Below, piece after piece: positions 1 to 64,000 of a DNA stretch of 64,000 bases (its first letter is position 1; every line of letters starts with the position of its first letter). The stretch is from Pegea sp. RAD2-039 (lineage: Eukaryota; Chordata; Thaliacea; Salpida; Salpidae). Below the pieces are notes generated by a model. The model was given only the letters and a program-made list of their open reading frames with translations, searched no databases and was not told the origin of the DNA. The stretch is from contig JAQGEQ010000071.1 of assembly GCA_034620365.1 (NCBI GenBank), positions 372,001 through 436,000 on the forward strand, in the 5' to 3' direction. The position numbers and the translations under genes were made by a program.

Positions 1-3000
1 AAATAAAACCGCATTTTACGCTGTGGCGCCCTCATTTGTCTCAGTGGTCAGGAACGAATAAACTCATTTTTTTATTTTTTAATAAGTAGCCTGGGCAAGC
101 AGGTTTATAAATTTACACTAAGCTTAAAATACTACTAAATACAGTTAATGGTATCTGAAAATGCGAAATTAAAAAGTTTAGTCAATGAAATTATTTGTGA
201 TTTTTAATTTTTACTTTTAGTATTGCTACAAATTGATGAATTTTCAATAAGAAACTTTTTCAAATCATCAAATTACATTTAAACTGAATCCACTTCCACT
301 TTTTCATTTAGATTAGTTATTTATTCTTAAACCATTTCAAGTTGTTCTTACTTTTTCAATAATCTTTTAATTTTTGAAACAATCATAAATAAATCATATG
401 AAAATTTTCAATAATTTGATAAAGATAATAATCATTCATAGTAGTAGAAGTAGTAGGGTTAGGGTCACTTCTAAGTTTTTATAAAAATATGCAGTAAAAA
501 ATGCAGGGCTTATTTTGAAATGAAAAACTATATACATAGTGGAGATTATTGCAATAAAAATACTTTAAAACAATTTAACCTTATCAAGAATTTCTGAAAA
601 TTCTTTCAGAAGAGGTCTATAATATTTTAATACATTTTACCTTTAGCTAAATAAATAGTTTGAATCAATTAAGATTTATCTAAACCTAGATCTTTAAATG
701 ATATCTTTCACGTTTTCTGCCGGTCAAAGCTAAATAGAAATACTGAAAATTAAAAAAGGGATTTTTACATTATTTTTTTATTATCAGCAAAATAAAAGTC
801 TTGTTTCACTAGACCAATTTTTAATCTAAGTAACATAAGTTATAAAAATTTTAAATTCCTGTTAACGTCTGCACAAGTTTTAATGACTCCAATTATACTC
901 TTGTGTAACCATCAAAAAACTCGTTTGAAAATAATTTGATTTATTATAACCTTTATAAAGCTCAATTCAGTTATTACTATTTGATTCAAAATTTATTTAT
1001 ATAGCAATAAATTATATTACAAATCATCTTCAAATGTATTGGTAAGATAATATTTAGCAATTAAATATTTAAAAAAGCTACATACAAAAGCACATAAATA
1101 ACTTTCAAACGTGCTCATTTGTGCAATCTACTCAAATAGCAATGCAAAATACGTTGCAAAATAAAATTTTTAATATTATTACATCATGCAAACACAAAAA
1201 TCGATTGAAAAACTAATTTTCTAAAAAGGTTTCTTCTCTCAGAAGAATTCATCACAAACCTAAAATTTTACAATTAACTGATTGTAGGAATGTAGGCTGG
1301 ATTAAAATAGATTACTTAGGAGACTCTGGAGAAATTTATGTGGCGTCGTCTTCCAGCATTCGTTTAACTGGTGCTTTGTAGAGCTCATCATTTGATTACT
1401 TGCAACAAAATTTTACCCCATACAAAGAATCTTGCATTTTATCAACGTGGCCAATACAGAAAATATATAAGCTTGTGTATCATCAAATATTTCTCAATCT
1501 CATAAAGTATGAAATTAATCCAACTTTAATAGAAAAAATGTTTAAATGATTTTTTTAATTCTTTCTTATCTCTTTTAATTAGACTTAATAGTAAGGCCAA
1601 AACAACATAGAATAAGCTCAGTGTCTTTCTTGATTGTTGGTTTAAATTTATTAAATTTTTCTTACTTTTGTAAAAATTATCACTTAGAACTTACTGCGAT
1701 ATTTGAATAAAGTTCACTTTTTTTCAACAAACCAAAATAAAAAATGAATTAAACGTTATAACTGAGCTTAGTGAAACTCTTAAAGTTAAAAAGGATTAAT
1801 ATTCAGCTTACAGGCGATCTCTTTTTTGTACTTATTTAAAGCAAAGCTTTCAAGCATTAAATATTTATTTCATTATTTTTCTTCCAACATATTTTTATAT
1901 AAAAAACGTCTGGCCATATAAGATAGCATTCCTCAAAACAATTCTTATACAAGTATTTGTAATCTATAATACTACATTTATCTATTTTATATTTACATCA
2001 TTATAATCATCCATGGTTGTTTTAAAATAGAAAAGAGAGTGAATAATTGTAACAAACAACTAATAAAGTCAAATTTTAACTTTTTAAATAATGAAGGGTA
2101 TATTAATTTTAAAATACTTTAAGAAGTTATCTTTGCTAAACTTGCAATAAATTTGCTTGTAAAAAGAATGAGTATTTTGTAAACAATTTTAACATGAATC
2201 ATAAAAGTAGAAAGCAGTATTAAATCTAGTTATAACTTTTTATATACCCAATTTTCAGTGCTAGAATGAGAATACTTGATTCAGTTCTAATAACAACATT
2301 TACAATAAGTTTTAAAAAATGTTAACAAAAAGTTTTACTAAATTTTTCTGCAAATAATTTTGCCTTCCTTCAAGTAAAAATTTTCTTGTTATTAAAACTC
2401 TATTAATCATTATCAGTATAACTTAAAAAGTTTATTATTTTAAACCTTCACTCAAGATATTTAAATGGAAATTCGCTGATTATTCCTTATTAATTTAGTC
2501 AGGTTAGCAAAAGACTCAGTGAACACTATAACCCGAAAACATATGTTTTTTTGTTTTTTTTTTCAAACTGATGTGTAAAACTGTTTGATTTCTAACACTG
2601 GAAGCTTTTTCTTTTGGTATCAAATTAAAGGAAGATTTAAAACTATATCAAAATGACCAGATGAAAATCTAAACATTACAGTTCTTCGTATATTAGTCTT
2701 GAATTTTTAAGGTTTACCTATTTTCAGTTTCCCAACAACAAGCTTTGTAACCCAAAGTTCAATTTCAGTTTGATTGCAAAAAAAACATGAAAACAAGTTT
2801 TGTAATATAATTCTAATTTAATTGTATACTTTTTAGTTAGTAAATCTTTAAGCTTTGGCTTTGTTTTAATTTACTTAGTATATAAATAATTTACCATTAA
2901 ATTCATTAAATTTATTCAATTTGAATCAATAATTAAACATAAAAATTACACTAAGATGTACTTTATAAACTCATTTTTCAAAAAAACTGAAAATCACAAT

Positions 3001-6000
3001 TAAAACTGTAAATTCTTTATTGTATGAAACATGTTTTTTTTAAGTTTTACAAACTTTAGCTGAGTTTAGAATAAATCAATCCTCTTTAACTTTAGTTATC
3101 GTAAAAAACTATGAAGTGATGATAAGTTTAACAGCAATTTTTCACTTAAATTTAAAGTTACAATTTATCATAAAAGATTTTTTATCTGTATTTAGAAGAT
3201 TACTGATAACGTTAAATTATTTAAGGCTTAAACTGGGATGTAAATGACATTTGAACAGATTGTCTTTACTTGAAAGCACGTAAAAAATTAGTATTTACTA
3301 TCATAAAGCGATATATTTGCATTTTATATTTAGTTTGAATAATTTTAAAAGCTACAATTTGTTTTAGTAGTCAAGCTTCAATTGAACAATTTAACAAAGC
3401 TGTTTGTAAACATTTTAACTAACAACTTAATGTCTGTAGTTGTACAATCGTAAATGTAATAACCATCAAATAAAACTTTCTAATAACAATTTTACTACTG
3501 GCTGACATGTTTTTTTTCACAATTTTTAAGTTGATTTTAAACATTCTAGAGATACACAGTTTAGCATACAAAACAAAAACATGTAAATAAAATGAAATTA
3601 TACTTATATTAAAGAATACTTAGAAATTGATAAACTGCAACAGTGATTCAACAGTTTGTGCTTAAGACTTTTAAAAAATATTTCAAAAAACAAAAATAAT
3701 TTTGTAAAAATCTTCTCTGCAGCTTCAATTCTTAAGAATATACTGAAACAAGTTCTCATAAAAAAGTTCACTAATTAGGTTAAGATACCTTTATATATCT
3801 TTAAATAACTTGAAAAAGTTTCTTAGAATTACATCAATTCTTTAAATTATAATCAGTATTGGCCATCAACTTGACATTTATTGCTTCTGAAAGCTAAAAA
3901 TCGTTAAAGCCAACTAGTATCATGAAGTAATACCAGCTTCAACAGCGTTAAACGTAGCTGTTTTGACGTATCTGTTCTACTTGAAGAAAATAAATTTTGA
4001 CTTTAAATCGTTTTATTACATTTCCATCAAGCAAAACTCTTTCTGAATGACATTTTTTTCTATTAAACGCTTTCTTTTAGCTGGCAGTTGAACTAAAAAC
4101 AATCAAACAAATTTTAAAGTGAACATTTGAATAAGAAATATATAACTCCCTTAATGAAACTTATTTTATGTGTCCCGACACTCAAAACAGACTTATTTTA
4201 AATGCAACAATTCAGTTTAATTTAGAAAACAAATTTAGATTAAATGTGTAGAAAGTATTTTGTGTTTTTAAAAACTCGATTAAAGTTACTGTAATTTAAT
4301 ACAATTTTAAAACCAAGTTTCTACATTTGTAGAATTTACAACTTTAAAAGTAATTGACAGTTGTTAAAATAACTACAGACCAATTTTTGAACGCGTTTTA
4401 TTATAAAAATTATTTATTTGAATTACTATAAGTAACGAACAGTTTGTATTCACTTTTCTTGCTTGTTTGAACTACTCGACCAGCTTCAATATATTTAGCT
4501 AAGTAAATTTATTTTCGATTTTTTTGTAAATTGGGATCTTCTAATTAATTTTATGTATGATTACGTGTTCTTATTGTAATTCAATCATAAAATATTGATA
4601 ATGTACAATAAATGGCACTTGAATTTATCATAAAACAAATTAGTTTAAAATCAAGCTCATTTTTTCGGTCTTTGATAAATTCTTTTTTAACCACTTACTA
4701 TCTTTTCTATACAGCTTGTAGTTCTATATTATAAGCTGGTTTATATCAGAAGTCAATCAGAACTGAAACTAGGACGTTTTAGTAATTTAAAACTAGTACA
4801 AAAATTTCTTACAACCCTTTTAACCATACAACTTAATCAATTGAAGCTGTTTAACTTTTATTTTAATTTATTATTCCTTGCAACCTTCAGTTAACACAAC
4901 TGGTTGTCTAAAAACCCAAGTACTAATTTTCAAACTTTATCTACGAAAACGCTTAAAAATTCTTCTTTTCTGTAAGTATAAGTTTAACTGACTATCAAAA
5001 ATCTTGTTGTACTCTTAAAATAGTTTCAGTTTATTCAGATTTTTCAAGGTTATCGAAGATGTTATTCACTGCTCTTTAAAATCTATCAAAACACGTTTGC
5101 TTCAATAAGCCTGTGTAAAACGTCCAGTATTATATGACAATCATATTGAATGTGCAACTTTGCTGTAAATAAAGATGCTAATCTTTGCAAGAAAAATATA
5201 ATATATTGATAAAATCTGTGGCTACTAAGATTAATGTAATAAAGAAAAAAATTATAAAAATCCTTCGTTAGAGCTTTTAAACTTAGATAATCTAAATGCT
5301 AAATCTCATAAACACTTACTGGCTTCACGTTGAGTTGTTTAATTTACTTCATTTGCATCAGCTTATATAAACAAAATTGGTATTAAATTTAAGGTTATCA
5401 GTCAATTAATCTTTACTAAGTAAATTTAAATCCTAATTATACTTAAAGTTATGCTTGTGATAAGATAAAAGCTTATATGCAGTCTTATTACTTTAATAAA
5501 ATGCAAGTTTACTAAAAAGTAAATTAATTAAAACGGAAATGGCTTATCAAATTTTCTAGATCTAAACTGATTTTCTTAAAGGAAAAAGTTTATTTTTTAT
5601 TTAAGCTTCAGAATTTTAACTAAAAATTTATAAATTTAACATCTTTGTAGATAAGAAACATTGTTTTACGAAAACTAGCCTACGACAAAGCAAACTTAAT
5701 TAAAGAAGAAAACTTTGATTGTTTTGTGAACATTAAATCGTAAATTAAATGATTTACTTAAAAAATATTTGTTTCTAACATAAAATTTCAGAAATTTATA
5801 TTATGCCTTTCAATTAGTTTATTAAAAATTAAACATAATTTACATTCTTTGAAAATATTATAGATTTGTAGGTCGCTTTATAATTTAAATTATTATCTTT
5901 CGGTTAGAAAATATGAATATGTTGTAATGTGAAAATGTAACAATTTCAATGAAGTTGTTTAAACCACTTGTATGGCAAAAAATAAAACTTGAAAGTTTTA

Positions 6001-9000
6001 AAATATTGTTAATCAACTTATTTTCGTATATTTTGAAGCTAATCTACCTTCCCTTAAATGTTTCGGGTATGGTTTTTGATATAGGTTATGAGAAATGCTT
6101 TTCTACAATAAGCAACAACCACTATTTCTTCTAGTAGGTAAACTTGATCCTCAAATGTTTACTCAGTGATTAATCAGCAACACTGCCCAAACATTTGGAC
6201 TGAGACATCTAAAAAACACATTTAAGAAGCTTTCAATAACTGACAAAAATAAACCTGAAATTTGTAGCAAAAGTTTGTAAATTTTTAATTAATTTAGTTG
6301 AAATTGGTTATATACGAGTTGAAATAGAAAATTATAATAATCTACTTTTGGTAACAAGAACAAAAAAGTAATAAAAAAAATTGTTGACGCCATACAATAC
6401 ATTTTTATATTTATTAGTAAACCCATTGGACAATAAAAACAAAAATTCATTTTAGATGATAAGTAAATTGAAGTTGTCAGAACCTTCAGACAAAAAATAT
6501 AGCTTGAGATAGCAAATATTTTAAATTAAGAAAGATTACATTATTATAACAATATGTTGGCAGAAAATTGTTGATAACTTCTTAACCTAACAAGAAAAAA
6601 AAAAGTTTTCTATGACTTAATAAATTTGAAACCATGTTAGAAATAGAAATGAAATACCCAGGTAAAGTTTTTAAAATATTTGACTATTTTGATTAAACTT
6701 TAGTTCAGATGATTGAAACTTCTGTTATGAACTTTTTGTTTTATTTCCTAGAGTGGAATCTAATTTTGATCTTATCTAGTACAATAAAAATATTTTTATA
6801 ATCAATAGGTATTTTGTTGTTTTGTTTGAGCAGCTTACAAGAAGTTAATTGTTAACTGCAAATTGAATCACTTCTTAAAATTATAGTTTATATTTTTTTG
6901 TAAATTGGTTTTGTTAAAATGTCTTTTAGAATTCTGTAAAAATATATTTCTTCTTCTTAAAATTATAGTTTATATTTTTTTGTAAATTGGTTTTGTTAAA
7001 ATGTCTTTTAAAATTCTGTAAAAATATATTTCTTCTGAACACCAAGTTAAGTATTAAGTTTTTTAAGCTTTTTTAAGCAAAGTCTTAAAGAAAGCAGTTA
7101 AAAGTCAATTTTTTATTTATTTTTATAAGTTTTCAAGTTTTTATTTTACTGCATCTAGAAATCAAAATGTTTTATTTATGTAATATCATTATTTTACAGA
7201 TAATTATTTGTTATTTTGACCACTGTAAATCAGTGAAAAGCAAAAGTCTATTATAGCAACTTATATTCTAAAATTAATAGCCAATCAACTTGTTTAAAAG
7301 TTAAAACAAAATCTTGATAGCCTGTACAGCTGTAAATCCAGAAGCAGACCAAATCTTGTGGTTTACTCAAAAGCTGTATACAAATACGAAACTAAGCAAC
7401 CAAACTGCCACCACAAAGCTTAGTTGTCAATGTATGAGCTACAAACTAATTAATAACAGTTTCTGGTCAGAGCAAATTTACCTGGTGTCACCTTGCTAAC
7501 TTCATCATTTACTTCTTCACTCATGAAAAAGCTTTCATATTAAAAAACTCCGCGAACATGTTAAAGTAGATCTAAAGTTTGGTAAAAATGAAACAAATAG
7601 GATTGAGCAAAGATTAATCTTTTTTCAGTTGCTCTGTTCATTTAGTAAACTAGACTACAAGTTTTAGGATGTGTTGCTTTGCGTTATTTAAGTTTACTGT
7701 TACGTTCTAAAAATATTGAGTTTAATAATATTAGTAAAGTTGAACAGTTTTTTACAACAATATCAAAATTTATCAGATTTTTAGCTTTACTTAAACTCGA
7801 CAAAAGTTCAATTGAATGAATTGTACTAATTTATTTTATAATTTTACAAAGTTTCAGTCTATTTGCAGGTTTTGTGAAGCTTACATTACAAAGTATCCGA
7901 TAAAAACATTTTATTTCAATAAATCAATCTACTGAAGATAATGTATTTCTCTATAGTAGATTGCTTGTAGCAATTTACATATATTTTTGAAAAATATAAT
8001 GTTTTCAAAAGTCTTTGCAGCTAATTATTTGCACTTTTGTAAAAAGGAATGATGGCGTAACTTGAAGAAATAATTTTATATGAAATGTTTCTTTTAAAAC
8101 AGTTTTTACATCTATTATTACTGCTGAATCAACGACAGTTATTAAACTAAACCAGTTTTTATTACAGAACAAAAAAATACAAACTGAATTCTTATGGATG
8201 AAATAATTTCTTAATTTAACTATTTTTAAGCCTTGAAAAATATAAAAAACAAAATTTTGTTAAATGAAATTGTTTTGACTTTATGTTTTGCATTTAACAA
8301 TTTGGTGTAATGCTAGTTCTTCGTATAAGTTTTTATTAGAGTAATTACCTGATAAAATCTCTAATTTAAATTTGTTTATACTTAAAAAATGTAATCATAA
8401 AAAATCGCTTTTGAAAACGTTTCAAATTAGGTAGCTTTTTTGTAAAAAACGTTTTTGATGAATATATTAAAAAAGGTGCGATTTATTATTAAAATATAAC
8501 TTGTATAAGGATTTTAAAGGTTACGTAGAAGTCATGTTGTTTCAACTCTAAATAACTAAATAAGTTTTAAGTTTTTCAAATGTTTTCTTTCACATTTACT
8601 AAAAGCTTAATATCCAATCATAACAACATCACTATATTTTCTTAAACTTTTAGAAATGTGCTTACAATTATTTTTATATCGATCATATGCTCAGTATTCC
8701 AATAGTTTTTGGAATATTTATTTAAATCAGTACACAGCTTCGACTTAAACTAATAAGAATAATCATTCATCTTCTGATTTCTTAAATATCAAAATCAAAT
8801 GAAATTCAACTATTTTAACGATAAATGGAAATATTAAATGGCAATGCTTCTTGTAACCACTTTTCTATCACCTGATGTGTACTTAAGTGATTACTTACTA
8901 GTTTAACCATAAGCTCTGTTATATTAGTATTAAAATACTATAATTATTTAATGGGGAAGATGAATATATATTCAAATGGAATAAAACTAATAAATAGCTT

Positions 9001-9552
9001 GTTATTAATAAGATATCTAAAAGACTTATCATTATTATAATATTAACATAATTATACCTTTGTGGTTTTGAAAATAAAGAAATATTTGGCATCAGTATTG
9101 GAATCATTAAAGCCATAAGAAAACTTCAAGTAACAAACCAGAACAGATTTTACAGAAAATTTCATCATCTGTTGGTAGGAATTATGCAATTATGAAGAAA
9201 ATTGAAAGTAATGATCTTGTAATCATACTAGAATAATCCACATTGAAGTTTACTTTTGAGTCTTAGTTGAATCATTGGCTTCATAAATACTTCCTAGAAA
9301 ATTAAGCCAAAGACAATCTTTTAGTTTCTACTTTGTATGCAAAGTATTTTCTTGAGACTTTCAATTTGTTATAACAATCATTTTCTTTTTCCTTTTTGAC
9401 GTAATTTTTAAATTCTATATTATATTCTAAGGTATGAGCTGAATATATTGTTAACTGAAACCAAGTTTGATTTGATATGTTTTAAACTTTCTTATTGATG
9501 ATTTATGATTTATAATACCTTTCAGCTATCTGTTTCGATTTTTTCAGATGTC
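1..9552. other. AT-rich non-coding stretch, no gene recognised
   Basis: I see no exon with a recognisable protein motif, no tRNA-like structure and no clear transposon in this stretch. Open frames are short (about 60-65 codons), A+T-biased and lack plausible splice partners. The first 60 bases are less AT-rich than the rest and could be the edge of a feature lying outside the window. An 82-bp tandem duplication inside it is listed separately. Confidence 0.6.
6872..7036. repeat. 82-bp tandem duplication, two copies
   Basis: Two adjacent copies start at 6872 and 6954. They are nearly identical over the whole unit, differing visibly at one base (ttttaga in the first, ttttaaa in the second). No gene is nearby. 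The high identity suggests a recent slippage or duplication event. Confidence 0.9.
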
Positions 9553-9640
9553 TATTATTTATTTATTACAATTAACGCGAAGGAGAGTGCCTGAAAGGAG
9601 CATCTCTCACTAACACAAATTCTCACAATTAATTTGTTAT
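9553..9640 (-). mobile_element. LINE 3'-end fragment, minus orientation
   Basis: Read on the minus strand, this piece matches the 3' untranslated end of the LINE copy ending near 57731. The order is a 'tgagaatttgtgtt'-like stretch, a CTCTC-rich segment, 'cgcgttaattgtaataaat' and a TAAATAAA-type tail. Only the last ~90 bases are recognisable, as expected for a 5'-truncated insertion. More diverged sequence of the same element may extend to about 9780. Confidence 0.65.
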
Positions 9641-10394
9641 ATAAATATTATTTAGAATTAATATGAAAACAAATAGAAAAAGATTTATAATACAAGGCAG
9701 TTCAATTAGTTGTAAAATTAATTGTAAAAATGTTACATTAAACATTCAGGTGATAGCAAAAGTTTTGATAGATATGTAATCAAATATATACTATGTTTAA
9801 TCAACCAAACTGATTATGATAACAACTGTAGCTTCAATTTATTTTGGATGTAAATAAAATTAATGCTATTTGATATTACTCCAAAAGCAATCAGCTTTTA
9901 CATGATGTACAAGTTTCTAATATTAGCGTGAGTATTTTTTACTTTCTAATAATACAACAAAACTATTTCTTTTTTAGTTAGTTCTTAAATAACGAATATA
10001 AATCCTATATAAATCATTTGCAACTAATGTTTGCGTTTTGATTTTTGCTTATATTTATATTCAAATAGTCAAAATTTACAGTGATTAAGGTATTTAACAA
10101 AATACACTTACTGGTTTCTTAATATTTTCCTTTTTATAAGATGTTTTTCATTATTTTTTAAATCAATATTCAAATTGGATCTTTAGTATTTTAAGTTAAA
10201 AAAAGGGTTAATTTAGCTGGTATTCTTAGGACATTTTGGTTCGCTTATTTTTTATTATTTCCAATTTTTGAAAATGGTCTTTCGTAATTTGCCTTTAAAA
10301 CAGTAATCTACCGTCATATGTTAAGTAAAATTATTAGTTACCTTCAAAGTAAAAATACTTTTAGTTATCTTCAATCAATGTTTTATCAGACATA

Positions 10395-10556
10395 ATTAGT
10401 TTGATTTTGAAAACTATACGTCAAACCATAGCATACCAAAATAAATTGATTTTGTCTGAATTAGATGTTTCTCAATTATGTTTGATTTTGAAAACTATAC
10501 GTCAAACCATAGCATACCAAAATAAATTGATTTTGTCTGAATTAGATGTTTCTCAA
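10395..10556. repeat. 81-bp tandem duplication, two copies
   Basis: The 76-base core beginning 'tttgattttgaaaactatac' occurs at 10400 and again at 10481 with no difference I can see. The copies are separated by the five bases 'ttatg'. The repeat creates a 78-codon open frame with an internally repeated peptide. That frame is almost certainly not a gene. Confidence 0.9.
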
Positions 10557-11282
10557 AAATGGATTTTTGTGAAATCTAGCTGCACTTATATTTCAATAGA
10601 TTTATTCAAAATAATTTTGCTACAAGTTGGTGATTGATTACAAGACACAAACCGATTTACTTAATTCAAAATTATTCTAGATATTGGAAGAATGTTAAAA
10701 TTTTATTGCCAGAATTGAAGCTTCCGAGAGATCTCTTATGAAAAATCTTTTTTAAGCAGTATGTTAACATAGTTGCGCTTTTTATGAGCAACTCAAACGT
10801 AGTTTTGTAATAGGTGGTAAAAAATTAATTCATTTTTCTGACCTGTGTCTATATAAAAATTAAAATTACAAAAATAACATCAATCAGTAGCTAAAAACAG
10901 AGAAGGAATTTATTCTACCAACAAGATTTGTAAGATGTTTCAAATAGTTTACTTCAAATTGCAAAAATTATTGGCTTCAGGCCAATTGGTTTTGTGAACT
11001 GGCACCAAATAAACTTTGAAAGTAACAATGATTGGGTTTTCTAAAGGTCTTTCCTTCACTTTCACAAATATTTCAGGTTAAATCAAAAGTTTAAGAGCTG
11101 CTGTATTTAGGTATATAACGAAATCACACAAAAAGCAAATCCAAAAATTCTTATTCAGTAAATAAAATTTGTTTCAATATTTCCTAGATAAAAATAAATG
11201 CAAACATACCATAAACCATGCATTTGATACAATAGGTTTCAGAATGATATAGCATCAAATATGTATTAAAATAAGGGTACCG

Positions 11283-11486
11283 TTATTGCCATTTGCTATC
11301 AAAAATACAACTTTGTCCAAAGTGCAATACAGAATTAGGCTTAAAATTAATTAGTTGAAAGTAAACAAGTAGGTAAGTTGAAAAATCTGTTTTTTTGTGT
11401 TATTGCCATTTGAAAAATACAACTTTGTCCAAAGTGCAATACAGAATTAGGCTTAAAATTAATTAGTTGAAAGTAAACAAGTAGGT
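11283..11486. repeat. Direct repeat of ~88 bp, spaced
   Basis: A block running from 'ttattgccatttg' to 'gtaaacaagtagg' occurs at about 11283-11373 and 11399-11486. A 25-base T-rich spacer separates the copies, and a few bases ('ctatca') present in the first are missing from the second. Otherwise the copies look identical, so the duplication appears recent. It lies about 450 bp downstream of the stop codon of the minus-strand coiled-coil gene. Confidence 0.85.
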
Positions 11487-11939
11487 TTGAAATAAATGTA
11501 TCTGATGGTTAAATAAAAGTTTGTTGAATGTAAAATTATCGAAAGATTTCAACAATTCTATGTAATTAAAAATCGATTGAATCAATTCTATGCAAAAAAA
11601 TGTTTTAGAAGTTAATGGCGAAGGACTAGAAATACACTTTTTTGCTAAACTGCCATTTATGACTATTTAAAACTACATTTGGTGGTTTAGGTTAAGTAAA
11701 TAGAGAAATTCTGCAAGATTTCATGATTTGAATGATGAAAAAGCAAATACAACAAAATCTAAAAGGCACAAAACTAATAATTTCAAATCAAACTAATATT
11801 TAAAAAGTTTTTTGGTCTGCATCAGGTAGATTAATGAAGATAAATATGTGATTAAAGCCAAAGTTGGTATGAATATAATCATAAAATTAAAAGAATGATT
11901 GGATTTCATCCAATATTCAACTACTTGGCAATCAATAGT

Positions 11940-14900
11940 TTATTTCTCTGGTTGTGTTGGTGGTGCTGAAAAAATGAAAATGTTAAATGTCTCATCAGTT
12001 GGCTGAGAATGAAAACTAACCTTCAGTTGCTTGCTCGTTAGAAGCGACTATAGTAGTGACTAGCTCACGAAGGCTAGCTACTTCGTTCTTACCCATCTTC
12101 AAGTGAGCATTTAAGTTGTTAGCTTTTGCTTCCAAAGACTTGATAGACTAAAAACCAAACAATTCAAGTTAGATACAAAATGTTGATGCTATTAACAATA
12201 AACAGGAAATAGAAGACTCACATCTTCACTAGATTTCCGCTGGTTATCAACAGCAACTAAAACAGAGTTGAGACTCTTTTCCAAGTTTGAGATTTTGCCG
12301 TTAACAGCATCCACATGTGACTGTTGGACTGTATCTGTAATTGAAGTAAGTTGAAGCAATGTAAAGTTGAAAATAAAGATAAAAGATCAATCTGTAAACC
12401 TGCAAGAGCGGACCCTAATTGAGCTGTCAACTTCTCTTGTGCTGCTGCCAAACCTTTGTTTGAAGCCTATCAATTTGAACAAAAATGTTATTTACTTTGA
12501 AAACAAAGATACAAATAGCGGTTTAAGAAAAAATTCGTGAGACTTACTAGTACTTGTGCAAGATTCTGTTTGACAATTTCTAAGCCGTCAGATAAAGCAG
12601 AAGTTTTCTCCTCGATTATATCAGCTGCTGCCTTTCTGGATTGTTCAGCTAGTTGCTTTGCTTGCTGAGTTAGTAATCAAAATGTTAATTAAATTGAAAA
12701 ACAAATAAATAAACAAAAATATCAAGTAATAAAGATTAAAAGCAAAGTAGAATATGTTTTAACTTCTCATCGTATTTATTTTAAGTGAAAATTACTTTTC
12801 TTTAAGATTCAGCTCTTGAATTAAGACAAGAGTTAATATAAATTGAAAAGGAATGGAAAAATAAATAAGAGTAATAAAAAAATATTGAAGGCCCAAAATA
12901 GGAAGTCATACAAGGAAGTAATAGCTAAATAAAAAAAAGAACCAACAAAAACAGAAGTATTCACAAAATAGAAGAAGCAATAAACTTGTTTTAGGAACTT
13001 TTTACAAAAGCGACAAAGACAATTGTTTACTTACCACAGATTCAGCTACCGCCTTCGAAATTTCAGAAGCAAATATTTGTTCAACTGATTGAATCTAAAT
13101 AAATCAAAACTTTACTAAAAAATATCAATCAGCAAATATAGAAAATCAAACTTCAATACTTTTATACAATTCAATTGATTTGAAAAAGAAACTTGATTTT
13201 ATACTGACTTGTTTTTGAGTGAAATCTTGTTGAGTATTGATAGCTTCTTCAGTTACTTTGAATTGAGCAGCTACAGATTGTTTCGCAGCTTCGGACTCAA
13301 CTTTTAGTGACTCAATTGAGTTTTCAACATTAGCAAATTTTTCCAGAGTTTTTTGAACCTAATTGAAAAAAGTAATAATTTTATTAAAACTTAGAAATAA
13401 AAAATTAGTTAGAAATAAAAATAATAACGAAGATGAAAAGATTATTCACAAGTGATATAAGTAGAACTGAAGAAGTTTATACAACATTTCTAAAAGATAC
13501 AAAATACAAGGCTGAGTATTTTATATAAGAAAAATATCACATGCAGAAAGTATCATTTATCAAATATGGCTTTTAGTATATGAATAAGAAAATGTCATGA
13601 AAATAATTGATGTAATTTTAAAGTTGGTAAAAATCTTTATAATAAATTTTATAAAGTTTTATAAAGTTATTATAAAATTTATAATAATGAGTAATATTTG
13701 AGCATTCCAAAAAAGTAAACATCAAAAGTTGTAAAATGTGATGGCTGTTATTTAGAAAACATAAAGTTAGTAGAACTTCTTCAAGTAAATTTCGTCCAAT
13801 AAAGATCACTAGTGTTTGGAAATAAAAGATTATCATGCAAATAAGAGCACATTAATGAGATTCCTAAGATGTGTCTATGTGTGGAAACCTTTGAGTCAGA
13901 AGATTTGGCAGTTTCACGAATTTCGAAGAGATCTTTGCTCAAAGTCTCAACACTTGTCGTCATGGTGGATAGGGATTCTGTAACTTGATTAACCTTTTCT
14001 GCTTCTGTCTTCATCTTTATGTAATGATAAAATGAAACTTATGTCTTCATGTAAATATTATGTTATTTAAAACAGTTTTACTGAAGCTAACAATTAATTT
14101 AGTTTTAAATATGTTAAAGAAATCTTAAAGCTTAGTTGAAAGACAATTCAAAGACTTTTTAAAACTCGAAATAGAAATTTCAAACCGGTATTTGTAGTAT
14201 AATTTGCAACAATTTAGAAACTGAACAAGCTACAAAAAATGTTTTTAACTAAAGATTGTAAACGATCTGATACAACAGAATCAAATTACTGAAAGTGTTT
14301 TGTACATTTAAAATTTTCTGATTTAAAAAGTCAATAACTTTTGGCAAAATTTAGCTTATAATGGAATAACTAAGTTTTATGAAATATTTAAATAATTTAA
14401 AAGTGACTTTTTTAGATGTTTTAAATCTAAATCAATCAACCTTTCCATGAACTGCTTTTGCCCTTTCAGCAGCATCATTTAATTCGTAGTTGATACTTTC
14501 AACGTTTGATTTGATCGTAGAGAATTCATCTTTCAAATTTGTGATATCAAAGTACATCTTTAATTGACAAAAAATGAAAAGGTTTTATTGGATTATAGCA
14601 GATGATGTTTGTTTGATCAATTTCTTTGCATGATTAGAAGTAATGCCAGATTTTGATTATAAAGTGATTTGAAAACTTGAACTAACTGCATCAGCAAGCA
14701 AAATTCATTTGACAAACATGCAACTAATGATATAATGGTTTAATTTCGCAATCTTTTGTGAGTTGTGTTTAAACAAATAATAAAATCAGAGAATTGAGAT
14801 GTAACAGTGATTCTTTGAAATTAGGAGCTTTTAGTCAACTAAACTCTATTTATGTTGGTAAAGAAAAAAGTTTAAAATATAAATAAGAACAAAAAGCTGT

Positions 14901-17162
14901 GTGAGAATTTTTAGCTGTGTGAATTTGTACGATTAAAAAAACAATATTTGACAAAAGTAGAAAAAAACTAATTGAACAAAAAATTAATTGAACAAAAAAT
15001 TAATTGAACAAAAAATTAATTGAATAGAAAAATTAATTGAACAAAAAATTAATTGAACAAAAAATTAATTGAACAAAAAATTAATTGAACAAAAAATTAA
15101 TTGAACAAAAAATTAATTGAATAGAAAGACTAATTGATCAGAAAGAAGTCTCAGAGAGTTGAATGAAGAAGTAAGTTTTATTGTTGAAATAAAAAGACAA
15201 GAAGTTTGTTGGGTCTGATAACCTTCATGCTAAGCAAAATAAGAGTTAGGTTAAAATAAATGAATCTGACGAGCTATTAGTATAACTAAAAAGTGATTAA
15301 TTAAATTATGAACCTTAGATTCAGTGGACTTTGTAGCCTCAAGAGTCTCTTGAAAACCGCTGTTCAAATTATCAACGTTTTTCTTCACTACTAATACTGC
15401 ATCGTTCACTTGAACTAATTTGTCTGCTCCAGTATTGATCTTCATTTAAGCAAGAAGAAAATCAACGTGGCATCAAAATTATTTATCAGTTTAATTAAAG
15501 CTGTAAAATTTATCATGACAATCAAGAAGTTAGGTTTAGTAGGAAATTGATTTTGATAAATATCAGAAATATTTCTATTTATGCAATTGGCAAGTAAAGC
15601 AAATTAAACTGGAATTAAATATTTTCTAATCAATAGAAGCAAAGTAATTAAAAGATAAAATTGAATAAGATATATAAACTCAACATCAAAAAAATTTTGT
15701 CTCCTAAGAACCATCATATTTTAGTAGCTTTGTAGACAAAATGTTAGCAAATTTTCACTGATAATCATTCTTGATTTGATTTCAACAAAATATTTTGATA
15801 AAAGACTAATTTGTGTTAGTTATATTTTAACTTTTATATGAAATTAAATGATTCATAAATTTCTTTTAATGAAAATGATTATTTAAAGCTATTGGTGACA
15901 GCTGGCAGATTATTAATTACATTTTCAGAAAGTATATCAATTTCTGCAGAGTTGGTTTCAATATTTTCTTCAACACGTTGAAAACGGTTTTGAAGTAATT
16001 TTAACTCATTCATTTCTCTCATATTTTGTTCTTGCTAAAAAATGGAAAACATTTATTTTTAAATAAAGTTGTTTTAATGGATAGCTTTGAACTTGTACGA
16101 TTCGATAAAAAGATTAATCTTGAAAATTAAACTCTCAAAAGTTAAGTTTCATTAAGAACTCGATAAAACAAAACCCATAAACAACATTAAACGCAACAGT
16201 TTACCCCGCCAGACAATTTAGTGAAGAGAACAGCAATAAATGAACTTGTCTACCTGTAAGCGAGCTTGTTGTAAATCCTCTTTAAGTTGACCAATAGATT
16301 TAATTTCGTTTCTGAAATCAATAGCAGCAGATGACTCTTTTACGCTTGCAACCTCATTTTTCAATAAATCCATTTGAGCTAAGAGTACCTCATTACTTAA
16401 CCTCAGCTATAAAACATATAAACTCACTTTAATAAATAAGTTTTAACAAATTATTATTAAAAAAACTTGAAATTTCAAAATATAAAATCGAATTATAAAA
16501 GCTACCTCTTCCAAAACGTGAAAGAAGCCATATGAGCAGGCTGCTCCAAGAATCAAAGCAACAAAGAAGATGGAACAACAACCACTACCACTACTAGATT
16601 TTGGCTGAAATATATCACATAATAATAAAATTAAATTGAAATATAGTTGAAACTATATATCTCAGGTAAGTTTGGCCAAATAAAAAAAATAATTAGCTTT
16701 TTATAAAATTATGATTTTTATGAAAATTTAATGTTTCAAATAGAGTCAAATAATTCATCAGAGATAAACACTTCAAATTTACTTTTTCATGTTTGTTAAA
16801 GTACTATTAAGTAAATTCCTATTTAAAATCTAAGGGTTTTTAAGCAATCATTATAATAATTTCATTCAGAAGTTTAAATTTATGCAGCTGTTTGACAAAC
16901 TACATTAAAGAATAAAAAGTTGAAACAACAATATTGCACTAAGGTTGTTAAATTGAAACATTTGGCTTTAATAACAAAGTTTTCTGCTAAATTCATAAAA
17001 CAATTAGTTAAAGTTAGGTGACAATTATGGTTATAAAATTCATTTAGATATTAAATATTTATTTGAACCTTTCTAATTATACCTTATATAAACAAACTGG
17101 ATACTTACAGCAGCAACTTTTGAGTCTTCAGTCTTAACAACTTTGGTATCCTTTTTTCCCAT
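11940..17162 (-). CDS. Single-pass membrane protein with long coiled coil, CLIMP-63/CKAP4-like
   Basis: I resolve 14 coding exons (minus strand): 17162-17109, 16604-16506, 16406-16254, 16034-15921, 15439-15314, 14557-14441, 14014-13889, 13358-13209, 13094-13035, 12664-12548, 12466-12400, 12334-12222, 12147-12021, 11965-11940. They encode 482 residues with all phases consistent. The protein starts with a short Lys-rich head (MGKKDTKVVK), then a Ser/Gly stretch, a Cys27-Cys28 pair and one hydrophobic segment at about 29-46. HVLEE (47-51) follows, then about 420 residues of heptad-like coiled coil ending APPTQPEK. No signal peptide precedes the membrane segment, so a type II (N-terminus cytosolic) topology is likely. 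CKAP4/CLIMP-63, the ER-sheet spacer and microtubule anchor, has this layout and, as I recall, also a juxtamembrane Cys and an HVLEE-like sequence after its membrane span. Three exons are exactly 42 codons. A minus-strand AATAAA overlaps the stop codon, suggesting a very short 3' UTR. Gene structure is secure; the CKAP4 link is inference. Confidence 0.8.
13633..13686. repeat. Imperfect AT-only inverted repeat in an intron
   Basis: Two arms of about 18 bases made only of A and T (near 'ttataataaattttataa' and 'ttataaaatttataataa') flank a short centre inside an intron of the coiled-coil gene. It could form a hairpin, but AT-only palindromes are expected at this base composition. Confidence 0.4.
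14968..15144. repeat. 16-bp minisatellite, about 11 copies
   Basis: The unit aattgaacaaaaaatt is repeated head to tail about 11 times. Two copies carry 'aatagaa' in place of 'aacaaa', and the last unit is degenerate. It lies in the intron between the exons ending at 15314 and starting at 14557 of the coiled-coil gene, so it is transcribed but should be spliced out. Confidence 0.95.
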
Positions 17163-17960
17163 GATTCAACTAATTTGTTCAAAAGATAATAAAATCTACT
17201 AAACACAACTGCTAGAGGTATATTTTATTTTAGTAAGATATTATTTTAGTTTAATGAAGATTATTAATTGTATTTTCAAGTTTGAAATAAACTTCAGAAT
17301 TAGCTACCCTACTTTAATTTTTACAAATAGTTTCTTATGAAGTAGTTGATATCAAGTTAAAGTCAGTCTTTCATGAAATCAAGTTTAAATAAAAATATAT
17401 ATCAAACATGAGATAAAAATAGAGTATTTACATGAATATAAGCTTTATATTACAACTTTTAATCTTTTATTCTCTCAAATTATATTTGAAATAAACCAAC
17501 TTTAGTCAAATTTAAAAGCAATATAAAATAATTTGAACAATATAAAGTTCACAAATAAATATAAACAGCTTTATCATTTATAAACATATTTACTAAAATA
17601 GTCTATTTTATGAGTTTTTTGCTTTTTTTATGCTTATCAAAATATATTTTATAAAATAAATCATAATAAGCTTTGATAGATTTATCATTTTTTTAAATTA
17701 AAATTTAATACTTAGATATTTAAATCAAAAAAATATTGGAAATCTATAAATTTCATAATAGATATTTTGTTTACTGAGTTATGTAAAAACAAGAACAAAA
17801 ATTAAATTTACAAAGAAAAAATAAAGAACAATATTTACTAAAACAGTAAACAAAATAATCACAGCAAGAAATATAGGCTAGCTCAAAATTAATAATTAAT
17901 CATGCCTAATCATAATTTATTAAGTAAAAAGCGTTTGTAGGCAGATAGAAAAATAAGTAC

Positions 17961-18016
17961 CTTCAAATTACCAGAAATGTTATAAGAGAAAGATGAAGAT
18001 CAAAAGTAAGTCAAAA
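17961..18016 (-). promoter_or_regulatory. Possible non-coding first exon of the coiled-coil gene
   Basis: On the minus strand, pyrimidine-rich sequence here ends in a plausible splice donor (TTTGAAG followed by GTACTT, about 17961). Candidate acceptors lie within about 60 bases upstream of the ATG at 17162 (for example AAATTAG, seven bases before the ATG). A 5' UTR intron of about 750 bp would place transcription start near 18000, just inside the inverted ACGTGGCA elements. This is inferred from splice signals only. Confidence 0.3.
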
Positions 18017-18017
18017 T

Positions 18018-18087
18018 ACGTGGCAGACATGATTGCCTTTTGCACTTTTAAATGCAAAAGTGTTGTCGGTTAAAGTATGCCACGTCA
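18018..18087. promoter_or_regulatory. Inverted pair of UPRE/CRE-like elements with internal hairpin
   Basis: ACGTGGCA at 18018-18025 faces TGCCACGTCA at 18078-18087; the latter reads TGACGTGGCA on the minus strand. That fits the unfolded-protein-response element (TGACGTGG followed by A or C) bound by XBP1/ATF6 in animals. Between them lies a second palindrome, CTTTTGCA (18037-18044) and TGCAAAAG (18053-18060). The block lies about 0.9 kb upstream of the ATG of the coiled-coil, putatively ER-resident, protein. Motif and symmetry are seen directly; function is inferred. Confidence 0.5.
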
Positions 18088-18239
18088 GATAGGCGATTTG
18101 AATTATTTTAGAATTATTTAACCAAAAATAAATTTTAGAACAATCGAAATATTAAACTAAAACGTATAATTTCAATAATCATTTTAATGTATAAATTCAG
18201 TGGAAATTTTTATTTTCAATAACTTAAAACCTCATAGGC

Positions 18240-18425
18240 AATTATTCATTGTTACATTGTATGAAGACTACTGAAATGTCAAGTGTTACATCTTTTTCTT
18301 TCTATATTTTCAACTTAATTATATATAATAGGTGTTATTTGTGAAAATGTGTGATAGCGTGAGATACTCTTTTCGGCACCCTCCTTCGTGTTTGTCGTAA
18401 TAAATTATAAATAAATAAACAAATT
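18240..18425 (+). mobile_element. LINE 3'-end fragment, plus orientation
   Basis: This segment matches the 3' end of the copy at 57541-57735 over about 185 bases. Shared blocks include 'caacttaattatatataata', 'tatttgtgaaaatgtgtg', a 'caccctcc' segment and a 'gtaataaat...aaataaac' tail. No reverse-transcriptase codons remain, so it is a 5'-truncated dead copy. Confidence 0.75.
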
Positions 18426-21400
18426 CCGATTTAAAAATTACATTCAAAGATTGCACTTTCGAAAAAGCCTTAAATCAAATTAATTTTAGAAAACTTTGAT
18501 TAATTTTAAAAATGCCACTTCAATCAAAGTGGATTTGTTTTCTCTTCAGATGTAATAATAGACAAAAAAGATGAAATAACAGGAAACCTGCTGATACTTA
18601 ATAAATGTAGCTAATTCTGTTGTCAGTCGAAGCAGGCCATTATATTATATATAATTCAAACGATTCTTATAAACTATAAAACTTAGAGTCACTGTAAAAT
18701 TTGAAACTATGTGTAATTGTCATTTTACTACTTTTTTGCGTTTGAAATGTTGTGTAAATAGTTTTACATTAAATATTTATTATTTTAAGTATTTAAAATG
18801 TCAGTCATCTGCTAACTTTTTTAAAGATTCAAAGTAATTTTAGATTATTTTGCTTTGATTTTGATTTCTGTTTGCTTGATCTAGTCGAATTTTACTTATT
18901 TGTTATTTTGATTTATAAACTATGATTATTTAAGTTAATTTAGCCTTTGCAGTGTTCCCATGTTCTACATTAATTCTGCTAAACTGTAGTAATTAAGACC
19001 TTTTCCAATATTTTTCTGCAGTCATATGCTTTTTTTGCCATAAGAGCTTTCTTATCTGCAGTCATGCATTGAAATTATTAAATAAATAAATCTGTATAAG
19101 AATTATCAGCTGTTTAGTTTTTCTTTTAATAAACATAAATGATAGATAACTATTTTGTGCAGTTATTTATTAGCATAAATGATTGAAGTCTAAAATGTAA
19201 TTTATCAGACTATTCTATTAAATAACCCCTTGTGATAAATCTACTATTATTTTCAAACTTTATTTTTAAGGACTCAAGTATATGCAAGAAGGTTAAGCTC
19301 ATTTAAAATTAATAAAACGAAGCATCCACTAGGTAGTAAAACTATTTGCCTATTAGTTTGGGAATATATTTTTACCCTTGTTACCTCATGGCATAATTAA
19401 GTCCATATCTTCAATGACGTGGTTTTGATTTCATGCGTCCACAGATAACAATATTCACAAAATAACAATGGATTAGCAGTCAATCGACTTAACTACTTGT
19501 CACTAATATGAAATCTCTATAAGAACATCGAAATTGAATATAAAGTTTGCCCAATCGACTTATTATATATATTTTTGTTTATTTTCTGCCAACAAAATAT
19601 GCTACTAAAAGCTTGTCATAGAAACAATAAATCGATTCTCACTAGTTGTAAACAATTGACTAATTTTTAATCTAATTTCTGCCTTTGATGATTGCTGTTT
19701 TGATGAATTAAATTGTTACCAATATGATTGTAGGTCTTTTTGTAAAATGATTGCAAGATAAAAATTTGGCTAGATTAAATATTTAGCAGTAAAATAGATT
19801 TTTAACGTCAAATGGATAGAGTTAGTTAAATAATTCTTTTTCTCTATGTTTTGTAATTTGTTAAATAAAAGAATGAAGTTTGAAATTTGAAATCATTATG
19901 TTTATAATTAGTTATATAATTGTAACTTTAAATTTCTGTTCATTAGAATATAAAAATAAATGGTGCTAAATATTAAACTTTTGAAGTTTTTTGAGTTTCT
20001 TTTATCAGCAATCTTAAGAACTGTAAAGATATTGAAGATCTTATGTTGACTCAAAATTGTTGAACTTGCAGTAAATATCTTGTAGAAAGTCTTCAAACGA
20101 ATATTTTTAACAGTTGTTAGCAAATCAAATAAGCTCTTAATTAATTAAGCTAAAAGCTGTTTTAAACATTTCTATTAACATAATACGATTTTGACCTTGT
20201 AGAAAATATTTAGGAAACTTAGTTTGTTTTAAAAAAGCCTTATTTGCTAAAAGACGATTTTATTCAAGTTATATCTACGCTGGTGTCTTCTTTAGATTTG
20301 TTAAGTCTTACTCGTATACTGCTTATAAATGTTTATCATATAAATGTTATGTATTACAAACAAAAAACTGGCAATTTCTCATCATTGAAGCAAATTCTAC
20401 AAAGTTACATTTTAATACGCAAACGCAACTCACTTTCAAACTTGTTACTAAACTTCATATAACCTAATATACAAAATTATCTCATAATACTTCAAAGTGA
20501 TATTTTTATTATTTGCCACCAATACACTACTATTTATAGTTATAGTAAAACATTAATCAGTTTAGTTATTTGAAATAAAACTCTAGCAAAAGCTACTTCA
20601 TACACTTTTCATTAAACTTTGTGTTCGTATTATTTTGCAAGAAATAAAAGACGATTAATTTGGCTGTGAATTTAGTACTTTATGTTTTAACTAAATTTCA
20701 TATCATTTATAGTAAGTACTAATGAAAATCAGATCACTTACAAACACATTTAAAGATATTGTTTTTAGGTATATCAGTTCGTTTTTAAGTACTTTTCTTT
20801 CGCCGGCTAACCAGCTTTGTACTTGATTAATCTTAATATAAATGACGTAATGGTAAAATCACATAGGCTTTAACCCAAAAATAATACAAATGTTCTATAA
20901 ACTTTACATAAGTGTGATATTCTGAAAATATTTTAACTTGTATAAAGTATAAATTGAAGTATTTGAACAAACTTTAAATTACGTTAAAAAGTTATCATTA
21001 GAAAATGTTATATTCGCTTTTAAATGTTTGATTAAATTAGTTTTTACTGATATTTGAGATGATTGAATACTAATTTTATTGTTTTTATAGAGCTATATTA
21101 AAAGCGTGAAATGTAGTCTTAAATATAATGAAGAAATAAAGTCAGAAAGTTTGTTTAGTTATTAATTTCAATCTTGAATTATAAATAAAAATTTAATAAT
21201 TGAAAAAATTAATTTATAATTTTTTATTTGATTTTAAATCATAAAATGTTTCTTAATAAAGCTAAGAGCTAAATAATTTTTTATTAAGTATAAGTCAAAA
21301 CAAATAAATCTATCATCACCTATAGTACTTTAATTCAATTTGTGATCTATTCTTTTAATGATTGGTCAAAACTGGTATGCTAATCAATACTTTAAAGAAG

Positions 21401-22680
21401 TTCATACAAGCATAAGATTGATTTACATTTTAAGGCAATTCAGTTAACATTGTTTAAACATTTTATACTTCAGCTTTACAAACCAAATTTGGTTAGTTAG
21501 TATCTAGCTGAAATATTTCATAGTGCTCCAGTGAAACCTATTCATTGCTCACTTTAACAAATTGTGATGATTGATGCGGCCGTACTTGATATTATTACAT
21601 AACTTCTTGATCAAATCATCTTTTGAGTCTATAATATCACATTATTAAGAATTGATCATTGTGAACGTTTTTTCTTAACTCTGCCAAAATACAAGTGTCT
21701 AGGAAAAGAACTCTTTTAAATCATTGAAAAAAAATCATTATGATCTAAAGTGGTCATTCCAAAGAAGTTAAATTCTCTACAAGTAATTGAAAATATTCGA
21801 AAATCATAAAATATTTGTGCCGTTTTCAGATATTTTCCGTAAGTTGGTCAATGAAATTAGAAATTAGAGTTATGAAAATGATTCAGAGTATGTTTTTAAA
21901 ATATATATTTTAAGTGACAAAAGTGACGCTAAGATTGTACCAAATGAGAATAAAAAAGTTTAAACCACTTAAAAACAAAATTGAGCGAGAACGACATAAA
22001 ATCGTTAAGAAGAAAACTGGTCTCAACAGATTATAAAAGACCACCAAATAGTCCATCAAATACTCAACTACAAACTATATTACAAACAAAACACAACTGC
22101 TGGTAGAAACATAGCTCATCCGTTTAATCAAATCACATACTTCAGAAAGAATAAATGTTGCTGTTTATGTCCCTAGAGAATACAATAACGCTTGATACCT
22201 TTAGAAGATCAACGTTTTGATTTGAAAGTTGTCTCAAGAGAAATCATCTCTGTTCATATATCTCAAGTTTAATAATAGGCTTTGCAAATACGGTTATAGT
22301 ATGAATTCAAGTATAACATTTATAATTTTTTCCTTATTGAGAGAGTAGTATAAAGAGATTTCGTTTATATTAAACATCTCAAATATGGAAATCACTACCG
22401 TATTGTTATAATTAATAAGATATGTTTTCATTCAATTTTAACTGATGAATGTTATTAGATAAGTTTAACATGAAATATATTCGATTAAAATGATTATGTA
22501 ACCTTAACAAATCATACTTCAAATTTGTTAATACAAACAAACTGATCAATCAGATGGTTTTAAGAATTTTAAAGTTGTAATAAGTTTCAATTTTTGATAC
22601 ATCATTCAATTAAAAGTTCTGATTTCTCTTTATAGAGACACAATTATTTTTACAACTTACTGCTAATATTATATAAGTTA
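18426..22680. other. AT-rich non-coding stretch, no gene recognised
   Basis: Short AT-biased open frames (about 70 codons at 19908-20123 minus and 20244-20462 plus) show no protein motif and no plausible splice partners. I see no RNA gene or transposon here. Confidence 0.55.
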
Positions 22681-22725
22681 TTTTTAATTTATTACAATAA
22701 ACGCAAAGGAGGGTACCTTTATTGG
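22681..22725 (-). mobile_element. Short LINE tail fragment, minus orientation
   Basis: About 45 bases ('tttattacaataaacgcaaa' followed by 'ggagggtacc') match the reverse complement of the terminal 'cctccctcgcgtttattgta' plus 'ataaataaac' of the LINE family ending at 57731. It is too short to say more. Confidence 0.5.
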
Positions 22726-23700
22726 AATCTTAAATAAAAGCTTCATTCTATTGTCGTTGAAAGCTCACCACTTACTTATTTTCACCATAAACTACTTTCG
22801 ACATTAAAAATGAGTTTAATTAGAATTTAATTGTAACATACTAAAATATCTTGCATGTATGAACTATTGATTAAAACTTATTAGTTTATAAGCCTTTATA
22901 AAATTGTTATTTTACTACTTTAATGGCAAATCTGCTTATATGACCATATAAGTCACACAGAATGTAGCAGTAAGCTATTCTGATACAAGAGGACAGATAA
23001 GGAAATCTATTTCTGTTTTCTATCAACTTTGTAATGTCCATTAACCAAATTAGTTTCAACGTTGATTTACTTTATTTTAAAATTATGCTAACCTTATACC
23101 TTTAAAAATAATTAATGGTTTTATGAATGGTTTTATGTTAAAAGGTATTATCGTAATAATTTCATCCAAATTATAAAACTGAAGATACAAAAATGTAAAT
23201 AGTGTGTAATGAAGTGATAAAAATATCTGGCTATTTGAGAGAAATGTTTTCTACAAAGAACCAACAGAATAACTAAATTACTTAATTATAAAATTAAGAA
23301 GTCAATTATTTATTAAAATTCAAAAATAAAGTATTCCAAACAAATATTTGATAACTGAACATTTTCAGAAGTAGCTTATGAATGAATATTTAAACAATCA
23401 AACGTTACGTCAATTAAAATCTACGTAGTCATCTTAACCTCTAGTAAAGTTATTAATTTATCATTTTTATTAATTTATTGGTCAATTGTACAAGCAAATA
23501 TAATTCAAAATAGGTAAATGCAAATATATAGTTGTTGTGTTAGCAACTAGTTTTTTTTTAATCTTTTAAAACAGATCAAACATTTTTTACTGAAAATCTC
23601 TTAAATAATTTTTCCTTTTTTTATTGAATTAATGCATTGTACCATATACGTTAATACAACTCTCTGTCAATGATCAAATTATGACAAAAATAAACGTCTG
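22726..23700. other. AT-rich non-coding stretch upstream of the actin promoter
   Basis: I see no exon or repeat here. Distal actin control elements could lie in it, but no motif stands out against the AT background. Confidence 0.5.
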
Positions 23701-23709
23701 TGATGGTAG

Positions 23710-24005
23710 TTGTACTCAGCAAGCAGCACTGTCTATATTCTTCCACCCTATAAGTCTGTGCTTTGCGTCGCTACGCAGTTGCCTATACTTACTCTGATAC
23801 TTCCTTCCAAATATGGATTTTGCGGTCACAGCGTCATCTGCAAATCGCTATTGCTTCTCTCCCACAAGGCTTCATTTAGACAGCCGTACATTCTCTCACT
23901 TTTAATATATAAACCGACTTCATCTTCAGTGTTCACTCATATTCCAGCAACGGATCTCGAGCATCAGTTTTCTTGGACACATTTCTTGCATTTCACTTTT
24001 AAACG
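23710..24005 (+). promoter_or_regulatory. Actin promoter with CArG box, TATA box and non-coding first exon
   Basis: This 300-base island is clearly less AT-rich than its surroundings. It contains a perfect CArG box CCAAATATGG (23807-23816), the SRF site that drives muscle actin genes, and a TATA box TATATAAA (23906-23913). E-box cores CAGTTG (23776-23781) and CATCTG (23835-23840) flank the CArG box. Transcription should start about 30 bases after the TATA box, near 23940. The non-coding first exon ends at 24005 before GTAAGA. The matching acceptor is TTTTTCACAG ending at 25248, 18 bases before the actin ATG. The 99-codon frame across this island is not a gene. Confidence 0.75.
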
Positions 24006-25248
24006 GTAAGAAGTTAGATCTTTGATAATTTGTAAATCAGTTTACTAAGTTTTGTAGAGATTAGAATCAGAGTAAGATATAGAAAATTCAGCTATAGCTA
24101 GTATTTTTTAAATATAATCATTAAACTATCAAAGAACATCAAACTTTTTTAATATTAATAAGCAAACATTTTTCATTCGATCTTTTAATTTAGATAAGTT
24201 TTTATGAGTTAATATCATTTTACAACGTGTTTGAAAATAAATAGTTTTAAAAATTCTTATTTCTAAAATTTTGTTTTATTTCAAACTTTTTCCAGTAAAC
24301 TTACTTTGAATAAATTACGTTTTTTGTAACGATATAATTATGATAATATTTTATAATATTATATCATTTTATATAGTTATATTATAAGACAGTAACCATA
24401 TTAAGTAAAACAAAATAGAAAAAAACTGTATAATTATAAACTATAGTCGTTCGTCATAATGCATTTATGTATTTTCATCAATTTTTTTACAACTTAATTT
24501 AAAGTATTAAATATTAAACAAAGACTTTTGTAGCTTATAAGTTGTTCAAATTTTTAATTTGTTGTGCAATCGAATTTTCAACTGAATTCTATTTATTAAT
24601 ATTCTTTTATTAAAAACTAAAACTAAATCTAAAGCTGTCCAAAAACTTTTTATTAGATTAAATATCAGCAAACTTTAAATCAACCCAAGTATAGGTATTG
24701 TACATAATAATAATTTTTAATCCTTTTTTTAAGCAAAAAATAGTTTTGTAAATCGTGTAAAAAGTGAAATCAAAATTATGGTTAAAATGTTTGCAATGTA
24801 AATGAGATGGTTTCTTAAAATAAAAGCTTTAAATTAAAAATAAAGCAAATATTAAACGATATGAAATTAAACGGGAAAAAGTTATTCATTATATTATAAA
24901 GAAGTCCGAAGCATTTGAGATTGCAGTATCTGAATAAGATCTACTGTAATCTAGTAAATTGTTAATTAAGTATGTTGAAGTCACATCTATATTAGACAAA
25001 TTTCCAAATATAGTTAAAACCATATTTGATAATAAACAGCTGTTGTATGGGACGTTTGCTGACATTAACCATTACAATTACCTCATCATAAGTCGAATTG
25101 CATCATCCTACTTAAACTATTTGTCGTCATTAACAGACTCGGTTGTTCATTTCTTATCTATTAGCTAGATGAGATGTCAATCTTCTAACTTTATTTATCA
25201 TTCTTATTCTATTTTACAATCAGTTTCTTACTAGTTGATTTTTCACAG
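24006..25248 (+). other. 5' UTR intron of the actin gene
   Basis: This 1,243-bp intron runs from GTAAGA to TTTTTCACAG, joining the non-coding first exon to the exon with the start codon. A leading intron just before the start codon is usual in muscle actin genes. It contains a CAGCTG E-box at 25037-25042, a possible MyoD-type site. A 69-codon open frame near its end (24959-25168) has no supporting feature. Confidence 0.7.
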
Positions 25249-25266
25249 CAAAAATAATCAATAAAA

Positions 25267-26696
<1,430 letters not shown>

Positions 26697-26859
26697 ATCA
26701 AAAAAATGCAACAGGATCAACAAAGAACAACTCCAACTTACCGCGCAAACAAAATCTTATCGCATTTTGCAATTATGGATCAGTTATTTTCTTTATTTGG
26801 CCTGTTCTGTATAGTTTAAATTGTGTTGTATTTCGCTCGGTCTAACTGTTGCAAGTTGG

Positions 26860-26865
26860 AATAAA
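26860..26865 (+). terminator. Actin polyadenylation signal
   Basis: A canonical AATAAA lies 164 bases after the actin stop codon, followed by a T-rich stretch. It gives a 3' UTR of roughly 180 bases. Confidence 0.7.
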
Positions 26866-26869
26866 GCAA

Positions 26870-29800
26870 GTGATAAACAAACAAACTTTTTAATGGAAAG
26901 GTGAAAAGGTCCAATAAGAAATGAGAGCTTTTATCAACTCGATAAACTATCCAATTGATAAAGTATTTGCTAGATTTGACCTAAATTGATGACAGCAGAC
27001 TTTTAAAAGTTTAGTTTCAATACAACTTTATTATGGCATTAGAGAAAAGGAATATGCTAAACTGACCTGAATAAAAATGCTTGTTATCTGCGTATATTTA
27101 TAAAGTTGGTAAATCAACTGAGCTGATAGCAGTTACTGACAATTACATAAGTCTTATGTTGCAGTCTGTATAGTTTCTCACAATTAACAACTATTTTTGG
27201 AATTAGTTGTAACCTTAAACTAAATTGACATTCAACTTTGTATTCCTTTGAGAAATTAAATAAAAAGAATAAGATAAAAGACTTACAATGAAAAAGATGA
27301 GTAATCAATTTGTAATTGCTATATTATTCTTAATTAGATTTTCAAATGCTTGTAATCTAACATTTATAAATGTTTGTTTATATAAAAAAATTGAATGTTG
27401 TGAGCACTGAACCTAGTCAAGCAAGTGTAAAAAATATTAAGATGTAATAAACATTTGTTATATATAAAAAAAAATTATTATATGACCACCATAAAAACTA
27501 ATAGGTTTAGTTTGATCTATCTTGCAAAGAAATCATCAAATATATGAGTCTTTGAGAAAACTTATCAATAATTTTTTAAGAGAAAAGAATGAAACTGAAA
27601 GAAAATTTGAATAAAGTTCGTTTTAATAAGAAATAAAATTTTGATACAAATATAACACCTATTTATCTATGCTATTTTAAGTCATTGAAAAATTATTTGA
27701 AAAAATAAAACATTTTACTATATTTTGTGTCTATTCACAACATCATAGTAAGAACAATTGGTACAAAAAACTTCAAATAAAGACTTCATGGTTAGCTTTG
27801 ATACTCAAAATAGTTTAAAATATTTCTTAAGCATCTTAGTAAAAAATAAATGTTCTTTAATTCTTGTCTAGTAAAATAATATTTTCAGAAAACGTAGAGT
27901 TGATTTAAATTAGTTACTTTAAAATGATTAAAAATTTATATCTTATATTTAAATCAAATTTTTAAATTTTTTTATATTTTCTTATGAAATAAACGAAAGT
28001 CAAAATTTTCGATTACATTGATTAAGTATCATCTTGGATCAGAAAAAAATTAAAAAGTTGAAATGAAAAAATTTAGTCTCTTTAGCCAGACAGTTAAGAA
28101 ATATAAATAAATATTTGATTCTTACTAGCTATAGTACAAAATTTGTAAAATTATTTAAGCTTTTTTGTTTATAAGACATAAGCAACTTAGAGTTGATTTA
28201 ACATTTTGAATCAGTAAAAAAATATTGTTAAAGATAAAAGTGTGTATCATTGTCAATGATATGGCTTTTTTCTCTTAGTATTTGATCTCTTAACACCTAA
28301 ATAATCACCACCTAAATTGTTTTTGTATAAAAGTTGCTGTAAATACTTGGTTTTTTCTTACTTCACTAATATTAAAAATTAAGAAGAAAAATTGGATATC
28401 TAGTTTGAAAAGTCATTTACAGTACCATTAATTGTCGGCAATACAATCAAAAGTTTACTCAAACAGATAAGATAAGTTAGTTTGAATAATTCTAAATAAA
28501 CTCATGAATAATCTTATGAAAGTATAATGGTTAGTAGAAATAAGTAGAAAATAAGACAATTTATTAAAAACTGAATTTTTATAAATTAATAAAATAAACG
28601 ATTTTGAAAAATTAATTGTTTTCACCTTATATAAATATTCTAAATACTTCTATATTGAAAGATTATTTTAAAAAGCTAGTTGTAAGAATATTTTGAAACA
28701 AATTATTTTCTAAATATTCATTGAAGCATTTGAATATTGACAAAGTAGTTACCCAGTATTAAGCTTAATTAAACTTTAGTAATTTGTATAAAATAAAGTA
28801 TGTTTACTGAATTGATAATATCTTTTTTGTGATTTGAATTAGAAGCAAAAATATCAATTTAAAGCATTAACACAAAAATCAATTTTTTAGTTGTATTTCG
28901 AGCATAGATTCTATATAGAAAATATATGAAACTTTAATGAAATGATAGATAGTCTCATTAATCGTATTAAGATAGAAGTGAGATTGTTTGAATCCAACAG
29001 AAATTCAGCGTAATTGTCATATAACATCCGTTACCCTGTTTCAGCTAAGAAAACTGACTTCAGTAAAAGTAAAAAATATTTTTTTTGATTAATAATCTTA
29101 GTTTACACAAATTATTTATCATAGCTTTAAGATTAAACATTATAAGAATAAATATTTGTCATATAAAACTGTTTAGCTATAGTTACAATAACAAATTAAC
29201 TTAAACAGTCATTAGTTCTTATTTTTACATTCAGAAATAATTAATTTTGAAGTTCAATGTGTTTTTCAACCTACTTCTACCAATAGAATCATGTAATAAA
29301 TGTCAGCCGCGGTTAATAGAAGATTTTTTCTATAAGATTGTGTTCTTTTTTTGTCAAAAACATCTGGAAACTTGTAACTAAAAATTCTTTAATAAAAATG
29401 TTTTGTTTAACTTTATTCTCGATGATTAGATTTAGGTAGCTTACATATACTTTTAATTAGTTTTCTAATACTTGATGTTTGTAAGTTCATTAAACTTCTA
29501 ATCAATCTACTTTATTTGAAACTTTATAATTTGCTTAAAGCTTTAATATTATATTTGAACCAAAGTCTTGCAAAATATACTTTTATGTCATCATAAAATA
29601 TTACATGCACTCCTAATAGCTTTTTAGGAAGTCAAAACTTTGACAAGTGATAAAAAAATATCTAATTAGACATTTTACTTTTAATAATATTGAAGGTTAA
29701 TTTTTAATCTATCCGTAATTTTAAGATAAAATAATTTTTTTATTTTTTTAACAAATTTTATTGAAACCCGTTTAATGAAGTGCATGATGATGATTAATAG

Positions 29801-31486
29801 TTAGATGTTAAAGTAGTCTTTTGAGTAATTTCATTCAACATTTCATTGAATTTCATTCGTAGGTCATTAATGTAGTATTCCGTCAAATAATTCAATAAAC
29901 CTTTTAGGGGAACTTTTCGTTTCATTGATTATATTTTAACGATTTCATTTGACAAAGTTCAGTTTTGACATGGTACACAAGAAACTCAAATAAAATGCTT
30001 TTTAAATCTTCCTTTACATTGCTTTTATTTACATAAATACTATAAAAACGTCAATGATTTTCTTTCAAAACTGAAACTGTAAAACATGCAGCTTTTACAT
30101 CAGCTTCAGAAACAAAACATCTTAAATATTTTTATAGTGATTATCATTAATAAAAATTAAGCGAAAAAAGTGATAAGCAACTGAAAGTGGAACCCATAGT
30201 TAAGTGATTAAATCACAATAATATCCAGTAAATATACCTATCAAAATACCTTATTTGAGTGTAAAAAAGTAACTCTATCATCTGAGTTTTAAATGAAAAT
30301 TTACATACTACAATAGTTCTATGCGCTAAAAACTCTATTTAAAATTATTAAGTAAAAAGATGATTTTAAAAATCTGTTCGGCATAAAAATTTGAAGATTT
30401 CAAATGATATAAAATATTTATGAAAATTAGTTTCAAGTTTGATTAAAATTTGAACTTGATATTATTCGAAACTAAAGTTTCCGAGTAGTCGTGAAGTTTA
30501 AATCAGTTTGAACGGTTGCTGAATTGAGGTTCACGCCGTTTCTTGTCGTTTTTCCAACTTGTTTTTTAACTAAACTAAAAAAATATCAACCTCAAAAGCA
30601 AATTTTTTAAAAATAATTTTTAAATCCTTGTGTTTTTAAACAAGTTAGTTTTAAAAAGCTTTTAAGACTTTATTAATAAATCCGATATAAATATATGAAT
30701 ATTTTTTTGATTGAGATATCATAACGCCTCACCATAAACTTTTATTGTTGAGTTTCTTACAATTTTTTTCAGTTTCAGTTTTGGCATCATTTTTCACTTT
30801 TGAATGATTCAATGAACAATGACTGCAACATGTTCCGAAAAATCTATCCAGCTACAAAACAAATTTTAACAACTAATAATCTGAAATAAATCGTCTGACA
30901 TCCGGGACATCAAAAATTGAAATTGTTTTTCATGCATAAACAAAATTTTGAATTATTAATGAGTTTATCATCGAATTTCTGCTTTAAAAAACAATTCAAA
31001 TTTGCATTTTTTTATTTCTTTTTGCAATACTATAAGACTTATAAGCTACATTTTAATATGTGATAACTTCATTTTTTCTAAATTTATCGAGTTTGGATGA
31101 CGCGGTTTCTTTTTATTTGTTATGCAATATATTTATTTTCTGAGAAAATGTTTAATGTTTTTATGAAAACAAAAGCAAATGAACTAAGAACGTCTTGAAT
31201 AATTCATACAAAACACAGTATCATTTAAAACTTCTTTAAAGCAGAAATTATATAAATTATAATTGATTATGTTATACATTTTAAGATTTTCGAAAAAAAA
31301 AATGTTGTTCAAATGTTAAAGATCTTCTATCTTATAATTTGAGAAAGAATTTTTTTGTTATATAAAAATATAAAAGAACTACACAAAAATAATTTCAGTT
31401 ACAAAAGAAATTTAATCTCGAATTAATCTAAATATTTTTCGTTGCTTGGATTAACTTTAATTTTAGAAAGATTTACTAAATAGCAA
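26870..31486. other. AT-rich non-coding stretch between actin and GPCR
   Basis: About 4.6 kb without a recognisable exon, RNA gene or transposon. Open frames are at most about 64 codons and AT-biased. Confidence 0.55.
31456..31461 (-). terminator. Possible GPCR polyadenylation signal
   Basis: On the minus strand ATTAAA lies about 26 bases after the GPCR stop codon. This common variant signal would give a very short 3' UTR. No canonical AATAAA was noted closer. Confidence 0.35.
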
Positions 31487-34400
31487 TCAAAGCACAAATA
31501 ATTTATAACAAACCGTCTTTTTTACTTCTTCCCGAACATCAGCTTTCATGAAAGCGTAAAGAATAGGATTTACACAAGAATTAGTAAACCCAAATACTAT
31601 ACCAAACAAACTAAGAATCTGTAGTGTAAAGAATATGCTTAATTTGGCATTATAATTAGGTAAATCTGGTTGATTTTATATCACATACAAAGGTAATAAA
31701 GGAAAACATTTCCTATTTAGATGAGAACAAATTTAGATTTAAATAGTTCGAGTTATTTGGTCAGATTTTACCATAATCTTTTCATAAGAAGAACGTTCAG
31801 ATAGACCAGATTAAAACTTTTAACATTTTTTATATTTTTAATTGATGCAAAGACTTGATATTGAAAAGCTGAGGTTTTTATGTATTTAGATATTTAGCAT
31901 CTATACTTTAATATTTTATAGTGAATCAACAACATGAAACAAAATAATTAAAGAGACTTCACTAACTATACCTCGCTTAATTGATCAGTTTTCATCACTC
32001 CGGAAAGTATGAGTAAATGTACAGTTATATTTGGCAACCAGCATATAATAAATGCACTAATTACAGTAAATATCATCTTAGTCACCTAAGAAAACAATTT
32101 CCGATTGCTTGATAAAAACTAACTCCTTTTGAACACATCAGCTTCAACAAGTTAATTATTTTTTGAGTTTTGATTAGTGGTTATTTTCTCTAACTACACA
32201 AACTGTTATCAACTTACTCTATGTTGTCTTCTAGCTAACATTGTTACACCTAAAGTAGATTCAGTGTTATGAGCTTGTCGCTGTAATCGTATGAAAATGA
32301 AAACGTAAGAAAAAATGATGATAGAAACAGGAATAAAGAATCCAAAGCTAAGTCGGACTGCTTGATGAGCTCTTTGAAAACTGGCAGAAGCTTTCCAAGT
32401 ACATATACTCACATTTGAAGAGCATTGTTCATTCTGAAGTTAATAATAATAACTTACCTAAAGAGTACTTTGAAACTCTGCTTAGTAAAACTTTACATAG
32501 GCAAATAGCAGCTAGATATTTGATAGATGCAAATAGGTTTACAAAAAGGATATTTATATCATATATCTTACTTCTATGACTTCACGAAAAATCAAACTTT
32601 CTGTTGCTATGAAAGTAGCTAGCAACCAAACAGTTGTTGAAGCTATTACAGCATTTTTTATAGTTCTTAAATGTCTAGATTTCGACACGAAGACTACAGC
32701 CAGAAATCGGTCAAGACTCATCATCACAAGAAAAAATACACTTCCATATAGGTTGAGAAGTGTGAAAAAGCTGATAACCTTACAGCCAATATTTCCGAAA
32801 ATCCATCTTTAAAGAAAAGATAGTTATCTATTTGGCAAATTTATGTAGTTTCCCAAAATAAGCACAAATATAAGTTTTTATTTGTCGTTATTATACGCTT
32901 GAATAACAGATATATGATCAGCAAGCAAAACAATTTGGTTTTAAAAAATCTGGGAGTTTTAAACTAGTCAGATTGCTAAATCGATCTAACTAATTTTGAA
33001 TAAAACTTTTCTTTTTACGCCAAATTACAAACTAAATGTGCTGCATTACGAGCAAGCTGTAAATATTATTTGATTGCAGTTGAATTAAATAAAAAAATAC
33101 ATTTTTATAATTACTTTAGAAAAGATGCAAACATATCTTATGACAACAATATAAAATATGATAATATCAAATTCATTCAGTTATAAATTCTACTCTAACT
33201 AAACACTCAAACTTATTTTATTTAATCTAAAACCTGGGATTAATTTGTTAAAAGTTTTGCTATTCTAAAAATAGTTCAAACTTCATGAAAATTTTACATT
33301 GGTTTTTTTCCATATATTGATTTAATCATTTATCAGCAGTAGCTATTATGATATTGAAACAAATATATCAAGTTTTTCTTTTTTTATTCCAAGTAGCCTT
33401 GATAAACTTTTTCCAAAAACGGGTTTTAATTCTTTGATAATGTAAAATTATATAGAAAGAAGTTTATAAGTAATAAAAATTAGGAGATTTATGTCTTACT
33501 ATTAAATTGAAGTATTGCCACCTTAAAAAATAGATAGAGTTCAAAAAAGTTAAAACGATATAGTTTTAAACTATGATTTTATTATCATTGTAAACTAAAA
33601 TCAACTTAAAATTATATCTGAAATTACATATATAATTTAAAAAAAAACGAGTTTCAATGCTTTTAGATTGATTTAATCAATAATCAAGATTTTTCAATTG
33701 TTTACTTCACTATTTTTAATATCTTTCACTTAGATTTTACTTACCATGTTCTGGTCAAGACTTTGGTAGAAAAAATAAAAGAATCAAAAATTTAATTTTA
33801 AATCATTAATTTAAATGTACATTATTTTTATTTTGCAATCAAAAAAAATAACATCAAAAAACTTCTGAGAAGATTCTAAGAAAGTTGACAAATTTATTAA
33901 TACTTCAAAAGCATAAAATTGTCAAAATCTAAAAATATATGAGTAAATTTTGAATACCTTTTAAAGAATGTATGCAAAATATAAATACTCTAACGTACTT
34001 TAACCAAACATTTTGGCTCACAGCATTTCCAAAAGCTAAAACTCTAAACAAATATAGAAATTTTGCTTTTAGTGATAATGTTTCAAAGGTGTTCTTTAAT
34101 TCGAATTATAAAAAACTTAAAAATACAGTTTTCAAACTTTAATTGCAACATTTTTTTTCAAATAGATTTTTTTTTCGTATGTTTTTAGTATCAATATAAA
34201 CACTGGCCAAAAATATGAAAAAAATTAAACAGAAAAACTCAATCAAAAACAAATATGAAATATTCTGTTTTGTAAAATCAGAAGAAGACATCATGTCAGA
34301 TGTTTGTTTTGATTAAAGGCAGCTGGATACTGGAGATTTTGAGTCAAAAATGTTTACAGTAGTATTCCACAGTAATTTTGTTTTCATTTCAGTATCTTAC

Positions 34401-35365
34401 AAAATAAAACTCTACTCTTTACGTATCTTGAAAAAAAACTATACATTTCAGTAAGATACTTTTTATAATTGTAATATTTGCGAGTTATTTTTACGTTTTG
34501 GTTATTCAACGAATCTTCATTACTAATTCATTTCAAGCAGTTCTTACCTTTTCTGAAAAACTGGCTACCCTAAAATATTTCAGAGTTGTGCAAGTTCTTA
34601 ACAATGCAAATCACAAAAAATGAATTAGCTTAAAGTCATTTGTAAATTATTTGATAAAAAATAAATTAGGATATTAGGATATAGTTTTAAAAATAATTAT
34701 AAGGAATTTATGAAATTACTAACTTAACTAAAATAAGTTCGTAAATTTGCTTGATAACCAATAAATAATTTATCTTTCATATTTTAAGATTTCCTTTTTT
34801 ATTATTACAGGTGTTTTAATTAGTTCTTTGTTTTTGATAGAATAATTTGATTTATTCTGAAGTTTTCTCAGTCATGTTCAAACATAGTGGAGGTCTTTAC
34901 TTTGTTTATTTAAATAAAAATACTTTTCATCAACTAAATTGAAAACATTTTATTTGAGTTTGTTTAGTTTAATCAAAATAGTAACAAGATAATCATCTAA
35001 TAAACAGTTATATATAAAAATACAAATATTATGGTAGTAATATTAGTATTCAAATGATTCATGATCAATCATGTTACTCACCTGCCTTGCTTAATTCTTT
35101 CGATAGCATGAAAAGGAAGAGTCGCCAAAAAGATTAAATCTGCGGCAGCTAGGTTCAACACAAGGACATTAGTAGCAGATGCTGGCCTCACACCAGTTCG
35201 ACTAAACTGCATATGCCTTCCAAGAATTCCCAAAACAAAAGCATTGCCAATTACACCGATGACAAATACCAACAAGAATATGAGTGGAACTACAGTAGTC
35301 TTAAGCAAAGCATACGATTCGACGCAGGAGTTGTTTGAATATTCTGCCAATGTTGATACATTCAT
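31487..35365 (-). CDS. Class A (rhodopsin-like) GPCR, probable peptide receptor
   Basis: Five exons (minus), 35365-35082, 32806-32572, 32433-32218, 32085-31972 and 31618-31487, give 326 residues with seven membrane segments. Family landmarks are in order: GN in TM1 (Asn41), LNLAAAD in TM2 (Asp76), WIFGNIGC with the TM3 Cys103, DRF at 127-129 (a DRY variant), Trp155 in TM4, Cys177 or Cys184 in loop 2, FIICWLP in TM6 (260-263) and NPILY in TM7 (300-304). The N-terminus has sequons at Asn2 and Asn11. The C-tail is only about 22 residues with Cys320 as a possible palmitoylation site. TM2-TM3 most resembles somatostatin/opioid/galanin/allatostatin-C-type receptors, but the ligand cannot be told. 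The first ATG of the frame is taken as start; the frame extends only to a TTG just before it. Intron 1 is about 2.3 kb. Confidence 0.93.
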
Positions 35366-35371
35366 TTCCAA

Positions 35372-38300
35372 TATTTATAGCTCTTCGCATAGATTACTAA
35401 GCTACGAAAGATTAAAACATTATTACCAAGTACGATTCGTATAAATAAGTAAATATTTAAAACAAGAATTGTTTTTTTTTAATTTTGAGAAGAGCAACTG
35501 TTTGCAAAAAATCAGAGTTTGACAAATTTCTAATTTAAAAAGTTAAAACTCAACTAATCTGATAATTATTGCTGGAATTAAAACTGTTCAATAATCTTAA
35601 TTATTCTTGATGTCATGCAATACTTTGGTAGATAGCTAATTGATATGAAATTTTTTCTGAATAATCACTTTAGTAGTAAACCTTTATTCTAGAAAAAAAT
35701 TGTTGACTATCTATTAATGTGTAGTTTCAACATTTAACAAAAAATAAATAAGATTGCAGCCTCAATTTTTGGAAGTTAAAGAACTTCTAGAAGTCTAATG
35801 ACAGAAACTCCTTGCAAATCTGCTCTTATATAACCAAGTAATATGTTCGAGCAGTTTTTTTTTCAATTCTGAATTTTTTCTCTATTCGTCTTAAACTTTT
35901 TTATGTATTTCTCATTAGTATTTATTATATATCGGTATTCTTAGTACCATATGATGATTAATTCAAAGGTAATAGCTTATAAATCTATATATGTATTTCT
36001 TGTGATAAATCTAGCTTAGAATAAAATTTTGAAAAATGTATTAAATGATTAAAATTAAAATGGAAATAATTAAAAGAAACTCAAGCTTAAGACAACTTTA
36101 AGTAATTAAATTAGTTGCCAAATTAAAATTGTCGTAAATTATCATGAAATTGTAATCTGTTTTTAGTTATAACTGATGTAATTAAAGTTACAAAAATGCA
36201 TAATTTGTTCGAAAAGATACATAACAGTTTTACAAAAAAATGATAATTATAAAAAGTTAAACAAAATTTTTCATAAAAGTATTTTTGTATTCGAATGGAA
36301 AGTTTTGAAAATTATAAATAAAGATTTTTTAAGACATAAAAAATTAGTTCAACTAATTATTTGAAGATGAACAATATTTTTATAGATAAGAAATATGAAA
36401 CTTTTTTTAGCTTTAGATATTCAATGCAATATTGATCCTATTTCTTTTATGATTCATTTTGTTAAATAAATTTGGCTGAAAAATCGATCCTGTATTAAAA
36501 ACTCTTACATCTCAATATGTTACAACAACTTAATGCAAAAAATTTATGTCAAACACGGTATAATTCAACCTACTCTTGATCGTAAGGGTGTTAAGATACA
36601 TTTTTTCAATTTTTAAACATTTTATTGAAGTTTCAAGTCCAGCAGACTAAAAAATTATATACTGACCAATAGTTTAAATTATGGAACCAACTTCTTGAGA
36701 AGAATCAAACAGAAGATTTGAAATGGGTAGCAGAAAATTATTTGCTTTTAATGTTATTAATTTTTGTTTCACTTTTTGAGCCAGGATTTAAACACCAAAT
36801 TAGTTTATAGCATTCCCAGATTGCTTGAATCATCTCTAGTAGGAAAATACTGAATCGAAAAGTAAAAAGCAAAAATTCGAGAAAAAAAAATTGTTTTTAT
36901 ATAAATCTTTCTTCTGACAACTTGTCATAAAATAGCATTCATGAAACTTTGTGGGTTGCCAAAAAATATATATTATATTTTTATTAAAAGTTTTAAAAAT
37001 TTATTTGTGAATTATCCCAGTCAGACCGCCCTGTTGATAGCCACTGCTTCAAACACTGGGGTCAAACTTTGAAATATCTCTAATAATCACAGAGCTTATT
37101 AATTACAAAAATTGTTTGTATTAAATTCAGTTTTATCGTATGATAAGTAAGTTAATATTTTTTGTAGATATACATTTTGATGAAGACTATTTAAGTTACT
37201 AGTTGCAATGTTCTTTATATGTAAGTTATGTAAATATCTTTTTGTACAGCTGTTGTCATAATTAAAGGTTTTCAATCAGTTAAATAATCTCAGATTTCTT
37301 AACTTAGAAGAATAATTAAATTTTGAGATCAAAATCCATTAAATTTTTAATTGAACTGTTGTTATTGAATTATTAAACACGTCATTTATTATAATATTTA
37401 ATTGATTAGTAATAAATAATAAATGAAAATTTTCAAGTTCGGCACCCTTTTCTAAATTATTCTAGTTTGTTATTTAATTAAAATGACAAGCAGATATAAT
37501 CTAACGCTGACATAAAGATTGATTTCTGATATTCATCCTAATCTACAGCTTTGCTTCTTCTATTTTTTTTTCAAACGTGATCTAGATAAGGATCAAATAA
37601 GCTTTACCATCTCTACAAAAATCCGTCTTAGCATTTTCAGCCAAGTCAACCAAAGATAAATTCAGATTTAATGACTTCTTTCGTCATTCTCTAAACTCTA
37701 TCTAATTATGATTGAATTTCGACTTAATATTTGGCACCAAAATAAATTTGTCCTTATCAATTTGAATCTTAAAAAAGCTTTCATTAAAATCAAACCAAAT
37801 TAAAAACACAGCAGTTTCATTTTTAGGGGTCATGTATTTTCTGTGTACATGTAAAATCCAAAAATAAAAGTTAATTATAAGAGAAAGCTACATTATCTAA
37901 CTTTGATAGTATTTAAATAATTTATTGTTATAACTATTTCAAATAATAACGAAATTCATTTACTAAAAATGTTACATACTACTTTATACTAATTTATAAA
38001 ATGTTACATACTAATTTATACTACAGGCAAGTTAAATCTTACTTTATTAAGTTCAGATTTTCAACTAAAATATATATATACACGCATAAAGTACAATAAT
38101 GATACAATAATGATATAACAATTGCATAAAAAATCATATAATACATATAAAATATATATATAAAGTTCATAGAACATACTTAAAGAGTAGTAATTTTTTT
38201 CCTGATCTCAGTTCTTTTAATTTGATTATTTTTGGCAAATAATGTCATGCAATTTTCAATCCTTTGAAAATAAAAAACAAAAGTGGAAGGTCAGGAAAGT

Positions 38301-41300
38301 CAACGCAATTAAACATCTTACAGCTATTTATAGAACAGTTAAATCGGCTAAAATATTTCATATTGAATATAGTATTGTATCATACTGATATCATATCAAA
38401 AGATAGATTTGAAAAACTCATCAATATATAAACTATTAAAACATTTGGTTCTTTTTAAAATAGTTTTTTTTAGTAAATTTTTAGTTTTTTCAATGAAATT
38501 CACAGTCGCAGTTTATATGTTTGGATTTGGTAAAAATCATTTTTTTAAATGATATTTTAAGAATATCTAACATTTAGCAAATTAGCTTCCTGATCATTAA
38601 AGAGCTTTAACTCTCAACGGATATAAATATTATTAGATATCAATTATTTAGATAGTTTCTTAGTATTTATTCTCTCTAATTCATTTCAAACTCATTTATT
38701 TTAAGCTTTTTAAAGTTTGTTTACATATTTTCTAGATTTAAATCAATATCTTAAAAATAACACCTGAGTTTCATATCTCAGCATATAAACCTCTGAAAAT
38801 TGTTTTAAAAGTCTTAACTGTTAAGTTAGATCACTTGATTAAGTTTATTAATTAAATTTCTATAATTTATTTTAATTATAATATATTTAAAATGCATTTA
38901 ACGGTGGCTTCAACCTTTTAAAATTCTTTTAATTTACATTGGATTTATTTCACAAATAATCAACATGTTTATATAAAATTACTTATACAGCAATATGAAA
39001 TAAAAAACAAATTAAATTCAAATACTTAAATTATTTAAGTAGTTAAAAAGTATAACTTTTTTATGGATATTTCAAATTTGGTTATTTCCAAAAAAAGTTG
39101 CTTTTCTTTAGACAAACGTCGATCTTTAGAGCTTTTTTGTCATTATTGAATAATCTATTAGAAATATATTTAGCTTGGAGTCGCATTGTTTACAGTCTAC
39201 ATGATAAAAAAGAAAGAGTCAATAAATCACTTCTTGTTAATAGAATAAAATGCTAATGTAAGTCTATTTGTTTGAGTTTTAGGTCGAATAGTTATTTTTC
39301 AGAAGATAACATTTTTAATATCAGAAAAATATATGTTGATAATAAAATAAGCTTCAAAAGTTCACTGAAGAAAAACTTTAAAATGTAAATAATTAAAGCT
39401 ATGATATCTAGAACAATTCTAGAAGCTTTCTAAAAGTGTGAGCTGAGTTGAAAAAATGTTAATAATAATTTTCATTCCATTTTGATTGACAGCAAAATTT
39501 ATTATTGAATTTTTAAACAGATTTAAAAAGTAATTTAATTGCCAGATCTGATGGTGATTTTGACAAGTTCAAGATGACACAGATATTTGTTTTGAAAGTT
39601 TCTAGAATCAATACATCCAAGTAACATCAGAAACGTACTTGCATTGGGAAATTTCGTCTTTAATAATAGTTTGATTGTAATTTTTGGCCTTATATGATAA
39701 CTAATTTGTAAATTATGACATACAACAAATATTTTCCCAAGAGATTCTGCTAGCATCTGAATTAGTGAGAAAGTATTTACATCAAGCTTGTAAGGATTTT
39801 TTACAAAGTTAGAAGTTTTTTTGTTAATTAATTTAAAGGGTACTGAAATATTCAATTAGTATATCTAAAAATTCAAAATAAAAGTTCTTTGATTTAATTT
39901 ATGGCAAACAGTTTGCAGCAACTTCTGTTCATACTTTGCTTTATTATAAATAATTTGAAAAATAGTTCTTATAAATAAAATTGTTGTTAATTTTGAAATA
40001 AATCTGTTAATATAAATTTTACATAAAAGTTCTTCTTAGATTCAAATAAGTTTGATTAAAAAGTTACTTTTTCAAAAGTTTTAAATATAAGATTTCAGCT
40101 AAAAGATTTTTACACCTTATTGAATAACTAGTTTATCAAAGTTTTAGTTGCATTATTTATTTTTTAATATCAAGTTTAGAAAAACGAAATTCTCCTTTTA
40201 ATGCTTCTTAACTTTTATTCTTATTTCTGTCAAAGCTTTTTAAAAGTTTATAGTTTGTTTTGCCAATCTTTCAATTACTATCTATTGATTGTCAATTTGA
40301 ATTATTCAGTTAAGTAAACTTATTTATTTTATCATATATCGATTTTTTACGAATTTATTTGTTAAAAAAAAGAATTTAAATTTGGTATTGTTGAAGCAAA
40401 CATCTCAAACCACAAGCTTAAATCAACCGCTTGTGGTAATGAAAAAACTTATATTGTAACAAATGATTGAATTTAAAGAATAAAACATCTATTTCATAAG
40501 CTAATTTTATGATACAGATATACTCCAGTTAAGAAAAATGACAGATTACCTTTCAAAAGTAAAATATGTTTCAAATAACTAAAGGACAAAAAATGTCTTG
40601 GCGATCCTGCAAACAACACCTTTTAAGCTAAGAAAAACCTTACTTGTTTAGATGAACAAAGTTGTTTGTTTCAGTATTTTTATGCTTCAGTTTTTTTTAC
40701 TATATTTTGCTTTTAATCAATAATTTTTCAACTGTTTTCACGCTTTCATAAAAATTACTTTATAAGCTGCTGTATTTCAGCGCTATTAAATTTATGATGA
40801 GTTGAAACCCTTGCTGTGCCCATCAAAATCTCTGCCAATTTTTGTTGCACTGCCTACTAATGCGTAAAAATTGAATTTAGTTAAGATAATTTCCTTCTAG
40901 GCTAGAAAAGGGTTAACAGAACTTACGTATATACGTTTAAACATCTTCAAAGCTGTATTTTTATATTATTGTTTAGCTAAGACTCTATTACTCTATTAGG
41001 CAGTAGCAATAAACCAAACCAAGAACTGTAGAATCATTATTGATTTACTTTATTCATTCGTTTCTCAGAAATTAGAGACTTTAATAACCAAAGGTATCTT
41101 TGTATAACAGTAACAATGAAATGTATCGTTATCTTTAAAAATCATAAACTATTCCATTTCAGTGTAAAACAAATGTACCGAAAAAACGTTTGATCTAAAA
41201 CTTTTCTAAAACAATACCAAGAAGAACTACCTTAATAAACTATGTTTAAATATTAGAAAACTGTGTGAAAATCAAAGGTAATTTGATCATGTGCACTGGT

Positions 41301-42279
41301 CTAAAATATGAACGTTAGTTGTAATATTTAAATCTCTTTAAATAATCAATTTGATTATTGTTTGAAATAATGTAAATTTTAATAAATCGGTAGAATTTAT
41401 TAGATTATGATTAATTAATTTACTTCTACTAAAAATGTTTTGAATAATGGTCAAATAGGCTTAGAAAGGAAATCTCTTAAAAATGAAAAAAATTAAATAA
41501 ATATGAAAAACTATTTTTCATCATCAGCTATATTATGCAAAGAAATTCATTAAGCAAATTTTGCAATCACAATTAAGTTCTCTTCATGGCTACAAAACGC
41601 CTTGCATAGCTTTAATTAAAGTAAAATAAGAAGGTAAGAATACTGAAAAAGTAGTTTCTCAAAGAATCACTAATTGCATTGCTATCTATTTTCTATAATA
41701 AAACTTTTCTGTCAATTGTCTTGTATTTTCTTTCTCTAATTTATTTTAAAGTGGTTGTTTGTCGTAGCGTTGCTTCTATCAAATAGCAAAAAAATCGAAA
41801 AGGCTTTGATATATCGTTTTTCATTCATCCTATATTCAACTTCTAAATAATTTCTTTATAACCAAATATATTTCAATAAAAATAATTTATATCTTCTTTG
41901 ATATTTAAGTAACAACGACTAGCTTTTATTAACATTTTTCACACAAGTGTAAAGAGTATCTTGCGGCAGAAGAGACTTCAATTTCTGACTTTAAAAAAAC
42001 TGCTTCAAATTATTAATGAGGCTCAAGAGGCATAAAAGGGCGGTTAGATCTTCTAAAGATGCTGAGTCTTTCTTTTGATGCTAACTAAAAAGGAACTTGT
42101 GTTAAGAGAAACTGTTTGCCTGGTTGTTGAGGTTAAGATTCGCCTATTACTAGCAACATACAAAAATTGTGTACTGCTAGTGTAGGCATTTATTAAGAAG
42201 ACGGCTTTATCCAACGATCTTCAAAGCTTTTATTATCAGTTTTGAGCCAAGAAGAAGACGAGCCGTCGAAGACATTCAC
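35372..42279. other. AT-rich non-coding stretch, no gene recognised
   Basis: Nearly 7 kb without a supportable exon. The 106-codon minus-strand frame at 39535-39855 has no recognisable domain and no good splice partners. A small less AT-rich patch near 37015-37075 is unexplained. One short perfect hairpin is listed separately. Confidence 0.5.
40409..40437. repeat. Perfect 9-bp inverted repeat (hairpin)
   Basis: ACCACAAGC at 40409-40417 is followed after 11 bases by its exact reverse complement GCTTGTGGT at 40429-40437. The stem is GC-richer than the surroundings. Nothing nearby indicates a terminator, microRNA or transposon end. Confidence 0.6.
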
Positions 42280-42860
42280 GTTTATTTACGGAATAACACA
42301 TGGCTGCAGAAACTAAATCATACAGCTTTTATAGCGAACATATTACTATAGAGAAATAAAAGTATAAAATGCCACAGTTTTGCATAAATAAAGTGTAAAA
42401 AATGAGTTACAGTATAATAATAAAACAGTAAGAATTACAAAAATACAAAACAAGCAAAGAAACCGGCAGGTTATTATATCACTTGTAAAGAAAACTACTC
42501 AAATCATACTTTTTTAATCTTAAAAGAAGCGACAGAATCTGCTGTAGTGATAGATTCAAGAAGGTTCGAAGCTGTGATTACCTTATTAAAAAATCTATTT
42601 GCCTTCAGGATGTAATGCAAGTTGTGTAAGTCGATTAATTTTGTATGACGAGTCTCGAAAAATACATGAAAGATTCGGTCTTCAACGAAATTATTAAAGT
42701 TGAGATGAAATAAACCATTTATAATTTTATTAGTAGTACAAGATCGGAGACAAGGCGTCGGTATTCAACATTAAGCTTTGAGAGACAGTTTTTATATGAA
42801 GAAAAACCCATACTAAATCTTAAAAAAGCATTCCCAGTTTACGATCTTTGAATGATCTTA
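42280..42860 (-). mobile_element. LINE fragment with decayed reverse-transcriptase C-terminus
   Basis: Translated on the minus strand from about 42770 to 42490, this reads KLNVEYRRLVSDLVLLIKL, a stop and frameshift, NGLFHLNFNNFVED, then TRHTKLIDLHN and RFFNKVITASNL..SVASFKIKKV before a stop. The EYRRL..DL.LL.K..NGL..L pattern and the terminal A.SV.SFK signature are typical of the region after the RT domain in CR1/jockey-type non-LTR elements. A 3' UTR follows at lower coordinates. About 40 bases near 42475-42515 match the copy near 56960-57000, showing a family. The frame is broken, so the copy is dead. Confidence 0.75.
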
Positions 42861-45800
42861 AGCCTTATGAAAGAAATTTTTCTTGAAGTAAGGACTTCAT
42901 ATACAGACATATATATTCGTAAATGGAATAAAACAAGGAATTGAACATATGCAATACAAAAGCTAAAGAATGTAATAAAAGTATTTATTGAAATAAAAAT
43001 CGGCGTTGGAGTTAGTCTTAGATGTTGCAGACAGGAGTGAGATCTAAAAATCAGTGATGACAAGATTATCTATAGGATTTGTTGACTTGAAGATTAGTAT
43101 CACCATCTTTAGTGGAAACTTTTTGAAAGAAAAAGTTGATACGTACATCTTTTCCACAACCTCACTAATATTTAAACTGTTATTTTTTTCAAGCAATGAT
43201 GGTATTGATGAGTAGGAGCTTAATTTAGTTTTAAGAAACTTGTAGAATTTAATTAAAATTATTGATTATTGCCACAAATTCTACTTTCTCTGTATTCATA
43301 TCATTCAACAACTTGAGTTTTATACTTTTTACACTTACGCTTGTATGTTGTTTTATATAGATAATCAACTTTAAATACTTTGCAGAAGAAATAAGTTTTA
43401 TTCATTCAGCGTTTAACGTTAAGCAGACTCTTAACACAAATTGTGGTGGAATATTCGAACAGATTTGAGACACAAATTTGAAGATTATTATAAAATAATC
43501 TTTGAATATTGTAGTGATTGTGCCAGGGGCTGTATATCAGCTGATGGGAATAAACAGTGGAAGATTTAAGTGAAAGTATAAACGAAATAACAAAGTGGTT
43601 ACAGGTGGAGTAAGTTACAGGTGACTAAAATAGTTTCTTTTGTTTTATCAATACTGCCTTCTACATTACCCGATAAAACTTTGATTCATTTCTCAAATAT
43701 AATCAAATAAAATTATTATTCAGAATTTTTTTAGCATATTCTGCTTGTTGATAAAAGAATTCTCACTAAAAAGAAAAAAGTTAAACACTATATGAAAATA
43801 GTTCAACAACTTATTCAGCTTTTTAATATATTTCATTAGTTTGACTTTTTCTACATAAATAAAGAATTTAGCAATCACAAAGTTTTAAACTTTTTAAATA
43901 TCAGATTGCATTTGATGAATTCATTCCAACCATAAGTTTAATGATTTACTTTCATTTGACATTTGTAGGTTTTCTATTTAAAATAAGGTTATTGAAAATT
44001 TTTGACTAAATTTATATTCAAAAAAAATACTTTTAAACTTTTTTAACTAATTTTAATTTAAAAAATATAAACTGCAGATTTTGGTTTCTAAAAAAAATAT
44101 GTTAAACTTTTGCAACAATCTTCATTAACTAAGTATTTTTATATTGTGCAAAAGTTTTTACTCCTAAGTAATGAAAAAATTCTAAATAACCTACAACAAT
44201 ATTGAAGCTTTGTATTAAAATGTCAATAAACCTTTTAAAGCTTTTACAACTAACCTCTGCGGCAACCTGAGTAAGTTATCTTGTGTTGCGTTGGAAACCC
44301 TTTACGAGCTTTTCTCTTAACATATATTTTTTCAGTGTGCTGAAAGTCAAATTGACTGAATATCGAAAAGGTTTGTAGGTTGAAAGCTGTATGCAGTATC
44401 AAAGACTGAGTTTAATTTCAATAAAAATAATGAATCAGCAGCTTTTCATTATTTTCGTTTAATATCTGTTAGTCTTTTTTATATAGTGACAAATTAGGAG
44501 AAAAAACTTAGTTTTAAGTCTTAGTAATTTTTTTTCAAAAACTATGGTAAGAAACTTGTAATAAATAATATGACCTTTAAATTATCAAAGTTCTGGTTGT
44601 GAGTAAACACAGATTGAACTGATAGAATGTTTATCAGTATATTCGGACAACAATAAGTTTACAGACTTCAAAAGTTTATTTATTTATAAAATATTGACCG
44701 TTTAAGTCATACAATATTAATTCATAAGATTTTAGTAAGTTTACATCTATAAAAAGTAGGTTTGTTGCAAAAAGTGTTCCAAAAATAAATCTTCAAAAAG
44801 AGGTTTACAAGGTAAATAAAAAGGTTTTATATAAACGGATTACGTCAATTGAAAAACATTGCTCACCTAAAAACTTGTAAAGCATAATAGCTATAAAAAT
44901 AGAATCACTAGTAGCCAAAACCAACTGTTCTTAAGATTTGTCAGCCAAGCCTATCTTAAATTAGAAAGTATAGCAGAAAGTTTTCGCGCATATCCAAGTG
45001 TTTACTAAGTACTCATTTAAACCAAGTAGTTTATATTACAAGCAAAAGTTTATGACATTTTTTTAAGCATGAAAATAAGGTAATGATGATAAAAAAGTGT
45101 TTTTTTTAAGTTTCTTTGCTTTGAAACTTTAGTTGAGTCTAAAATATGTTTACAAACTGCCTTTTAGTTTTATATACTCGTTGGTAGTAACTGAAAAGTT
45201 AATCTTAATCGCTACAGTAAGTATTATCAAGGCTTGCTGTGTGTAATCAAACATTTCTAAAGCATCATTCTAAACAATCTAGCTAATCATAAAAATATCA
45301 TTACAAGGAGCAAACAAGAAAAATGTCAATAATAGTTAGCAAAATTTAAATAGCATAAACTTGAATACTTACTCAATTACTTGTATCTGAATAATTTAAC
45401 AATTCTTGAAGTAATTCTAATGACTTTTAAATCTTAAAGCCACGTAATTTTCATTTCTTATGAAATAAATAGATTTTTGGCTTTTCCAAGATACTTTTTC
45501 ATTTTTTAAGGATATAAGACAAAATTAGTTAATTCATTAATTACGCAATAGGCTTTTAAAAGTTATATTACCAAGCTATTCATAAGAAATTTTTAAAAAA
45601 ATTTTATTTTCTTTCGTTTATATGAGTTTATCTTATCTTTTGTATAAACATTAAACAAGCAATTTTATCTTACCACTAGCGAAAGTCAGGCCTTTATCAA
45701 AAAAGCAGCAGATAAGAGACTATCTTGACAGCTGTTACAACCCAAGGTCAAAGTTTTATTGGAAGAGAAGCTAGCAATTCAAAAATATCGATTACTATGC

Positions 45801-46304
45801 ATTACATATACTGCTAATATTCATTTAATAACCTTATTATAAAAATAGTTTCTTTTATCTTTGTAATAACGTAAGATTTTTTGCTTAATATTATATGAAA
45901 AGCTGTCAACAGTCAGAAAAATAGTAAAAAGGATGATTTGAGTAATATTAATATAGGGAAAAGTTTGAAATAACAATATAAGACAACACAGAGTTGAACT
46001 ATGCCAACTTTAAGTTTTAAGATATGAAAAATGATCTATTTTAAGTAAAAACTTTTCGTTGTATGTAATGTTACTGTTATCTTTAAAATTTAAGAAAATT
46101 TGATAGATGTCTGGATAAAAATATATACTACTTTAACATTTATTTTTATTTTCTCTATATTTGTTGTAATTTTATTAGAATTTGTTTAATTTTTCTGATT
46201 TAACGTTAGTTTTTGACTTTGTTCCTCGTTTGTAATAGCCAATTTTGATTTTCGTTTCTCTCTTTTTAAAAAAATAGACCAAACTTGTCTTCGGAAGCAA
46301 TACA
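42861..46304. other. AT-rich stretch, no gene recognised; may hold more diverged LINE
   Basis: Upstream sequence of the minus-strand LINE copy may continue to about 43070, where a 74-codon minus frame lies, but I could not align it to a known RT motif. Base composition is slightly mixed up to about 43640, then AT-rich. No exon, tRNA or other gene is supported. Confidence 0.45.
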
Positions 46305-48245
46305 ATGGCTGGTAAGTTTTTATTGGATAGCGCTGTGTGTGCATTTTTGTCATTGGCTAGAATTCTTACAACCATGCAATGTATTATTCAAAATTATTCA
46401 ATTATTTATAAACTTAGGTAGCTTACAAAATGTATAAATTTTCTTTTATTAGTTGTAAGCTTTTATAGATTATCCTTAAAGGTAAATAATAGTTTTTTTG
46501 CATACTAAATTAAATTTTATCAAACTTTTGTTATATCAAACTTTCAAATTCAGTGTAATATATTTTACAGATCAGTTTAAAGGAAAAATCATTATTTTTG
46601 TCGTTGGTAAGTTTGTTTATTTACAATTTTTCATTCTTAGTTCTGTTTATGAAAACGGTGACATCTATTTGGCAATTTTCCAAAATCAATTTTTTATTTT
46701 AGATAAGCTGTGTAGGCTTTTCTTCATAAATATTACTCTTACTTCTGTCTATTTAAGCATCATTTCTGTCTTTATAATTGATTAAAGTGATCGAAATACT
46801 TTAGGAACATCAAAGTTACTACTAAAAAACCAAACTGTTAAATGTTTTTCAATAACTAAAATAATTTGAAGTTAATTATAGCTACCAAAGTAACATTCCA
46901 AAGTTTATTTAACTTACAAAAATATGTTTCTTTAAAATCAATTTTTTTATAACTTATAAACCTTAATAGCTTGAACCTTTAGATGAACCAAAACACCAAT
47001 TATTACAGTAGTGTGGTTGTTTTTATAGATTTGAATTTTATTTCTGTACTAGTTTAATGAAGTAATTTTTCAATCCATTAGTTTATTTTTAAAAAATTGG
47101 ACAGGTGGTCCAGGGTCTGGAAAAGGGACACAATGTGAAAAAATTGTAAAAAAACATGGATTTTGCCATTTTTCTTCTGGTGATTTATTACGGGCTGAAG
47201 TAGCTTCTGGTTCAGTGAAAGGTCAGCAATTGAAGGCTATAATGGAAAAGGGTGATTTGGTTCCTTTGGTAACAAATCTATATTTTTAAACTATTTTGCA
47301 TAGAATAGCAAATATGGAATCATGAATCATTTTTAATTAGTTGTTTTTAAGATTAAATAAGTTTAATTTTCTTGTTAATATCAGATACATAAGTATTATT
47401 TTAATTAATTTACAAATTAAATTGTTTAAAAACTGTAGATGAAATATTTAACTTTACTTTTTTCAAATAGTTTCAGATATTAAAATTTTTCATTTTTAAA
47501 GTCTGATGTACTTGAATTGATTCGATCAAATATGTTGAAGTCTTCTGATAGCAAGGGATTTTTGATTGATGGATACCCTCGTGAAATCCAACAAGGAAAA
47601 GAGTTTGAACAAACGGTTTGTTTTAAACTTCAAACCCCATACAAAGAGGCTTTTAGCTCTAATCATATAAATAGTTACAAGTATCAACTTCTCATTTATT
47701 TCTTCAAACAGAATCTTGTTAATCTTATACTGAAGTTACAACTTTTCTTTTTCTTCCGAAAGATCTCTCCTTGTACATTTGTGCTTTGGATTGATTCCAC
47801 CAAAGAAACAATGTTGAAACGGTTGCTAAATCGGGGAAAAACCAGTGGTAGAAGTGATGATAATGAAACTACTATCAAAAATCGTCTAGATACTTTTGTA
47901 CGAGCCACAGAGCCAGTAATTGAATATTACCGTGAGCAGAACAAAGTTCGTAGGGTTAGTATGATTTATATTATTGTGTTTCAACTTACACACGGATCTA
48001 TATTTTTAACAATTTAGGAAAAACTTTTTCAGCTTGAACTTAGATTTCCTGAAAATTGTTGTTGTTAAAAATAATTTTCTCAATTTTCAGCAATAAGCGT
48101 TTTAAAAGAATAACAAAGTTACATCTATCATATATACAACAAATACTCGCTAGTTAAAAGAAACTTTTATTTAAAGGTCGATTCCGAAAAACCAATTGAT
48201 GAAGTTTTCTCTCAAGTTGAAACTATTCTCACTGAATTTCTTTAA
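46305..48245 (+). CDS. AK1: Adenylate kinase isoenzyme 1
   Basis: Six exons, 46305-46311, 46571-46606, 47105-47268, 47502-47615, 47763-47954 and 48177-48245, encode 193 residues; vertebrate AK1 has 194. The cytosolic enzyme converts ATP + AMP to 2 ADP and balances adenylates in muscle and other tissue. The P-loop GGPGSGKGT is at 15-23, [10 protein letters not shown] forms part of the AMP site, and DGYPRE (92-97) and the LID segment [11 protein letters not shown] (131-141) carry catalytic arginines. The first exon codes only seven bases (ATGGCTG), giving [14 protein letters not shown]. The short LID and [14 protein letters not shown] pattern favour AK1 over UMP-CMP kinase. Intron 4 is 147 bp, a multiple of three, and has no in-frame stop, so exons 4 and 5 form one continuous frame in the DNA. 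Convergent with Arp3. Confidence 0.96.
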
Positions 48246-48274
48246 TTTTCTTTCTTTTGTCATCGAAAATTGTC

Positions 48275-48280
48275 AATAAA
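48275..48280 (+). terminator. Adenylate kinase polyadenylation signal
   Basis: AATAAA lies 30 bases after the stop codon, indicating a 3' UTR of roughly 50 bases. The next AATAAA on this strand is about 570 bases further on. Confidence 0.65.
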
Positions 48281-48299
48281 ACCAACTTCACTGAAAAGA

Positions 48300-49006
48300 A
48301 TTGCCACTTTGTTGTTCATTATTAGTTTTATCAAAAAGGTTCAGCTTAAAAAAGATTTGCAATTTGATAAAAGAAGAACCACTTTGCAGTTGAACCAAGT
48401 GCATGAAGCAAGTTCAAATGCTTATCAAGTTTTTTTTCTGTAAAGTTAGATCTCTTTCATTTTATTGCATATCCCATAAAGTTTATTGGCAATTACATGA
48501 AGCGGGTATGCAGTTTGCTGTGTACATAATTGTATAGATAGTATTTGAGATTTTGGAAACATAATCTGACAATATCACTTGTAATGAAAATTAGGCGCTG
48601 AATGTTCAGAGTAGAAATAATAATCACAACATTTTTAATGAAGGATTTGAAAAAATCCCAAATAATCTTAACAAGAAATAGATTGCTTCTTGCCAAGCAG
48701 AAGAAATGAAAGCTGAGAATCTCGAATACATGCAAGAAATGGTGATGATATTCTGCAAATGTGTTATATCCATATATGTGAAAGATAAAAAAGAAATTAC
48801 AGAATCAGAAACTGTTGGGTTACCTGTTGATCACAAAACCAGACAAGCATAATAAAAGCAAATACAATTTATTTAGAAATCAAAAAGAATATAGAATTAA
48901 AATGGCCATGATATTTGGGAAACATACCAAGTTAAAGAACGAATGAAAAAACTGTCGATTGAAGACAGAGAGCTAAGAATTAGTTGTGTCTGATGCAAGT
49001 TTGATA
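48300..49006. other. Intergenic stretch between convergent AK1 and Arp3
   Basis: About 700 bases separate the two 3' ends. I see no exon or transposon. The 80-codon minus frame at 48493-48735 lacks any motif. Confidence 0.55.
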
Positions 49007-49012
49007 TTTATT
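49007..49012 (-). terminator. Arp3 polyadenylation signal
   Basis: On the minus strand AATAAA lies 41 bases beyond the Arp3 stop codon, giving a short 3' UTR. Confidence 0.6.
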
Positions 49013-49052
49013 TAGTTAACTGCTAACATCAGATAGCTCTTTTCTGTATTTT

Positions 49053-51438
49053 CTATTGCATCGTTCCAAACACGGGGTTGAAGCGACAGATACTTGGGCC
49101 AATTTCGTCATAGTCCGCTTTTGTGTGGCAAACCTTGTAGAATTCACCCTGAAAATCAAATTGATGATGAGATGAAGAAATGATCGATAATCAAAAACTC
49201 ACAGTTGAAGCAAGCATTGAGCCTCCAAACCAAACAGCGTATCTCTGCATACTATGAGTGATCACTTGCACTTCCATTGGCTTCGGCTGAAAGTAAAATG
49301 AATGAAAAACGGAATCTTGGGCCTCGGTGATGTACCTTGATTCTGCCTCCACTGAGTTGCTCGGAAAGACGAAGACGGGCGTCCACTACTCGCTTCAGAT
49401 CACGCTGCACACGGCGCCCAAAGTCTCGGAACATAGTCGACCCACCAGAAAGGACCACATTCTGAAATGGACAAGTTGTCAGGTTGCTGATAAGTTGGGT
49501 GGACTTAGTACTTTGTACAGGGGTCTTCGAACATCAATAGGACAGTTTTGAATGACGTCATCAACTACAGTGGAGATGGGAGTAGTGAAATCGGGATTGG
49601 AAAACTAAAATGAATTTCTGAATGAGATGTTTTGAAAGTAGTAGATAAGATGTACCTCAGGGTGGAAGAAGATCTCGGGTCCGAGGAAACGCTCGTGACC
49701 AACATCGATACAAAACTTCTGACGAGTCACCGAGTTTAAACCTTCAAATTGTTTGATCCATTTTCTCGGTTCAGCTTCATATTTGTTGAATTCTTTGGCG
49801 ATGTCAGGACAGATGTAACAGAATCGCTCCTAAATCAGTCCAATGTTGAAAGTGAATTGAAAGAGAACATTTCAGACCTTGACAGCTTTGGCAACTTCTA
49901 ATGATTGTTCAGGTGGAATTCCAGTTTCACGTTCACGTAGAAGTTGTTGAATGAAGTAGGTGATATCACGGCCGGCAATTGGAATGTGTTTGATACAACT
50001 TCCAATCACATAACCTTCAGCCTAATTGTTTAAACAAAGTTCGTTTAAAGTTTTAAACAAAAAAAAAGGTTTAAAAAATAAGAATTATTTTATCATTTTC
50101 AAGTCATGAATGAATCATTACATAACTCTTCAAATATGAAATAATTAGTAGCAACTTACAACAGGGATGACATGAGTAACACCATCTCCACTGTCGATGA
50201 CTGTACCAGTCAAAACACGCTCACCAACTGATCTTGATGTCCAGGATGCAGCAAGAGCAAGAACAGCCTTCAATTAAAATCACAAACTCAAAAGTTGCAA
50301 GCAAAACTGATATTTGAAGATTTAGTTAATACTTTTGTTAAACAACTTATTAACTATTAATTAACTTATTAACAAATAATATTGAAGCTTTCCACTGTTC
50401 ACGACTGAAGTAGAAATAATGATTAAGATACTGTACCTGTACAGCAATGTACAATCCAGGAACATTGAAAGACTCAAACATAATTTCAGCCAAGTATTCC
50501 CGATTTTCAGGAGTGTTTAGAGGTGGTTCGGTCTAAAGATAACAAATATATATAAGACAGACGCAAGCAGATTTGAAACCTATGAATACTTCATAAAACA
50601 AAATTGAAACATAAATGAAGGCAATTGTTATGAAAATATCAATATTTATTTTAAAACTATAAATATTTGATTTGATGTTTCAAATATAAAAGTATTAAAA
50701 GAAAGAAACTAACCATCAGGAAATGATGGTCCTCAGGTTCAGCTTTCAAACATTTGAAGATAATTTGCTCCATGTACTTCTCCATCAGATCCCAGTCTTC
50801 AACAATTCCATGTCTGACTGGCCACTGGGTTCAATAATAAACACATCAATAAGAAATTTTATTAAATTAAAAATACTTTATCAACTTGACTAATTAAATC
50901 AAAAAAATAAATTGTTGCTTCAATAATTAGTTGAATTTAGAGCTTTTTAATCAAAAACTTGATTAATAATCAAATGATCAAGGTTACTTTAACGGCATAG
51001 TTTGGTTTATCAGTGGCTTCATCACCAATAAAAAAGTCCAAGTCATCAACCCCTTTAGCAACTTTGTTGCCAACTTTAGCTGACTCTTTTACAGCAATAC
51101 CTTAAAAGGAAAGGTTATAATTTGAATATTTCAACTAATATAAAGAAGCAATTTTTTTAATTTGCTAATATTACTAATAGTCAACTAATCATACTTAGAA
51201 ACTGTATCAATAAACAAATTTATCAGAACTTACAAGAAGGTTGAATAAATTGGGGTTCTGTATTTCCAGCATATCCAAGCTTTGTATATCTTTTAAATAT
51301 AATTATTTAGTTTACAAGGTTATAAGCAATCATTTAAAAGCATAATTTAAAAACTTAAGTGATAAATTGATAAAACATTTCATTTCCTTACCCAGTACCA
51401 ATATCAACAACACAGGCAGGTAGTGTACCAAGAGCCAT
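49053..51438 (-). CDS. ACTR3: Actin-related protein 3 (Arp2/3 complex subunit)
   Basis: Twelve exons (minus): 51438-51392, 51289-51234, 51100-50988, 50824-50714, 50532-50437, 50267-50160, 50021-49878, 49829-49656, 49604-49512, 49461-49336, 49286-49203, 49148-49053. They encode 415 residues; human Arp3 has 418. Arp3 with Arp2 seeds branched actin filaments at the cell cortex. Nucleotide-binding loops [13 protein letters not shown] (12-24) and DSGDGVTH (from 166) are intact, as is [14 protein letters not shown]. The Arp3-specific insertion [21 protein letters not shown] is present but about four residues shorter than the human one. All introns from the third onward are phase 0. A good splice acceptor (TTATTTTTCAG, ending at 51467) lies 28 bases upstream of the ATG without an obvious partner exon, so a 5' UTR intron or trans-splicing is likely. 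Confidence 0.97.
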
Positions 51439-51469
51439 CACAAATTATTTATTTACTACTAAACTTCTG

Positions 51470-54400
51470 AAAAATAAGGCAGACAGTTTGTATAATAATG
51501 TTTAATTATAAAAAATAATTTAGTAAATTTTTTAGAATTAATTTTAGATATTAAATATAGTTTTCAGTAGTCAATCAATTCAAACTATTCTATGATGCAA
51601 TTATAATAAAGTTTATTCTTAAACTTGTCTTACTTTTCACTAAAAGAAAACAATTAAAGAAATTTATACAATTAAGAACATAATAAACTAATTAACTTTT
51701 ATGCATTAATAAAAATAATCAAACTGAATAAATCAAATAATAAGAAATGCTTATAAATCTAATAAAAGTCAATCAGAATTTTTTTATATTAAGAAAATTA
51801 TAAAAATATAATCTTAAAAAAAACCAAAAAATAACTTTTTTAGAAATAAAAAATAATAATTTAAATATATTCAAGTTCTAAATGCATTAAAAATTAATTA
51901 TATATAAAATAACCATTAATTAAGGATGGTATATTCTAATATTTAAGAAATAACAAAAAGGTAATTGAAAAAGTTATACTACAGTAATCATTATAATTTA
52001 AATAAAAAGAATTTAAATACTTTTTATTGAAAAAGTTATACTACAGTAATCATTATAATTTAAATAAAAAGAATTTATATAATAATTAATAATAATATAT
52101 TAATTATATTATAATATATTAATAATTTATATATTTTTATGCAAGAACATACAGAAAACTATCATTTTTATAAAATTTATTTTATTTAAAACTATAATTT
52201 GCTAATGGAAAAATTTATCAAATAAGTTTAATTAAATAAAATTTTCAAGTGAAACTGTCTTAAAACTAGATCAAAAATCACTAATTTAATTTTAAAGTCT
52301 CAATAAAAAAATTGATGATCAATAAATAAATTAGAGCTATAAAAAATAAAAAAATAAAATTAGATTAAAATATTTATCAAAATAAATAAATAAAAATAAG
52401 AAATAAATCACTTAAATTAATAAATATTTTTCTTAAACTTTTATAAAATACATATACTAAAATATTATGGCAATAAAAAGTTCTATAAAAACGACAAACT
52501 AAACATTGTACTAAAAACAATTTCATAAAAAAATATCTAAAAAACATTTCAGTCATAAAATGAACTTAAGTTAAGAGCTATCTAAAATTTTAACCCAATG
52601 TTACTAACAAACAAAACAACAATTTGTAGCCATTCAAAAAATCATCAGAAAATAAATCAGTTAATCAACAATTTTATTACATTATTTTAAGCAATATGTT
52701 AATAATTTAGTGTCGTCAGCCTACTGACTTTATCTTACAAGTGAGTTTTTAAATATATAAAAAGATAATTAATAAAATAAGAAATGTAAACTTGATTTCA
52801 TTACTTAAAATCATTTGGTAGAAAATTAGAGGCGAAATTAATGACTTTCTTTTTTTAAAATAAACTTGGAACTATAAGCTTATAGGAAGCAAATAAAAAA
52901 AATTCTAACAATATACTTCGGCTATTTCTCATAGGGCTGGGTCTTACTAATTTTATCATAACACGGAAAAGGCTTTTTTGCAGAGTTGTCAAAAAAAAAT
53001 TTATCATTTTTATTTTTATTTTTACAAAATTATTCTACACTAGGAAAAATGTAAAATGTAATCCAATTTCTAAGCGAAAGGAAAAAATTAAAACTTATAT
53101 AATAGTTTACTCCTTTTTCTTATCTTTGCCGGTATTCACCACAATACTTTTTATTTGGAAAATAGTTCGAGCAACTATAGTAAGACTATCGTCCAAAAAC
53201 AACACCTGAAGAAAGCTAGTTATTTAGTGTTTTTCAATTAATTTACACAATTTTTTTATTTTCATTTACATCACTTTACCAAAAGTAGTTAGTCTACTCT
53301 CTTTTGAGTGAATCTTTGAAAATTGTTTGTATTTTTTGTTTTTTAGTGCAAACTTAACCCAAATGATAATTAGATTATTAATAAAAATACTTTTAGACAG
53401 TTTTGTTTGATTTTTTGTTGAGCTAGTGGTTTAAAAAAGCATATTGAGCTTGGTTTTGTAACTTATTACATATTATAAAATAATGATTTCAAAATAGTCA
53501 GAAACTTAGTTCAAACTTACACTCAGCAAATTCAAGTATTAAAAGTAAAATTAAGTACCTATTAAACGTTAGCTAAGCTGTATTAAATATTCTCTGTCTC
53601 GGCGTAATATTATCATTAAGAAAGAATTTGAGCAAAAAGTGATTACAAACTTTAGAATTCAACACTATAGTATTTTTTATCGAGCAGTTGGCGGAATACA
53701 TATTTTTAAATGGAATAAATTGATAGATTTGGTTAGTTTAAACATTTGGAATAAATAATAGATCCAAAAATATAGAATATAGATGTATTAAAAAAGCAAA
53801 TGCGTTTTGTTTAATTTGATAGATCTATACTTTCTAAAGTTTGAGAAATCTATACTCTCTATAAAATCGATATGTTCTTTTTTGTAAGGCGTAGATGTAG
53901 TATCGGCACTCCCGATCACCAATTACATAACCTATGTATGAAATCAGTTTTTTTCTGCTGAAGATTTGTTTTGTTATTCAAGTAGTTAATACAAATAAAG
54001 CTATTATCTTGACAAAATTGATCCCTAAATTAACGCTTTTGTTTGCAGGTTTAACCTTACTTTTCTGTTACTTTGATCTAAAATTCTAGTTACACTACCT
54101 TAATGGCGAGCACTCAGAGTGCATAAAATTTCAAAATACATACTACAGTGACTTTGAAAAAATTATATATTTGAATAGTAAAAGAGTTAAAGTATCATAT
54201 AATTAGTTTAGCTGTCTGGTGTTGGTAAACGATGCTACTAACACTTCTACCTAAATGTATAAATAAAACTCCTTATGGCAAATTGATTGACTGACAATAA
54301 TAAATAGATTGATTGACTCGGAAAATTGATTATAGCATACAATGTAAGATCAAAGCTAGTTTGATTGATTTTCCTTTTGAGTTGAAACCCGGCATTCTGT

Positions 54401-54660
54401 ACTAGTTTATCTTCAAAAAAATCTGATATAAATTTGTTTTCTTTTATGTTATTTTTTAAAGTGATTACTATTAGATTAATTTTTACACGATATAAATGAA
54501 TTATTATTACGATAAACAACAACAAATATTTTAAGCTTTAAATTATGGTACAAGTTTTTACTATTATGACTAATAATGAAGCTTTTTATTTTCAAGCCGA
54601 ATAATCTTTCGTTCGTTTGCGCTTTTGCAATTTGACCGACTGAAAATCACCTTACTGTTC
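51470..54660. other. Intergenic region between divergent Arp3 and Tim8
   Basis: This 3.2-kb stretch separates two divergently transcribed genes and should contain both promoters, but no clear TATA or other motif stands out in sequence this AT-rich. A possible 5' UTR donor for Arp3 (minus strand CACTT before GTAAGA) lies near 52735. A 62-bp tandem duplication is listed separately. Confidence 0.5.
51964..52076. repeat. 62-bp tandem duplication, two copies
   Basis: The 51-base block starting 'attgaaaaagttatactaca' and ending 'aaaaagaattta' occurs at 51964 and 52026. I see no difference between the copies. An AT-only microsatellite-like stretch follows to about 52140. Confidence 0.9.
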
Positions 54661-54714
54661 TTTTGCAGTCTTATTTTTTACAATTTAGGTTATTACTATA
54701 TTTTTAAATATAAA

Positions 54715-55887
54715 ATGGAAGCTGGTATGATGGAAGTTGCTCAACAGCTTAAAGATAATCCAGACTTAGCCAAACTTTTTATTGAGGAGCAAAAGAAACT
54801 TGAAGCTCAGGTAATGTTGTGCTTTCTGAATTTTTATTTTGTGAATATGAAATATCGCAGATCAAATGATTTAATTTTTATCAATTAGATTATTTCAAAG
54901 TTTATACAAATAAATAGATTTTTGCTTTTCATTTTTTTAAATTTGAGTTTTCATTTTTTATTACCTTTGTGTAACTTAAAATTATTAATTTATATATTTC
55001 TAAAATTAATTCATTTTATTGAAAGAAGATTTTTGTATAAATTTTATTTGTAATCCATACTACATGGTCGACTTTTTTACTAACATGCTTGAAGTTCATC
55101 TTAACTTAAAAAGTTGTTTGCTAAATGTTATTTTATATAAAATATAAACTTATGAACTATAAAATATCCGCTTATATATTAATGGCTAGTAACAAGATTA
55201 TTTTATAAATGTGAAGGACTGATTTTTTTGGTTGAATAGCTTTAATAATAATAAGTTTAAATAGAACTTAATAATGTTTTTATCATGTATTGTTTATCCT
55301 AAGTTGATTCTTACATTTAAGTTCTTTTATAAAGTAATCTAAAAAATCTAATAATGAAAACTTTAATAAGCTAACATTATAATTTTTTATATAATATATG
55401 ATGTTATAATATTTTTAAGTAAGAATAGTAATTTTATAAACAATAATTTTCTATTCATCCTGATCAATATCTTAATTAATATATATAATATTTATTTAAT
55501 TTTAGACTAACTACATTGTTATGTTTGTTTGAAACCAAAACTAAGCAAATATATATATGAACTTATACACATATTTTACAATTTACTTTCATTTTTGAAG
55601 TTGAACCAGCTATATCTTTTAACAGATTTTTAATCCTAAATTCTGTTGATTTTTTTATTGATAAAACTTGAAATACCTTAAAACTGATTTATTTTCATCT
55701 CAATATTTTTTAGGATCAATTGAAGTCTATTGTGAACAAGCTCACTTCTGATTGTTGGGATAAATGTGTTGATAAGGTTGGTTCGAGTCTTGGACGACAA
55801 GAAACATGTTTGTCTAACTGTGCTGAACGGTATTTGGATACTGATCAGTTGATCAGACAAAGAATGGCTGGTTCTGGAGCTAAATAG
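54715..55887 (+). CDS. TIMM8: Mitochondrial import chaperone Tim8
   Basis: Two exons, 54715-54810 and 55714-55887, encode 89 residues. Small Tim proteins escort hydrophobic precursors across the mitochondrial intermembrane space; Tim8 pairs with Tim13 in a hexamer. The twin CX3C motif is present: CWDKC (46-50) and CLSNC (64-68), the cysteines forming two disulfides. CWDKC.DK.G and CAERYLDTDQLI fit Tim8 (CWEKCMDKPG, CVERFIDTSQFI) better than Tim13 or Tim10. The start is the first ATG after a strong acceptor (TTCTTTTGCAG, ending at 54668); the frame is open further upstream but only from a non-ATG codon. That acceptor, 46 bases before the ATG with no obvious partner exon, suggests a 5' UTR intron or trans-splicing. 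Confidence 0.93.
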
Positions 55888-56031
55888 ATCAGTTTCATTA
55901 TAACTCAGCACTATTAATAGGTTATGTTTAAGTTGCCTAGTTAATTATTTAAATTTATGATGTTTGTTTGAACTTTTTGAAACCATAGAATATAAAATGT
56001 TATCAATTTAAAGTTGTGGTTTGTTGTTGTT

Positions 56032-56037
56032 AATAAA
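56032..56037 (+). terminator. Tim8 polyadenylation signal
   Basis: AATAAA lies about 145 bases after the Tim8 stop codon. A second AATAAA at 56090-56095 is an alternative. Confidence 0.55.
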
Positions 56038-56099
56038 ATGATTACTTATCAATCTTTTTTATACACTGAGGTCTTGACACTATTCTACAAATAAAGTTT

Positions 56100-56769
56100 T
56101 GCTAACTTCATAAGATATCCTCCTATTTTGACCTGAAAATAATTTGTTTATCTAACTAAAAATGTAGTAGATGACAGCAAATCTCGTTTATTGCTTCCCG
56201 TCTAGCTATTAAAATAACTTCTTAAACTTAAGAAGTTGAATCAAAATGGCATCATCACTAGTGAGCCACCTAAACAAATGAATATAAATATTCAATGCAA
56301 TATTCTAGTATTTCATATACTGTAAATAAAAGTCTGCCAACCATTTTCATCAAAAATGTCATTCAGTGTTACTGATGAACTAAACCAGTAGAAAGAGGTT
56401 TCTTGCAAATTGTTCCGAATAGATAATCCTGGCGTCGCTTAACTGGAGTTATATGATTTGTTACGCTTTTTTCCAATATTCTTTATAATATTATAAGTAT
56501 AAATTACTTTAATAATTTCAATTCATAGTAAAGTATACGGGGGTGTACTTAAATCAAAACTAATTAAATGATTTCTATCATTTGCTTTTATCTTTCCCTT
56601 TTCATGCTTTTAAAAATAAGAACTTTCTAAGCACTGAATTCAAAGATGAATGGTCAATTATTTTTACTTTTTATATCTCTTAATCAAATCAGCATTAAAT
56701 TGCATTAAATCTTGCATCAAATCCCATAATGAAAATTGTATACATTTATCTATTCAACGCATGAGTGCA
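56100..56769. other. Intergenic stretch, no gene recognised
   Basis: I see nothing coding between the Tim8 3' end and the LINE fragments. Confidence 0.5.
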
Positions 56770-57300
56770 GTTAACACAAAGTTACAAATTATACAACTCT
56801 TATAACAAACACAAAATGTTATGACTGCAGAAAAATAAAGAAAAAGTCTCGAGCTTTGCAGTTCAACATAAGTAATGTAAATAAATAGGAAGGCTGCAAA
56901 CACAACTATAACAAAGCTGAAATAAAAAAATTAACTAGAAAAACAAATGGCAGCAAAATATATCACTTGTGAACAAAATTAATCTAATCACACTTTTTTT
57001 AACTAAAGTCTAGAAGATGTGAGAAAATTTGCTGTACTTATGGAGCTGAGTAAAAAATTCTAAGCAGTGGTTATCTAATTAAAAGGGGCTACTGGCCCAC
57101 TAGACGTTATCAAACTTATTAGTAGAGTCAATTTTAAACGACAAAGCTCTGATAACAGAAGAAGAATTGTGATCTATAAGGAAATCATTAAAGTTAAGGT
57201 GGGAAGAAGATTCAAATGAGATAAGCCTTTAAGTAGAACTGTTTAAATTTAGATGAAATTGTCGCAGAAAAACTGTAGCGATAGCCCATAGTTTAACATA
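56770..57300 (-). mobile_element. LINE fragment, minus orientation
   Basis: On the minus strand a decayed frame reads about HLNFNDFL, then IDHNSSSVIRALSFKIDST and further broken codons. A 3' UTR follows. The segment near 56960-57000 ('agtgtgattagattaatttt' and 'gttcacaagtgatata') matches the LINE copy at 42280-42860. The coding part has several stops and frameshifts, so it is dead. It abuts an oppositely oriented copy. Confidence 0.65.
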
Positions 57301-57740
57301 TGCTTCCAATTAAAGGGATGGGTGTTAGTCGCTTCAAATCTAACTCGATAAAATTTAGGATAGATCATGTCAACATTAGGGGCATTTGCAAACAAACTAA
57401 ATTAAACTATAGTACTTGGAACCAGCTGCTATCAGAATTGTCATGTCAGCATCACTTGTGATGTTCAAGCAGAAATTGAACCGTTATAATATTGTCAACG
57501 CTGCCATTTCTAAACTGTGATTTTTCCTTTTTTTATATTTTCAACATTCTGTGTAATTGTTCACTGTTGTATGCTTTGAGGGCTATCGAAATACCATGTG
57601 TTGCATCTTTTGCTATCTATATCTCCAACTTAATTATATATAATAAGTATTATTTGTGAGAATGTGTGTTATCGAAAGGTGCTCTCTTCAAGCATCCTCC
57701 CTCGCGTTTATTGTAATAAATAAACAAATAAACATAAAAA
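57301..57740 (+). mobile_element. LINE 3' end with RT C-terminal remnant, plus orientation
   Basis: Near 57414 the plus strand reads TWNQLLSEL and, after a one-base shift, VMSASLVMFKQKLNRYN, then NIVNAAISKL and a stop at about 57523. This is the usual end of CR1/jockey-type LINE proteins (WN.LP..v..A.S...FK..L). A 200-base 3' UTR follows, ending in 'cctccctcgcgtttattgta' and an AATAAATAAACAAATAAA tail. The 3' UTR matches the fragments at 18240-18425, 9553-9640 and 22681-22725. Confidence 0.8.
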
Positions 57741-59165
57741 AGAACAAAGGTGGTCGTAGGTGGAAGAGAAGAGAAGATTAATCGTACAGAATAATAATTT
57801 ATGATGTTACAGATGTAAAGGTTCAAAGTATGATCTTTTGGGTTCGTGATTACATTAAGTTCGAAAATTTGTACTCAAAAATTGAAGTGAATCACCTAAA
57901 CATAGACGAATAGTCCAACTATTTGAAGAAAATTAAAATTTCCCAAAAGAATATCCCTCGGCATAATACTAGCTACTACAGACATATGCAAGATAACTTT
58001 AATTATAAGCCACTTCTAAAGAGTGAGTAAGCACCACCTTATCTGGTGTTAATGTGATCATGCCAAATGATATCACAGCCAAGGAGAAAGGCCATTGGTT
58101 CTAACTTTTATTAGATAGTTAAAAATTGGCTAGGAAAAGTAGTTCAGTCTGGTTGGAGTCAAGATAATAAGACAAAAGACCATCTTATTAGTTTTAGATG
58201 TGATGTTAAAATAATTTATTAACATATAATATAAAGTAGTTAGGCTGAAAGTATTAGTAGCAATGTTAGTGTTAATCCCTTTAAACAAAGGTTCTTTTAT
58301 GAATTTTTAGTTTATCCTTTTGAAAAAAGATCGCGTTTTTGACAGCAAGATGTGCATCCTAAATCAACTTGAAGTATTATTTATACCAACTAAATACTTT
58401 TCTGCAGCTTCCTATAAATATACAGCACATTTGTTGTTAGTAGAGTAGATTAAGGTACAAAAAAAATAATATAGTTAAATCTTTATTTGGAGGCCCTATC
58501 ATTTGTATACTTAATTCTTAGGCTTTGAATCTTTTTATTAGAGAAAAACACACATTGTGGTAAAATTTCATTTTAGTTTTAGATCTGGGGATTTTTTTAC
58601 TAAAGGTATAGTTGAATTTGAAAAAAGTCTATTTTCATCAATTGATAGTAAGAAGCTAATACAGTTTACGCCTTAGACTAACAGCATATTTTTGCGAATG
58701 TAAAAAACAGATAACATTTGCTGGCAGTATATGTGATGCAATTAATATTTTATAGATATTTTTTTTTCTTGCAAACTATTTTTAAACTAAAATGATTGCA
58801 ACATAACTGTGGTGTAATCAACTTTCTTTTTGATTGATACATTGTACATTATTTTTAATCATGTTGTTATGTAGCTTGAAAGATTTTGAAATAAGTTTGA
58901 GAATTCTAAACAATAAATTATCACAGATAGGAAATTTAACTATAAAGTATCATGTAACTAAAATGAACTTCATGTTATTTGAGCTAAAATTTGTGAACTG
59001 TCTATCAAAAACTTGTTATTCTATATTACAGATTACTTTGATATGGACTTACAAAAATAATAAATTACTGGAACTATTTTATAATTTTCAAATAATTTTT
59101 TAAATATTTTTGTTCCGGTTGAGTGAATCTTTTGGAAAACCATTTTTATAGTACTTTTTACAATC
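57741..59165. other. Region upstream of the NADPH oxidase gene
   Basis: No coding exon recognised. The 89-codon frame at 58834-59103 is AT-biased and has no motif. The oxidase promoter presumably lies here, but I can identify no specific element. Confidence 0.5.
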
Positions 59166-62100
59166 ATGCGATTATTCAACTTGAAGGCGGGATTTATTAT
59201 AAATGATTTACCAAAATATATTTTTCTTGTGAGTAAAATTTGTTTATTACAAAAAATAAACTTTTAAACAAAACTTTTATTTCCTGATAAATATTTTTTG
59301 ATATTTAACAAAACCATTTGTTGTTATAGATTGCATATTTTGTACTCAATGCTTTTCTTTTTGGATATTATTACAATTATTATGATACAGATGAAAAGTT
59401 TTATTACACAAGAATTCTGATAGGCAAAGGTCTGGCTTTAGCTAGAGCTCCAGCAGCATGTTTGAATTTGAATTGTTGCTTTGTGTTGCTACCAGTATGC
59501 AGAAATTTATTGTCATATTTTCGCCAGGCATGCATGGTAATTAATATATATTGTTTTTGTTTTCGATTTGAAAAGTTTTCAATATTCAAAAATTTTTACT
59601 CAAAATTACTTCAAAATATTTCTTTCAGTGTTGTCCTAGAAGAATTAAAAGAATATTAGATAAAAACATCAAATTTCACCGCATATGCGCTTATATGATT
59701 GTGTTGATGACAAGTAAGTTATTAAAATTTAAATAATTTTGTTTGTAATTGAAAATTACTTCCAAACAATTTATCTAAATTTTGTTATTGACAGTGATAC
59801 ACTATTACGCTCACTGTTTCAATGTTGAACTTTACAATAAAGCATATCAAATGGAGCTAAGCACTTCTGGCACCACAAAAGAAAACGATTTAATTAAACT
59901 AAAACAAGCTCTTGCAGCACTGCAAGATACTGATACAACTAGTTATATAAACCCTCTCAAAGTTGGCTCGGTAAAAAATTCATTTTTAGCGACTGCAAAA
60001 GTTTAATTGAAAAGTTTTTAATTGTAGAACGACAGATGGACTGTTGGAACAGTTTTTACTTTAACTGGTGGCTGGACAGGACTAATTATAACCAGTGCTT
60101 TGTTCCTAATGGTAACTTCGTCTGTAGAATTCATCAGACGATCTTATTTCGAGGTCTTCTGGTTTACACATCATCTTTTTATTGTTTTTTATGGCTTTCT
60201 TTTAGTACATGGAATATCGTAAGTAACAATTTTCTGTTCCAACTGAAGTTTGACTTCACTTTTTTATTGATTCAATTGATCAATTCAGGAGACAGGTTCG
60301 AGGACAAACCGATCAAAGTCTTCAAGAGCATCCTGTTTCTTGCAGAAAGACTCCAGATTTATGGGGGTCAGCTTCCGGAGAATGTCCCATTCCTCAGTTT
60401 GAAGGAAGTCCTCCTGGAGTAAGTCTAATAAGATACTTGTTTAAAATTTCAATTAAACAAAAATTCAAGATACAAAAGTTGAAAATTTTTAAAAAGTTTT
60501 TTTATCTATTTTTAATACTTTTGTTACAGACTTGGAAATGGATAGTTGGTCCGTTGATTCTTTATATAATTGAAAGAATTATCCGAATATTTCGAAATTA
60601 TCAGCAAGTGAAAATACTCAAAGTAAAAAAAATATTTTCATTTTCTGCCACATAAGAAATATTTCTTTGAAAAATTCATTTTTTTCTAACAAAGGTTATC
60701 AAACATCCTTCAAAAGTCTTTGAAATCCAGATGAGAAAGAAGAAGTTTAAGGCGGAAGTTGGTCAATACATTTTCTTGAAATGTGAGAAACTTTCCGCTT
60801 TGGAATGGCATCCATTCACCTTGACATCAGTTAGTATCAATCATCAATCAATTGAATCTTTCAACGAACTGTTTGAAGGCTCCTGAGGAAGATTATTGTA
60901 GTGTCCACATCAGGGTTGTAGGAGATTGGACAACAGGACTTAGTAAGCTGGTCAGTGGTGGTACAGATGTAAGTTTTTTATCTATTTTTTATGATTATTT
61001 GTTTTAAATTGATTTTAAAGTTTCTTGTTTAATAAAAAGTCATTAAAAAGTTTTGAAATCATAAAAAGCTGCTTGGCTGTTAAAAGAGTTACTTTTTATT
61101 CTTTGAATTCACTTTGAATTTTTCATTATTGCTTTATTATCATAAGGGGTTTTAACTTCTTTTAAAAAATCATACTTTAGTTTATTTTTAACTTAATATG
61201 TTTTGTTTATTTGTAAAACAAACAATGATTTATTTCTAACTTTCTTAAATCATCCAACCTAAAGAAACACTAAACTGGAAAGTTATATGATTTTATCTTT
61301 CTCAATATTTTTGATAGAGTTTTTAAATCGAATTGAACATTGTATCAACAAACTCATAACACGATTACATTTCCTTGTTTTACAACATCTTTAGTTTTGA
61401 ACGGAAATATTGTGTTAAGTCTAAATAAAGCATTTGCAGATTACACCATCTGACCAGATGCCCAAAATGGCGATTGATGGACCTTTTGGAACTGCCAGTG
61501 AAGATGTCTTTATGTATGATGCAGCTATTTGCGTCGGATCAGGAATAGGAGTCACCCCATTTGCGTCTTTACTCAAATCTGTTTGGTTCGTTCTTTTTGA
61601 AAATTATTTTGATCTTTGTAACACATTGAGAAAAATGTGTGGACAGCAAACACGATGCTAAGATCTTCAAAAAAGTCTCGTAAAGGACATTTATTTAAAT
61701 TTAAAATAAAAAATTTACATTTTAAAGCTACGCACCACTAAGCATAAAAAACTTCTCGCTACAACTTCAGCTACTAGCAGCAACATTTTATCCTAATATA
61801 TCTAAGTGCTACTAATACAATTATTAAGTATAATTTCTTCTATTTTAATGAGAAATCATTTAATTGATTTTTCTGAATTTAATTCGATAGAAGTTTATTT
61901 GTATCGAGAACTTCTGCTTGATACAAAGTTTACATGAAAAACTTTACATTATTTCAGGTACAAAAACCTGGACCCTAATTTTAATATGCATCTGAAAAAA
62001 GTTTATTTCTTTTGGATCTGCCCTGAAATTAATGCATTTGAGTGGTTTGGAGATATGTTAATTCACCTTGAAAATCAACTGAATGAAGTTGGTCGCTCAG

Positions 62101-62867
62101 AACTAATTGAATATCACATCTATCTAACAAGAGGCTGGGATACGAAGCAGGTACATCGACAACTAACCTCGCAAATATTTTTATTTCTAACTTAGTCATG
62201 ACTCATGCTGTGAGCGAAAATATTCTGAAATATTTTCAACTAAATAATTAACAATTTTTATCTGAAGAAAAATTTGAATTAATTATTAAACAATAATTTA
62301 ATATAAGATTCCAAATTCCATACAAATTGTTTTTGAGAGTAAATGAGTTATATATGAGGTTCAGATTTAATTTAAAAATTTTCTATGTATAAAAAGATTT
62401 TTATTTTCAGATTTTTATTTGAAATTTATCTAAACGAAGTAATTACAAAGTTGCAGCTTTTAGTAACTCGTTGTCATTTCACTAATTATTTCCTTGATTT
62501 TATCATCGTTTGTTTACATTTTTTCATTATTACTTCGGATCTTGTTTCTGATCAGAATTATTCAACTTCCTTTTCAGGCTAAAACTATTTTTGCTCACGC
62601 TGAAGATAAAACAGACCTTATAACTGGTTTGGGTCAGAAAACTAATTATGGAAGACCAAACTGGGATGATGTCTTTAAAAGTGTTGCTAAAAATCATCCA
62701 AATAAAGACATTGGAGTCTTTTTTTGTGGAGTAGCAGCTCTTTCTCATATTGTAAGTTACTTGTTAATTGTAATTTTATCAAATATATTTTTTATCAGCT
62801 GCACAAGATGAGTAACAAATATTCTGTTGATGGAGTTCGATTTCATTACAATAAAGAAAACTTCTAG
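59166..62867 (+). CDS. NADPH oxidase, NOX2-like catalytic subunit
   Basis: Thirteen exons, 59166-59228, 59330-59536, 59629-59713, 59795-59970, 60028-60218, 60289-60418, 60530-60622, 60695-60829, 60879-60968, 61440-61585, 61958-62150, 62578-62751, 62799-62867, encode 583 residues (human NOX2: 570). The enzyme passes electrons from NADPH through FAD and two haems across the membrane to make superoxide. The four haem ligands align: His107, His121, His225, His238 (human 101, 115, 209, 222). ARAPAACLN and [13 protein letters not shown] mark the transmembrane core. HPFTLTS (354-360) binds [12 protein letters not shown] (404-412) and GSGIGVTP (423-430) bind NADPH. The chain ends in KENF like NOX2. 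There are no EF hands, so it is not NOX5 or DUOX. The CGP motif near the C-terminus is CGV (553-555). It presumably needs p22phox and cytosolic partners. Confidence 0.96.
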
Positions 62868-64000
62868 GATCAAACAGGGAAGACTGTTTGAGAACTCATG
62901 GAAACAAATATTTGTTTGATCGGTTTTATATTACATCTACAAGTTTAGCATCAAACTGAAGCTTGCTTGACTCCTTAAATTTTCTTATTCAAGTATCATG
63001 TACCAATCTTACGTGGGTTCTCTCATTACTACTTAATCAATCAAATATTATATATTTTTTATGAGGTTTTTTTTTAAATTTTATTGCTTAGCACATGAAA
63101 CTAGAATGTTTTAAATCTGTTTTTTAAGTTTTTCATAAATAACTTAATTCTATTTAAACTAAAACATTTTTACCAGTTAGCTAATGAAGAAAATTTTTCT
63201 TAAAAATATGTCTTCCTGTTTTGCAGTCAATTTATGATTCATAAATAACTAATATTTCTTACAAAGTGTCGTTAACCATTTATTTTGCTTAATTTAATCT
63301 TCTAATTAGCTATAATTTTATCTTTGATTAAATTCTTATTGAAAAATTGATATTTGCAATTGCCAAGTATAAGAATATTTATGTTGATGTATTTTTATTT
63401 TTTTACTCATTCACTTTACTCCAGATCTTTTACTGTTCTTCTTTCTGTATGATAAAAATTTATTTTTTCTTACAATCTTTTCTAAAAGTCTTTGGTTGTT
63501 GTCAGAATAGTAAAAAATATTTGATAACCTAATCAGAAGTTATTTTATTCTAGCGCTTTGCTTATTTGTACAACTTTCACGCAATAGAAGAAAACGTTTT
63601 GCTCTATAAGCTACATATTGCTTCTAAACTAGAATCTGCTTTTTGATAACTTGCTGTCAAATGTTTAATTTTTTTACTATCTTCAGGATAAAACTAGTAT
63701 TTTGAGCATTAATAGATTTTCAAATTTTATTATAAGTTTATACTTAAAGCAAAATTCCTAAATTTAAATATTTTTCTATTTAAATCATTTCTGAGTAATC
63801 TTATTTTTAATGAAACTTAGATTAAAGAACAGAAATTATATAATCTAAGTACAAATTCATCGTTCATGAAAAAAAAAACTTTTTGTCACATTAGTTAAAT
63901 GTCAGTTGATGTGGTTTTTTGATGAGCATTGTAAGGTTAATTTTGATGATCAACTTTAAAAGGCCATCTATTTTGGATGATATGTTTGTCCTTTTATGTT
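62868..64000. other. AT-rich stretch downstream of NADPH oxidase
   Basis: No gene seen. A possible ATTAAA polyadenylation signal lies at 63327-63332, but the 3' end of the oxidase transcript cannot be fixed. AATAAA at 62850-62855 falls inside the last coding exon, just before the stop codon. Confidence 0.45.

Follow-up and report, generated by a model that had tools for sequence, protein, structure and literature searches.

Gene model and exon organization

Within the 64-kb window (i.e. the whole stretch of DNA that was analysed), 14 exons on the minus strand, running from position 17162 to position 11940, were joined by sequence reconstruction into a single closed frame encoding a protein of 482 aa. 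All 13 introns are of the GT-AG type, with 11 in phase 0 and two in phase 1. The start codon, an ATG at 17162, is flanked by an A at -3 and a G at +4, and an AG 7 nt ahead of it is a candidate trans-splice acceptor. The stop codon TAA ends at 11940, overlapped by an AATAAA motif whose first base is at 11944. The weak point of the model is a GTT-type donor start, which was observed in five of the 13 introns.

Exon 1 (17109..17162) supplies the ATG and residues 1-18 of a basic head (MGKKDTKVVKTEDSKVAA), and was assigned on the basis of phase 0, a GTAAGT donor and codon usage. Exon 2 (16506..16604; residues 19-51) encodes Cys27-Cys28, a predicted membrane span at approximately residues 29-47 and, at its very end, the motif HVLEE (residues 47-51). 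A coiled coil begins in exon 3 (16254..16406; residues 52-102) and continues through exons 4 (15921..16034; residues 103-140), 5 (15314..15439; residues 141-182), 6 (14441..14557; residues 183-221), 7 (13889..14014; residues 222-263), 8 (13209..13358; residues 264-313), 9 (13035..13094; residues 314-333) and 10 (12548..12664; residues 334-372). Exon 11 (12400..12466) encodes residues 373-394 and the first base of codon 395, while exon 12 (12222..12334), which starts in phase 1, carries the coil from the remainder of that codon to residue 432. The final coil exon, exon 13 (12021..12147), covers residues 433-474 and the first base of codon 475, and exon 14 (11940..11965) covers residues 475-482 (APPTQPEK) and the TAA.

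Codon usage was scored with counts from pieces of the actin, adenylate kinase and oxidase genes of the window against the introns of the gene itself. The in-frame score was positive in all 14 exons and was the highest of the three frames in 13, the sole exception being exon 14 (26 nt); exon 11 won narrowly (8.7 versus 7.3). The G+C content was 0.38 for the coding sequence, compared with 0.23 for the introns. A search of the assembly with the protein returned 18 matches at E≤1, of which 13 were its own exons; as the remaining five were all weak (E 0.03 to 0.49), no second gene copy was seen in the assembly. Rfam and tRNA scans of the 64-kb window gave no match. A tunicate host, as considered in a preliminary description of this DNA, was corroborated by a cellulose-synthase ORF in the assembly, which is followed downstream by a GH6 exon, and by a chordate muscle-type actin gene in the window; mitochondrial COX1, sought as a test of the ascidian code, gave no match.

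Layout of the deduced protein

The N-terminal head comprises 28 residues and is basic, with a charge of +6/-3 in residues 1-28, compared with +1/-3 in residues 47-61 after the predicted span, and this charge bias predicts an N-in topology. A single membrane span was predicted, with Kyte-Doolittle values of ~2.0 for 19-residue windows within residues 27-48, and HVLEE follows it directly. Cysteines occur at positions 27, 28 and 41 only. The coil of ~420 residues after the span contains no Pro, Cys or N-glycosylation sequons, and its hydrophobic power at a period of 3.5 residues was 0.78, versus 0.24±0.06 for shuffled sequences (reached by none of 1000 shuffles), as expected of heptads. The absence of sequons from the putative lumenal part compares with 4.9-5.1 expected (P 0.0036-0.0039), a depletion that is regarded as modest because the reverse-sequon control counted only three. 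No ER retention signal was recognised by sequence inspection. The preliminary description of a 482-residue protein with a basic head, a Cys pair, a single span, HVLEE and a long coil thus stands, as the 14-exon frame was rebuilt, is closed and has coding codon usage, and the layout was reproduced by hydropathy, charge, heptads and sequence.

Comparison of the coil exons with one another revealed that exons 5 and 7 are duplicates (z=5.0; 0 of 500 shuffles as high), each encoding 42 aa or ~6 nm of straight helix, and exon 6 displayed a weaker kinship to exons 5, 7 and 8 (z 3.3-3.5; one of 500 shuffles each). The rod therefore grew partly by exon duplication.

Comparison with CKAP4/CLIMP-63 and other coiled-coil membrane proteins

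Human CKAP4 (CLIMP-63) and all comparator sequences in the alignments were working versions rather than database copies, and the CKAP4 side of the comparison consists of one such sequence, without a family profile. CKAP4 possesses a microtubule-binding N-terminal tail of ~100 residues. The deduced protein shares with CKAP4 a type II layout with Cys at the cytosolic face of the single span, HVLEE directly after the span, a long heptad coil (~420 residues versus 470 in CKAP4) and a lack of Cys and sequons after the span; for CKAP4, the zero sequons compare with 1.3 expected (P 0.25). Conversely, the basic head is 28 residues long here versus 106 in CKAP4, the coils are unalignable beyond generic heptads, and the tunicate gene has 14 exons, two of them duplicates. 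The CKAP4 working version agrees with the available portions of PMC9844198 and PMC6931119 regarding Cys 100, Cys 126 and a length of 602 residues, and C100 of the human protein is S-acylated according to the available portion of PMC9844198.

The span/HVLEE block aligned to the same block of human CKAP4 with a local score of 47, a value that 114 of 20 000 segment-wise shuffles matched or exceeded; in phmmer, the same pair scored 7.0 bits, which counts for nothing in a database search, where an unrelated PDB chain reaches 11.1. Among 186 membrane-like six-frame ORFs, which are mostly non-coding, this one alone attained 47 against CKAP4. In a juxtamembrane comparison with eight proteins (working versions), CKAP4 scored 49 (15 of 4000 shuffles) and the best of the seven others 31, the P value for CKAP4 being ~0.03 when corrected for eight proteins. 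Single-test P values flatter CKAP4, because it was chosen in the preliminary description for its likeness. The span and coil together scored 160 against CKAP4, a value attained by none of 1000 pattern-preserving shuffles and none of 59 rotations.

The coil by itself behaved otherwise. Its score against CKAP4 (133) was below that of its own reversed sequence (145), as was its local score (136 versus 152), and scores as high were obtained with 19 of 54 rotations and with 50 of 1000 pattern-preserving shuffles, so that, under the reversed, rotated and pattern-preserving controls, no residue-level similarity to CKAP4 was found along the coil beyond generic heptads. Three weakly matching genome regions were left out of the coiled-coil control panel, their longest forward ORFs being short-repeat sequences in two cases and enzyme-like in the third, and intermediate-filament loci were likewise left out. 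An apparent whole-protein signal against CKAP4 (0 of 1000 shuffles) was discarded, since the shuffles had destroyed the heptads and heptad-aware controls removed the coil signal. Blastp against the single CKAP4 sequence yielded a non-collinear piece (E 0.20) and a piece joining span to span (E 0.28), and residues 100-602 of CKAP4 did not retrieve the gene from the assembly at E≤10. It is solely the membrane-span/HVLEE block that suggests a kinship with CKAP4.

Pfam returned 12 weak matches to the 482-aa protein, none above the cut-off (best, Laminin_II with 21.1 bits versus 33), and a PDB sequence search returned three, none significant (E 0.49 to 1.8). Phage records, viral contigs and prokaryote genome contigs gave none, eight and 73 candidate stretches, respectively, with no relative among them. 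The homology with CKAP4 that the preliminary description considered, next to a convergent design, is suggested by the span/HVLEE block, whereas no significant whole-protein match, genome retrieval or residue-level coil signal was obtained; the Pfam search gave no significant match to an unrelated family.

Other membrane-anchored coiled-coil proteins were less similar next to the span. The mammalian ER sheet proteins p180 (RRBP1) and kinectin (KTN1), which have lysine-rich stretches and a topology opposite to type II, share the N-terminal span and long coil (N-terminal parts compared), but their juxtamembrane scores were 17 and 31, respectively, versus 49 for CKAP4. Their coils are cytosolic, according to the available portion of PMC7308479. 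The lysine-rich region of p180/kinectin (PF05104) did not appear in the list of 12 Pfam families returned for the protein, and a separate PF05104 search gave no match, its positive control likewise remaining without one. GOLM1, GOLIM4, PLVAP, BST2 and MSR1 (working versions, with GOLIM4 and MSR1 in part) share a type II span followed by a coil, but have juxtamembrane scores of 20-30, and the stretches compared, counted whole, contain 1-7 sequons and 1-10 Cys each.

Proposed function and alternative explanations

On balance, we favour, with a modest degree of confidence, a type II ER spacer with a lumenal coil like that of CLIMP-63, which is probably related to CKAP4 as a divergent tunicate form. 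The protein is likely to work like CLIMP-63. It would span the membrane once, N-in/C-out, with the 28-residue basic head in the cytosol, Cys27-Cys28 at the membrane face as a candidate S-acylation site and the ~420-residue coil within the ER lumen. The coils may associate with one another, forming bundles in cis and contacting molecules of the opposite membrane in trans, and this self-association would determine how wide ER sheets are, as it does for CLIMP-63. In terms of descent, the span/HVLEE block would have been retained, with the rod diverging and being rebuilt in part through duplicated phase-0 exons.

The main competitor, to which we assign a smaller but appreciable likelihood, is an ER or Golgi type II coiled-coil protein that arose convergently in tunicates, has no kinship with CKAP4 and carries HVLEE by chance. 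The coil without residue-level signal, the failure of CKAP4 to retrieve the gene, the lack of a significant E-value and a corrected juxtamembrane P of only ~0.03 speak for convergence; however, the match sits at the same position relative to the span, is specific to CKAP4 among the eight proteins compared, and its score is attained by none of the 185 other membrane-like ORFs.

The remaining explanations are far less probable. A cytosolic coil, acting as an ER scaffold outside the sheets as in p180 and kinectin, is improbable: the kinectin anchor did rank second in the juxtamembrane comparison (31; 150 of 4000 shuffles), but the basic 28-residue head ahead of the span and the acidic residues that follow it point to N-in, the coil lacks sequons and no lysine-rich stretch follows the span. 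We consider it very improbable that the membrane exon is part of a different transcript and that the coil forms a soluble protein, since exon 2 lacks a Met upstream of the span, keeps the phase of exons 1 and 3, is separated from exon 3 by 99 bp and has a TTTCAG acceptor, a GTAGCT donor and coding codon usage; a 504-bp intron does separate it from exon 1, and none of the five weak GTT donors that also speak for such an error adjoins it. Mitochondrial presequences differ from a head with no Arg and three acidic residues. With such a head, and with no mitofilin domain in the list of 12 Pfam families, an inner-membrane protein of the Mic60/mitofilin type, which would likewise have an N-terminal span followed by a coil, is the least credible of all.

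Evolutionary context

A 50-species survey of ER-shaping factors places the origin of CLIMP-63 before zebrafish evolution, and its Table 1 lists 'Metazoa' as the origin (PMC9804665, available portion); C. elegans is stated to have no CLIMP-63 homologue in the available portion of PMC8507493. Our literature search found CKAP4 paired with neither Ciona nor tunicate, and CLIMP-63 not with lamprey, which leaves absence from print unproven; co-mentions of CLIMP-63 with 'ascidian' and of CKAP4 with 'amphioxus' concerned, by their titles and abstracts, cultured human or stromal cells. Routine searches could miss a tunicate relative, if this is one, because only ~25 residues stay similar.

If the gene is a relative of CKAP4, lumenal spacing would date to the last ancestor that tunicates share with vertebrates, or earlier; under convergence, it would have evolved twice. 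A true tunicate CKAP4 orthologue is a tentative proposal, held with rather less than even confidence, according to which the ER lumenal spacer would be older than vertebrates, only the span/HVLEE block would be constrained and rod length would be free to change via phase-0 exon duplication, so that ER sheet width could evolve by exon counting. A correlation between the lumenal length of Climp63 and the width of sheets is described for mammalian cells (PMC6931119, available portion), where the lumen measures ~30 nm without CLIMP-63, compared with 50 nm. In either case, the duplicated coil exons offer a means of testing whether rod length and ER width are linked.

Gene structure

Fourteen exons on the minus strand (window 11940-17162, exon 1 at the 17162 side) were joined into one gene with a closed frame of 482 residues, a protein reading from the preliminary description that was borne out by this frame, by GT-AG borders in 13/13 introns and by coding codon usage. 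Codon counts were drawn from parts of neighbouring genes; by these counts, all 14 exons scored positive when read in frame, and in 13 of them this frame ranked first. The G+C content was 0.38 in the CDS versus 0.23 in the introns, of which 11 are in phase 0 and two (exons 11-12 and 13-14) in phase 1; five of the 13 donors start with GTT. The start context is ATCATGG. An AATAAA at window 11939-11944 overlaps the stop codon, so the 3' UTR is perhaps only some tens of bases long. Intron 5 contains a minisatellite (window 14962-15144) of about 11 copies of 16-bp units. A search for paralogues across the Pegea assembly (105.7 Mb, 387 contigs) returned 18 matches at E≤1, of which 13 were the gene's own exons and five lay on contigs C11, C262 and C80 (E 0.03 to 0.49).

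Among nine of the coil exons (36 pairs), exons 5 and 7 were clearly related (z 5.0, 0/500 shuffles), and pairs 5-6, 6-7 and 6-8 weakly so (z 3.3-3.5, 1/500 shuffles each). Pair 3-13 also reached z 3.3, so any one weak pair out of the 36 may be due to chance. Copying a phase-0 exon of 39-42 residues, or about six heptads, leaves the reading frame intact.

Protein architecture and topology

The described layout of a basic head, a Cys pair, one span, HVLEE and a long coil was upheld by charge, hydropathy, Cys positions and heptad period. A single membrane span is predicted after residue 28 (Kyte-Doolittle about 2.0), with charges of +6/-3 in residues 1-28 and +1/-3 in residues 47-61; by the positive-inside rule, the C-terminus would be lumenal. 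Cys occurs only at positions 27, 28 and 41, and residues 52-470 lack Pro, Trp and Cys altogether. In this region, hydrophobic power at the 3.5-residue period was 0.78, versus 0.24±0.06 for shuffles (0/1000 reaching it), and nearly equal to that of CKAP4 (0.77). N-x-S/T sequons are absent after the span (0 versus about 5 expected, P 0.0036-0.0039), where the reverse-sequon control pattern occurs three times; this absence mildly supports an unglycosylated lumenal location. Helix bundles rise 0.1485 nm per residue, and the 419-residue coil as a straight bundle would measure about 62 nm.

Comparison with CKAP4

All comparisons with CKAP4 (CLIMP-63, the vertebrate ER-sheet spacer) rest on one human sequence, whose length of 602 and Cys100 and Cys126 are consistent with passages of PMC6931119 and PMC9844198. 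The Cys pair-span-HVLEE block aligned with the same CKAP4 block at a local score of 47, reached by 114/20,000 segment-wise shuffles, by 273 when the post-span part was shuffled alone and by 922 when the span was. Once eight loci that overlap the gene were set aside, the window and sampled assembly loci gave 186 six-frame ORFs with membrane-like stretches; none reached this score except the exon of the gene itself. The juxtamembrane score was highest for CKAP4 (49; 15/4000 shuffles) among eight anchored proteins, followed by kinectin (31) and by p180, GOLM1, GOLIM4, PLVAP, BST2 and MSR1 (17-30). Span and coil together scored above all controls (0/1000 pattern-preserving shuffles, 0/59 rotations), but the span accounts for this gain.

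Against CKAP4, the coil alone scored 133, below its own reversal (145), and 19/54 rotations scored just as high. With CKAP4 as query, the assembly search did not retrieve the gene, its three matches (E 1.1-2.3) all lying elsewhere. The top blastp piece (E 0.20) was not collinear, and the span-to-span piece had an E of 0.28. In phmmer, the block reached 7.0 bits, below the 11.1 bits that an unrelated PDB chain attained by chance. A PDB sequence search gave no significant chain, and a Pfam search gave no family over cut-off. The CKAP4-like layout was supported, and the span/HVLEE block hints at homology; the coil lacks a residue-level match. Judged by sequence, the chances of homology appear close to evenly balanced; with the block match set against the absent coil signal, the lack of retrieval and the weak E-values, the gene was not classed as a CKAP4 member.

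In mammals, CLIMP-63 is described as a type II protein whose tail is cytosolic and whose lumenal coil multimerises (PMC9844198). The length of the lumenal part correlates with ER sheet width, wild-type sheets being about 50 nm wide and those lacking CLIMP-63 30 nm (PMC6931119). The purified lumenal domain self-associates, albeit more weakly than expected (PMC7308479). By analogy, the 482-residue protein would have the parts for the same task. Unlike that of CKAP4, its head is very short, leaving scant room for a CKAP4-sized microtubule-binding tail; it may therefore space the ER without tethering to microtubules.

A 50-species survey placed the origin of CLIMP-63 before D. rerio; the words Ciona, Branchiostoma and tunicate are missing from its main text, and its supplementary tables sample more widely (PMC9804665). 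A passage of PMC8507493 reports no homologue in C. elegans. Among the papers searched, none deals with a CKAP4 of tunicates; public tunicate genome annotations may already give this gene a CKAP4-like label.

Host and other features

The earlier guess of a tunicate host was supported by two ORFs in the assembly and by a chordate-type muscle actin in the window. In L018, a stretch of contig C14 (C14:66500-76400; ORFs at L018:5639-8237), a cellulose-synthase-type GT2 ORF passed the cut-offs of PF13632 (62.6 bits) and PF03552 (31.3 bits). About 1.5 kb further downstream, a GH6 ORF (PF01341, 35 bits, likewise over cut-off) lies on the same strand. This pairing is that of the tunicate cellulose synthase, and we infer a single gene. 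The intron-containing actin gene at window 25267-26693 (plus) fits a chordate muscle actin in sequence: among the best 60 of 111 matches, 44 muscle-type or unlabelled actins came ahead of any chain that was cytoplasmic or from C. elegans (841 versus 815 bits). A search of the assembly for COX1 gave no match.

The plus strand also carries an adenylate kinase (PF00406, window 47053-48017), a small Tim (PF02953, window 55714-55884) and a presumably NADPH-oxidase-like gene (window 59779-62808; PF08030 in 1/2 pieces scanned). On the minus strand, actin-family exons at window 49019-51101 (one scanned piece PF00022, 24.5 bits, below cut-off) presumably represent an Arp3-like gene, and rhodopsin-type GPCR exons lie at window 32212-35374 (PF00001, 63 bits in one piece and 23, below cut-off, in another). 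A G+C-rich local island (window 23633-24036; 90-base windows up to 0.48) contains several overlapping ORFs. Downstream of the 482-residue gene, a 90-aa ORF includes two near-identical 81-bp units (window 10394-10556). Long ORFs built from short repeats occur in two assembly stretches: in L019 (C11:879500-885500), units of PVTREFE and of LNQLPEN extend across 857 aa, and in L021 (C80:722900-725600), an ORF of 648 aa contains KPSTTTS units.
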